From Owenia fusiformis (lineage: Eukaryota > Annelida > Polychaeta > Sabellida > Oweniidae), in NCBI GenBank assembly GCA_903813345.2, contig CAIIXF020000012.1:1281318-1345317 (forward strand): DNA of 64,000 nt, given 5' to 3'. Below are positions 1 to 64,000 of the stretch, one piece after another. The notes beneath the pieces are model-generated. The model saw only the letters and a program-made list of their open reading frames with translations. It did no database searches and had not been told where the DNA came from. Both the position numbers and the translations under genes were made by a program. Positions within the stretch are counted from its first letter, which is position 1, and each line of letters opens with the position of its first letter.

Positions 1-282
1 TGCCAAATGAATAGGCGCAGTGCATGGCAAAATATGTTAGGTCATCTAGTATTTTTTTGAACTGATACCCTTCTAAGATATGAGATCTATTAAAAAGGCG
101 CATCGTAACCAACGTACAAAAGTCAATGTTTTTGATATAAATCAGGCAACAATAGTATACACGCGCGACCTGTAATAAATAGGTATAAGGGACGTTACAT
201 TTAGTAAGGGAGAATTATTGACAACATAAATAATTAAGTTGTTTACAGACAGATAAGGAACATTTTTATGACGTAAATTCAA
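1..282. other. No recognised feature
   Basis: AT-rich sequence with no coding potential, repeat or RNA gene that I can support. Confidence 0.4.
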
Positions 283-417
283 TTCGAACATGACTGTATT
301 CAGGCCTTCTATAAACTGTAATCAAAGTCAACATTTCACCCAGGGTATATTCGCGAAGAATACCCCTGGTAATACGTGTAATGTGTGACGTCATAACGCT
401 GGGTTTTCATGTTCGAA
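283..417. mobile_element. 135-bp miniature inverted-repeat element, copy 1
   Basis: Bounded by TTCGAACATGA and its exact complement TCATGTTCGAA. The inner 110 bp recurs at 17979-18094, which lacks the right terminus. No convincing target duplication. Confidence 0.55.
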
Positions 418-1915
418 TCGTAATATAGACCTCAGAGCAGGTGTAATATCGTCGAATACACTCCTTAAACAATTGTTAAAGACCCTGTTACGTTGTCAAC
501 AATACGCTGCTAATAATACGATAGTCTTACCCAATGTAATCAAGATGTCATATGTGAAACTAAAGATAAAATAAATAATACAGAAGGAAAATTCAAATAT
601 TTGAAAATTTAATGACCAACAACTTTTATTTCAACTGGATGAAAAATAATCCGAATGGCTAAAAAATATGAATATATTTTAAAACTTTGCACAGGGCCTT
701 TAATTGAGCGCTCTGCATCTGTACCAGTGAGTGATCATTCGTGACGGAGGATTTGTAGGGTAAAAGCAGACACTATCTTTAAAGTGATGAATTAGTACTT
801 TCAAATACAAGTACATGTACATGTTAATCAATATTTACTACCGATGCCAATAAAAATCAGCATAGAGGGCTTTTCATATGTCATTTTAATGTTTACCAGT
901 TAATGCTTCTCGTTTAGATTATTACACAAAACCAAAACTGACGCATGTTTAAATCTTTTTGATTATCATGATTGTTTGCTCCTCAAAATATAATACTATA
1001 AAACATACTTACTATCAAACTAAACTAATTGTTCCTTCAAAATGATCACCTCAATAATTATGTGGGTCCTATTGCTGCTCCTGGGTATTTTGAGCTAAAA
1101 TACAAGAATGTTTGCTATTATATGCGATCACCTCATTCTAAATTCTTGTTCTTGATTTTCCAATGAGCAAACAATAGTTTTAATTATTGACCATGTAATG
1201 AATGAGGTAGTCCAGGGTTTATAGTGCAGACATATGATTTTTACTTACAGTCAAACTCTGGAGAGGTCAATAATGCAATGTGTTTATCAATCAATTTTCA
1301 TTTTTAAAACAGCTAACTCGACCTGGATGATATTCTGTTTTCACCCTGTTAAAAGTATGGAATATTAAGTTACTTTGAAAGAAACTGGTAAAACGAGAAA
1401 AAACTTTCGGACATCACTGCAAAATGTGTCAAAATAAAAGATATCACCTTTATCTTCCAATGATTTGCAGCTAAAACGCATCAGCAACCGCATCCTGGGC
1501 TTTCAATAGCAGGGGGCGAGTGTCCGAAATCGCCGTTTGTTTTCGATAATTCGCCGTTTGTTAGAAGTCAAATATTGTCTAAGTTTTGGGGGAAAATATA
1601 AGTCTTCTATAGACTATCCTTTATTTTATTCAGCGATCTTGTTTTGCACTTCCTTGTCTATGATTTGTACCTCAGTTTCGAACTGCAATGGAACTCACTA
1701 TAATCGTAAGGATCACTTGATCTCATTATAGTAGTAAACACCGTCCAATTTTGTACCTGTTTGGGCTATGGATTTTAGATCACTATCTGACCACTATCAT
1801 GTGCATGATAATTCAAATTCCAACCTTTGGTATAATCAGAGTTGGTTATTTTTCACTGGACATGCAGTTACATGTATGATTGATACAACTCTGTCCAACC
1901 AGTCACAGTACAGTC
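418..1915. other. Non-coding, nothing clear
   Basis: AT-rich. The only point of note is a 19-codon ORF at 1042-1098 that resembles a signal peptide (MITSIIMWVLLLLLGILS), with no supporting exon structure. Confidence 0.4.
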
Positions 1916-2007
1916 TACCCTGCGTCAGTGCGTGCAGAGTCTAGTTAAACTACTGAAGACGAAGAAGCTCTCTTTTAAGAAGTGAAGTCAAACGAATGCA
2001 AAGGGTA
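1916..2007 (+). mobile_element. Mutator-like miniature element, TACCC family copy 1
   Basis: 92 bp from TACCCTGCGT to GCAAAGGGTA, flanked by a perfect 9-bp direct repeat AGTACAGTC (1907-1915 and 2008-2016). Two further copies are at 47966-48056 and 48570-48657. Confidence 0.85.
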
Positions 2008-2016
2008 AGTACAGTC

Positions 2017-4782
2017 CTTCCAATGGGTGTAAAATTGTATTAATCAGTTAAAGGCCCCATATAAAGTTTAAACCACTTTGGCTTATATTTTTGTCTTATC
2101 CAATGTTATCAAAGCGTGAAATGTGAAACTTTTTATTAATTTCAAAAATGTTTTTGAAGGACTTTTTGTTTAAAATATCGTGAATTTATTCAAAACTAAC
2201 TTTAAGAGGTCACACTAATCCTTTAAAGCGATAATTCACACCGATGTATAGCAATCATCCTCACTTGTTCTTTTGCCGACAAAATCAAGAAAATTGGTTG
2301 ATAGGTGAGCGAGCAATGAACTCATCCATGCATGAAAGTGGTTCAGGGAAAGATGCATTTCAAAATTTTAATTCTCATAGAAACCAATGGTAAACTAATA
2401 TTAAAAACATATTCATCCTTTTAACCTGGTTAGACAGTCAAAATTGGTTTATTGTTTAGCATATTTAGAAAAGATTGACATTGAAAAATGTTGCCACCTA
2501 AGTGATGTCACGATGTGGTCACTTAGGTTGAAAATATTTTCGATATGCTAAATCATTAAATTAGCACATTAGATATAACATTTTATTTTTAACATGGTGT
2601 GTCCGTTATATATTGGTGTTAAAAAGATATAGAGGTTCTTATATGAGTACCTGTGCAAGATCGTCCATTCTTGATGAGATTTAATAATTCCTCTTTATCG
2701 AGTCGCAGACGAGATAAAGAAACATTATCAAAGCGACTGTCGGATAAATTATGAATGTAGTTTCGCACAGGTGTCAACGGAACCAAACAGTGAACCCCGC
2801 TTTCCCGAACCCGAGTTTCCAGAATTCGCCTCGCATGCCTTCGACTCTTTCTCAAGATTTGGGCCCTAATTTTCTCAAAATATATTGTACCCCGACATTA
2901 TCATCCTGGTGTCTCGTTTATAACACCCTTGTAATTACAATGCGAAGTTACTTAAGCATGATAAAAAGTGTATGTGTGGATGGGGGGAGGAGGTTTGACC
3001 CCCACTTACCAAAAGCTGGGACATGTATACCTTTATATACTCAAGTATTAACAGTACAAAAGGGAGAAAAAATCCACCAGGTCCATAATTCTACACGTTC
3101 ACGTACAAGTTTAAAAAAGTGTATCTTAAATTTATGTAGAACTACGCCTTTGTACAAGCGACGCATTTTCACAGGTGCGTCTTTACAATGAAACACAATA
3201 ACGAGAATTGCAACTTTAGGATCTTGAAAAAAGTTGCAATATTCTTCCTGGTAAGAATAGGTTTCCACGTACAACTAGAAACACTATATAAAATAACTAT
3301 CTATACACCATCAATGCAAATATATGCTTTCTTCCATTCTGATACTCATGGCATCTTTCTGTTTCACCTGAAACACAGGGCTGAGAAGAAATGAGATGTC
3401 ATGGCTTATCATGATGGCTTTCTTCGAGAATACATAATGCGGGCCCGGGAATGCGGGGTGCCACATTCATTGCAACACACCTTGCAACAATGTCTTATAT
3501 GAGGGTAATTTCTTATATTGAGAAGTTTATCATCTATTGAAATTAAATACTTGTAGCTACAAAAAGCGAATTTGTTTGAGCAGTCCTAGCTCGACATATT
3601 GAAAACAATATTTACAACATGGTATTCTTAGTAGACTGTTCAATTTGGAATTTCGAAGTAGCCAAACATCAGCTTTCTAACAAAAATCATCATTAAAGGA
3701 TTTTATCAAAGTCTTCCATGCAAATGAAGGTATTCACATTAACAAATTAAGATTAGATCCACAATATGTTATCAAATGGTTAAATGCGCAAAATGTGTAG
3801 ATATGTTTTCCTTAATAATGTGTGAGGAGGCCTTTCAGGCAAATTTCGAAAACGTAGTGAGAACAAGTTTGGTGTAGAGGGGAGGGGGATATCTCCCACC
3901 TCGGTCTCTCTCTAATGCCTTGGCCACATATGCGCCGATTAGTCATCGGCCGATTTCTAAATCAATTTCGACAATAATTATCTAATTCGGCAATTTTAGT
4001 GACAAAACATGAAGGTACATTATGTAAAATTTTGAAGACAATTGGTGCATATTTAACAAAATACCGGCACCAGTCCTGTTACTTTTGGAACACCCTGTAT
4101 GTCACCATTTCTGGCAATGTCTGGAGGCGGTAAAAACTAAAATGAATCTGATATACACATAATCACAAGTGAATCATCTATTAATACATCACTCTCATTT
4201 TAATAATGACAATTCTAGATTTTGATTTCTATTAAAAGTGTTCAATTCAACGGGTGCATTTGGATTTGTGAAATGCAACCTGTGTAAGGGTAAGTTATCT
4301 TATAAAAGGTAAATGACATTCTATATAAGTTGCCCTAGTCATTCCACAGTTCCAGGTGTTATTTTGTGGAGCCCATGTCTTGCCACGTCACACGTGGAAA
4401 TGACTTTGACAAACCTTGGACATCTTTCTTTCAGTCCATGGACTCTAAAATAACAAGAATTTGCATTGTCGGGAGCGTAAAATTGGTTATTTTGAATGCC
4501 GCCTCTTGTATTTTTCATCTGCCCCTTGTACACAAAGTTACTGAAACCACTGGTATCTCTCTTTTAAAAAACAAAAACTAGAAATTTAGATTATATTTAC
4601 TTAACATGAAGAAACTGAACGCACTTTACTCCTATTAAAAAGAATACCTGTTTTTATTAAAATTAATGACTGCAGACTATGGAATGAGTTTATCTTCAAC
4701 GCCCGACATCTTATTTGGTTTGAATTCTAAAGATAATTTTTGAAGGTGCCTAGAAACATTAATCTATATTAGGTGCTGCACC
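2017..4782. other. Non-coding spacer
   Basis: No gene or repeat array recognised. The open frame at 2751-3191 (146 codons) lacks domain character and exon signals. Confidence 0.4.
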
Positions 4783-5373
4783 AGGGATCAACTGGAGACA
4801 AGACACGATGTCTTCGTTTCAGCACAGCCGGTTGATAATAATTTTTGTTTTCTCGACTTTATCACCTTTATCCTTGAAATTCAGGTTTCAAAATAAGGTT
4901 ATTCTTTACAAATGTTGCATATATCCATTATTTGTTTGGATTATTACAAAACGATTCTTTTGCGTAAGGAAACGAAGCCTTTTTCTCAGAGAAACGAAGA
5001 AAGTACATATGTTTGTAAAGCATGAAACGAAAGGGGAAACAAAGAGTTTCACCACTCAGAGACATCTACAATATGATTCCAATTGCAAATGTGCCCCTCC
5101 ATATTACTACGTTCGTTGCAAATAAAAATGTATTCGCATCATTGCTTTAAACGAAAAGCTGTCTTCGTTTCCTATGCGAGGGAACTAATTTGTAAATATC
5201 GTAATTACTTCATCTATTTCCGAGATGTAATCATATTTCAAAACTAGAACCTATGCACTACATGCAGGCCAAACATAAAGTTAAAATTTGATGGATAGAG
5301 GTGACAAAATCAAGGAAACAAACAATCTTACCAAATTCTTACACTGGATGTCTTCGTTTCCAGTTGATCCCCA
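4783..5373. mobile_element. 590-bp element with terminal inverted repeats
   Basis: The left end GGGATCAACTGGAGACAAGA matches the complement of the right end, GGGATCAACTGGAAACGAAG. The interior has an unconvincing 105-codon ORF (4808-5125) and no transposase similarity. It looks non-autonomous. No target duplication was identified. Confidence 0.55.
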
Positions 5374-5515
5374 GTGTACTGGGTCTCCATCAAAGTAGAT
5401 ATAATTTGATAGAGTTAACATTAATAAAAATACATTTCTAAAACAGAATGTAACCAACTTGATGTTTGCAATTTCAAAAAAAGTGTAACGGGTATTGAAC
5501 GCAGAACATGGTGAC

Positions 5516-6510
5516 TAAAATGATTTTATATATATTCAGTCACAGTCAAAGCATTTAATTGATTTTATATATATTTAGTCACAGTTTAAAGCACTTAATT
5601 GATTTTATATATATTCAGTCACAGTTAAAAGCATTTAATTGATTTTATATATATCCAGTCACAGACAAAGCATTTAAATGATTTTATATATATTCAGTCA
5701 CAGTTTAAAGCATTTAATTGATTTTATACATATCCAGTCACAGTCTAAAGCATTTAATTGATTTTATATATATCCAGTCACAATCTAAAGCATTTAATTG
5801 ATTTTATACATATCCAGTCACAGTCTAAAGCATTTAATTGATTTTATACATATCCAGTCACAGTCAAATCATTTAATTGATTTTATATATATTCAGTCAC
5901 AGTTTAAAGCATTTAATTGATTTTATATATATCCAGTCACAGACAAAGCATTTAAATGATTTTATATATATTCAGTCACAGTTTAAAGCATTTAATTGAT
6001 TTTATATATATCCAGTCACAGTCTAAAGCATTTAATTGATTTTATACATATCCAGTCACAGTCAAATCATTTAATTGATTTTATATATATTCAGTCACAG
6101 TCTAAAGCATTTAATTGATTTTATACATATCCAGTCACAGTCAAATCATTTAATTGATTTTATATATATTCACTCACAGTCAAAGCATTTAATTGATTTG
6201 ATATATATTCAGTCACAGTCTAAAGCATTTAATTGATTTTATACATTTCCAGTCACAGTCAAATCATTTAATTGATTTTATATATATTCAGTCACAGTCA
6301 AAGCATTTAATTGATTTTATATATATCCAGTTACAGTCAAATCATTTAATTGATTTTATATATATTCACTCACAGTCAAAGCATTTAATTGATTTGATAT
6401 ATATTCAGTCACAGTCTAAAGCATTTAATTGATTTTATATATATTCACTCACAGTCAAAGCATTTAATTGATTTGATATATATTCAGTCATAGTCAAAGC
6501 ATTTAATTGA
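5516..6510. repeat. 40-bp satellite, about 25 units
   Basis: Tandem units of the form GATTTTATATATATTCAGTC + ACAGTCTAAAGCATTTAATT, spaced 39-41 bp. Variants (TACATATCC, CAAATC, GATTTG) are shared by blocks of neighbouring units, showing multi-unit duplication. Confidence 0.95.
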
Positions 6511-6759
6511 ATTTCATTGTTCACAAATCTAAACACAGTACCCCTTTCTGCAAACTTAAAACACATCTTTATTATCCTTTTTGAGCAAAAAATGAAATAT
6601 TTTCTATCACCCAAAATGTGCCGACAACTGGTTCTGCCCAAATGTTTACTAGAAGTGTGTGATATATGACATAGACAGTATTCACATGTACTCATCTCTT
6701 GAAAATAAATCAATTTCATTTTACTAGATACTGTTACTCAGTCTTGAACAATCTCAACA

Positions 6760-6924
6760 ATGTCACCACCTGATGAAGTATAACAGGGCATTTACATGCG
6801 AAATGTTACTACCTGCCATTTGTTACAGACACCGAACGCCGACCTACCACAGAATGTCAATTGGCATCGATAAAAAAGTTGGTGACTATTACAATATGTC
6901 ACCACTTGTAGTGGTGGTGACATA
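6760..6924 (+). mobile_element. Short copy of the TGTCACCACC composite element
   Basis: Begins ATGTCACCACCTGATG and ends with the hairpin CACCACTTGTAGTGGTGGTG then ACATAA. Inside, TGTTACAGACACCGAACGCC matches the same part of the long copy at 55076-56980. It lacks the tandem core. Confidence 0.7.
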
Positions 6925-7540
6925 AAAATTACAAATTACAGATGTTGATTATTTGCTGGCTATAACAACGTGCCACTAGTTCTTGATGGTGGCATTATTA
7001 AACCATTTATCTTCGTCTCACCCGTGTGAGCTAATAATAATAGAAGACTGGATCAAGACTACAAGAGGACAATTTACAAGTGAATGAATCATTAAATAGC
7101 AAGAATCATTGTGGCAATTACAGAAGGTAATAGTGGTCAAAACATTACATCCCATACACCTTATGGGGCAAAAATACCACATTCTGAATCGACCAAAAAA
7201 ATGATGATGTCTAGAGTACTGTACACACTCCTGGTAATTTTCACACTTTTTTATTTTCACATTTTGTGTTTTTGATTCTTGATGTTCCCAAATTCTAGGT
7301 TAATCATGGAGGAAGGGGCAGGGTGATAATGTGAATTTTCATAAACTCATGAAATCAGTATCATTCAAAATTACCTGAAGTACTGTACTGATTACTTAGG
7401 TAAATAAACTAGGACCCTTTCTTTAAGCAATGAACAGAACCATTCAATTAAAATATTAGGCTATTCCATTTTATTTGCATTGTTTATTTGAAACCAATCT
7501 AGCTGCCTTAAAGTTAAAATAAACCATGCTTGGTTGTCAA
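6925..7540. other. Non-coding spacer
   Basis: AT-rich. No feature recognised; the minus-strand 80-codon frame at 7018-7260 shows no protein character. Confidence 0.35.
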
Positions 7541-7544
7541 TCAC

Positions 7545-8175
7545 ACTATCATTAGTTGCTTGCTTGTTCAACACAGATACGACATGCCTATTTGTTCAGC
7601 ACTGTTAAAAGTTGTTTGTTCAACATGTTACATAGTTATATTTTCAACATACAAACATTCAATGGTTGTTTGTTAACCAAACATACTTTCAATGGTTGTT
7701 TGTTCAACACAACATTCAATAGTTAATTGTTCAACACAAAAACATCCAATGATTGTTTGTTGGACAAACACATCCAATGGTTGATTGTTAAACACAAAAA
7801 CATCCAATGGTTGTTTGTTCAACACACACATTCAATGGTTGATTGTTCAACACACAACATTCAATGGTTGATTGTTCAACACACAACATTCAATGGATGA
7901 TTGTTTGACATAAATACATTCAATAGTTGTGCATTCAACACAAAAACATTCAATGATTGTTTATTCAACACAGAGCATTCAATGGTTGATTGTTCAACAC
8001 ACAACATTCAATGGTTGATTGTTTGACAAAAATACATTCAATGATTGTTTATTCAACATACAACATTTAATTGTTGTTTGTTTGACAAAAATACATTCAA
8101 TGGTTGTTCCTTCAACACACAAACATTCGATGGTTGTTTGTTCAACAAAAAAAGTCAATAGTTGATTTCTCAACA
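7545..8175. repeat. Irregular minisatellite, roughly 30-35-bp units
   Basis: Diverged tandem units built on ACATTCAATGGTTGTTTGTT and CAACACAAAA. At least 15 units can be read. Confidence 0.85.
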
Positions 8176-8179
8176 TTAA

Positions 8180-9194
8180 TATTATATAGCAATTTTATTA
8201 TTACATATGAAAATAATTGTACATTTTACATAGTGATTAACACTAGGAGTTTTAAAACATACAATGTTTTTCAATCTTTGTACAAATGCTGCCTTTTCAT
8301 TGCAATCTCTTTGGTTACAATTCTATAAATACTTATATGCACTCTCTACCCTCAACCTCTAAAACTTTCACCAAAACAATCTGGGATTTATAAAATATGG
8401 GTTCAGTTGTCCTAGAAATAATTTAAAATTGATTAACAGTAGAACACTTCTAGCAAAAAGATTTCCAATTTTCAAAACAGGTATTTATTTTATTAGCTTT
8501 CAGTGTTTGATTATGTAATGTATCGCCTAATTTGATTCATCTTATTTATTTAAATATAAAACAAATTTGACATATTTTCAAGTAAAATTGCAAGTCCAGG
8601 GTAAAATATGCAAATTTAAAATTTCATTATTTCAAATATTATTTGATTCTATAATGTTTCTGATTTAATAAGCTGTAACTGAATTTCATACCGTTTCATG
8701 AATTTCTAAAAAAAAGAAAAATGTAAATGGTGATACCAGGACACAAGCATGCATTACAATATGTTTTTTAAAACATGGACTTCATCATATTAGCCCACCT
8801 ATGGATTTCCTTAATCCTTCTGGAGAGTATTTCTAACTATGCCTAGGAGATCATAAGTGTCTTTCAATTATGCACTTATACAGTTCAGGTAAGTATAGGC
8901 CATGAACCATATCTTGAATATTATATATCTTGGTAAAAGGGGTTTCATTAGAATTTCAGACAACAGGCAAATCAAGAAAACAGGCACCATAATTGTATAA
9001 TATTACACTGAAATTCCTTAAAAAGGCTGATTTTGGTAACAATATCCAGAGATGAAGAACCTGTTGTCAAATGCAAATGAAACCCCTGTGTAATGTGATC
9101 TGTCATTTCATTAAAGCCCAATAGCAGATTGAGGTTCCATTTATTTATAGCACTGTAGAGGATTGAGGATCCATTCATTTATAGCACTGTTAGG
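8180..9194. other. Downstream flank of the GTPase gene
   Basis: Contains the 3' UTR (minus strand) and then AT-rich sequence. A direct repeat of the motif CATTTATAGCACTGT occurs near 9140 and 9175. No other gene seen. Confidence 0.4.
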
Positions 9195-9248
9195 TTAGAG
9201 ATCATGCTCAGCCACACTCTGCTGGAGATATTGCTGATAGAGGGATTG
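9195..9248 (-). CDS. GTPase gene, exon 12 (stop codon)
   Basis: Encodes QSLYQQYLQQSVAEHDL (residues 433-449) and the TAA stop at 9195-9197. The acceptor is TTTTCCAG|C, phase 0. An AATAAA (minus strand) about 50 nt downstream, near 9142, could be the polyadenylation signal, but this part of the sequence is itself repetitive. Confidence 0.82.
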   Translation of the reverse strand, partial: QSLYQQYLQQSVAEHDL

Positions 9249-12200
9249 CTGGAAAACATGAAAGAATATACGGTATGAATTCACATATCACAAGGCATTA
9301 ACATTAATGTGATAAAAGGTCACCATATCACAAGGCATTAACATTAATGTCAGGGGCGTAGCCAGGATTAGTGGCGTAGGTACGCGAGGCCGGTGGCCGA
9401 GCCAAACTAGGGGGGTCCGGGGCCATGCCCCCCGAAAAATTTGGATTTTTGGGCTTATTTTTGGGCGTTCTGAGCGATTCTAGGTGCTATTCTACGATAA
9501 TAAACGGTAATAAACTCTGATCACTTGTTTGACAATTAAAAACATAACACTATAACAACACTATTGAATTAAATATATGATTTATTTCAATTTACACTTT
9601 TGGTTTTTGACTCTCAGTAGTACGCGGATGCGTATTCTGCGTATATGTGGCTACGCCCCTGAATGTGATAATAGGTCACCAACTGAAAGTGGTTACAGTG
9701 TGACAATTTGTTACAGATGCTCACAAGGCATTAACATCAATGTGATAAAAGGTCACCAACTGAAAATGGTTACAGTGTGACAATCGTTACAGAGTGACAA
9801 TTCGTTACAGAGTGACAATTCGTTACAGTGTGACAATTTGTTACAGTGTGACAATTCGTTACAGAGTGACAATTCATTACAGAGTGACAATTCGTTCCAG
9901 AGTGACAATTCGTTGCGGATGCTTCAGTCCAATCAGAAAAGTGCTATTTGGGCGATACATTATAACTTATAAGTTACATTCTTTACGGAAAGAAAGTAAG
10001 AGAAAAACTATATTTTGAAACGAGATAATAATAATGAGGTCTTATTTCTGATCAATGTTATGCTACAAATAAAAAGTGCAATTTTGGTGTATTAACATGT
10101 GTAGCATAAGATATTTAACAACAGAATGAAAACTGAACATCAGAACTTGAATATGAGACATGTAACTGTATTTTTAGAGAAATGAAACACATTGAAAGTT
10201 AATGTGTATTGACTGACAAACCATCTTAGAAGATTTGCTGTAGGATTTCAAGCTATAAAATATTGTGAACAAATTGTATAACGTGAGCCAATGGCATGGT
10301 CAGATTCCATATTAGGAGAGGCCAATTTAAATAATGAGATGAGGCAATACTTAATTGAGGCTAAAAATATTTTTCTGTATTGTAAAACTGTAAAATGTAT
10401 GTTTAACATGTAACTGTATTGTAATTGCTTTTTGCGATTGCTTTAACATGTTTTTTCTTTGAAATAAAAAAAAATATATATATTTTTCTACATCCCTGAT
10501 ACCAAGCTTAACTCAAGCTGATTGTTTAAATAATAGCCTCAAATGTTGAAGAAGTTGAAACTATTTGAAGATAAAACCCATATAAAACCAATATAGAATA
10601 GATTATTTCAACAAAGGAGGTATATGACCAGCATTCCTACCTTTTTCCCTTTGACTACATTCTGGACATACTCCTGGTTTTCCTTTAGGATCCTCTTCTG
10701 TTTCCTGGATAGCGTAGATTTAGCTCTGGAACAGAGATTAAGATTATCAATGCAATATGAGGGATCAGAAGACATTTAAAATTGTATTTGATGTCAGTGT
10801 TGAAATTTAAAATTTATTAATGTATAGGATGGACAGACAAGAGCTGTTGGTGATGAATTGGGGATTCTGCAACCTTTTCACAATGAAATTCCTCCGCAAT
10901 CCAGGCAAAAATATAAATTTTGTTTCATCTTCACAGGACCGCCACTGAATCCGTATATGGTATATTATTGATACCAACAGATATAACAACTTTTACTCTT
11001 TCAAGTCTGATACTTTTCCTTACATTTCCCCGATGGCTTATCATTTTGAAATAATCACACATCGTAGGTCCTTTTTGGCCTTTTTTCAAACCTCCCCGAC
11101 ATTTGCTGGTGCTACTGTACTTACCTGGAAGACCATCTTCCCAGCACGACTAGCAATAGAGATACAAATATGAAGGCCCCAAGCACATGAAGGTGGTAGG
11201 CCTCTGGTATCATGGACCACATCTTACGAACAGGAGACTGGAATGGGATAAATAAAGTGTTCAATCAAAATCTTTTATTTCATATTATCTTTTTTTTAGT
11301 TTACTAAAGTATACCACAAATAATAACTTAAAATTAATAGCAAGAATCAAAAGTATTAAAAATTATCTTATTAAAGCAGATATGAAATGGTATTTTTAAC
11401 CTTAAGGAATCAATATAATTTTTTGATAAATGTATTTGGACAAGTTTCCTCATCAGTAGTGTGCAAATTATTTCACTCTAACGATCGTTATAGCTGCTTA
11501 ATAAGCAATATTCAAATTGGTTGTGACGTTATTGGCCCCCACGTGATCTCTCACTGGTCCCCACGTGGCCCATTTTGGTCCATTATAGATCATGACGTCA
11601 TAATGCCAAAATGTTTTGTTATTTGTTTACACAACAATCCTATGGTTGCCGTGACGTTGTGATTACTAAGGAACCAATAAACCAAAGCTATATTTTGTAT
11701 ATGACGTTACTAATCACCTGGGGGCCAATTTGATTGATCAGTTAGTTTTATTTCGTTATCTAACATCTATTTTATAATGGCTATCGCAAGAACTCTACGT
11801 TGGGCTTACAATGGAGAAAACCGCATTTTTGTAGCTGCAAGTTGAGAAAAGCTATTTCAGTTGTCCTTTAACAGAAATTGCAGTTTTCTGTTCAAGTCTT
11901 TTCTTAGGAATGTTTGCAAGTTGCCTAAATCCATGTGAATGAATTCTATTTTGCTCTTAACGTAAACAACCACTTTAACAATAAAATAGCTTACCATATA
12001 AACATAGAGTTGTTCCCTGCCTGCTGCACCTAATGTGTTGGTGAGCATTTCTTTACTTGCGTTGCTTGCGAGGAAGTTGATGGCAAGAATTATGGGTAAT
12101 ACAAGACCGAGGCACAGGTAACAGAATCCCTTGCTTCTGGCTCGGAAGTTGTATGAACACGCCTCACTGGAAGTAGGTTATAGAATATGCTTATTTTCAG

Positions 12201-15200
12201 TCTTGTCTTGCTTAAACTGCCAATTTTTCATGATTTCACATTATCAAGTCAGCACTAATTGGTTTCCAAATAACAATTTCATTATCCTTTTATATTGGGT
12301 TTAGCAGCATTGATGCCACCTACTATGTCTAATTATGTAAGCTATATATATTATTAGTAATAAATGAATTGAAATTGAAATTGAAAATTGATTTCAAATA
12401 ATTACAGACAGTCATACAATGTAATGACTGATGAATTTGCCAAACATTTACCAAAGATTTTACACATGGTCAGGAGGAAAATTATGATTTTCAAACTTTT
12501 GTTCGGGAGTATATTAACTAGCAGACTCATACCTAATTTCAAATGTTTAATCTTACCTGTCTTCCCTAATCTTTTTATCAATAATGCTTGATATACTCTC
12601 ACAGTCTTTCTCCAGTGTGTTTAGAGTATTCTGGATTGTCTGATTGATCGTCTTTTCAACATCTTTACAAACTTCTTCTATCTGGTTCACACAGCGACTA
12701 GGCTGAAATGAAATGATTACAGTTTTTTAGAATGAAATCTGAAACTATCATAATTATTGAAACTAGGAACATTCATGAAAACTTTCAGGCTGAAATCTGA
12801 AATTCTTACATTGAAATCACAAATTCTCAGATTAAAATCAAAAATTCCAAAACACCCTCTTTATGACAGTCCTTATTTGTAAAATCATATTCAGACATTG
12901 GATTGCAAAATCATATTCAAACATGGGATTGCAAAATCATATTCAAACATGGGATTGCAAAATCGTATTCAAACATGGGAGTGCAAAATCGTATTCAAAC
13001 ATGGGATTGCAAAATTGTAATCAAACATGGGAGTGCAAAATCATATTCAAACATGGGATTGCAAAATCATATTCAAACATGGGATTGCAAAATCGTATAA
13101 CATATGGTATTGCACTTACTTTTCCAGATGGATTTGGTATATAAATAGTTGGCATGTCAAATCCAGTCTTGTTGAGTCCAGGTCTCTTACAAAGTTCTTG
13201 GACAATCTGCATCATAACTCTCTGAAATATTTAAATGATTGCTGTTGATTATTCATATGTAAAATATAAAATAAACTTTGACCACTGTATGGCATTTGAT
13301 TTTAGAATTTTTAGAAGTTTTGTTTGCAAATGGAACTCTATTATTTGTATGTCACTCTGTAATTATGACCTCTCTCATGTGGATCTTTCAACCTTCATGC
13401 CCCACTCACACTAATGTCTATATTATATTTTATGGCCTATCTATTGTGACAGCTTTCCTTTCCATCAATCTGATTCAATGCCCACTTCACTATCACATTT
13501 GTACTCAAATGCCTCACCCTCCTACTTGTCAATCACTCTCTATGCCCAACCCACTTATCTGTCTATCACTCTCATGCCCAACCCACTCATCTGTCTATCG
13601 CTTTCATGCCCCACCCACTCACCTGTCTATCACTCCCATGCCCAACCCGCTCACCTGTCTTTCACTCTCATGCCCCACCCACTCACCTGTCTTTCACTCT
13701 CATGCCTCATCCACTCACCTGTTTATCACTCTCATACACCGCCCAGTCACCTGTCTATCACTCCTATGCCCAACCCACTCACCTGTCTATCACTCTAAAG
13801 CCCCATCCACTCACCTGTCTTTAACTTTAATGCCCCACCCACTCACCTGTCTATCACTCTCATGGCCCGCCTCATCTGCCTTGCTGAGATAAAACCTCAT
13901 CCTCTCTGCATGTTTCTCATTGAGGGTCTCCACCAGATTCAGGGTACGTTTACATAGAGCTTGACCAATAGGATCAAAGAACACAAATATCAGATCAGCC
14001 AAGTCACCTGCAAAATTAATTGAGAACATAAATCTTCATCTAAACAATGGCAACACCAGGGTGTAACAAAACTCATCTTATTCAAAATGGCCACCAATTG
14101 ATGGGATTGATTTTCAAAATGTATCATGTTCCCATGCATTAACATATCAAGTGTCCCTGGCTTTTGGGCAGAACTTTAATTCCCATCATGCATATGCATT
14201 TAAAATATGAATGAAACTAAGATTTTCGACATCTAAAAAGACTTTTTTGTGATTTTGAATCACAGAAAGCATTCTGAAGTTTCAAATTGGCGCCACGTTT
14301 AATTTTTGGCATGCGCCTAATGTATACCACTTACCTTTTATTGATTCTTTCATAAGTTTCGTCATAAACTCAGTTTGACCAGAAGTATCTTCGTTGCCGC
14401 TCGATTTTTAAAAAAAAATGTCCCTTTTCTAATTACCCGGATGTGCGGTTTACTTGGACTCGCCCAAAACGAGGGGTGTCAAATGCAAAATGGTAGAGAT
14501 GCAGACATGTCGCCACTCTCAGAGAATCTATTCTATAATTTCAACATTACTACGCGGTTTTACAAGCGAAAAGGATAAGGGCAGGTTGTATATAGGACTG
14601 GACAAGATGAAAATTAATATTCTAAATAGATGGCACCCCTTTCGAAATATGATGAACTGAACCTATCACGTCACCGATTTCTTAGAAGAAATTACGTCAG
14701 AAAAACAAAAGCTCCATAGAGAATTTTTGCTTGAAATGTTGAAAAGCAAGCCCAGTTTTCTATGGGAATATATGGTAATTAATAGTTACGTGTACAATAT
14801 TACCGAGTTTGATGGTGCATAAGTTAGGCGGTGGATCATTTTGTAAGTACGACAATGTGAATTCATGCGACTGTTACTTTTTGGAAGTTTTTTTGCAAAA
14901 AAGTCAAGTGACTTTTTAGATGTCGAAAATCTTAGTCCATTGATATATAACAGACAGAAGCGTTCTTTCCTCCAGACTACTGTTTCTTACCGAGCCATGC
15001 AATTGCCTGGTTGACATCAAATGGATATTTCATGTCTCCATCTACAAGTCCAGGTGAATCTACAAATGTCACCAGACTGAACTTCTTCTGCTTCGAAGTT
15101 GAGATTTCTGTTGCGACATAGTCGGTCACTCCTGAAAGTGCACAAAGTAGAATGATAAAATTAACAAAGTTCTCTTGAAACGTCATGGACATGTTAGGAC

Positions 15201-18200
15201 AGAAGACAATGTCTGGGAGGTAACAAAAATGCTGAAATTTATGTCATGTATGGAAACTGAACCTCTTATAAAATGACACTCCTGACTGTCCTACTAGGCT
15301 ACAAGATCATACATAAAAGCTTGCTTTTGTAGCAACTTGCTGTGAAATGGAACACTTTTTATAGGTAAGTTCATAACTTATCCATAGTTTTTTTTATTGT
15401 AGAACTGCATTGTTCCCTCTGTATAAAAAACAAAACATGTACTTTAACCAACTTTTCTGCAAAAAACATTTTGGATTCCTTGAGCTTTGTGGCTTTTCAC
15501 TGTGCCATTGGCTACTCCCATTGTAAAACAAGATTCCTTGAGCTCTGTGACCCTTCAATGGGCAGCTCCCATTTAAAACAAGATTCCTGGAGCTCTGTGG
15601 CTCGTCACTGGGTGACTCCCATGTAAAACAAGATTCCTGGAGCTCTGTGACCAATCTTCACTGTTAGAAAATTCTTGTAGCTCTGTGACCAATCTTCACT
15701 GGGCAACTCCCATGTAAGAAAATTCTTGTAACTCTGTGGCCCTTCACTGGGCAGCTCCCATTTAAAACAAGGAATAGCTGCTCCGTGGAAAGCTACATTG
15801 CATACAAGGTAACTGTGCTCTGGTGATTATATTACTTAAATTGTTCTGGCATTCACCCATGTGACAATATGCAGCAATTTGGGTTTTCTGGGGCTTCTTC
15901 CTAAAATGTCTTTGGTTTACAACTCTGTTACCTCATAATAATGACCTCATAATATTGTTACCTCACAAAGATTCAGCCCTTCACTTGGCAGCTCTCGGTT
16001 TATTGAACGACAGCAGCAAAATGAAAGACTAGACCTCAATGACAATTTATGACATCTTTTATTTTTCTAAACAAACAAAGAAACAAACAAACAAACAAAC
16101 AAGTTCTCCCAGAAGATTCAAGATAAAGTCTAACATGCTGAAGTTGTTGAGGATTTAAAGTGCAAAAATGGGGGAAAAGGTGATTAAAATTCTCCCAAAT
16201 AATAGTAAAGAAAAAAATTGAGTTCAAATATGATTAGATTCAGTACTTTCTATCCAGTCTTTCATATAGTATAGTGCAGTATATAGGCCATTGTGAAACA
16301 CTCTACTTCAAGAACATTACAACTTTCGTATCTAATCTTATCACTAGACTTTAACTAAGTAAATGATCATGTAACTGTCGTGTATTGCTATATATAGGGT
16401 AACATATATATATTCAAACTTTATATTAGTCTATGTCTGTCTTCAAATATTTTCCATCAATTAAGTATATACCTGACCAAAAGAATAAAGAATATGGAAA
16501 GTGGACACATAGTTGAAGGATAAATGAAGTATTTTAATATGTTATGCTTATTTTAAAAGAGGTTCTTTGGCAATTACCTTGTCAAATAGGAATGTTTCAT
16601 AAATATAAATTTAGATATTTTTTCATCTTAAATCTTTGATAACTTCTATATTTTGTCAAGTATTTTGATTCTCTTTTCTGACTAAAATTGGAACTGAAAA
16701 AGGAGAGCATTGGCTTAACTTCTCTTTAAGTTTGCTTCTAACATTTCGTTCTCTTTGTTCTTTGGTGTCCCTTTAACTACTCATATTTTCTTCGGGTCAT
16801 ACGCTATGGTGATTTGTAATAAAAGCAAGCTGAGGCACGTTTTAAATGTCAAAACAACTACCTGGTTTATGTTCATCAGGATTCTGCTATAATTTGGTTA
16901 TAATGTTCAAAATTTTCCTCACAGTCTTATTTTGATAATTGTTGCTATATATTATTTTTAATATTTAGTGGGTTTTATGATTATAATATATTTCATTCAT
17001 GTAATACTGTTATTTCTAATATTGAGTTGGAATGAAAACCTACCGGCAAAATCTATTAAGGCAAATTGTCATAAAGTATTCCAGTTCCATTCTTAATTTC
17101 TCCTTAGTTAAACCAATTCCTTGTGTTAGGATTCCATGACCAAAATCATCCATTTCACCTCTAACTGCGTTCCAATCAAACCCAGCCAGGAAGAGCGCTA
17201 TTATGTAGGATGTCCAAAATTTGTCACACTAAATATTTTTACTGATAGTCTATGATTTATATTGGGAGTTGTGTTGACTAGAAGGGTGGTACAGATATAA
17301 TGGGAAGTGGTTTCCAGTATTCCCACTCAATGGAACTATTTTATACTGAATTTTTTTATCTTTTCACTTTGATGTGCAATTTCCATCTCAGGGAGATTAT
17401 TACCCATGATGCCTTGTCAGTAACATGTGATCTCAAGCGTCCAATTAGATTTAAAAGATCTTAATCTAATACAGATAGCTAAATGGCTTTAAGTACTTTG
17501 ACCCTAACATGTCTGAAACACGTCTGATAAAATGAAGTACAAAATACTTTATCCGAATCATTGGAAATCTAAAATCAGAATCAACATTTTAGGTCATGCC
17601 AAAAGGTAATAACGATGTTGCAAGTTTATTAAAATCAAAATATGAGCTCATGTATGTTTGTACTGCAGCACTTAGTAAATATGAGGAAATCTTAGATCAA
17701 ACCTCCCACATAAATGCAGTAGCATCATTAAGTACTATTTTTATCCGCACATGTAGAGTGAAATGCAAAATATATTAAAAACACATAAACCATGTTCAGG
17801 TCTACAAATTTCTATTAACATATCTGGGTTCCATGATACCAAATATCTTTTACTTGTTTCGCACTGATACCAGAGAATAAAACATCATCCCGTAATTAAA
17901 ATTCAAGTGTTTTCAAAATCAATCACATATGTCATATTTGCTTTGATCCAAGTCAAGGCACACAATATATATGAGTCATTCGAACATGACTGTATTCACG
18001 CCTTCTATAAACTGTAAACAAAGTCAACATTTCACCCGGGGTATATTCACGAACAATGCCCCTTGTAATATGTGTAATGTGTGATGTCATAACAGCGGAC
18101 CGTAGTAATGGCGGACCATAACCAGAACAACGGCAACGCCAAAGCGTAGCAAATCCCATCGAACAGAAATGGCTGGCATTTTTACAAACGAAATATATAG

Positions 18201-21200
18201 CAAATATCATAAAATAACACACATAAGAAAGGCCACCATTTTCAAAATGGTTGCTCACTAGCCAAGTTGTCATCAGAAGTAATATGTTTTTTTTTCTAGC
18301 ATTCACAACCAAATATGAACAAAATCGCTCCACTACTTTTCGAGTTATAGTAAAATACTTTAAAATGGTGGCCATTTTTCAAAATGGCCGCCTTCTACCA
18401 AAAGTGTCGTTAGACAGTGTGCCATGCTTATAGTATTCACATACCAAATATGAACAAAATCGCTCCACTACTTTTCAAGTTACAGCAAAAATTGTAAAAT
18501 AACAAGTAAAGGCCGAGTAAAATATACGTTTCTACCAAAAGTGTCATTAGACAGTGTACCATGCTTATAATATTCACATACCAAATATGAACAAAATCGC
18601 TCCACCACTTTTCAAGTTATAGTAAAATACGTTAAAATGGCAGCCATTTTTCAAAATGGCCACCTTCTACCAAAAGTGTCATTAGACAGTGTGCCATGCT
18701 TATATTATTCACATACCAAATATGAACAAAATCGCTCCACTACTTTTCGAGTTAAAGTAAAATACGTTAAAATGGCGGCCATTTTTCAAAATGGCCGCCT
18801 TCTACCAAAAGTGTTATTAGACAGTGTGCCATGCTTATAGTATTCACAAACCAAATATGAACAAAATCGCTCCACTACTTTTTGAGTTATAGTAAAATAT
18901 GTTAAAATGGCGGCCATTTTTCAAAATGGTGGCCATTTTTCAAAATGGCCGCCTCCTACCAAAAGTGTCATTAGACAGTGAGCCATGCTTATAGAATTCA
19001 CATACTAAATATGAACAAAATCGCTCCACTACTTGAGTTACAGCAAAAATCGTAAAATAAAGAGTAAAGGCCGTCATTTTTCAAGATGGCTGCCATGTGC
19101 TTCTTTAATATCTACATTCTATTCTAGCTTGATCAATGTCCTATATAATTTTACATTTAAAACATATTGCTATTACAGTTTTACATATTGCACCTAAATT
19201 ACAGTAAAATCGGCACTAAAATGGCCGCCATTTTTAAATGAGCGGCCATTTTAAAAATCTGCTTTCGAGCAGAACTTCTACACACATAGGGTATATGTGT
19301 ACAAAATATGAACAAAATCGGGCCAACGGTATTTGAGTTATTGCCCGGACGGACGGACAGACAGACGGACGGACGGACGGACGTACGTACAGACGTACGT
19401 ACGGACGGACAGACGGAGGCGTTCCCTATATCCCTCCGAAATTCGTTCGATGGGATAATGAATATTCGAAACATTTTGGTGAGTTTTCATGTGATGGAAT
19501 TGACCTTTTGCGATCAGAATTCAGGAATTTTGTTTATGGATACTGTTGTCACGTATTTCGTCTTATTGGTATGACGTCATATAGAAATGATATTAGACAT
19601 GATGGAATCACGAAATGGTGGACACGTGGCAGTTTTGAGCTAAAAATATTGTCGTTTCTTATATGAAAACCATGGGTCGGATATTTACCAGGTATGCCGA
19701 TTTGACTAGATCATGAGTATATCTATATATGTGCGAAGTTTGGGTGAAATTCATACTAAACATCGATGCCTATAAGCGCCCCCCCCCCGTTTTTGTCAAA
19801 ATCGGGGGGCACTTAACGCTATCTAAATCATGTCTAGTCAAATCGAACGCTTTCGTGAAAAATAAATCAATAAAGCACGAAATATAGAAGAAAATCTCTC
19901 AAAATCAAGCATCTAAAGCTGGCTGACCTAATTGTGACGTCACTAAAAGACAGAATCCATTTGGTGATCGCAAATCATCAATTGAAGACAGCTCTTCACC
20001 AGACAGCATTATGCATTTCTATGAGTAAGTGTGACATCACCATAGTGATTGTGACATCACAATAGTGATTGTGACATCAATGTTGAGTGTGATGGAATTG
20101 AAGACAGCTCTTCACCAGGCAGCATTATGCATTTCTATGAGTAAGTGTGACATCACCATAGTGATTGTGACATCAATGTTGATTGTGATGGAATTGAAGA
20201 CAGCTCTTCACCAGGCACTTTATATATTTCTATGAGTAAGTGTGACATCACCATAGTGATTGTGACATCAATGTTGATTGCGATGGAATTGAAGACAGCT
20301 CTTCACCAGGCACTTTATATATTTCTATGAGTAAGTGTGACATCACCATAGTGATTGTGACATCAATGTTGATTGCGATGGAATTGAAGACAGCTCTTCA
20401 CCAGGCACTTTATATATTTCTATGAGTAAGTGTGACATCACCATAGTGATTGTGACATCAATGTTGATTGTGATGGAATTGAAGACAGCTCTTCACCAGG
20501 CACTTTATATATTTCTATGAGTAAGTGTGACATCACCATAGTGATTGTGACATCAATGTTGATTGTGATGGAATTGAAGACAGCTCTTCACCAGGCACTT
20601 TATATATTTCTATGAGTAAGTGTGACATCACCATAGTGATTGTGACATCAATGTTGATTGTGATGGAATTGAAGACAGCTCTTTACCAGGCACTTTATAT
20701 ATTTCTATGAGTAAGTGTGACATCACCATAGTGATTGTGACATCAATGTTGATTGCGATGGAATTGAAGACAGCTCTTACCAGGCACTTTATATATTTCT
20801 ATGAGTAAGTGTGACATCACCATAGTGATTGTGACATCAATGTTGATTGTGATGGAATTGAAGACAGCTCTTCACCAGGCACTTTATATATTTCTATGAG
20901 TAAGTGTGACATCACCATAGTGATTGTGACATCAATGTTGATTGCGATGGAATTGAAGACAGCTCTTCACCAGGCACTTTATATATTTCTATGAGTAAGT
21001 GTGACATCACCATAGTGATTGTGACATCAATGTTGATTGCGATGGAATTGAAGACAGCTCTTCACCAGGCACTTTATATATTTCTATGAGTAAGTGTGAC
21101 ATCACCATAGTGATTGTGACATCAATGTTGATTGTGATGGAATTGAAGACAGCTCTTCACCAGACAGCATTATGCATTTCTATGAGTAAGTGTGACATCA

Positions 21201-24200
21201 CCATAGTAATTGTGACATCAATGTTGATTGTGATGGAATTGAAGAAAGCTCTTCACCAGACAGCATTATGCATTTCTATGAGTAAGTGTGACATCACCAT
21301 AGTAATTGTGACATCAATGTTGATTGCGATGGAATTGAAGACAGCTCTTCACCAGGCACGTTATATATTTCTATGAGTAAGTGTGACATCACCATAGTGA
21401 TTGTGACATCAATGTTGATTGTGATGGAATTGAAGACAGCTCTTCACCAGGCACTTTATATATTTCTATGAGTAAGTGTGACATCACCATAGTGATTGTG
21501 ACATCAATGTTGATTGTGATGGAATTGAAGACAGCTCTTCACCAGGCACTTTATATATTTCTATGAGTAAGTGTGACATCACCATAGTGATTGTGACATC
21601 AATGTTGATTGTGATGGAATTGAAGACAGCTCTTCACCAGGCACTTTATATATTTCTATGAGTAAGTGTGACATCACCATAGTGATTGTGACATCAATGT
21701 TGATTGTGATGGAATTGAAGACAGCTCTTCACCAGGCACTTTATATATTTCTATGAGTAAGTGTGACATCACCATAGTGATTGTGACATCAATGTTGATT
21801 GTGATGGAATTGAAGACAGCTCTTCACCAGGCAGCATTATGCATTTCTAAATGCTTCCTCATGAAAAGCCGCCATCAGCACCACCTATTCATAGATGTTT
21901 GATTCAAAATACTGGGAGCTATCAAATTGTGGGCACATAATTTATTTACCGTTCAGCTGGGCATTCTTGTGATCAATGGTACATTGAATACACTAATGTT
22001 TATCCTCCCTAAAAACTAGACTTTCCTTTAGCAAAATTCGAACTGTTTTTAAGTTTTCTAATACATAAATGAGAACAGTTACACTTGGAAGAGAAAATCT
22101 TTGAATTAGATTTCAATATAAAGACACCAAATAACTTGTCAAGTTGTAATATTCCTAGACTTATTTAATCAACAAAGACCTTTACTCAAGAGACTAAAAA
22201 AGCAAGTCATAAATGTTTATACTAAATTTTTTTTTAGCAAATTCACCATCCTTTCTTTTAATGAAATAAATGAATTGGAAATTGGCATCATGAACACTGT
22301 AGAAACAGCAATTTGGAATTTTACATTTCTTAACACAAAGAATTACTCGGATTAGTATAAGAAAGTAAAATAGATGTAGTGTCTGTAAAAAAACTTTGTT
22401 TTAAATAGATTAGCGAATAATAGGGGTGACTGATAATGGGGGCCAGGTCAAACATCAATTCCTTCACGAATATTATCATTATTTCATAAGGGCAGATATA
22501 AAGTTCGTTTTCATCAATAAAAAAATACTGAAAAAACCAAACAATTTTATTCAATATAATTTCAACATTTGACTATAACCTTCATTAAAACAGGAAAGTG
22601 AAAGATCTTGTCTCATAATGTTTTCCCCACATTTTTGAGCTGGCCCCTTATAGCAAGTTACCTGTCCAGTTTATTGCTATCTAATCAGTCAACACTTTAG
22701 AAGGGGTGGGTGTGGTGACACTAGCACTATGAGCTCATACATAATATATACATATACAGCAAATCCAGTCTAATCTGAACACCTCAAGGAGCCATAAGTG
22801 TTAGGATAAGCAGGTGTTCAGATTTCAAGGTTTTATTTTATTTATTAAAATCAATGAAACATATTTACAGGTTATAGTGGCTATGACCCCCAAGAGGGCG
22901 TATGAGGTGCCACATAATGGTATTTCCAATGATTTGTGAAATAATATGTAATTGTGTAAAGTATGATATTGTACATAATTGAGAAAATAAACTGATTTAA
23001 TGGAAATGATTAAAGCTCTCTTCTACAATAACAGGTGCAAGCAATATTAACATGCAAGTCAAAGAGAGATAAGAAATTTAGGCCTGAGAAAAAGTGTTCA
23101 CATTGAGAGATGTTCAGTTTAGAGAGGTGTTCCGATATACAGGTTTCACTGTATATATCAAAGCTATAACAGCTGATTACAATCCACATTTGCCATTATT
23201 GATCCAAATTATATAACGTATCCTTTTTCATGATACATGAAACTCACCAATAGACTCATATACAGAATTTAGATGCTTTGCTAGTGACTGTAAAATCACA
23301 TGTTAAATAATACTGGTTAAGTTCAACGGCACGTGCCAGTCTGCCACAAGTTCATGTTAAGATATTTATAGTAGGATTTTGAAAACCAATTTCCCATCGA
23401 CATTTTTGGTTATAAAAAGCCTGTTGGAATGTCTAAACTAAAATTAAACTAATATGTCAGGCTAATAATACAATCATGCATAAATTTTAGATGTAAAAAA
23501 TGGTTTAAAAAATGATTAATTCAACAAATTTTGTGTCATTACTTAATCTGAAGCAAAATCTGGGGTAGTAATCACTTATCAACTGAGTGAAAGGAGAATG
23601 CAATAACATGTCTCTTGGATGTTCCATTGCAGCAGACCTACATATTGACCCCTAGGCCTATGAGGTATCACAGACAATCAGATGATCGCTTTCCTGTTAT
23701 TTAAACAACCAATAGAGATAAATCATCATTAACGTCCACGGCTAATTTCTATGGTTTTCCAGGAAAGTATGGGACGGTTGATGAAGTAATATGCCCTTAT
23801 ATGGCTTTTCAACATCACACTTGCCACCAATAGCCAATCAGAGATCAAGATTATTTTTTCTATGAATTGATGTTATCTTTATATGAAGAAGAGGCTCATA
23901 TTTACTCATACTCCTTAACTAGTTAGATTTTCAAAATGATGATAACTCACAAGATTCGTTAATCATCAAGGTGTAAAGCAGCTGGCAAAATATCAATGTG
24001 TATACATGGACACCATCCCTGTCTAAAATTAAATTAGTTATATCAATGCTAAACATGGTCCCTTATTTGAAAATTCCAAAAGGTCACATTGACCTAATAC
24101 AGGTTAAAAGCTTGTTCTTACCTGGTATTTCGCGAAGTGGTTCAAAGTGCGGATAGAGATGTAACGTAGCATTGCCCTGAAACAAACCACAAACATTTGA

Positions 24201-27200
24201 AGCTGAATTTAAAATACAGTGAAACCTGTTTATATGGAACACTCTTTGAACTGGTCAAAATGTTTACTGGTTTTCCTTGCAAAGGGAGATTTAGGAATAT
24301 CTTTTAAGTCAGTGGAACTTGGTTCTAAATGGAAACTCTTTGTTTTTCAAAAAGGTGTTCCAAATGAAAGGTTTTTCTGTACATCAATTCTCATCAGTGA
24401 AAACCTCAAATATTTCCCTTAATTGAATCTTGGAAATTGAAAAGTAATTGTAGGATGTCTGGACATGGAAGGTCATTTTGATCTCATTGAACTTTTAACT
24501 GATCTTTATCACACCATACTAGATTAGAGTATGATTTTCATCACACCTTGGAAATCCAAGATGCCAACTCATCAAACCCTTGTGCTACCCCCCTCCACCC
24601 CCCAACTACAGACCTTATACACAAGGTGTAGGGTCATAGATATGGGGGCCAAGATTGGGGACAGATGTTCAGCAATTATGAGATGAGATCGTTTATGTTC
24701 ACCTGAACACATATTGAGATGTTTTCTAAAACTTGCTTAATATTAACATTTTCTGAGAAAAAGGTAAGCCATAAATATACTTCATTTTCTTAAACTGGCA
24801 TGATGTATCAAAAATAACAAATTAGATAGAAATGAAATAAACAGGTCTATATAATGAGATATGTTCCCTATACATGACTTACAGTAAGAGATTCTCGTTT
24901 CCTGCCACTAGTGACGAAGGTAAAACCCTGTGTTTCTATGGCAACACCAACTCTCTGGACATGTTCCTCAATATACCTGGAAAACAAAACAACCAAATAT
25001 AGATTTCACCATGAATTATTTTTGAGATGTCTACGTCAGAAATCTACAGATATGTGGATGAAACAGTTGATGAAATAAGGCATGATGGAGGGAGGGGGGG
25101 GGGGGGGGGGCGGGGTGCATATTGATGAATATATATATGTAACAGGCTGTTTGATGGTCCTGTTTCAAGACTCCACTCCTAATTGTTGAGGTAAATAATG
25201 AGGGGGGGGGGAGGCAAAGGTCTTGAAGCCAGACTAGCTATTTGACAGAAATTTACACAATGAAGCAAAATGATACATCCAAATGGTAAAAGAATGAGAA
25301 ACAAGAACACAAATGTGTACAAAATGTCCCCACCAAGTTGTGATCCCGTGAAATGGTTATCCTGAAAATGAGTAGACAAGACTTTACCAACACAATTTGA
25401 GGACGGAAAATCCAAAGTGGCCACCTTAAAATTTACCCAGAATGCCCAAAATTTAGTCAGTTCTAGATTTTCATACTAAGAACCACCCCTGAAAAATTTG
25501 AAATTGATCCGTCACACAGTTAACCAGAAAACATGTAAAGAAGACTTTACAGACAAGATTTCAGGATGGAAAATCCAAAATGGCTGCCTTGACATTTACC
25601 GAGAATATCAAAAAACTAATCTGTTTGTAGATTTTCATACTAAGAATCATCCCTGAAAATATGAAATTGATCTACCAAACGGTTCACCTGAAAACGGGTA
25701 GACAAGACTTTACAGACAAGATTTTAGGACAGAAAATCCAAAATGGCTGCCTTAACATTTACGCAGAATGCAAAAAAAGTAATCAAATGTAGATTTTCAT
25801 ACAAAGAATCATCCCTGAAAATTTGAAATTGATCTACCAAACCGTTCACCTAAAAACGCGTAGACAAGACTTTACAGGCAAGATTTTAAGACGGAAAATC
25901 CAAAATGGCTGCCTTGACATTTACCCAGAATGCAAAAAAACTAATGAGTTCTAGATTTTCATACTAAGAATCATTCCTGAAAATTTGAAATTGATCTACC
26001 AAACAGTTCACCTGAAAACGAGTAGACAAGACTTTACAGACAAGATTTTAGGACGGAAAATCCAAAATGGCTGCCTTGACATTTACCCAGAATGCCAAAA
26101 AACTAATGAGATATAGATTTTTATACTAAGAATCATCCCTGAAAATTTGAAATTGATCCACCAAACGGTTCACCTGAAAACGTGCAGACAAGACTTCACA
26201 GACAAGATTTTAGGACCGAAAAATCCAAAATGGCCGACAATAAAAAAGTCCTTATGAGTTTTTGCTGATTTCTTTTTACAAAATTATCACATATAACTAC
26301 TGTTAACAATAAAGTAGGCTTTTACAGCAAAGTACATCTGAAATTATTTATAAAGCTACTAAATAGTTAAAGTATGAAAACTCAAAAACACCATTGAATA
26401 TGATACAAAGTATTATCGCGCGCTAACTTTTCTTAAGACATTCAAAATGGCTGACATGACTGAGCTAGCAGGTCCAAAACCTAATCAGATCTAGAATGAA
26501 GTGAGCTGAACAAGATGTTAAAGTTTTAAATGCAACTGTGAAGCAGTTTTTCTTAAAGTTTGCAGACAAGGATTTTAGCATTTGACTTCAAAATGGCCGA
26601 CAGGAAGTAGGTTTCGAGTTAAATTTTTTTCATCCACATCTATAGGCACTCATAAGTTATTCCTGAAAATTAGAAGGTGATACCTGTAGCGGTTTTGGAG
26701 AAAACTGCCGGACGTACGGACGGACGGACGGACGGACAGACAGACAACCAGACAGACAGACAGACGGACGGACGGACGCGCCTAGGACGACAATATGGCC
26801 CCACACTATGTGGTGGGGACATAACAAAACAACTCTGATCAATGATGATACAGGTAAATCTATGTATTTCAAAAAAGCCAGATTTTCAAAATAAAATCTT
26901 TATTTCCTCTCCCCTGCTTCTCAATTTCCAGTTCCCTTGCTGCAAATATGTGAAGAACATAACAGTTAAGGGTTTGTCCTGAGATCACATTTAGTAAGTT
27001 GGACTTATATGAACTTGACTGTGTCTGTATGAAAACGTATCTTATGATTTTCTTTCCAATTCTTTACATTTCTGTTGACATGTGTATTGCAGGTTACAGT
27101 CCCTTTTCAATGTTCTATCAGACCACCAAACAAAAACCTATAAAAACTTAGAAATGCTATGTGGCAAGTTTATAATAGTATCTGAATTGGATGCGTTTTG

Positions 27201-30200
27201 CTTTTTGTCAACATATACAATCATTACACCATTACATTTTTGCATTCATGATTTTGAGATGGTATGTGTAATATACTTTCTTTTAGGTCAAGCTGATATG
27301 TTTACATTTCAAAAACTCATTTTATTTCTTAGGCAAATACCACTTAGTTTTGGTGAATGAGGATTTGTTGTATTTCAGTTATCTTTTCAGTCATTTTCTG
27401 TTAAGCTGTCAATCCTCATCATTTCATCAATAAATAATGAAAACACCGGCTTAGGGTGAGTGGGAGGGGGGTAAAGAACAGAGTATGTGCATCGGGGCGG
27501 GGGGGGGGGGGGGGGGGGGGGGGAGGGGCAGTAAATTTACAGAACAAAACCTAGAAACACACATCAAGATTATGGGGGGTCTCATTTAGCCTTCAGAAAT
27601 ACCTGAATGAACAAATGGCCTTCAAGAATTGAAACATATATTTTCAAAAGAATTAATGATCATTTTTTGAAGCAGTGGTAGAGCATGCATCTAACACTCA
27701 ATGGCAACTCAGAAGAAGGTAAACTGTGAAGGTCAGGGCTTAAGTTATCATATAGTCTGGATTTGGAGCCCCTTAAAAGCATATAGAGTGAAGCCTGTAT
27801 ATCCAAACACCTCTCTAATCTGAACACATCTGAACACCTCTCTAATCTGAACACATCTGAACACTTCTCTAATCTGAACACCTCTCTAATCTGAACACAT
27901 ATGAACACTTCTCAATGTATAGACTTTTTCTCAGTCCCAAAATTTGTCATCTCCTATTGACTTATTACTATGTAGGGACATTTTGGTAGATTGTTGTATA
28001 AATTAATGTGTCACTTTTCTTGGGATTGTACATAAGATTTGGTTTATCATTCATAAAGAGTGGAGATCAGATCTTTCCCTGAATCAGCTAGCTACTGTCC
28101 CCTCTATAAGTTTGGTAACTTTTCATTAGATAACATATCAAAGACTGCCAATGTTTGAATTTTATTTTTCTTCCTTAATTACAACAGGTAGGTGCTAACT
28201 ACTGAAACAAATGCTAACTACTGAAAGGAATGCTAACTACTGAACTGAATGCTAACAACTGAAATAAATGTTAACTACTGAAACAAATGTTAGCTACTGA
28301 AACAAATGTTAGCTACTGAAAAGAATGCTAACTACTGAAATGAATGCTAGCTACTGAACTGAATGCTAACTACTGAAATGAATGCTAACTACTGAAACAA
28401 ATGTTAGCTACTGAAACAAATGTTAGCTACTGAAAAGAATGCTAACTACTGAAATGAATGCTAGCTACTGAAACAAATGCTAGCTACTGAACTGAATGCT
28501 AACTACTGAAATGAATGCTAACTACTGAAACAAATGTTAGCTACTGAAAAGAATGCTAACTACTGAAATGAATGCTAGCTACTGAAACAAATGCTAGCTA
28601 CTGAAACAAATGCTAGCTACTGACACAGATGCCTAGCTACTGAGAGGAAACAGAAAACTGTATTCATGGTTTTCATAAAACCTATTATGATTAAATATGA
28701 GCTTAATCGATATAGTATTCTCAAATTTAGTCAGTGCAAAGCAAGTCTGCTCTAAAGATATATGAATATGAAAAAACTTTGATGAATGAGTTTCTAATAC
28801 AAGGTAACATGTTCATACCCTGGGCACTTGTTACTTAGTATTCAATGATGCTGTTCTGTTTATTATTCTTTGTATATACAAGGTAAATTCAAATAGACAA
28901 TAATCACTAACAACGTATAGAGATATTTTCTACTTATATCTCTAAAAACATGATTTACCACTTCTCGGGAGAATGAGATGCTCTGTATCATATTTTCCAA
29001 TATATATCACATATATGCCATGTAAGGCATAGGCATAACCAGGGGGTGCGATGGGTGCGAACACCCCCCGCCCCCCCCCCCCATAACCATGCAGTACTAA
29101 CTTCGACCTGGGGACCAAAATGCCACTGAAAGTAGGGACTCTGTATAACAGAATAATGTACCAACAGAAAGGCACCCCTCCCTGACTGAAAACGGAAATT
29201 ATTTTGGCGATCACACCACCCATGTTTTTCTGATTTTTCTAATGTAAATGAATTACCTCAATTTGTGGTAATTCTCAATGATGTACATTAGACTAATACA
29301 ACCAGACCGGTTGTAGAATATTAGGCAGGTAAAACCAGTTCAGCCCTTGCAGTAAATTAACTGTATCAAATATAGTTGGACTTTGGACATAAAGGTGAGA
29401 ATGTCTGAACAAAGCTCAAGCTATCTGAAAGATACAACTCATAAAAATACCTTTCTTTACAATTGATAAATATGTACACAGACAGATTTCATATCACAAG
29501 CTATTCTAATAGCCACCTTAAAATAAAAGGCACAATAATCTGCAAGGGAGAATGATTCTGCAAAACTTCCAGAGCAGAGTTTCTGTGGTTGAAGAAAGAC
29601 CTAGAATTCTCAATGAATGGGGAACAATCAATGCTAATTTATTCTTAAACTAAACAGTGTTATATCTGAATTCTCTCTAAATCTGGTATAAAATTACATT
29701 TGAGCCTATGCATTACCCATATTCTCTCCAAAATAAAAAAAACTGTTCTCTCTTGAAATATCCAAATACATGCACTGTTCTCCACAAGACTTTTTTCTCA
29801 AGTGGGTGCAAAATTCTCATTTTCACAAATCTGTCCAAAATTGGTGAAAATATGCCTGTTTTTCATGATTTTTCTCATTCTCAAGTGGGTGCATAAGGAT
29901 TTTCAGGTGGGTGCAAGCCTATTCTCAAGATCTCAGGTGGGTGCTGCGCCCACTTGATTTAATGCTGGGGAGATCACTGTACATGTATTTCATGATTGTC
30001 CGAATCTTTGCCGGGTACTAATTAGCTTTTAACATGGAACAAGATAATTCATAAATGAAATGCTTCACAAGGTGCAAATTGATTTTTAACTTGGTATGAT
30101 GACACTGATATGATACCTATGATTCTCACACTAATACACAGTACCAAAATACCTCTGACTTAGAAACATTCTTCATTATACAGTAAAACCTGTCTAAGTG

Positions 30201-33200
30201 AACACCTCTTTAGTGAACATCTGTGTTTAGTGAACACCACTTCAAGATACATTCTACATTGACTCCTGTATAAAATCTCCGTCATGAACACCTACCGACA
30301 GTGAACTCTTTTTTGTGGCTTCATTGGTGTTCACTATATACAGGTTTTACTGTACGTATAATTTTTTGTGTTTATCTTATTGATCAAAACATTCAGAAAC
30401 CACTACATGTACACTACTGAACATATGATTTCCGAGGCTGCCCAAAAGACTTAATACAAAATCCCTTCATTCCTAATATCAACATTAACAATAGGCATAG
30501 TGCATGTCTTGACTGATGAAAACCTAAGAACCTCACAACCTAAACAAGAATTGCTGATTTGTAGTTAGCACTAACTAGACTAAAAAGGCTTCTTTTCTGT
30601 AGCATAAGTTCCATGTTTGCACTATATATAAACAAACAGAGAAGTAATAGGCAGAAAGCAATTAGGAAGTCCCTGGTAAATTGAAGTCTTGGATTTCAAG
30701 ACTTTTTTTACTCCAACTGCATCCTGGTTCATGTAATTCAAGGTTCAGAAAAGAGAGCATTCCAATCCTATTCTTGGACCATCAAAAAGGCAGTTAAATA
30801 CTGATATTATGTAGGTATAAATCTCACTTTGAAGCAAAGTCTTTGAAAATGGCCCAATTAAGACAAATGTGCCAATGACATCTAATCCAGAGCTAATACT
30901 TGGAGCTATGTTCAGGACTGTAATTATTATGTTAAAAGATGACAAGATTACGTCATCTTGATACATCCGTCTCTAATCAGAACATCTATCAAATGTGAAT
31001 ATTTTTTCTTGGTCCCAATTCTATTATTTCCTATTGACAATACAACTAATAACTTACTGACATATAACTTACAAGGTGTTGTAAGTTATGTGCATTTGAG
31101 CGCAGCGACATAAGCTTGAAGGACTTTGAGGAATTTGAGGTTTTTAATGGCCAGGATCAATCAATTTCGATAAATGTTAATTTATATTTCTTTGCTAAGT
31201 TGAGTCTTAACGATCTCATTCAGAGAGCTCTTTCATGCTTAAAAGGGAATCATGTCATAAGTGTCTGTGCATTTAGATCTCCAGTATCGTTACCTGCATT
31301 TTGTACTTAAGGTGACTTGTATTTACCATCTTTATAACACCATGCTGTTACAGAGGCTACTTTTTGCAATAAACGAAAGTATAATTTGATATTGTTGTTC
31401 TGTTACATTGAGCAAAGCAAAGAACAACAAATAGATATTGCAGGGTATAAATGTTTTCTGTACCTACCCCTAAATAAGTGAGGGAGAGATGGATTTGAAA
31501 GCATTTGTGTCTAGCCCTAAGGTATTTATTACTCCATATAATACCTGATCTGAGGTCTACATTACAATTCGAACATAAAAACTAACCAAACTTTTGCAAA
31601 ATTGTCATTTAATTTCCTACTTCTGATAGAAATACAGCACTGAACTAAAGACTAAAATACAGACCAGGCATTGTTCGGGTCAGTTTTCAAAAATTTCCAG
31701 GGGGGTTCACATTTGACAATTTTGGCCAAAATATGGCTAAAATCACTTGAGAAGTGGTCAAAATGGTGAAAACTGCATGATTTTGAAAGAAGTTTTGGCA
31801 AGGGGGGATTCCCCAGACCCCCCTGGCTACGGGCCTGAGATATACATGGCCGTTTCATTGTACCACTAAAGGACCAAAATATCATCATTCATAAACCTGT
31901 TACAAGGCTCTCACCAGGCAATATTTAGGGTGTGGTGGAAACATCTTCAGCATTACTGTTCAATCATGTTCAATTGTATTTATGTTATATTTTATCCTGT
32001 TCAATCAATCACATTTATGTTATATTTTTTCCTTTATGCATGCTATTATTGTGTATTCAGTCAATTTTAAACTGTGGAAACAATCATGATTTGCTAATAG
32101 GGTGTGGTTAGAGCTAAGTAGACTGTGGTGCTGCGCCACTGTCTAAAAGCCTAACGACAGCCCTGTGTTATTATTTACTTACCAATTGATGAATGAGCTT
32201 TTGCCAGCAGAATGGTTGCCAATGAGGAGTACAGTGATCTTCTTCCTGGGTGCTAGTAGATTCAACCCAAGACCTGAGGCTATTGAGACTAGACCTATAA
32301 CATCAATGATGACAAATATTAGCATTCAATGATGACAATGTTCTTGATGAAAGCAGGTTCAACCCAAGACCTGAGACTATTGAGACTAGACCTTTAACAT
32401 CAGTGATCTCCCCATGTCACTTTTACCCCCTACTTGAAACCAAAGGCCCCCAGTTGGCACCCTGCACTCCAACTTCTGATTTGCAAAATGAGTAAAGTAA
32501 GCACCAACCTGGAGATATTGTGAGTGTACTGAGCGATTTTTTTAGACTTGAAAAATTGCACCCAGTTTAAATATTTTTTTGGGGGAGAACACTGAAAATC
32601 AATGATGACAAATATTAGCATTCAATGATGACAATATTCTGGATACAAGGCTCAACCCAAGACCTGAGACTATTGAGAGTAGACCTACAACATCAATGAT
32701 GACAAATGGAATAGAACAGTTATGCACTGTCGGTTTGGATACAGGAAATATCCCTTGGGATATACAATATATCTTCCCTTGGTCCCTCGAGAAGATATAT
32801 TGTATATCCCTCGGGATATTCCCTGTATCCAAAACCTCCCAGTGCATAACCCCTATATATTTCCTTAATAAATTTTAAATACTCTCATCCACTGATACAT
32901 GTATATGGCTTCTTGAAAATTCTTATGTTTTTGGAAAATCCTCACTTCAGCAAATCCATGACTAATTATTTACTGTCCAAACTGTGACAGAAAATCTTGT
33001 AATGAAATAAAAAATAAATAAATAAACTTTCAATATGACAATGTTATTCCTTGGACATCAATGGTTTGATGACATTAAAAACAATTATTCATTTATTTAT
33101 TTTATTTTATGACAATTGTTCAAGTACTGCAATAAATGTGTTAATCGACAATGACATTGATGCAGCATAAATACAAAAGTAAACTGAGACTCCTTTAATG

Positions 33201-34149
33201 TCATGACCAAATATAAGTAGATCTATCACTCTTTTCAAGAATTGGTGACTCATTCCCTAAGTAAACACATGTAGAAAAGGAGAATGCTATGAATTCAATA
33301 CATTATCAAACAAAAAGGTATGCAAAGGTCAATAGTTAGGTCGTGTAAATGCGTCCTAATGATATCTCATACTCGCTACAATCACATTTGTCAATTGCAG
33401 ATATATTCAAACAAATAGTGTAATAGACATTACAAAAATGTGTTTCATAACTGTATAGCATTATGTGACATTTATCATGGAAATATCATTGATTTATTTA
33501 GGTCTTTTATGAAGACCAATACAGGAACATTCATCAATGTACTTCAACATGTAAATGGCCTCAATAAAGTGGGAGGGGCACTTCCAGTCTTTTCCATCAG
33601 CTGATTGAGATTGTGCCAGTTTTCCTTTACAAAGAAGAATTTTAATCATTTCACTTTTGCATATGGTTTGAACGTTTATTTTGCATCAGAAGAAAACATA
33701 TGAGGGTGATATGTGAAGGCTATTGATGCGAAATAACGTTTTATTCAAATCACGCATAAAATGCATGATCAATCTTGCAAATCTTGCAAAATGTGCATAG
33801 TGATTCATCTGTTATTTTGACACAAAAAGCTACATTATTTGGTACCAAACTGCAGCTAGAAGCTAAGAGAATATATATGTTTATTCAGAACTGTGACACA
33901 ATGAACAGAATTAATAAGTTCGCCTCAGTTTTGCGTTTTGATGACGTAACCAAGTACATTTTTTGACTGCGAAATTCGAACGGGAAATATCGGCACAAGT
34001 TTTATATTCAATATAAGCTTAGAAAAAGGCTCACCATTATCTGGATTTGTGTATACATTGTGACATTCCTTCAATATCTTCTCGTTCAACGACAATGTAG
34101 CTGAATCTGTCGTGTTTGAAGCTGCTTTTGTGCGTATTTTTCCAGACAT
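9195..34149 (-). CDS. Membrane-anchored dynamin/EHD-like GTPase, 12 coding exons (whole gene)
   Basis: The spliced product is 449 residues. Exons in order: 34149-34035, 32294-32183, 24976-24883, 24176-24122, 15131-14991, 14007-13847, 13221-13120, 12702-12557, 12166-11995, 11237-11125, 10725-10641, 9248-9195. All have GT-AG borders and compatible phases, and total 1350 nt. Visible motifs: P-loop GNHSAGKSS (64-72), a switch-I-like TQGFT (91-95), G3 DSPG (150-153) and G4-like SKAD (214-217). Helical, charged sequence (about 261-308) is followed by hydrophobic segments near 323-342 and 383-399 and a basic, Gln-rich tail. This order (GTPase, helical stalk, membrane anchor) is that of membrane-remodelling dynamin-superfamily proteins; the G domain most resembles the EHD/sarcalumenin group. 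The membrane it acts on cannot be told from sequence. An in-frame TAA lies 18 nt upstream of the chosen ATG. I cannot assign an ortholog name. Gene structure is very secure, the exact subfamily less so. Confidence 0.9.
9290..9350. repeat. Tandem CACAAGGCATTAACA repeat, split by an insertion
   Basis: Units TATCACAAGGCATTAACATT + AATGTGATAAAAGGTCACC occur twice here and again near 9722. The element at 9353-9661 interrupts the second one. Confidence 0.7.
9353..9661. mobile_element. GGCGTAGCC inverted-repeat element with 5-bp target duplication
   Basis: Starts CAGGGGCGTAGCCAGGATTA and ends GGCTACGCCCCTG, with AATGT on both sides. The uninterrupted sequence (ATTAATGTGATAAAAGG) is present in the neighbouring repeat unit, so the insertion is proven within the window. 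Partial relatives lie at 29034, 31655-31840, 44249, 48103-48333 and 51202. Confidence 0.8.
9765..9915. repeat. 18-bp minisatellite
   Basis: About eight units of GTTACAGAGTGACAATTC with small variations, in intron 11 of the GTPase gene. Confidence 0.85.
10641..10725 (-). CDS. GTPase gene, exon 11 (basic tail)
   Basis: Encodes residues 404-432, strongly basic (RAKSTLSRKQKRILKENQEY then VQNVVKGKK). A positive segment just after the last membrane helix suggests that end stays in the cytosol. Acceptor GTTCCAG|A, donor AAAAAG|GTAGGA, phase 0. Confidence 0.85.
11125..11237 (-). CDS. GTPase gene, exon 10 (second membrane segment)
   Basis: Encodes residues 367-403 plus two bases. The run HVLGAFIFVSLLLVVLG (383-399) is a second membrane helix, followed by RWSSR. 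With exon 9 this gives a two-pass hairpin anchor, which would leave the N-terminal GTPase and the C-terminal tail on the same side. Acceptor CCATTCCAG|T, donor TCCAG|GTAAGT. Confidence 0.9.
11995..12166 (-). CDS. GTPase gene, exon 9 (first membrane segment)
   Basis: Encodes residues 309-366. After a basic stretch (FRARSKG) comes a hydrophobic run FCYLCLGLVLPIILAINFLA (about 323-342) that fits a membrane helix. A short loop SNASKEMLTNTLGAAGREQ follows. Acceptor CTTCCAG|T, donor ATATG|GTAAGC, phase 0. Confidence 0.9.
12557..12702 (-). CDS. GTPase gene, exon 8 (helical stalk)
   Basis: Encodes residues 261-308 plus two bases. It is rich in Glu, Lys, Asn and Ile with heptad-like spacing (NQIEEVCKDVEKTINQTIQN and onward), so a coiled or stalk helix is likely. 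Acceptor CATTTCAG|CC, donor GACAG|GTAAGA, phase 2. Confidence 0.88.
12884..13108. repeat. 26-bp minisatellite
   Basis: About eight units of CAAAATCATATTCAAACATG + GGATTG, in intron 7 of the GTPase gene, ending just after the exon 7 donor. Confidence 0.9.
13120..13221 (-). CDS. GTPase gene, exon 7
   Basis: Thirty-four codons (residues 227-260), phase 0 at both ends: RVMMQIVQELCKRPGLNKTG then FDMPTIYIPNPSGK. This corresponds to the last helix and strand of the GTPase fold. The acceptor is ATATTTCAG|A and the donor GGAAAA|GTAAGT. Confidence 0.88.
13526..13862 (-). repeat. 32-bp minisatellite of exon-6 end plus splice donor
   Basis: On the minus strand each unit reads CATGAGAGTGATAGACAG then GTGAGTGGGTGGGG. 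The first unit is the true end of exon 6 and its donor. About ten units follow at exact 32-bp steps (donor positions 13846, 13814, 13782, 13750, 13718, 13686, 13654, 13622). Most keep a GTGAGT-like donor; the two farthest have lost the GT (ATGAGT, ATAAGT). Confidence 0.93.
13847..14007 (-). CDS. GTPase gene, exon 6 (G4-like SKAD motif)
   Basis: Encodes residues 173-226, including ADLIFVFFDPIGQALCKRT and RMRFYLSKADEAGHESDRQ. SKAD replaces the usual N/TKxD and should contact guanine. The acceptor is TTTTGCAG|GT and the donor GACAG|GTGAGT (phase 0). The last bases of the exon together with this donor are the unit of the 32-bp minisatellite that follows in intron 6. Confidence 0.92.
14217..14935. 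mobile_element. 719-bp inverted-repeat element
   Basis: Starts CTAAGATTTTCGACATCTAA and ends with its complement TTAGATGTCGAAAATCTTAG. It lies in intron 5. No transposase ORF and no clear target duplication. Confidence 0.65.
14991..15131 (-). CDS. GTPase gene, exon 5 (G3 DxxG motif)
   Basis: Encodes residues 126-172 and one base of Gly173, with KKFSLVTFVDSPGLVDGD: a beta strand running into the DSPG (G3) motif, followed by KYPFDVNQAIAWL as expected of switch II. Acceptor CACTTTCAG|GA, donor CTCG|GTAAGA, phase 1 to phase 1. Confidence 0.92.
15460..15775. repeat. Diverged repeat of about 60 bp in intron 4
   Basis: Five loose copies around AAAACAAGATTCCTTGAGCT + CTGTGACCCTTCACTGGGCA + CTCCCAT. 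Confidence 0.7.
16076..16102. repeat. AAAC microsatellite
   Basis: Tetranucleotide run of ACAA repeats, about six units. Confidence 0.8.
17040..17228 (-). other. Coding-like fragment inside GTPase intron 4
   Basis: On the minus strand a 62-codon open frame between a TTTAG acceptor-like site and a GTAGGT donor reads like real protein (LFLAGFDWNAVRGEMDDFGH, then GILTQGIGLTKEKLRMELEY). Its phases do not allow insertion between exons 4 and 5, because the frame would hit TGA at once. It may be a relic of a processed or transposed gene, or a stray exon. Family not recognised. Confidence 0.25.
17979..18094. mobile_element. Second copy of the TTCGAACATGA element, right end lost
   Basis: Matches 283-400 closely (CGAACATGACTGTATTCACG and onward through ATGTGTGATGTCATAACAGC) but ends before the right inverted terminus. 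Confidence 0.55.
18240..19415. repeat. 136-bp tandem array with paired ATGGCGGCC motifs, ending in a GGAC run
   Basis: Five to six units of about 136 bp include ACCAAATATGAACAAAATCG, AAAATGGCGGCCATTTTTC and ACCAAAAGTGTCATTAGACA. The right end (about 19343-19413) is a run of GGAC/GGACAGAC tetranucleotides. It lies in GTPase intron 4 and resembles the 25.3-26.8-kb element in layout. Confidence 0.85.
19976..21847. repeat. 95-bp satellite, about 20 units
   Basis: Near-identical 95-bp units containing GAATTGAAGACAGCTCTTCA, GGCACTTTATATATTTCTAT and two copies of GTGACATCA. Edge units and one central block carry CAGCATTATGCA instead of GCACTTTATATA. Low divergence indicates recent expansion or homogenisation. 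Confidence 0.96.
22757..23151. mobile_element. Miniature element of the CAGTGAAACCTGT family
   Basis: Left TA|CAGCAAATCCAGTCTAATCTG and right GATATACAGGTTTCACTG|TA, with AACACCTC/GAGGTGTT inside each end. TA on both sides fits a Tc1/mariner-type target. Confidence 0.6.
24122..24176 (-). CDS. GTPase gene, exon 4 (55 nt)
   Basis: Encodes GNATLHLYPHFEPLREIP (residues 108-125) plus one base, phase 0 to phase 1. Borders are TTTGTTTCAG|GG and ACCAG|GTAAGA. It lies between switch I and the G3 strand, and its frame joins exactly to exon 5. Confidence 0.88.
24217..24379. mobile_element. Miniature element of the CAGTGAAACCTGT family
   Basis: Left TA|CAGTGAAACCTGTTTATATG, right GAAAGGTTTTTCTG|TA, with GGAACAC and GTGTTCC next to the ends. 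It is 163 bp long and lies in intron 3 just upstream of exon 4. Confidence 0.65.
24883..24976 (-). CDS. GTPase gene, exon 3 (switch I region)
   Basis: Completes Trp76 and encodes residues 77-107, containing ETQGFTFVTSGRKRESLT. The TQGFT motif takes the place of the switch-I Thr (G2) seen in EHD-like GTPases. The acceptor is TTTTCCAG|G and the donor TTACT|GTAAGT, phase 0. Confidence 0.9.
25087..25110. repeat. Poly-G tract
   Basis: An uninterrupted G run of about 20, continuing into GCGGGG. A shorter G run follows at 25202. Confidence 0.85.
25324..26823 (+). mobile_element. Composite element with 160-bp tandem core and terminal hairpin
   Basis: Begins ATGTCCCCACCAAGTTG and ends with TGTGGTGGGGACATAA, the inverted terminus. 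The core is about five units of 162 bp (AGATTTTCATACTAAGAATC and CAAAATGGCTGCCTTGACAT). A GGAC/GACA run follows (26708-26778), then the hairpin CCCACACTATGTGGTGGGG. This layout is that of the tandem-core Helitron-type (HINE/pearl) elements of bivalves. It sits in intron 2 of the GTPase gene. Confidence 0.72.
27494..27524. repeat. Poly-G tract of about 30
   Basis: Long G homopolymer with one C and one A near its ends. Length in the assembly is likely uncertain. Confidence 0.85.
27787..27925. mobile_element. Partial CAGTGAAACCTGT-family element with short tandem repeat
   Basis: Starts GAGTGAAGCCTGTATATCCA then has repeated CTCTCTAATCTGAACACAT units. The right terminus is not clear. Confidence 0.45.
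28190..28640. repeat. 19-bp minisatellite, about 23 units
   Basis: Units GCTAACTACTGAAATGAAT with AACTAC/AGCTAC and AAACAA/AAAAGA variants arranged in repeating higher-order blocks. It lies in intron 2. Confidence 0.95.
30181..30352. mobile_element. 172-bp miniature element, CAGTAAAACCTGT family
   Basis: TA|CAGTAAAACCTGTCTAAGTG at left and CTATATACAGGTTTTACTG|TA at right. The inner part repeats AGTGAACACC. TA flanks suggest Tc1/mariner-type mobilisation. Confidence 0.75.
31655..31840 (-). mobile_element. Fragment related to the GTAGCCAGG elements
   Basis: On the minus strand it begins CAGGCCCGTAGCCAGGGGGG and continues GTCTGGGGAATCCCCCC. The other end is not defined. Confidence 0.45.
32183..32294 (-). 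CDS. GTPase gene, exon 2 (P-loop)
   Basis: Encodes residues 39-75 and part of Trp76, including KKITVLLIGNHSAGKSSFIN, a canonical Walker A/G1 motif. The acceptor is GTTATAG|GTCTAG and the donor ATTG|GTAAGT, phase 2. The 5' half of this exon and its acceptor are repeated twice upstream in intron 1 (see the repeat at 32340-32710). Confidence 0.92.
32340..32710 (-). repeat. Two extra partial copies of GTPase exon 2 with its acceptor
   Basis: The block GTCTAGTCTCAATAGCCTCA + GGTCTTGGGTTGAA with its acceptor and the preceding intron (TCATCATTGAATGCTAATAT) occurs at exon 2 (32261-32330) and again at 32358-32400 and 32651-32710. About 200 bp separates the two extra copies. Neither copy includes the P-loop part of the exon. 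Confidence 0.85.
32719..32850. mobile_element. Palindromic GTTATGCA hairpin element, copy 1
   Basis: Nearly perfect palindrome: GGATACAGGAAATATCCC pairs with GGGATATTCCCTGTATCC, and ATATACAATATATCTTC with its complement. Ends GTTATGCACTG and CAGTGCATAAC. Related copies at 60307-60445 and 62022-62164. Confidence 0.75.
34035..34149 (-). CDS. GTPase gene, coding exon 1 (start codon)
   Basis: Encodes residues 1-38 plus the first base of a Gly codon (phase 1). The protein begins MSGKIRTKAASNTTDS. The donor is AATG|GTGAGC. The residue 18-38 stretch looks like a short N-terminal helix, as in EHD-type GTPases. An in-frame TAA just upstream fixes this as the first possible Met in the frame. Confidence 0.88.
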
Positions 34150-34633
34150 TTCCTCATCTGTTTCTTATTCCACAAAAATGGCCCTTGGAAGGAGGTCTTC
34201 GAGGATAAGCTAGAAATATTCGTTTCCGACATATGTTGAAACATACAAAGAACAATTTCCTCCAAAGAAAAAATCTCAGAATTTATAGTCATAGAAGATA
34301 TGAGCTAATGGTTACTGTTTTAAATCGATTGAATGGGAAAATCTATGATGAATATAAATATTAGGAACCGATAACTTCTAAATTACTTTTAAGTCACAAC
34401 TTTTCTAGCGCCATCTAACGTGATCAGCTGATTGAATAACCGGTCTGTTTTTGTCATTGATTGTCAATTCCACGATAATTCCTTAAATGTGTGCAACAAA
34501 AGACAACCATCATGACACCTGTATCAAAATAACGTAGGAATCTTATCTAAATACTATATTGGCAAGAAAAATATATTGATCCTCAATCAACCAATCAGCA
34601 TCGTTCTTGGAATTTTCTTCCTAAAATCAAAAC
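34150..34633. promoter_or_regulatory. Shared intergenic region of a head-to-head gene pair
   Basis: The GTPase gene starts at 34149 going left and the CCCH gene at 34634 going right, so both 5' leaders and promoters must lie in these 484 bp. No clear TATA box pair was recognised. A bidirectional promoter is inferred from layout only. Upstream non-coding first exons cannot be excluded. Confidence 0.5.
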
Positions 34634-34707
34634 ATGGCTTCTTTGGTTGCAGATTATGGAACAAGTTCTGGAGAAGATTCTGATGTTGATGGGGATGTTG
34701 AAGAGAA
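34634..34707 (+). CDS. CCCH protein gene, exon 1
   Basis: 24 codons plus two bases, starting at the ATG in AAAACATGGCT. The acidic Ser/Asp/Glu run and the donor GTATGT are clear. It reads in frame into exon 2, where AA+A forms Lys25. Confidence 0.82.
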
Positions 34708-37700
34708 GTATGTATGACCTCGCGATGTCTCAATAATGGTTGCATTCATATAACACATACATCTATCCAAACATGTTGTAAGACTCTTACTAAGAGACTT
34801 GTTACCTGTCAGATATGATTTTTTCACTTTCAGATTTTTCCATAATTTTTTATATTGATGTTGATCTGTGATTAGGATCAGTAGTAATTACAACATTCAG
34901 GTTACTACCTGACTAGATACTGAACTTAATTGTAGGTGAATAACTAATTTAGTTTCGGAGCTACATGTAGGCCTAAATGATTTGACGTTACTTCCTGCGA
35001 AAGCTATTTGGATTTTGATATAATAGCTTTCCCACGGAGCATTTGGACAGCTCAATGATCGTGACCTTTGAAATCGAATTAAGTCGATCCGCGGCTTACT
35101 TTTGGTCTCTAACTGTGTCTTTCATCAGTATCATCAATCCGTGTAAGTATTGGAGCGCTGGAGTACTTCTTTTTCGATCAAGACTTGTAATTGTTAGTCG
35201 AGTGAATCGTTTTACTGCCAAATTCCAATATGGCGGTTTCTGCTCTCGGACATTTTCGTAAATCTCCGGAGGTTGTCCGAACCTAACTAATTCTCAAAAT
35301 TCATTTCGTTCGTTGCATATCTCGCATCTAGCAAACCGCCATATTGGAAATAGGTCTGTAAAACTTTAACTCGATGAACAATTTACAAGTCTTGATCGAA
35401 AAAGAAGTACTCCAGCGCTCCAATACTTACACGGATTGATGATACTGATGTAAGACACAGTTAGAGACCAAAAGTAAGCCGCGGATCGACTTAATTCAAT
35501 TTCAAAGGTCACTATTGATCAGCTGTTCACTTCTCCGTTTGAGAGCCATAAGTTTCAAAATCTAACATGGCTCTCGAAGTGAGTAAGATTTGACGTACAT
35601 GTAAGGGTCCTCTGTCGAACTTCGCTATTTAGACCTTATCCCGTGCCAGGACTATGGTCCCGCGAACGTCTTATTCTTTTGCCTGTACGATTTCAACATG
35701 GGAGAATTTTCTATGCTTCTTACACTTAAAATACCTATTTCAATAGATTCCTTGGTATTTTAGCATTCTTTTCGTGTAGTTGAATCCACAATTGTCTGGG
35801 TTTATCGGCAGAACAAAGAAATTTTCGTTTTTGATCGCAATATTTGCGTGTAATATTTAACTTATTTCAACCATCAAATTCCTCCATTGTTGGTACTTCC
35901 GGGTCATTTCTGGGTCAGTCGAATGGGGAATTCCCTTTTAAATCCAACCGCCATCTTGGAAAGTGATGGAATATCTCTCGATGAAGAAGAAAAATGTTCC
36001 CGTTCTGCCGATATACCCAGACAATTGTGGATTCAACTACACGAAAAGAATGCTAAAATACCCAGGAATCTATTGAAGTAGGTATCTTAAGTGTAAGGGG
36101 CATAGATAATTCTCCCAAGTTGTAATCGTACAGGCAAAAGAATGTGCTCGTTACAGGACTATAGTCCTGGCACGGGATAAATTTAGACCATGACTGATAA
36201 TTCACATTAGAGGTCAACCATCTTTGATTAAGATTGTGCCCATGCATGATTATGATGTGTTTTTAAAAAACAAACATGGCAGACTGCATGAATTTAAAAT
36301 ATAAGCCAAGGTCGGAATAGCCCCAGCATAAAGTTACCCCATATATTCCAGTTCAACGCAGGACCCTTTAATCATGACATTTACACTATTGCCATGTAGT
36401 GACACATCAACATGTATGTCCGTGTATGTGGCTGCCTTGATTATGGCAATGGAGACAATAGCAAACCTTACAAAAATGAAAGATGGTTGACATGAATATC
36501 TAATATTATGAATATTTCCATGGCAATTTGTGAGAGATATCATGTTGTATGTATTATTATATTTAATAGGTATTATCCATAGACATTTTCCTCCAAATTT
36601 TACATATGTAAATTGTAAATTGTATTGTTGATTATTGAGTAAGTCATACTGTAGTTCCTAAGACGACCACGTGAGAGTCATGATAAGTAAGTATCTGGCT
36701 ATCCTTCCTCAAAGGAGAGGAGGGGGGGGGGCACCAAATCACAAATCAGGGGAGGGGGCATCAAATCAGTCCTAAACCTACTCATCCGAAATCTTTTCGT
36801 CATAACTTTGCAAAGGATCATAGATTGATCAACATTTATTCACAAATGCAAAAGGGAAGGGATGAACAATTGTTACAGAACAAAGCAAGAAAAATGAAAC
36901 ATCAAAGAGTACATCAGTCATAAGAAGTCATCAGTCACGAGGTATTGGTGACATTTTTTTGTTCTCACCCAATATTTTGCATGATTAGCCTGAGACTCAT
37001 TGTCTAGTACAATTAATGTTGTCAGATTCTTTGCTTAACTTGTCATGTTTAGAGCATTTGGAATGATCCCCTCTCAAATTTCTCAAGTGACAGCCTGGTG
37101 TTTAAAAGCCAAGCTGATGGGAGTATATAGTATTACATACATATGATAAAGGCTATATTTTATTTTTACAGATTTCCTGCAACTGATATAACAAGTAAGC
37201 AAAATGGTGTAAAGGACAATGATAATGTTTCACCTGATGACACAACAATGCAGCTATGCAATACTGCTGACCCAACTACAACAGCGCCATCTGTAAACTT
37301 CCTAACAGCAGATCTCAGTTCAGATGACAGTGACAATGATGAACCAAATAAAAAGTGCCAAAATGAAAAATCTGAAACAAAAGAACGATTACCAAATCCA
37401 TTAGCCCTGAGCCTACCATCTCCCTTATTAGGAGATGGAATTGGTTCGCAAGCAGGTGTTTTCAAAACCAAATTTCAAATAGCCGAGGAGGCTAAAAATT
37501 CAGTTCTTGAACAACATGTTAAGATGACAGTCGCTGAAACTTTGAAGAAAAAAGAACGTAAACAAATATGTTATAAGTTTAGAAAAGGACAATGCAAATT
37601 TGGGAAGAAATGCAAATACTTTCATGATGTTCCCAATGCTGGAAATTCCAATGATAATTCTGGGAACCAGGAAGAGACTAGTGCTAAAATTGTTCAACAT

Positions 37701-37886
37701 TTTGGAGTTTCAAATTTTCCTCAGGGAGAGGATTTACCAGTTGAGGTGGATGATGATAGCTATATGGGACAGGCCAAGAAAAAGAAAAGAGTAGGGATAG
37801 CTCAACAGAGCCTTGTACCTCCCAAGAGAGCAATGAAAAACTTAAGTAAAATTAGAGAACAAGAGCGACCATGGACGATGGATTAA
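34634..37886 (+). CDS. CCCH zinc-finger protein, two exons
   Basis: Exon 1 is 34634-34707 (donor GAGAA|GTATGT) and exon 2 is 37172-37886 (acceptor TTTTTACAG|A, stop TAA). They join in phase 2 to give 262 residues. The N-terminus MASLVADYGTSSGEDSD is acidic, then comes a Ser/Asp-rich low-complexity region and a Pro/Leu patch (LPNPLALSLPSPLLG). A helical segment ending EEAKNSVLEQHVKMTV follows. The single CCCH finger is C-x7-C-x5-C-x3-H (CYKFRKGQCKFGKKCKYFH), the type that usually binds RNA. The C-terminus is basic (KKKKR) and ends SKIREQERPWTMD. A nuclear RNA-binding or RNA-processing role is likely from domain and charge; I do not recognise the ortholog. The 2.46-kb intron carries two foldback transposons. 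Confidence 0.88.
34988..35586. mobile_element. Foldback element 1 with 9-bp target duplication
   Basis: Arms of about 250 bp (34988-35241 and 35332-35586) are complementary, for example CTTTTTCGATCAAGACTTGT with its partner. Direct repeats GATTTGACG flank it (34979-34987, 35587-35595). Long arms plus a 9-bp duplication indicate a Mutator-like non-autonomous element. Intron 1 of the CCCH gene. Confidence 0.85.
35636..36180. mobile_element. Foldback element 2 with 9-bp target duplication
   Basis: Arms of about 180 bp (35636-35815, 36001-36180) start TTATCCCGTGCCAGGACTAT. Flanked by ATTTAGACC at 35627-35635 and 36181-36189. The loop contains no transposase. It lies 49 bp right of foldback element 1, with unrelated termini. 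Confidence 0.88.
37172..37886 (+). CDS. CCCH protein gene, exon 2 (zinc finger)
   Basis: Main coding exon (residues 25-262) with polypyrimidine tract and CAG acceptor. It contains the CCCH finger near residues 161-180 and the basic KKKKR patch. A reverse-oriented remnant of a dispersed repeat lies 30-230 bp after the stop, probably within the 3' UTR. Confidence 0.9.
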
Positions 37887-37909
37887 CATACTTAATCACT
37901 GAGATTAAA

Positions 37910-38112
37910 TTATTTATGGCACCATTAAAGAATGGTGACATATTGTTACAGCCACCAGTTTCTTTGATCAGAATTCAGCATAAGTGTCTGTGACAAATTG
38001 TTACAATTTTGTTGTTTTACCACCACAAGTGGTAACATATTGTCAACTTATTATGGATGGTGTTTGGCATTAAGGTGTCTGTAACAAATGGCAGGTAGTG
38101 ACATTTTTCATA
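37910..38112 (-). mobile_element. Degenerate reverse copy of the TGTCACCACC element
   Basis: Reading the minus strand gives ATGTCACTACCTGCCATTTG, TTACAGACACC and ACAATATGTTACCACTTGTG, in the same order as at 6760-6924. It starts about 25 bp after the CCCH stop codon. Confidence 0.6.
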
Positions 38113-39211
38113 TCAATGCTTTGTTTTACATTTTCTTTAAAAAAAATAATGATGTATTTAGGATGAAACAACATGACTTGTAGTACACTGTTTATGAAAC
38201 CTCTCTTATATGAAATGATAGAAGGCTATGGTTTTTCATGATGATATACTTGTATGTTATTGGCATTTTCAGGCATTTTTCAGTCTTTAAGATATATTAT
38301 TTGTTACTGTCAAAGTTACAAATTTCTTGTTTTGTATTCACACATTTATGCGAGTTTATTTCATTAAAGGTATGAATAATAGGCATGTTTTATGTAAAAA
38401 ATGTACAATTTAGTGATTTACAGAGTACTGAAGGTTATTAAAAAACTGTGGAATGAAAAGAAAAAGTTGAAAAACATGTTGAAAAAATGAATTTTCTTGA
38501 ACATTTTTATTTTTGTCAATTCTGTCAGTAGTAAAAATTGAAAGAGAAATGCCTTATTAGCAATCAGCAGAAGGTCTTGACTCTCTATTCAAGAAGGAAC
38601 TTCTAAAATGTCCTCAGATCAATGCAGGGGTGTCTAAAGGAGAAATCAAAAAAGATTTGATAAATGTGTTATTTTTGTCGGTTTGCTTCAGTTGAGGCGT
38701 CCAATGATTTCTCATGAATTTTACTGGGTGACCAAATTTAACTGAAACCAATGGACCACATAGGCACATTTGTAAAAAGCTCAACATAAATGCCTGAATG
38801 TGTCTGTGTGGTAAGTTGTTTTCAGCCTCTACAGTCCATTTTGTTTTATTTGGTTTGTGCGAGTGAAGTAATGCAAAAAAACAATTATAATCACATATCA
38901 AATTTACTTATAAATAATAATAATTAGTTCTATCTTCATTTTCTATCATTTTCTTACATATTTTATAATCACATTCCAAATTCACTTATAAACAATAATA
39001 AACACTGTCATTTTCTTACATATATTTGGCATTAGATTGTAATCCATTTAGGGATACTAAAAATACGCTTCATGAATATTGGCCACAAATGATGTCTTGA
39101 CCTTGCCAAAAATATACATACCACACTCAAATATAACAATGCTGATAAAAAGCTGATTGAAATTGTTAGGGGACATGGCCACCTGTTGAGTTCCAAATCT
39201 TCTCAGGCCAA
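38113..39211. other. Spacer between CCCH and Kazal genes
   Basis: AT-rich. It should hold the CCCH 3' end (an ATTAAA is near 38363) and the Kazal promoter. A short direct repeat (TATAATCACAT, AACTTCAC, ACTTATAAAYAATAATA) occurs near 38888 and 38965. Confidence 0.4.
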
Positions 39212-39325
39212 TTGTTTGGTACACTTGAGTGTAACTGGTATTACTTGAGTACCTTCAACTATAATTTACTAAATTTCCTGTACGTATTAGCCAACTGTAC
39301 ATGGGATAACATCAAGCAGTTGACA

Positions 39326-39368
39326 ATGATGAGGGTTGGACTAGTAGCGATCTTCATGTTACTTGCAG
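39326..39368 (+). CDS. Kazal gene, signal-peptide exon
   Basis: Fourteen codons plus one base: a Met-Met-Arg start, a hydrophobic core and small residues at the expected cleavage site. Donor GCAG|GTAATA. The frame is open further upstream to 39212, but that extension is not signal-like, so the ATG at 39326 (or 39329) is preferred. Confidence 0.72.
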
Positions 39369-42300
39369 GTAATATCACAGGAAATGTATTTAGTATAAAG
39401 TCTTAATATTTCATGAATTGAAAAGTTTACTGTTTGGTTGCTTCGGTAAGGTTCTTGTACTCATAATATTCACAATTACGATCATTCTGATAATGATTCA
39501 TTCTGATGATAATTCATTCTGATAATGTCTCATTCTGAAAATGCTTCACTCTAGTAATGATTCATTCTGATAATGTCTCATTCTGAAAATGCTTCACTCT
39601 CGTAATGATTCATTCTGATAATGCCTCATTCTGATAATAGAATTATTCTGGAAATATCTCATTCTGATAATTTTTCATTCTGATAATGATTCATTCTGAT
39701 TATTATTCATTCATAGTTTATTATAGGCACTAAGTGGACATAAAGATGGCAGCAGTGGTCTTGTCTATTCAAATCTCCTTTTAGACAGATCACTAGTGCC
39801 ATCTTTTTTCCGACTTAATCCCTATCATCATTAAAAATGACTACCTCGAATGAAACCACTACACCACGTAAGCACAGTATCCATGGTATTATCACTTTAT
39901 TTATTTCAGCATGTAGTGTAGCTGTGCATGGGTCTACGGGAGATGGTTGTAATATGGTGTGTCCCATGGATTACCAACCTGTATGTTGGGATGATATGTG
40001 AGCACAGTACCCATGGTATTATTACTTTATTTATTTCAGCATGTAGTGTAGATGTCCATGGGTCTATGGGAGATGGTTGTAATATGGTGTGTCCCATGGA
40101 TTACCAACCTGTATGTGGGGATATGTGGGCACAGTACCCATGGTATTATTACTATATTTATTTCAGCATGTAGTATACATGTGCATGGGTCTATGGGAGA
40201 TGGTTGTAATATGGTGCATGTGTCCCATGGATTACTAGCATGTATGTGGGGATGATATGTGGGCACAGTATCCATGGTACTATTACTTTATTTATTGCAG
40301 CATGCATGTAGTGTAGATGTCCATGGGTCTATGGAGATGGTTGTAATATGGTGTGTCCCATGGATAACCAACCTGTATGTGGGGATGATATGTTGGAACA
40401 GTACCCATGGTATTATTACTATATTTATTTCAGCATGTAGTTTAGATGTGCATGGGTCTATGGGAGATGGTTGTAATATGGTGTGTTCCATGGATTACCA
40501 ACCTGTATATGGGGATGATATGTGAGCATAGTACCCATGGTATTATTACTTTATTTATTTTAGCATGTAGTGTAGATGTGCATGGGTCTATGGGAGATGG
40601 TTGTAATATGGTGTGTCCCATGGATTACCAACTTGTATGTGGGGATGATATGTGAGCAGAGTACCCATTGTATTATTACTATATTTATTTCAGCATGTAG
40701 TGTAGATGTGCATGGGTCTATGGGAGATGGTTGTAATATGGTGTGTCCCATGGATTACCAACCTGTATGTGGGGATGATATATGAGCACAGTACCCATGG
40801 TATTATTACTTTATTTATTTCAGCATGTAGTGTAGATGTGCATGGGTCTATGGGAGATGGTTGTAATATGGTGTGTCCCATGGATTACCAACCTGTATGT
40901 TGGGGTGATATGTTGGAACAGTACCCATGGTATTATTACTTTATTTATTTCAGCATGTAGTGTAGATGTGCATGGGTCTACGGGAGATGGTTGTAATATG
41001 ATGTGTCCCATGGATTACCAACCTGTATGTTGGGGTGATATGTTGGAACAGTACCCATGGTATTATTACTTTATTTATTCCAGCATTTAGTGTAGATGTC
41101 CATGGGTCTATGGAGATGGTTGTAATATGGTGTGTCCCATGGATTACCAACCTGTATGTGGGGATGATATATGAGCACAGTACCCATGGTATTATTACTT
41201 TATTTATTTAAGCGTGCAGTGTAGATGTCCATGGGTCTATGGGAGATGGTTGTTATATGGTGTGTCCCATGGATTACCAACCTGTATGTGGGGATGATAT
41301 GTGAGCACAGTACCCATGGTATTATTGCTTTATTTATTTCAGCATGTAGTATACATGTGCATGGGTCTATGGGAGATGGTTGTAATATGGTGCATGTGTC
41401 CCATGGATTACCAACCTGTATGTGGGGATATGTGGGCACAGTACCCATGGTATTATTACTATATTTATTTCAGCATGTAGTGTAGATGTGCATGGGTCTA
41501 TGGGAGATGGTTGTAATATGGTGTGTCCCATGGATTACCAACCTGTATGTTGGTGTGATATATGAGCACAGTACCCATGGTATTATTACTTTATTTATTT
41601 AAGCGTGCAGTGTAGATGTCCATGGGTCTATGGGAGATGGTTGTAATATGGTGTGTCCCATGGATTACCAACCTGTATGTGGGGATGATATGTGAGCACA
41701 GTACCCATGGTATTATTACTTTATTTATTTCAGCATGTACTGTAGATGTGCATGAGTCTATGGGAGATGGTTGTAATATGATGTGTCCCATGGATTACCA
41801 ACCTGTATGTTGATGTGATATATGAGCACAGTACCCATGGTATTATTACTTTATTTATTTCAGCATGTAGTGAAGATGTGCATGGGTCTATAGGAGATGT
41901 AATATTTTGTGTCCCATGGATTACCAACCTGTATGTGGGGATATGTGAGCACAGTACCCATTGTATTATTACTATATTTATTTCAGCATGTAGTATACAT
42001 GAACATGGGTCTATGGGAGATGGTTGTAATATGGTGTGTCCCATGGATTACTAGCATGTATGTGGGGATGATATGTGGGCACAGTATCCATGGTACTATT
42101 ACTTTATTTATTGCAGCATGCATGTAGTGTAGATGTGCATGGGTCTATGGGAGATGGTTGTAATATGGTGTGTCCCATGGATTACCAACCTGTATGTGGG
42201 GATGATATGTGAGCACAGTACCCATGGTATTATTACTTCATTTATTTCAGCATGTACTGTAGATGTGCATGAGTCTATGGGAGGTGGTTGTAATGTGGTG

Positions 42301-43826
42301 TGTCCCATGGATTACCAACCTGTATGTGGGGATGATATATGAGCACAGTACCCATGGTATTATTACTTTATTTATTTCAGCATGTAGTTTAGATGTGCAT
42401 GGGTCTATGGGAGATGGTTGTAATATGGTGTGTCCCATGGATTACCAACCTGTATGTGGGGATGATATGTGAGCACAGTACCCATGGTATTATTGCTTTA
42501 TTTATTTCAGCATGTAGTGTAGATGTGCATGGGTCTATGGGAGATGGTTGTAATATGGTGTGTCCCATGGATTACCAACCTGTATGTGGGGATGATATGT
42601 GAGCACAGTACCCATGGTATTATTACTATATTTATTTCAGCATGTAGTTTAGATGTGCATGGGTCTATGGGAGATGGTTGTAATATGGTGTGTCCCATGG
42701 ATTACCAACCTGTATGTGGGGATGATATGTGAGCACAGTACCCATGGTATTATTACTATATTTATTTCAGCATGCAGTGTAGATGTGCATGGGTCTATGG
42801 GAGATGGTTGTAATATGGTGTGTCCCATGGATTACCAACCTGTATGTGGGGATGATATGTGAGCACAGTACCCATGGTATTATTACTTTGTTTATTTCAG
42901 CATGTAGTGTAGATGTGCATGAGTCTATGGGAGATAATTGTAATTTGGTGTGTCCCATGGATTACCAACCTGTATGTGGGGATGATATATGAGCACAGTA
43001 CCCATGGTACTATTACTTTATTTATTTCAGCATGTAGTGTAGATGCGCGTGGGTCTATGGGAGATGGATGTAATATGGTGTGTCCCATGGATTACCAACC
43101 TGTATGTGGGGATGATATGTGAGCACAGTACCCATGGTATTATTACTTTATTTATTTCAGCATGTAGTGTAGATGTGCATGGGTCTATGGGAGATGGTTG
43201 TAATATGGTGTGTCCCATGGATTACCAACCTGTATGTTGGGATGATATGTGGGCACAGTACCCATGGTATTGTTACTTTATTTATTTCAGCATGCAATGT
43301 AGATGTGCATGGGTCTATGGGAGATGGATGTAATATGGTGTGTCCCATGGATTACCAACCTGTATGCAGGGATGATATGTGAGCACAGTACCCATGGTAT
43401 TATTACTTTATTTATTTCAGCATGCAATGTAGATGTGCATGGGTCTATGGGAGATGGATGTAATATGGTGTGTCCCATGGATTACCAACCTGTATGCAGG
43501 GATGATATGTGAGCACAGTACCCATGGTATTATTACTTTATTTATTTCAGCATGCAATGTAGATGTGCATGGGTCTATGGGAGATGGATGTAATATGGTG
43601 TGTCCCATGGATTACCAACCTGTATGTGGGGATGATATGTGAGCACAGTACCCATGGTATTATTACTTTATTTATTTCAGCATGTAGTGTAGATGTGCGT
43701 GGGTCTATGGGAGATGGATGTAATATGGTGTGTCCCATGGATTACCAACCTGTATGTGGCGACGATATGGTCACGTATCCCAACAAATGTAACTTAGAGG
43801 CCACTGCATGCGTGTACGTAATTTAG
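39326..43826 (+). CDS. Secreted Kazal-type protease inhibitor (signal exon plus Kazal exon)
   Basis: Exon 1 (39326-39368) encodes the signal peptide MMRVGLVAIFMLLA and ends in phase 1 at GCAG|GTAATA. The intact Kazal exon (43681-) begins after TTTATTTCAG and joins in frame. The domain shows CNMVCPMDYQPVCGDDMVTY followed by PNKCNLEATAC, giving Kazal spacing C-x3-C-x7-C-x10-C-x6-C. Read through, the exon stops at 43826 (62 residues), which lacks the sixth Kazal Cys. A donor TGTAC|GTAATT at 43818 could instead splice to a further exon. An extra Cys sits at residue 16. Kazal domains inhibit serine proteases with a substrate-like loop after the second Cys; a Gln-Pro pair lies in that stretch. The intron is filled by 29 truncated copies of the exon start. 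Confidence 0.8.
39480..39715. repeat. 16-bp minisatellite in Kazal intron
   Basis: About 14 units around ATTCATTCTGATAATG with CTC/TTC changes. Confidence 0.88.
39872..43680 (+). repeat. 130-bp array: 29 truncated Kazal exon starts with 3' splice sites
   Basis: Every unit holds CAGTACCCATGGTATTATTA, TTTATTTATTTCAG (acceptor) and about 88 bp of Kazal exon up to GATGATATG, then repeats. Exon-start positions include 39910, 40040, 40167, 40301, 40434, then roughly every 130 bp to 43551. Each truncated copy reads ...PVCGDDM/I then TGA, so none encodes a full domain. Two units have AAG in place of CAG at the acceptor. A GTGAGC donor-like site sits at most unit ends. Confidence 0.96.
43681..43826 (+). 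CDS. Kazal gene, intact Kazal exon
   Basis: The last and only complete unit of the 130-bp array. It continues past the point (GATGATATG) where all the others diverge, adding VTYPNKCNLEATAC. Five Kazal cysteines are at residues 28, 32, 40, 51 and 58. Its 3' end is either the TAG at 43824 or the donor at 43818. Confidence 0.82.
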
Positions 43827-45248
43827 TTATACATTAACTTATTTTTCTAATAATAATGTGTAAGATAGCAGTGAAACATCACAGGCCATTTACTGATATA
43901 TCACAGGCCTCAAATATGTATGATTGGAGTGAACAACCACAGGCCATTCAATTTCGTTTATTGTATTATACAAAGCCCGGGTCGAGGAATGGGATTTTTG
44001 TCTATGTAAAACCTAACTCGAAAATCAAAATCTTAAGTTAAAACGTTGGTTAAAACGTTTTTCATTTGAATTTTGAAAACACATCATAGCATTTCATTTA
44101 CACCCGGGACTTAAAATGTGAACCGAACGAAACAAGAACAAGCGGGTGATCTCAACGAGTGATATATACATTTTAACAAGACAATTATATTTCTTGTCAT
44201 GCGAGACATGCATGTATCACTAAGAAAAATAACAATTAAAGCTTAATCAGTGGCGTAGCCAGGATTTTGTGACCAGGGGTTCAATTTTTTATATTATCCA
44301 CAAATATCCACCTTCATCGGGGTTCCTCACATAAAACCATTTTTGTAATTTTCTTACATACAATTTACACCCCTTCCAAAAGTGTGTCAACCGTAAACTC
44401 CCCCATGGAGTGGTTAAGCCTCCTCCTTATGTTTGAATTCTTATTCGTATAATATGTACAGTGTAAAGAAAAAACTGTCCGATACTTCCATTTGTTTTCG
44501 CAAAATACAATTGAATTTGAAAAAGTTAGATTTTGATTTTGAATTTGATTTTCTATGTTAAAATAGTTTTTGGTGAATCTGTTACTGAATAGATATCCTC
44601 AAATCTGAAGGCAATATCATGATTTTAATATTACATTTGTTTAATGAAATCCAAATCAAGAGTTCAATATATTGAGCTAAGTTTAAGGGCAAATCCCAAC
44701 ATATCTTTAAGGAACATATGCATCTTTATTTTAAAAGAAGCTACTTTAGGGAGAAATCCTCATTCCTAATTTATTGAGATAGACTTTAGAGTTTATACAA
44801 AGATATGTCAAATTCTGAAACATGCAATTCCCACACTTTATACTGAGATTATGATTTGTCTAAAAGATTCCAAATCAAAAGATTTTATTTGGTATTTCAT
44901 TTATAATAGAGGAGTGTTCATTCATAATGACCTTATGAACTTACATTTAGTTACTGAATTGAAGAATAATCAATAGCAAATATTTTCGAAGAAGGTATAG
45001 TAATATTTATTTAATCATGGCGCACAAAAAAGTCTTTATGGCTACGTGAATACTCTTTGACGATGGAAGTGACAGATGATAATTAGTAATGTAATAAAAT
45101 GAAACATAGGCTGAAATTCCCAAACGACCAAATTGAAAACACGATATATATTGTACTCCGTAAGCTAAAATTAAACCTTTTTCAAATTGCAATGCTTTAG
45201 AACAAAGAAGACCTACTGTAGTGCTGAGTTGAAATTCAATTCCCAGTA
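43827..45248. other. Spacer after the Kazal exon
   Basis: No gene seen. Holds a short ACAGGCCATT direct repeat (43880-43950) and a fragment GTGGCGTAGCCAGGATTTTG at 44251. Confidence 0.4.
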
Positions 45249-45574
45249 CAGGTGACCCCAAAAACGTCACCCTCTTAATTTGGGAATAACTATATCTCCG
45301 TTTTGAAGGACTTTTCATGATTTTTTGTGTCGAAAGAGAGTTAAATGCTTAAATCATTGGAATTTACCTAAGCAGTCAGTTCATCATATTTGACAATGGC
45401 TCAAATAATGGCTAAGACAGAAATCTCAGAAAATTGCATTTTCAACATTTTTGGACAATATCACTGGATCATTTTAAAACTTGTTTAAACAGTCTATCTA
45501 CGCAGATAAATTTTAAAGAAATCATACTTGAGTTTATACCAAAATGAGAGGGTAATTTTTTCTGGGTCAACCTG
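45249..45574. mobile_element. Inverted-repeat element with TA flanks
   Basis: TA|CAGGTGACCCCAAAAA at left and TTTTTTCTGGGTCAACCTG|TA at right; GTCACCCTCTTAATTTG pairs with AAATGAGAGGGTAAT. About 325 bp, with no ORF. Confidence 0.55.
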
Positions 45575-46206
45575 TATATGAAGGTGTACCCGTGAACTAG
45601 CACGCGCGTTACAAATGTCCATTGAAATTTAGCAAAAGCATCAGGCTACGGCCTGAGTATAGCAGTCACATCGGAATGTTTTAAAGGCTAATTGTAGACA
45701 CTAAGCGTACGTTTGTCTAAACTGTAATCGTATAATATGTTTTAATATAATTTTTAATATAAAAGAAATCGAAATGATGGATAATAAATACTATACCCAT
45801 TCAAATGCTTGTGTTTATAAATGATACATACATGTATGCTTTTTATAATAACTCATTTCAAAATGTTTCTATTATTTGATATTTGCTCTTGGGGACTAAT
45901 CAGCTCCTGGCAAGAAATCTTTTGTTTGAAATAAAACAAAACGAAACCGCACAGATTTGAAGGATAATGTGTTTTCATCGCTTCCTAGTCAACTCGTATC
46001 CAAGACAACTGGAACCAAAGACAACTCATACCCAAGTTTATTTTCAGTATTATGGGTGCATATTAGGAAAACATCTGTATAACGTCTGTATAACAATGTT
46101 TTAATGTTATAATGTGAATCAAATAAGCCTCAATATTTTTTCTGAATTTAGAAAACATTTTTTCTCTTGTTCTAAACTTTTTTTATACAAATATATAAAT
46201 AAATAT

Positions 46207-47686
46207 ACTCCCCTCCATAAGTTTGGCAACCTTTTTTCCCCCATTGAACTACGTGTTAAAGCCTCTTTACCTTTGAATTTTTATTTACTTAACCTGCGAT
46301 GAAAATACTTATACTATTGATGGAAACGTAATTTGACTTTAATTCCAATACCTCAATTACAATAGGTCGAAAATTGATAATGAATTTGATGAAGTTTTGA
46401 AAATCGACATTCCCATGTTAACCAATGGGAAATAGTAGGTTTGCCGCAAGTCATATGACAGAATATCGATCCATCTGAGTCCTTGCAAAAAATACGAGTT
46501 AGACAGGCAATTGAATTTGCTAACTTTATTAAACCAAAAATTGATATGTTTCTTCAGGTTCAACAAAGTTATAGGGCTTTAAAGTCAAAATTGTTTTCCA
46601 AAAAACCTCTCCCATTGAAATAACACAGGAGGCGAAAAATTATTTTCAAAAATGACTTTGAAGCGCTGTAACTTTAATATTCATCAAATAAACTAAACAC
46701 ATAGTGTTAAAAAAAGTTAGACAATTTAATTTTCTGTATAAAAATATTTTTTGCTGAATCTTTTACTGAAAAGATATCCTGATTTCTGATTTGCCCCGAA
46801 CTCTCCATTTCCCATTGGATTACATGGGAATGACGATTTTCAAAAATTCATCAAATTTATTATCAATTTTCGACCTATTGTAATTGAGGAAAAATATTCA
46901 GAAAATTTGGAGGTATTGGAAATAAAGTCAAGTTACGTTTCCATTAATATATATAGAATGTCACATCATTTTGAGTGATATCATTTTTATCGCCGAGTTG
47001 ATATCAAATATCAACACGAGTGAGCGAAGCGAATGAGTGTTGGTATATGATATCTACGAGGCGATAAAATGATATCACGAGAAATTATGTGATATTGGGT
47101 TTATCCCATGATTACAATCACCTTGTGATGTTCTGATCCAATTTCCAGGACATTGGCAGACACAAAAATCTAGAAATTAGAATTTGCACCGGCCATTTTG
47201 ATTTGTACTTTACTCACTGCGCAGTAATATGCACTACTTTCTGTACATGATATAGTTCGTCATAAATACCATTTTTAATCGTTATTCAGCAACCTTCTAA
47301 TCAAATTATATACACAATCGTAATTCAATACACCAATGAAACTTAAGGAGAATAAATTAACGGACCTATTTTCTCAAAAGAGAATAAATTATCTGATCTA
47401 ATTTCCAACAATATTGTGGCGCGAAATGCAAATGATATCACACGGATATGCGTGAGATAAACGATATCACACGCATATGAGTTTGATAAACGATTTTCTG
47501 GAAAATATCACACGGATTTCAATAATATCAGAAATATCAATAGCTGTTATTGTACAGATAACACATTAATCGTGGGATAATATAAGTTATTTCATCGCCG
47601 GTTAAGTAAATACAAATTCAAACGTAAAGAGGCTTTAACACGTAGTTCAATGGGGGAAAAAGGTTGCCAAACTTATGGAGGGGAGT
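46207..47686. mobile_element. 1.48-kb inverted-repeat element with nested palindromes
   Basis: The left end ACTCCCCTCCATAAGTTTGG is exactly matched by the complement of the right end. Pairing continues through CGTGTTAAAGCCTCTTTAC and into the interior (AAATTGATAATGAATTTGAT). A second hairpin around CGAGTGAGCGAAGCGAATGA is nested inside. No transposase ORF. Fragments of the terminus occur near 28088 and 57606. Confidence 0.72.
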
Positions 47687-47965
47687 GTTTAATTACAACA
47701 GTAACTTTTCTACAAATGAATCAAACAACACAAGACAAAATCGTATGGAATAAATTGCAATAAGATGGTTATTAAGCTTGTTATTATGGTCTTACTAGTG
47801 GTTATTATTGAGTAATGGTACAGGTATCCGATATGGTATTGCAGCTTACACTTAAGTAATGGTACACGTATCCTTGGATTTTAGGCCCGAATACCGAGGT
47901 TTATTTTTTTGATTATCGTGTATTATTATTTTGTGTTAATATTAGTTAACCATCTAACTATTGGC

Positions 47966-48056
47966 TACCCTTTGCATTCGTTTGACTTCACTTCTTAAAA
48001 TAGAGCTTCGTCTTCGTCTTGTAGTTTAACTACATGTAGACTCTGCACGCAGGGTA
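47966..48056 (-). mobile_element. Mutator-like miniature element, TACCC family copy 2
   Basis: 91 bp in reverse orientation, flanked by perfect 9-bp repeats ACTATTGGC (47957-47965, 48057-48065). Confidence 0.88.
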
Positions 48057-48102
48057 ACTATTGGCATGATATTGATAACCTTGTTATATTAATATAGCGC
48101 AT

Positions 48103-48333
48103 AGGCGTAGCCAGGGGGATGCGATGGGATGCGATCGCACCCCCCCCCTCCATAACCAATGAAAATAGAACCATTAGAAAGAAGAGAAAAGTCTTAAAAT
48201 GCTTTTTTTGAAGCTTCTAGCTCGATTTTGAACGAAGTTGCACCAATTTTTGTAAAATTCAAAACAAATCTTCAAAAACATTTTTAATGCCACGATCGCA
48301 CCCCCCCCCCGACTGAAAGCTGGCTACGCCACT
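48103..48333. mobile_element. GGCGTAGCC inverted-repeat element, medium copy
   Basis: Starts ATAGGCGTAGCCAGGGGGAT and ends GCTGGCTACGCCACTG. Contains two poly-C tracts beside GCGATCGCACC. Target duplication not clear. Confidence 0.55.
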
Positions 48334-48569
48334 GTAACGTGTAATCAATACGCTACATTTTGTATGTTCAATTTGTATACTAAAAACTGTTATTAATCCA
48401 CAGATTTAGATGAAGACAAGATAAAAATCCGAATCAAGAATGAAAAGGTGTCTAAGTATATAAATCTTAAGGGTAATGCATATTTGAATTAAACAGAGGC
48501 GGGTTAATTTATATTGTACTATGAATTACGCAATTATTCAAAATTGCAGCTAAGATGCCTGTTTTATGA

Positions 48570-48657
48570 TACCCTGCGTGCAGAGTCTAGTTAAACTACG
48601 TATACACTAAGACGAAGCTCTCTTTTAAGAAGTGAAGTCGAACGAATGCAAAGGGTA
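48570..48657 (+). mobile_element. Mutator-like miniature element, TACCC family copy 3
   Basis: 88 bp, TACCCTGCGTGCAGAGTCTA to GCAAAGGGTA, flanked by perfect 9-bp repeats GTTTTATGA (48561-48569, 48658-48666). Confidence 0.88.
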
Positions 48658-49770
48658 GTTTTATGAAAAATATCACGAAAGATGTATTCTAGATATCAGT
48701 AGTATTCTCAGAAATTTATTATCCGAAACGGATAACATCTGGCCACTCAGACAAACAATCGCAGACATAGGCTAAGCTTGTTTATTTAACAGTTAGATTT
48801 GTTGACTTACCGATCCGTATTTCAATCTCCGGGAAGACGTTCTTTTCACTTTGTATTTGCGTGCAGTGTAATATAAGTTGATACTTTTGTTCAAAAATGT
48901 ACTTTTAATGGCCATTTTATGCCTTTTATTTTCAAATTATGTTTTGATGTAAGTGTGAAAAGTCAAGAAACGTCAACCCCGACTTTTAATTAAAAAATGT
49001 TGGTTAATCACTTATGGCAAATCACAAGGTTGATGATGTCAACGGACCATGATCGTGGAAGGCTATCAATATCAGGTGTATATCGGATAGAAAATAAATA
49101 TAGCTAATTTTTCGCACTGATATGATGATGACTATTCTGGCGAATCGGGTAGATATTTCTCAGTTTTTTTCCGATAATAAAACTATTCATTTCTATCAAT
49201 TTAACAAACAGGGTCCTTTGAATGCACATTAAAACTATAAAAGTATTTATTGGGCGTACATACTCGTTCTGTCATGTTACTTTCATTTCATTTGCAAGTT
49301 GTCCACATATTAATCCAGCGTTTTGTTTAATCAAATTTCCCGCCCCTTGAGGTTTCCGACTGTAAAACTTAATATTTAATACTAACCAATGCATCAGTTA
49401 ATATTTTCAGAATACAAATTTTCCATTTTTATTTCTCTGATAGATAAAGTCTCATTTTGAATCTGTTCGTGTATTAAAGAGTATGCTTTTATAATGCCGT
49501 GGTCACATTTGCTCAGATTTTATAAAAGCACGATCTATTTTACAACGCCTTTAAGTTTTGTTGCCCTTTGTGCATTTCAAAAATAAAATATCTTAATCTG
49601 ATTTGTTCCACCTTTCTTTTCGCTCAGTTCTGCAATATTATGTCCATATGTTGTTTAGGATTATGTCATTTGCGAAATAGCTGTAAGACATTATGAGAAT
49701 GAATATGGGAGATTCCACGATAATGTTCTTCACATGATTTTATACACATACCTGCACAACAATCGCAAAC

Positions 49771-50444
49771 AGAAGTCTTAATATTGTCCAATAAAAAATA
49801 AGAATCTAACATTTAATGATAACAAAAGGATTAATTGCTTAGTTCTCTTTGTTTTAGTCTTTGTTTTCTTAAATGCGGAAGTGTACCAACATCACCTAGA
49901 TTACATAAGAGATCATCTGACAGTCTAAAATTGCTTTTAATTGCAAGTTAATGCATTCCGACCAAAATTTGTATACCTGTAATTTGGGGGGGGGGGCGAT
50001 GTTACATCACATAACTACAACGTTCATATAGCAATATACAATAAGCATGTCCGTATAAAAGCTAAAATTATAAAAACTCATTTCAAAGTCATTCTGTTCA
50101 TGGAAGCGTCAAGTTATGAAAAACAATGCTAAACACTCAAACAAATCGACTTTATTACCTTTGAAAACTTCTTGAGAGGAAATGGACTAATGTATTTTTC
50201 TAACTCATTAGAGCGTCTGTCTGATTGAAATACTATTTTTTAAATACAAACATAAATGATTTAATCTTGGTCAGAAGTCTGAACATTGTCCAACAAAATA
50301 ATAAGAATCTAACATTTAATGATTACAAAAGGATTAATTGCTATATAGTCTTTGTCTTAGTCTTTGTTTTTCTAACGGCGGAAGTGTACCAACATCACCT
50401 TGATTACAGAAGAGATCATCTAACAGTCTAAAATTGCTTTTAAT
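49771..50444 (+). repeat. Duplicated 170-bp block with exon-like end
   Basis: Copy A 49771-49942 and copy B 50273-50444. Both contain an acceptor-like TTTTAG or CTTAG followed by an open frame ending AEVYQHHLDY-x-RDHLTV and a TAA stop. Several differences in this frame are silent. It could be a pair of alternative last exons or chance. Confidence 0.5.
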
Positions 50445-52445
50445 TCCCGGGTTTTAATTACATTTTATGTATAGACTTTTTGCCTCTATTCTCATTTTTA
50501 AACCTGTTTCTGTTTGCTTATTTAACAATTGTGATAAATTATTCAGTTAGTGTCGAAATCAAAACAATTTTCTACTTTATAGTCCCCTCCTCTTGCACTG
50601 AATAAATATTAAAATAAGCCAGTCTGATTGCGAATTTACAAATCCTGTAAAAGTAGCTCCAAACCGCCTTTTAATCAGAGAAAACAATAAGTTAATTCAT
50701 CTGATTGCGAAAATACGAATCAATCTGATTATCTGATCCCCATGCTATTTCATCTTGATTCACAAGGTTTCGATGGTTCCTACCTGTCTCTAGACCCAGT
50801 GGAAAGCGACGACGTGCTATTTGATTCGTGCATTATCTACAAGTCAGTCGGGCAAGGGTGAAATTATTTCATTTGAAAACAGAAATAAATATCAGAACCC
50901 CTCTAGCATTACTATTCGGAAGAAATTCATAAAAAAATAAGGTACACAACTGATGAAGGGTCGCACACAATGCACGCACCCCTGTCCTCATCCTCGGTGT
51001 TTGCCCACACACGACCACATTTGACAATTTTTCTAAAAGCGTTTTCCCCGGGAATATAGGTGTAGCGGTTGCCAGAAGTCGCACAGCTTGGGAGTCAGGG
51101 TATCCTGATCAATGCCTCAACGCCTGACGGGTCTGATATTTAGAGGGGGCGCAAGAATTATTAGGGGGCGGGGTAAACATGAAAGTTGCATAAATATCCA
51201 TAGGCGTAGCCAGGAGGGGGGGGGGGGGGTGCGATGGGTGCGATAACAATAGGCTTTATATATGCTTTAATGTTTTATTTAGCATGATGCTTTTATGTAG
51301 GCTATTAATTACAGTTCTTTTTGCAATATAAAACTGGTATGTTTATGCAAATTCCGATTGGACTAATATAAAGGGATATTGTTTCATTATGTGGACTTGA
51401 GAAAGTCCGACATACTCATTGCTTTCAACCCAAAACTTAAAATAGGAAGTTATCAAGATTCCAAGAACACGATCGCTACTTAAACAATACGTTTGTAAAA
51501 TCCCGGCGATCGAAATGCAATCAAACTTTCGCAATCAGGTGCCTAATTAGTCTTTTGATCTCTAAAGTTTTACGACTGAACGTTTCAATGAACTCGTGAG
51601 AAGCAAACGCAATCATCATATAAACATTTTTGAAAAGTCAGTCTCGGAAGAATTTTCCAAGCATTCCCTGCTTCGATGCGTTTTTATTGCAAGGGCCGTT
51701 TAGCGCCGATAATATAATTCATTATAAGGCATTAGGGTTGTGCTTTATTTGTTTTATTTATATAATGTTATAAATGTGTACGACACTTTAATGAATTATT
51801 TTTAGGGTTACAATGCATATTTGACTTTTCCCTCTAAACGTTTAAAATTCATCTTTATACTTTTATACTTTTCTTAGTTTGCTTCAATAAAATTTAACAT
51901 TGGATCCCAGACAGTTATCAAATTCTCAGACATTTGATTAATATAGATATTTGTACTTCCGTTGACCAGTGGTGCTGGTGTGACTGAGATTCGAATCTAA
52001 TATGTTTCATTTTTATGTAAATTGAGAGGAATAAAATTTTATTTTAAGCGTTTTAACAATCTTAACGTTTGGCGTGCAGCTCAACTTAATACACAATCAA
52101 AGGTCAGAATACAGAAATAAGAACATGCCTTTTATTTGTTATTCAAGCTCCAGCAATATCCCCGTTATAAAACCAAAATAACTGCGGTTAGGTACCATAT
52201 CTTGATTACAGTTAAGACAGGCCATCTCATTTTGGTATGCCAGAGCCACTCTTATCTGCCGATTGTGGAAGGATAAAGACAAAGGGGTTGCGGCTATCGC
52301 GATGAGGCCATCTTATTTCTAGGAATTATTTCTGCCTCTCATTCCTTAAACCGGCTTTGTTAAACAGTGCCAAAATATATAAGTCGGAGCCAAAAACAAG
52401 ACTATTTTTATATTTAAATCCCCTCACCTTGTCAATGTCTATGCT
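50445..52445. other. Spacer with no gene recognised
   Basis: AT-rich. Contains a short TAGGCGTAGCCAGGAGG fragment with a G run near 51202. Confidence 0.35.
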
Positions 52446-52451
52446 ATGCCT

Positions 52452-52950
52452 CAGGCCTGTCAACTTGGGAACACCTAACATGAGTGACTTGGAAATGTTG
52501 AACACCTCCCCTCTAAATGTGGACACCTTGGTCCAAATCTGAACACCTCGATCCAAATTTTGAACACCTTGGTTTAAATTTTATTACATCTTGTGAAATT
52601 TTGAACACCTCAAATTTTTCGCGATCGCTACGCTTGCGTTTCAAACATCCATCAACGGGGGGGGGGGGGGGGGTAGGTACGAACATTTTCGGGACGGAAT
52701 GCGTGACATATTAGTGATTCGCGTGAAAAGTCCGAACGAAATGCGTACGTTTTTTTTCGGCGTTCGTATTTTTGCTGTGTAGACGAACTTTTTTAGAAAT
52801 TTTTCTACAGAAATTTTTTTGCTTGACAATTACCAGGTAAAATGCGTATTTGCGTGACATTTTCTGTCACGCAAAAATAACTGGCGTGACTTCAAATTCT
52901 TCAGCAAATGCGTGACAAATACGCAAATTGCGGGACAGTTGACAGGCCTG
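52452..52950. mobile_element. CAGGCCTGTCAAC inverted-repeat element with 6-bp target duplication
   Basis: Left CAGGCCTGTCAACTTGGGAA, right CGGGACAGTTGACAGGCCTG, flanked by ATGCCT on both sides. The interior has a run of GAACACCT repeats and a poly-G tract. 499 bp, no transposase. Confidence 0.75.
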
Positions 52951-53129
52951 ATGCCTGCATCTGGTTTTCCCACCTTTGGGAGGGAGCCAATATACACATA
53001 GATTACTTACTGGCCATTGACGGGGGGTGGGGCACAGAAACGAACATTCTGGGGTCATAAGGGATACTTGGGGAAGAGGGAGGGGTGGTGGTGAATAGTG
53101 AAGTCCGGGAGTGAAGTTAAGGGGTACTG

Positions 53130-53450
53130 AAATCTTTCTTTTGATATTTAGTGCTTGAATGGAGACTTGTTTCCACTCCCCGCATTCTAGTAGAATTTAA
53201 ATATTTGATCCAAAGGAGTTATTTTAAATCAAACTTGCATTCCGATTAATTAACACTCCAATGATTGTACCGCTTCACTATTGTCTAAGATAATTATAAT
53301 GAATTCACGGGACACTATAGTATATATAGTATATTTAAACTTTAGTGGTTGGATGGAGACTTGTTTCCCCATCCGGTACACTAGTAAATTTGTAAATTTT
53401 AAATATTTGATTTAGGGAGGTATTTGCAATCCAACTCTGATGATGCAAGA
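53130..53450. repeat. Diverged tandem duplication of about 200 bp
   Basis: GGATGGAGACTTGTTTCC + CATCC/ACTCC, CTAGTA, AATTTTAAATATTTGAT and GGAGGTATTT occur in the same order at 53155-53225 and 53350-53430. Confidence 0.6.
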
Positions 53451-55075
53451 CTAGTCAACCAAGACTAAATTATGAACTTATTATCATTTAGACTATTGAG
53501 TTCATTAAATTATAATTCCATAGATATCATATTTAATCCTGTCAACACAATAATGGTATTAATTGGCATGATATGTAGTCAGAGACGGTTTAAAAAGTTG
53601 TTTAGATTAATGATATAGTATTAGGAAAAATCCTAACTCAAAGTTTTTGTTCTCTCGCAATCCAGAGCAAACCACTCGCCGGGCAAGCATTCTTTAAAAA
53701 CGTGAAGTTTTCACCATGTTGAACAGTTTTGAAAATTGTCCAATTTGAACCATCGCCTTGTATATTTCTGTAACTGCCCCCCCCCCCCTTGACACTCGAG
53801 TGTAAGAATCCTTTCCACACTGTCAATGGTTTTACAAAATAGTTCATGTCAGGAAGGGGGAGGGGTGAGTGTAGAGAACAATCACTGACTGCGATTTGTA
53901 TGATTGAACATTATACACTTATCATAAATTCGTAAAGAATAGTTTTAAAATAAACAGCTTGTTTTATTTTATGATTGGAGTGATGTATGCATAGAAGAAT
54001 GACACTGGTTTTGAAATATCTTAATTATCCCATTGAATGAAGCCATCCGTCCCTCTGTCCATTTTTAAGTCATACTGGTGGACTGATTTGATTTAAAGGA
54101 GAAGTCTCGGTGTAGAACGTGTACACACTAATGGGAACGAATTTTACTCATTTCTATTTAGGATTCGTTCATATACTAGCGGGGCTTTAGAGCATTTACA
54201 AACGCACGAATTGTATTGTTTTAAAGCAACTTTTATGACATATAATGTATTTAAAGCTGATTAATTTTAGATTATATTCGGTTCAATTTTACAAATAATG
54301 AATAGTATTACAGTATATCGAAAAATATGTAATGATTTACATTAAATTGCGCAGACTGCAAGCAATGTACATGGTTGGCCAATTTGCATGCGCGTTCTTG
54401 ATAATAAGAATTAAAGGTTGAACTTAAAAATCAAACATTTTCTTTTTTAAACATAATAAATCTTTAAATCAAGAAAATAAAAATAAGATTGATGATTGGA
54501 CTTTTCATAGTCAACTGCGACTGTGTCGACGCATGTTTATTTACTTAGCTAATTAGATATGTAAAATTGTTAATGGCCGCAACGGATAATACGTACATGT
54601 AAGCTGTTCGGATAAGACATTTCTAAATGATTAATAACAAATGTTATTCAGCAGAATGTTATTCAGCAGTAACAGATCTTATTAGTTATTATTCAATTTG
54701 GATAATAAATCTATTATCTCGTCGTATTGATGTTTATTATATAGTGTTTCTCGTTGTGCAATTAATTCAGCTTAGTGCATTTGGAGAAAGTTAATAAGGG
54801 AAGTTTAATCTGTTAATTTCTTTTCCATTTGGAACTTAATTGGATTATATTTGAGCACATGCATACAACGTGTATTATATCATGTATGAATAAGTACCAA
54901 AATAATATTTGATATTTATATTATTTAGAATATTTTATTGCTAAATTTTATGAATGTGACTTCGTAGAATTAACTTTCTTTAATCTGATAATATGAAATC
55001 CTAAAGAGACCATCTGTTTAATGAGAAATTAGGCCCAAGTTTTGATAAATCTTAACAAGGCATTAACATGACAAA
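53451..55075. other. Spacer with no gene recognised
   Basis: AT-rich, with a poly-C tract near 53778. Confidence 0.35.
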
Positions 55076-56980
55076 ATGTCACCACCTAAAACAATTTGGT
55101 CAATTTAAAGCAAGTTGGAAAATACCTTTTGACCTTAAGAAGGTTTTTGAAGATTTGATCTTCTGGGATCTTGTATATGATTTTGAAAAAAGAAATTGTT
55201 CAATCTGAAGCAAGTTAAAACTAGTTGCACACAAATCTTAAGTCAGATTTGAACTTCTTAGAACATGTAGATGATTTTGAAAAAAAAAATCGTCAATTTG
55301 AAGCAAGTTGAAAAAATACCTCTTTGACTTTTTTTGACATTGAGAAGGTCATTGAAGGTCAAATGTCAAATGTAAAGTCAGATTTGAACTTCTGAGAACA
55401 TGTAGATGATTTTGAAAAAAATTAAGTAAATTTGAAGCAAGTTGAAAAAAGACCTTTTTGACCTTGAAAAGGTCATTGAAGGTCAAATGTCAAATCTAAA
55501 GTCAGATTTGAACTTCTGAGAACATGTAGATGATTTTGAAAAAAAATTAGTCAATTTGAAGCAAGCTGAAAAAAGACCTTTTTGACCTTGAAAAGGTCAT
55601 TGAAGGTCAAAGGTCAAATCTAAAGTCCGATTTGAACTTCTGAGAACTTGTAAAGTCAAATTTGAACTTCTGAAAAGATGTAGATGATTTTGAAAAAAAA
55701 ATTTGGTCAATTTGAAGCAAGTTGAAAACAGACCTTTTTGACCTTTTTTGACCTTGAGAAGGTCATTAAAGGTCAAATGTCAAATCTAAAGTCAGATTTG
55801 AATTTCTGAGAACATGTAGATGATTTTGAAAAAAACAAATTAGTCAATTTGAAGCAAGTTAAAAAAAGACCTTTTTGACCTTTTTTGACCTTGAGAAGGT
55901 CATTGAAGGTCAAATGTCAAATCTAAAGTCAAATCTAAAGTCATATTTGAATTTCTGAGAACATGTAGATGATTTTGAAAAAAAAATTTAGTCAATTTGA
56001 AGCAAGATGAAAAAATACCTTTTTGACCTTTTTTGACATTGAGAAGGTCATTGAAGGTCAAATGTCAAATCTAAAGTCAGATTTGAATTTCTGAGAACAT
56101 GTAGATGATTTTGAAAAAAAATTTAGTCAATTTGAAGCAAGTTGAAAAAAGACCTTTTTGACCTTTTTTGACTTTGAGAAGGTCATTAAAGGTCAAATGT
56201 CAAATCTTAAGTCAAATCTAAAGTCAGATTTGAATTCCTGAGAACACGTAGATGATTTTGAAATTTTTTTTAGTCAATTTGAAGCAAGTTGAAAACAGAC
56301 CTTTTTGACATTTTTTGACCTTGAGAAGGTCATTGAAAGTCAAATGTCAAATCTTAAGTCAAATCTTAAGTCAGATTTGAATTTCTGAGAACACGTAGAT
56401 GATTTTGAAAAAAAATTAGTCAATTTGAAGCAATTGAAAACAGACCTCTTTGACCTTTTTTGACCTTGAGAAGGTCATTGAAGGTCAAATGTCAAATCTA
56501 AAGTCAGATTTGAAGGTCAAATGTCAAATCTAAAGTCAAATCTAAAGTCAGATTTGAATTTCTGAGAACATGTAGATGATTTTGAAAAAAAATTTAGTCA
56601 ATGTGAAGTAAGTTGAAAAAAGACCTTTTTGACCTTGAGAAGGTCATTGAAGGTCAAATGTAAAATCTAAAGTCAGATTTGAACTTCTGAGAACATGTAG
56701 ATGATTTAGAAAAAAATTGAAGTCAGTCTAAACAGTATTTGTTAAGTTATAGGAAGTTGCAAGAAATTGTTACAGACGCCGGACGCCAACCTCCAACCGC
56801 CGGACGCCAACCTCCAACCGCCGGACGCCAACCTCCAACCGCCGGACGCCAACCTCCAACCGCCGGACGCCAACCTCCAACCGCCGGACGCCAACCTCCA
56901 ACCGCTGGACGCCAACCTCCAACCGCCGTCGCAAAAAACGGAGACCATAACAATATGTCACCACTTTTGGTGGTGACATA
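55076..56980 (+). mobile_element. Composite element with tandem core, 21-bp minisatellite and hairpin
   Basis: Begins ATGTCACCACCTAAAAC. The core is roughly eleven units of about 125-190 bp (GACCTTTTTGACCTTGAGAA, GGTCATTGAAGGTCAAATGT, GAGAACATGTAGATGATTTT). A 21-bp minisatellite (CGCCGGACGCCAACCTCCAA, 56772-56929) follows, and it ends in the hairpin CACCACTTTTGGTGGTG then ACATAA. Same plan as 25324-26823, fitting a Helitron-type (HINE/pearl) element. Confidence 0.78.
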
Positions 56981-57184
56981 ATAATACCATCTTTTAAGAT
57001 GAATTAGATCTGACACTTGTTCCAAACACTCGTAAACATACAAAAATACCACTAATATTTTGAACAATGATTATGTATATGTGGAATAAACATAGGTCTC
57101 GTCCCTCAATCATCCTGAATCTGTGACCAATATAAAATAATAGTCAAAATAGATTGACACTTAATTTTTCAAAGCTCAAAATGG

Positions 57185-57325
57185 TACAAGTTGTCTTCGG
57201 TACGAGTTGTCTTGGGTACGACTTGACTTGGGTACGAGTTGTCTTGGGTACGACTTGACTTGGGTACGAGTTTTTTGGGTACGACTTGATTTGGGTACGA
57301 GTTGTCTTGGGTACGAGTTGACCAG
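57185..57325. repeat. 19-20-bp minisatellite
   Basis: About seven units alternating TTGGGTACGAGTTGTC and TTGGGTACGACTTGAC. An inverted two-unit relative lies at 45985-46035. Confidence 0.85.
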
Positions 57326-57865
57326 TTAGCTTTTCATCGGTATTAAGACAATAAGTGGTTGTTTTTATGTTAAAATAAAAAATAACAATTTTTATGTTAA
57401 ATTGATTGAAACAAATTATTTATCATTATAGGAACAATTTTCAGTTGCTTGAAAAAGATTAAAAGAATAAATCGACATATTGCAAAACTAAATCAATTTG
57501 TTCGTATTAAGACACTTGGTTTATTTTACCGGATATGAAGCAGCTTTTAAGTTAGAAAACACATTGTGCGAAATTATTGTTATTTCTTTGCATAATGTCA
57601 TAACGATCCGGGGTCTTCCAAACTTTTGGAGAGAAGTGTACAACTTCATTATATTTTTATTTACTGGTCATATAAATTGAATTAAATGTTTCTGTTTTTC
57701 CACAAATATTTTCATAACACCAAATGCAAGGTATACTAGTGTGATATACTTATATATACTTTGACATGCGTATGTTCGATTACCGGATTAATGCCGGCCA
57801 TATATGACAGATTGTCGGCCATATATGACAGATTGTCGGCTTATTCGATCTGGTTGTTTTTTCAG

Positions 57866-57967
57866 GCAAAAGAAGACTGTGACAATTCTTCATACAGGGG
57901 AATGCTAGGACATGGGCTTGAACGGATCATTGCACACGAGTTAAAGATCCCCCATGGACAATACTAG
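57866..57967 (+). CDS. Possible last exon of the Kazal gene
   Basis: After the acceptor TTGTTTTTTCAG an open phase-0 frame of 33 codons (AKEDCDNSSYRGMLGHGLER and 13 more residues) ends in TAG. Phase 0 matches the donor at 43818, and its single Cys could supply the missing sixth Kazal Cys, although the spacing from the fifth (six residues) is shorter than usual. The 14-kb intron this requires makes the link tentative. It could also belong to an unrelated transcript or be chance. Confidence 0.3.
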   Translation, partial: AKEDCDNSSYRGMLGHGLERIIAHELKIPHGQY

Positions 57968-58252
57968 TTATAGTATATATACTAAACCACAACGGCATAT
58001 TACTTTTCTTCATCCTAGACTTAGCTTATTACAAAACAAAGAAAAAATATGTTTAAATGTTATTTTTATGTAATAATGATTTTGTAAAACGAAGCAACGA
58101 TGATACAGTTTGTGCTTAAAATATACTAATAGCTATAATACTGCTAATAGCATTCCATGATGGCGTTAATATTTTCGAAAAATTTCAAAAGCTCAAAACC
58201 TATTACTAAGAAACTAGACATTTCTACATTTGTGCTATTTTTCTATCACTAC

Positions 58253-58978
58253 CACCCTTGGTATACGCAGCTGTCGAAATGGACCGGTACGGGTCAAAAG
58301 CTGGACCGATTCGGGTTAACGGTTTTATTTGAATTTAAAACAGCCATAACTTGCTCAATATTGACTTCTTCGTGTCTAATTTGGAATATATGATCCCTCC
58401 GAATGATTTTAAGTACCCCAAATTTTTACAGATTTTTAAACGGAACAAAAATCTCTAAATTCTATTTTTGGTCTTCTCTCGAGAATTTGTTCCGTTTAAA
58501 AATCTGTAAAAATTTAGGGAACTTAAAATCACTCAGAGGCATCATATATTTCAACTTAGAAACTAAAAAAGTCAATATTGAGCAAGTTATGGCAGTTTTA
58601 AATTCAAATAAAACCGTTAACCCGAACGTATTTAAAACAGCCATAACTTGCTCAATATTGACTTCTTCGTGTCTAATTTGGAATATATGATCCCTCCGAA
58701 TGATTTTAAGTACCCCAAATTTTTACAGATTTTTAAACGGAACAAAAATCTCTAAATTCTATTTTTGGTCTTCTCTCGAGAATTTGTTCCGTTTAAAATC
58801 TGTAAAAATTTGGGGTACTTAAAATCATTCGGAGGGATCATATATTCCAAATTAGACACGAAGAAGTCAATATTGAGCAAGTTATGGCTGTTTTAAATTC
58901 AAATAAAACCGTTAACCCGAACCGGTCCAGCTTTTGACCCGTACCGGTCCATTTTGTCAGCTGCGTATACCAAGGGTG
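58253..58978. mobile_element. 726-bp double foldback element
   Basis: Left CACCCTTGGTATACGCAGCT pairs with the right end AGCTGCGTATACCAAGGGTG; ACTAC flanks both sides. Inside, a shorter palindrome (GCTCAATATTGACTTCTTCG ... TTAAACGGAAC) occurs twice in tandem, so the unit has two nested hairpins. Confidence 0.8.
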
Positions 58979-59407
58979 ACTACGGATGCTTAAGTATATA
59001 ATAGTATTCTCTTATTTGATTTGACACATGATTGCCATACTTCTGAAATTTGAGTCTTGAATAACCATTGATAAAATGTTCTTGATCTTTTTGGGGGCAC
59101 TATATTTGACATGGTAAAGAATGCATTCGTTGATTGGAATTTGGGTACCCATTTAATCAGTTACTTCTAATTCTGCCTTATAATGTCATAATAATACATG
59201 ATGCATTGCCTTCATTTTCAAATGGCATTATGTAACATGACTAAGCTAAGATGAAAGCAAGATGGATGCTAGTTATTTAACTCAAACCCTAGTTTACTAA
59301 GACACTGGTCATCTTAGACCTGAGTATTTCTTATTTATTTTTAGAGTAATATCATTAAGATGAAAAGTTATAGGGAAATGAACATTGATGAAATATAATG
59401 TAAAATA

Positions 59408-59587
59408 ATGGTGCACGTGAATACACTGGCATGTAGCGGCCCTGATATCGATAAATTCTACACGCAATATAACCCGATTTTAGATGCTTGGTTAAAACTT
59501 TACACGAAAAAGCCTCGATATCCGGGCATTTACTCTTACACTGAACTGAAAATAGCATCGTCTAAACGCGTATGTCTTGGCTTCCGG
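59408..59587 (+). CDS. Candidate first coding exon of an unrecognised gene
   Basis: Sixty codons from ATG to a consensus donor CTTCCGG|GTAAGT, phase 0. An in-frame TAA lies 12 nt before the ATG. The peptide begins MVHVNTLACSGPDIDKFYTQ and includes NPILDAWLKLYTKKPRYPGI; its aromatic and charged residues look like a folded protein rather than translated noise. No family was recognised and no matching downstream exon was found before the ankyrin gene. It may be the first exon of a gene with distant exons, or a stranded fragment. Confidence 0.42.
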
Positions 59588-60306
59588 GTAAGTTTATCAA
59601 CATTTATACTCAATTGAAAGAGCAGTCGTGCTTATATCGTGTACCAGTTTGATTGTTTTATATGTGTGTGTATTTATAATATGATAGCCTAGTAATACCG
59701 TGTCGTTAGAACAAGTGCTAGATATCGAACTGATGACCTGAAATTAGATTATTGGACTGATCGCGCATCTGATATTAGATGATTAATTTGCATTGAATCT
59801 GATATTAGCTTGCAACCCAATACCACAGTAAATACCATGACTTTATATTAGAATGATAACACGGCCTCATATTCTAATTTATTATACGTCCATTGCAGGC
59901 CAAAAATGTTTCAATGTGGATATTGTAATGCACACGAGAATACATTCGATTCGTATATATTGATCATACATCAATTGAACATGGAGATTTTCCTGTACAC
60001 TTTTCCCAAATATGTGGAATAGACTAGATGCGAGTAGAAATTATTTTGATTTATCCTATGCCAAGTAGGGTTTTAGGGAGATAAGTTGGTAAGATATATC
60101 CCGTATCCTGATTTTGAGGTTTCCATATCAAGAACCTCCATATCTCCCGTCATATCTCCCGCTTCGGTGCATATCTTCCCGCTTCGGGGCGTATCTTCCC
60201 GCTTCCAAAAAAGTGGAAATGCAATAAAATGACTTTGCATATGAATGATTTGTTTATTTTTTACACCTTGTACTACTGAAAACTCTACTTGGTATAGAAT
60301 AAAGCA

Positions 60307-60445
60307 GTTATGTACGGTCGGTTTGGATATTGGGTTCATCCCTCGTGAGATATGCACATCTACTTTCTGTCCCTACGGTCCCTCAGGTAGATATGCATAT
60401 CTCCCTCTGGAAAAACCCCATATCCAAAACCCCCCAGTACATAAC
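60307..60445. mobile_element. Palindromic GTTATG hairpin element, copy 2
   Basis: More diverged copy: GTTATGTACGGTCGGTTTGG to CCAAAACCCCCCAGTACATA, with inner GATATGCACATCTAC pairing. Confidence 0.65.
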
Positions 60446-60455
60446 CCTTAATTAT

Positions 60456-61624
60456 CCCATGGTTACAAGGATATAGATCGAATATCACGTGAAGATATAA
60501 TTGATACGTGGATGAAGATCATATTTTAGCAAACAATTCCCAAATCATCGAATATCACTTTTGAAACCATCGAATGTCACTTTTTGAAAGGTGATATTCG
60601 ATGGTTTCAAAAGTGATATTCGATGGTTTCAAAAGTGATATTCGATGGTTTTGATTTTTTCCATTTTTTTATTAATTCAGCAAAACGATTGTTTATATAT
60701 TTATTATATATTTTTATTTTTTCGGATCTTGTTTTTACGGCGTTCGCATTAAATACAAACCACTCTGTTACGTCACGTATATGACGTTCGTTGAATTATC
60801 GCAATCAAAATGTCAGACCAAATGGAATTTCCATTGCAATTTATCTGACTATTCAATGTTCGCTGGATAATAATTCCCAATGGGATAAACGGACAATCCT
60901 ATGTTTTTTCAAAAATATCACTTATATCCACTCATGGATATCAGTATCTTCACTCATTCGCTGCGCTCACTGGCGAAGATATCAATATCCACTCATGGAT
61001 ATAAGTGATATTTTTTCAGAGCCATAGGATATTCCTATATTATTCCATAGTTAGCATGATATCCATAGGATAACATGTCAAAATAAAAACGGTATTTTTG
61101 AAATCAGTGGTAAAATATGATATTTTTGGCAAATTTTCACTTAACCATAGCATACGGTGTTTTAGGGGGGGGGGGGCTTTTAGCCATGACATACGGCGCC
61201 GTATGCCATGGTTTATGGATTTTTGCTACTTCAGACTCAAAACGAGGCTAAGTGTCAATATCGCCGTATCGTTTGGAAAATTCGTTTTAAATCACTTAAT
61301 TCCCGACGATTCTGATGATGACTTTAACTATGGAATATAAAGAACATCCTATGATTTACTCGTGATATGATTTTAATCCACTTATGGATGTTGATATCTG
61401 CACTCTCTCGCTACGCTCACTCGTGCAGATATCATATCCATTCGTTGATAAAAATCATATCACTCATAAATCATAGGATATCCTCTATTTAAGATGTGAT
61501 ATTCGATAGTTTAAAAGTGATATTCGATGGTTTGTAAATTGTTTGCTAAAATATGATATCTTGATCCACATATCAAATATATCATCATGTGATATTCGAT
61601 CTATATCCTCCTTGCAACCATGGG
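60456..61624. mobile_element. 1.17-kb inverted-repeat element with internal hairpins
   Basis: Left CCCATGGTTACAAGGATATA, right TATATCCTCCTTGCAACCAT + GGG. The arms contain GATATTCGATGG repeats. Two inner hairpins have the same plan around CACTCATTCGCTGCGCTCAC and CACTCTCTCGCTACGCTCAC. Confidence 0.7.
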
Positions 61625-62021
61625 CTAAAGCTTTACGTCCCGCTCCAAGCGGGCAGATATAGTATATCTGCCCGCTACGTCATAATCGCCGCTTGCATGT
61701 TTGTTCATAATTTGTAACGTTCGCGGAATGACTGTAAACGGCAATGGAGAAAACACAGACAATCAGGGTCTGTTTGATAGTTAAAAAAGGGGAAAGAGCA
61801 TCCTCTTAATCAATAAAAATTCGAGAAAATAAATATGGGAATATTTGAGAGAACATGAAAATCCGCCCACGGCCAAGAAAACAAAACTGGACATGAATAT
61901 TCTAAAATGTTTCCACGATTTAACAATGTGAACCAGATGACCAAGATTGGTATGGGATAAACATATTATCCTATAGTCGCGGTTCAGGATATTAGGATTA
62001 TCCCTTGGCCAATATGTAGGG

Positions 62022-62164
62022 GTTATGCAATTGGAGGTTTTGGATACAGGGAATATCCCGAGGGATATACAATATATCTTCCCGAGGGACCAAAGGGACC
62101 AAGGGAAGATGAATTATATATCCCTCGGGATATTCCCTGTATCCAAAACCTCCAACTGCATAAC
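62022..62164. mobile_element. Palindromic GTTATGCA hairpin element, copy 3
   Basis: GTTATGCAATTGGAGGTTTT to AAAACCTCCAACTGCATAAC. GGATACAGGGAATATCCC is followed by GAGGGATATACAATATATC and the complements. A stem of about 55 bp is possible. Confidence 0.75.
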
Positions 62165-63720
62165 TGTTGTATATAGTTTAGCATGATATGTACTTCTTTC
62201 TGTAACTGGAATACGATTCTAATATACAAGCAGCACATACGTATTCCCGGGGAACCATAAATATTTTGTGTAGGGTGTGGACATTTTTCTTTTCATTTCT
62301 CTAAAATCAGATTATTCTCATAAAATTCATACAAAGTTGGGCCTAAGCCTCCATTTTCGTATTCTGCATGTTAAGATATTTATAATGTAAAACCTAAGAG
62401 ATAAATTCAATGTCTTCAGTTGAGAATAAGTATAAGGTAAATGTGTGAATTCTGCTTGTTGTTGCACTATTTTTATAATAAACAAGGTTCGATACGCAAC
62501 ACTGAATAGACTGCAGTCATAGCTTAGTTGTAAAGAAAACAAAAGAAGTTGGGACGTGGTCATGCTTGAATACGATTTTAAATATATCGCCCTTTACATT
62601 TGTTGAAATCGGCCTGTATTAATTTCAACAGGTGATCGGTGTACAAGGGCATATATTTGAGTTATTGGTTTAACGATAAGTATGACCTATGAGTGGGTAA
62701 TGTTTTACAAATGCATGAAACAAATACTCCAATGGCCTAATCTCAATTTTCCTGCATAAACTATTACATTGAAATGATGGTCATTTGCTCTCTAACTTCC
62801 GCACCGCATACGTAACTTCGTAACAATTCAATAAGCCAAGACAGGGCCGCTATAATCGCTACATGCCAGTGTGAATAGGGCCTAGTGAAAACATAATTGT
62901 GACGAAAATTTGATCATAAACTATTTTGTCAGATTGTCAAATAAAATTGGAAAAAAATGCGCCTACAGCTTATAGATTTGCCACTAGTATATAATTTTTT
63001 ACACGAAACTAGTTTATACCTAACTCTATAACTAATTGTATGTTGAACTTCAATGTGAATTAAATGTGGTGACCTCAATTCTTCAAACCCAAGTTAGAGG
63101 GAGTGAACATGCGTTGAATTAAAGAGAATACAATAATCAAAGTAAATGCTTAAAGATTCAAATCAAATGATTCATACTAATTTCTTTTAATATTTATAAT
63201 TCTTTGATTCAGTATTTCTAATAATTTCTTTACAAAAAAATGTAATCAAAAATTTGTTTTGAAAAAAATATTTTTGTCATGCAAACAGAACAATAGAAGC
63301 TGCACTTGAGGAAATACGAATTAAGGTTGTTCCTTCATTTACAAATAAATGTAAGCCTTTTTTGAATCGCTTGATTGACTTTTTTCTCAATCGCTTGATT
63401 TAAACACTTCGTAGAAACGAATACTAATGATTGAATGTAGAGACCAAGATATTAAAATCGCATTTTATAGATCAATGAGAAAATGGTCGATTATAACGAA
63501 CAGGTCGATCGAACACTTGAAGAGCATATGATAATAAATAACCAAGTATAAACTAAGTATACCTGATGTTAGGTCTTCAGATACAGCGATACATTGGATA
63601 TTCTTCTTGGTTATTTGATAATATTAGAAACTAAATTTCATACACACTCTTTGTACTTTTAAACATTCAGCTCAAATCCCAGTCGTATGATTTTAACACT
63701 GCGTAAAAAGCGGATACAAA
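62165..63720. other. Upstream region of the ankyrin gene
   Basis: AT-rich with no array. Holds the promoter and possible 5' UTR of the ankyrin gene. At 62833-62875 a minus-strand stretch CACTGGCATGTAGCG matches the start of the 59408 exon. Confidence 0.4.
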
Positions 63721-64000
63721 ATGGCTGAAAGTACGGATCAGTTAGATCAAGAGATTAAAGACGCATTTGAAAGGAACGATGAACCCCAGCTGAGGTTGAT
63801 CCTTCAAAGAGAATCCAAGTGCCATAAAGATGCTCTGCAGTGGGCATTAGAGAGGGATGCAAAACTAAGTAAAGAAACTTTGGATTTATTTTATGAACTA
63901 GGCGCAGATGTTAATGCAAGAGACTGCCATGGTTTGACTGTATTGATGCATGCTTGCAGGTATGGCACACTGGAATGTGCAAAGTGGTTAACAGAGCATG
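63721..64000 (+). CDS. Ankyrin-repeat protein, 5' part (runs off window)
   Basis: Open frame of 93 codons from ATG to the window end, starting MAESTDQLDQEIKDAFERND. The N-terminal helices (IKDAFERNDEPQLRLILQ, DALQWALERD) have ankyrin-like helix pairs. The stretch LGADVNARDCHGLTVLMHAC then RYGTLECAKWL matches the ankyrin consensus (GADVNARD-x-G-x-T-x-LMHA). A GGTATGG at 63960 resembles a donor, but the ankyrin pattern continues through it, so the exon probably does too. Ankyrin repeats bind proteins; the target cannot be told here. Confidence 0.85.
   Translation, partial: MAESTDQLDQEIKDAFERNDEPQLRLILQRESKCHKDALQWALERDAKLSKETLDLFYELGADVNARDCHGLTVLMHACRYGTLECAKWLTEH

Follow-up and report, generated by a model that had tools for sequence, protein, structure and literature searches.

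A mirage-type array of about thirty intron-exon boundary copies in a predicted Kazal gene of the annelid Owenia fusiformis

Mirages are minisatellites of amphioxus that repeat intron-exon boundaries (PMC3087553). The genes described as carrying them are the globins BflGb6 and BflGb9, Adh3 and troponin C, with PGBD5 compared with these, and PMC3902484 names PGBD5, Adh and troponin C as further lancelet cases. In BflGb6 each repeat joins an intron's 3' end to the 5' part of the exon that follows it, in units of 150-160 bp that are 81-100% identical; splice signals are present in many, though not all, mirage repeats, and length variation has been seen among mirages (PMC3087553). Mirages are reported to leave splicing undisturbed (PMC3087553, PMC3902484). 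In potato, an upstream intron-exon structure was duplicated and a cryptic GTAAG became the new 5' splice site (PMC4974935, which also recounts the case of ATP2A1), and in human segmental-duplication genes internal tandem repeats located where exons meet introns can alter splicing and form introns (PMC2812944). The literature search, which extended to few subscription papers, found mirages in amphioxus only; the bird paper PMC5714495 contains the word too.

The window, meaning the whole stretch of 64,000 nucleotides that was analysed, lies on contig C12 of the 498-Mb, 525-contig assembly of Owenia fusiformis, and all positions below are window positions unless a contig is named. This genome contains a match to the erythrocruorin-linker family, one specific to annelids, and developmental and adult transcriptomes have been produced for the species (PMC9977687). 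It contains a tandem array at 39871-43769 with a period of 130, 30.0 copies and 92% matches (TRF), which by its anatomy is of the known mirage kind. The repeat unit spans a predicted intron-exon boundary of a gene, one intact boundary with an intact exon 2 (43681-43813) stands beside the array, and the units measure 123-134 bp, in the mirage range of tens to about 160 bp, with splice signals in the form of AG at 30/30 acceptors and GTRRGC in 20/29 decoys. The array is probably a minisatellite of mirage type that is tolerated within intron 1 of a working three-exon, single-Kazal, SPINK-like gene. The features of this gene are listed below, with a slash marking the splice boundary within motifs.

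39326-39368, + strand: predicted exon 1, signal peptide MMRVGLVAIFMLLA, with a phase-1 donor CAG/GTAATA at 39369
39369-43680, + strand: predicted intron 1, with the array inside
39482-39712, + strand: short repeat of 16/48 bp, unrelated to the array, also in intron 1 (TRF)
39868-43638, + strand: the 29 decoys, each about 130 bp long
43639-43680, + strand: intronic part of unit 30, which carries the authentic acceptor TTTATTTATTTCAG
43681-43813, + strand: predicted exon 2, Kazal C1 to C5, entered in phase 1 and left in phase 2, with a donor CGT/GTACGT at 43814
43814-57865, + strand: probable intron 2, 14 kb
57866-57908, + strand: predicted exon 3, QKKTVTILHTGEC plus stop TAG, giving Kazal C6

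A scan at analyst-set thresholds for hydrophobic phase-1 exons that begin with ATG and have a fair donor gives 39326-39368 as the sole signal-peptide exon on the + strand of the window; the opposite strand has one as well. By itself, the Kazal exon covers only positions 8-32 of the 49 in the Kazal_1 profile, and coverage stopping at 32 indicates that the sixth cysteine is absent from it. A scan of 43840-63940 for acceptors that open onto a short frame reaching a cysteine returned nine candidate last exons, eight of which were run against the Pfam profiles (60681 was left out). The candidate at 57866, behind TTGTTTTTTCAG, reads VQKKTVTILHTGEC when joined from the 43814 donor, with a stop directly after the cysteine. 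Its addition raises the scores from 33.3 to 47.4 bits for Kazal_2 and from 39.3 to 46.7 bits for Kazal_1, with coverage extended to 2-48 of 48 and 8-49 of 49, respectively, and six cysteines in place. The seven rival last exons reach at most 39.8 bits for Kazal_2 (53801) and 40.8 bits for Kazal_1 (53666), with the exon at 53801 likewise filling the Kazal_2 profile to its end. From the profile fit and the acceptor, we infer that the exon at 57866 is the last exon. The earlier note had modelled the Kazal exon as terminal, ending at the TAG at 43824 and lacking the sixth cysteine; this model is set aside because the predicted donor at 43814 and the exon at 57866 complete the domain in both Kazal profiles, so that the exon once taken as terminal is most likely internal.

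The predicted product is an intact SPINK-like protein of 72 residues, with a Kazal spacing of C-3-C-7-C-10-C-6-C-13-C plus one extra cysteine ahead of the domain, as read from the sequence. In the SPINK1 layout, a signal exon precedes a Kazal domain that is split between C5 and C6, with C6 as the last residue. The present gene resembles SPINK-type single-Kazal genes in all of these respects, but differs from them in its extra pre-domain cysteine and in the array within intron 1. Upstream of the Kazal gene, at 37131-37886, lies an open frame of 251 residues with a stretch that by eye resembles a CCCH zinc finger. Elsewhere in the assembly, two Kazal-like exons on contig C13 (L016 at 423550 and L017 at 388252) stand in opposite orientation with nearly identical sequence, and are perhaps a recent inverted pair.

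Cutting the array at the repeated AGCACAGTAYCCAT gives 29 partial decoy units (39868-43638) and a thirtieth unit that continues into the intact exon. Each decoy, about 130 bp long, holds the final 42 nt of intron 1 with its AG acceptor, and then 81-92 nt (about 88) from the start of the Kazal exon. The acceptors comprise 27 CAG, one TAG and two AAG. Two descriptions in the earlier note are borne out by these counts, namely that of about 30 consecutive acceptors in a 130-bp array, with 30.0 TRF copies and AG at every one, and that of an array copied from the start of a Kazal exon, with 29 decoys formed of intron end and about 88 nt of exon ahead of the intact exon at 43681. Pairwise differences among decoys range from 1 to 16 and no two decoys are identical, which argues against assembly stutter. 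In a search of the whole assembly, where copies can be missed, all 30 of the 30 matches to the consensus unit fell at the array locus.

The decoys also carry donor-like ends, which are GATAT/GTGAGC in 15/29, GATAT/GTGGGC in 5/29 and GTTGGA in 3/29, with the GT lost in 6/29. The GTRRGC of 20 decoys stands 42 nt ahead of the next acceptor, so that each such unit resembles an 88-nt exon followed by a 42-nt intron. The first unit starts at an intronic CACCAC/GTAAGC (39868), suggesting that the duplication set exon sequence before the intronic GTAAGC. Estimated U1 pairing is -4.4 kcal/mol for GTGAGC and -3.6 kcal/mol for GTGGGC, compared with -8.1 kcal/mol for the exon-1 donor and -0.8 kcal/mol for the exon-2 donor; the predicted exon-2 donor is thus weaker than the donor-like sites of 20/29 units, leaving the real exon without an advantage in donor strength. 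About 18% of all + strand GT in the window reach -4 kcal/mol, and a donor-like unit end is therefore a modest signal. RNA folding as a means of hiding the decoys was assessed against shuffles in three of the 30 units, none of which folded better (z 1.12, -0.37 and -0.72).

Some features of the array and its surroundings are recorded in their own right. Strand asymmetry is strong across the array, with a GC skew of +0.325 and +0.308 in two 2-kb steps (window 40001-44000). Tandem repeats make up about 20% of the window (12917 bp), compared with 5.5% in 38 loci (L015-L052), an example being a 95 bp x 19 repeat at 20050-21849 (TRF). The exon text CACGTATCC (43772-43780) resembles the intron text CACAGTATCC (39873-39882) at the opposite end of the duplicated segment, a likeness that may have aided the first misalignment or may be due to chance.

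Variation among the units was compared with the expectations for translated and untranslated DNA. The decoy exon part holds 41 distinct changes, of which 8 are synonymous, 32 replacing and one a stop, with a synonymous expectation of 23.8% at the array's own transition bias (p 0.59). The decoys show no sign of coding constraint, with little power for weak constraint. Frame-shifting indels occur in 6/29 decoys (units 3, 4, 10, 12, 16 and 18), unit 4 combining an insertion of 4 with a deletion of 1, a sum of +3. At the array's mean rate, the chance that the AG remains unchanged at all acceptors is about 0.39, a retention expected by chance, and selection for the acceptors is accordingly unsupported. 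Decoy changes like those of untranslated DNA, together with chance-level AG retention, give no sign that the sites or any short peptides are kept by selection. The real exon shows four differences from the unit consensus, three of them synonymous (one-sided p 0.044), an excess that mildly supports a working gene in a test resting on four changes.

Shared private variants, several of which are common to units 3-4 and 17-18, likewise to units 11 and 14, and likewise to units 27-29, are as expected under unequal exchange, and by this measure units 17-18 and 3-4 appear to be block copies, an indirect sign of length instability. Across the whole array, adjacent decoys show no clear excess of similarity over a shuffled order (lag 1, p 0.07), and a higher-order repeat of fixed period was rejected, with the signal at lag 14 (p 0.01) among 19 lags not significant after correction. 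The earlier note had further proposed that units adjoining the exon share its private variants and that the exon exchanges sequence with the array. The exon variant GATGGATG is carried by just four decoys (25, 27, 28 and 29), all of which fall within the final five of the 29 (chance 5/23751, about 0.0002, calculated post hoc), and the exon variant CGTGG is common to unit 25 only, whereas CATGCAATG is restricted to units 27-29 and absent from the real exon. The sharing of variants therefore stands for GATGGATG and falls for CATGCAATG, and the proposed exchange reduces to two variants common to the exon and some of the last five decoys, a sharing that could have run in either direction.

The consequences of using an early acceptor were read from the decoys. 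Read through with no later splicing event, every one of the 29 frames reaches a stop in at most 77 residues, after 1-7 cysteines, with 17 decoys stopping at a shared TGA (44 residues), two at another TGA and ten at TAG or TAA. Of the six Kazal cysteines, the consensus product of 44 residues retains three, together with the extra one, and its Kazal_1 score of 20.8 bits falls just below the cut-off of 21. An end at TGA, soon after the third or fourth cysteine, had been anticipated for any early acceptor; the TGA holds for 19/29 decoys, not for the other ten, and the four cysteines hold for the consensus product, not for the full range of read-throughs. The claim that the full protein would require the most distant acceptor agrees with the predicted frames. 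The last read-through stop (unit 29) lies at 43640, 173 nt before exon 2 ends. Stops placed this far ahead of the final exon junction would be expected to lead to transcript decay.

Taken as a tolerated mirage-type minisatellite, the locus would have formed by tandem duplication of a 130-bp segment that runs from the intronic GTAAGC (39868) and reaches about 88 nt into exon 2; the repeat structure is observed and the mechanism is a likely one. Unequal exchange would then have expanded the segment to 29 decoys, with blocks of units copied and variants shared with the unit adjoining the exon. The decoys now appear to evolve as untranslated DNA, within the limits of small counts. In most splicing events exon 1 would be joined to the last acceptor, since no other acceptor belongs to a complete exon. 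A decoy, if used, would bring in a stop far ahead of the exon 2/3 junction, and decoy transcripts should therefore go to nonsense-mediated decay. The net outcome would be an intronic minisatellite that is tolerated and perhaps mildly costly, with an effect of the array on expression being possible.

The best surviving alternative, unlikely but worth weighing, is a splicing throttle, in which decoy acceptors compete, decoy transcripts are lost to nonsense-mediated decay and inhibitor output falls with rising copy number. It draws on decoy acceptors whose local sequence nearly equals that of the real one, on 20/29 units whose GTRRGC donor pairs better with U1 than does the predicted donor of exon 2, and on the early stop in 29/29 decoy read-throughs, but chance-level AG retention gives no sign of selection for acceptors, the loss of GT at 6/29 donor positions gives none for donors, and normal splicing is reported for amphioxus mirages (PMC3087553, PMC3902484). 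A sharper version, in which the array would act as a copy-number dial, with about 30 near-equal acceptors, many accompanied by donor-like sites stronger than that of the real exon, diverting most transcripts to decay and the unit number setting inhibitor output so that individuals differ, is distinctly unlikely. The earlier note had offered both a throttle and short four-cysteine peptides; neither gains support from decoy variation that fits untranslated DNA, frame-shifting indels in 6/29 decoys and a product at 20.8 bits against the 21 required by Kazal_1.

Under another alternative, some units would serve as cassette exons of 88 nt with 42-nt introns between them, yielding truncated or altered proteins as a step toward new exons and introns. 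Inserted between the first two exons, 19 of 20 such cassettes bring an early stop before a complete Kazal domain, which, with the lack of any sign of coding constraint in the decoys, makes this reading very unlikely despite the fitting anatomy of acceptor, 88 nt and GTGAGC, the one cassette of 20 (unit 16, 81 nt) that keeps frame into the whole domain, and the potato gene that gained an intron similarly by tandem duplication with a cryptic GTAAG (PMC4974935). Unit 16 (window 41864-41944) owes its 81 nt before GTGAGC to deletions, and is the sole frame-keeping cassette. A dead or dying gene, with the array as a pseudogene relic, as the weak exon-2 donor and thirty competing acceptors might suggest, is highly improbable given three predicted exons with intact frames and six intact Kazal cysteines, and 3/4 real-exon changes being synonymous.

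Further cases were sought in the same genome. In 33 trypsin and globin loci (18 of 161 trypsin matches and 15 of 19 globin matches), no TRF array with a period of at least 15 overlapped a family match or lay within 60 bp of one, and no such array overlapped the seven Kazal exons in L015-L019, whose positions were matched by eye. In the 18 trypsin loci the domain lies mostly or wholly within a single open frame, so that few boundaries are on view, and the control is a weak one. The array as a general trait of the genome is set aside on this basis, with no further case in either set and with the same weakness of control. If the gene is expressed, the locus would provide a natural experiment on spliceosome choice among about 30 near-identical 3' splice sites, and the array could be a starting point for new exons and introns. 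Relative to the papers found, an annelid case suggests that mirages are not a cephalochordate speciality.

Among the described systems, the repeats of human segmental-duplication genes resemble the present array in their placement at exon-intron boundaries and in the potential for introns to form, and differ in showing variation among paralogues with transcript support, compared with one gene read from sequence here (PMC2812944). In the potato case one duplication became a used intron, against 29 copies here (PMC4974935). In amphioxus, splicing and length variation were observed, whereas the present array is known from the sequence of one haplotype. The hosts also differ, being globin, Adh3 and troponin C genes in amphioxus and a Kazal gene in an annelid, as do the copy numbers, with 6 and 3 repeats in the two BflGb6 haplotypes against 29 decoys here. 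Like amphioxus mirages, the array consists of tandem repeats across an intron-exon boundary, and its anatomy is the same as that of BflGb6.
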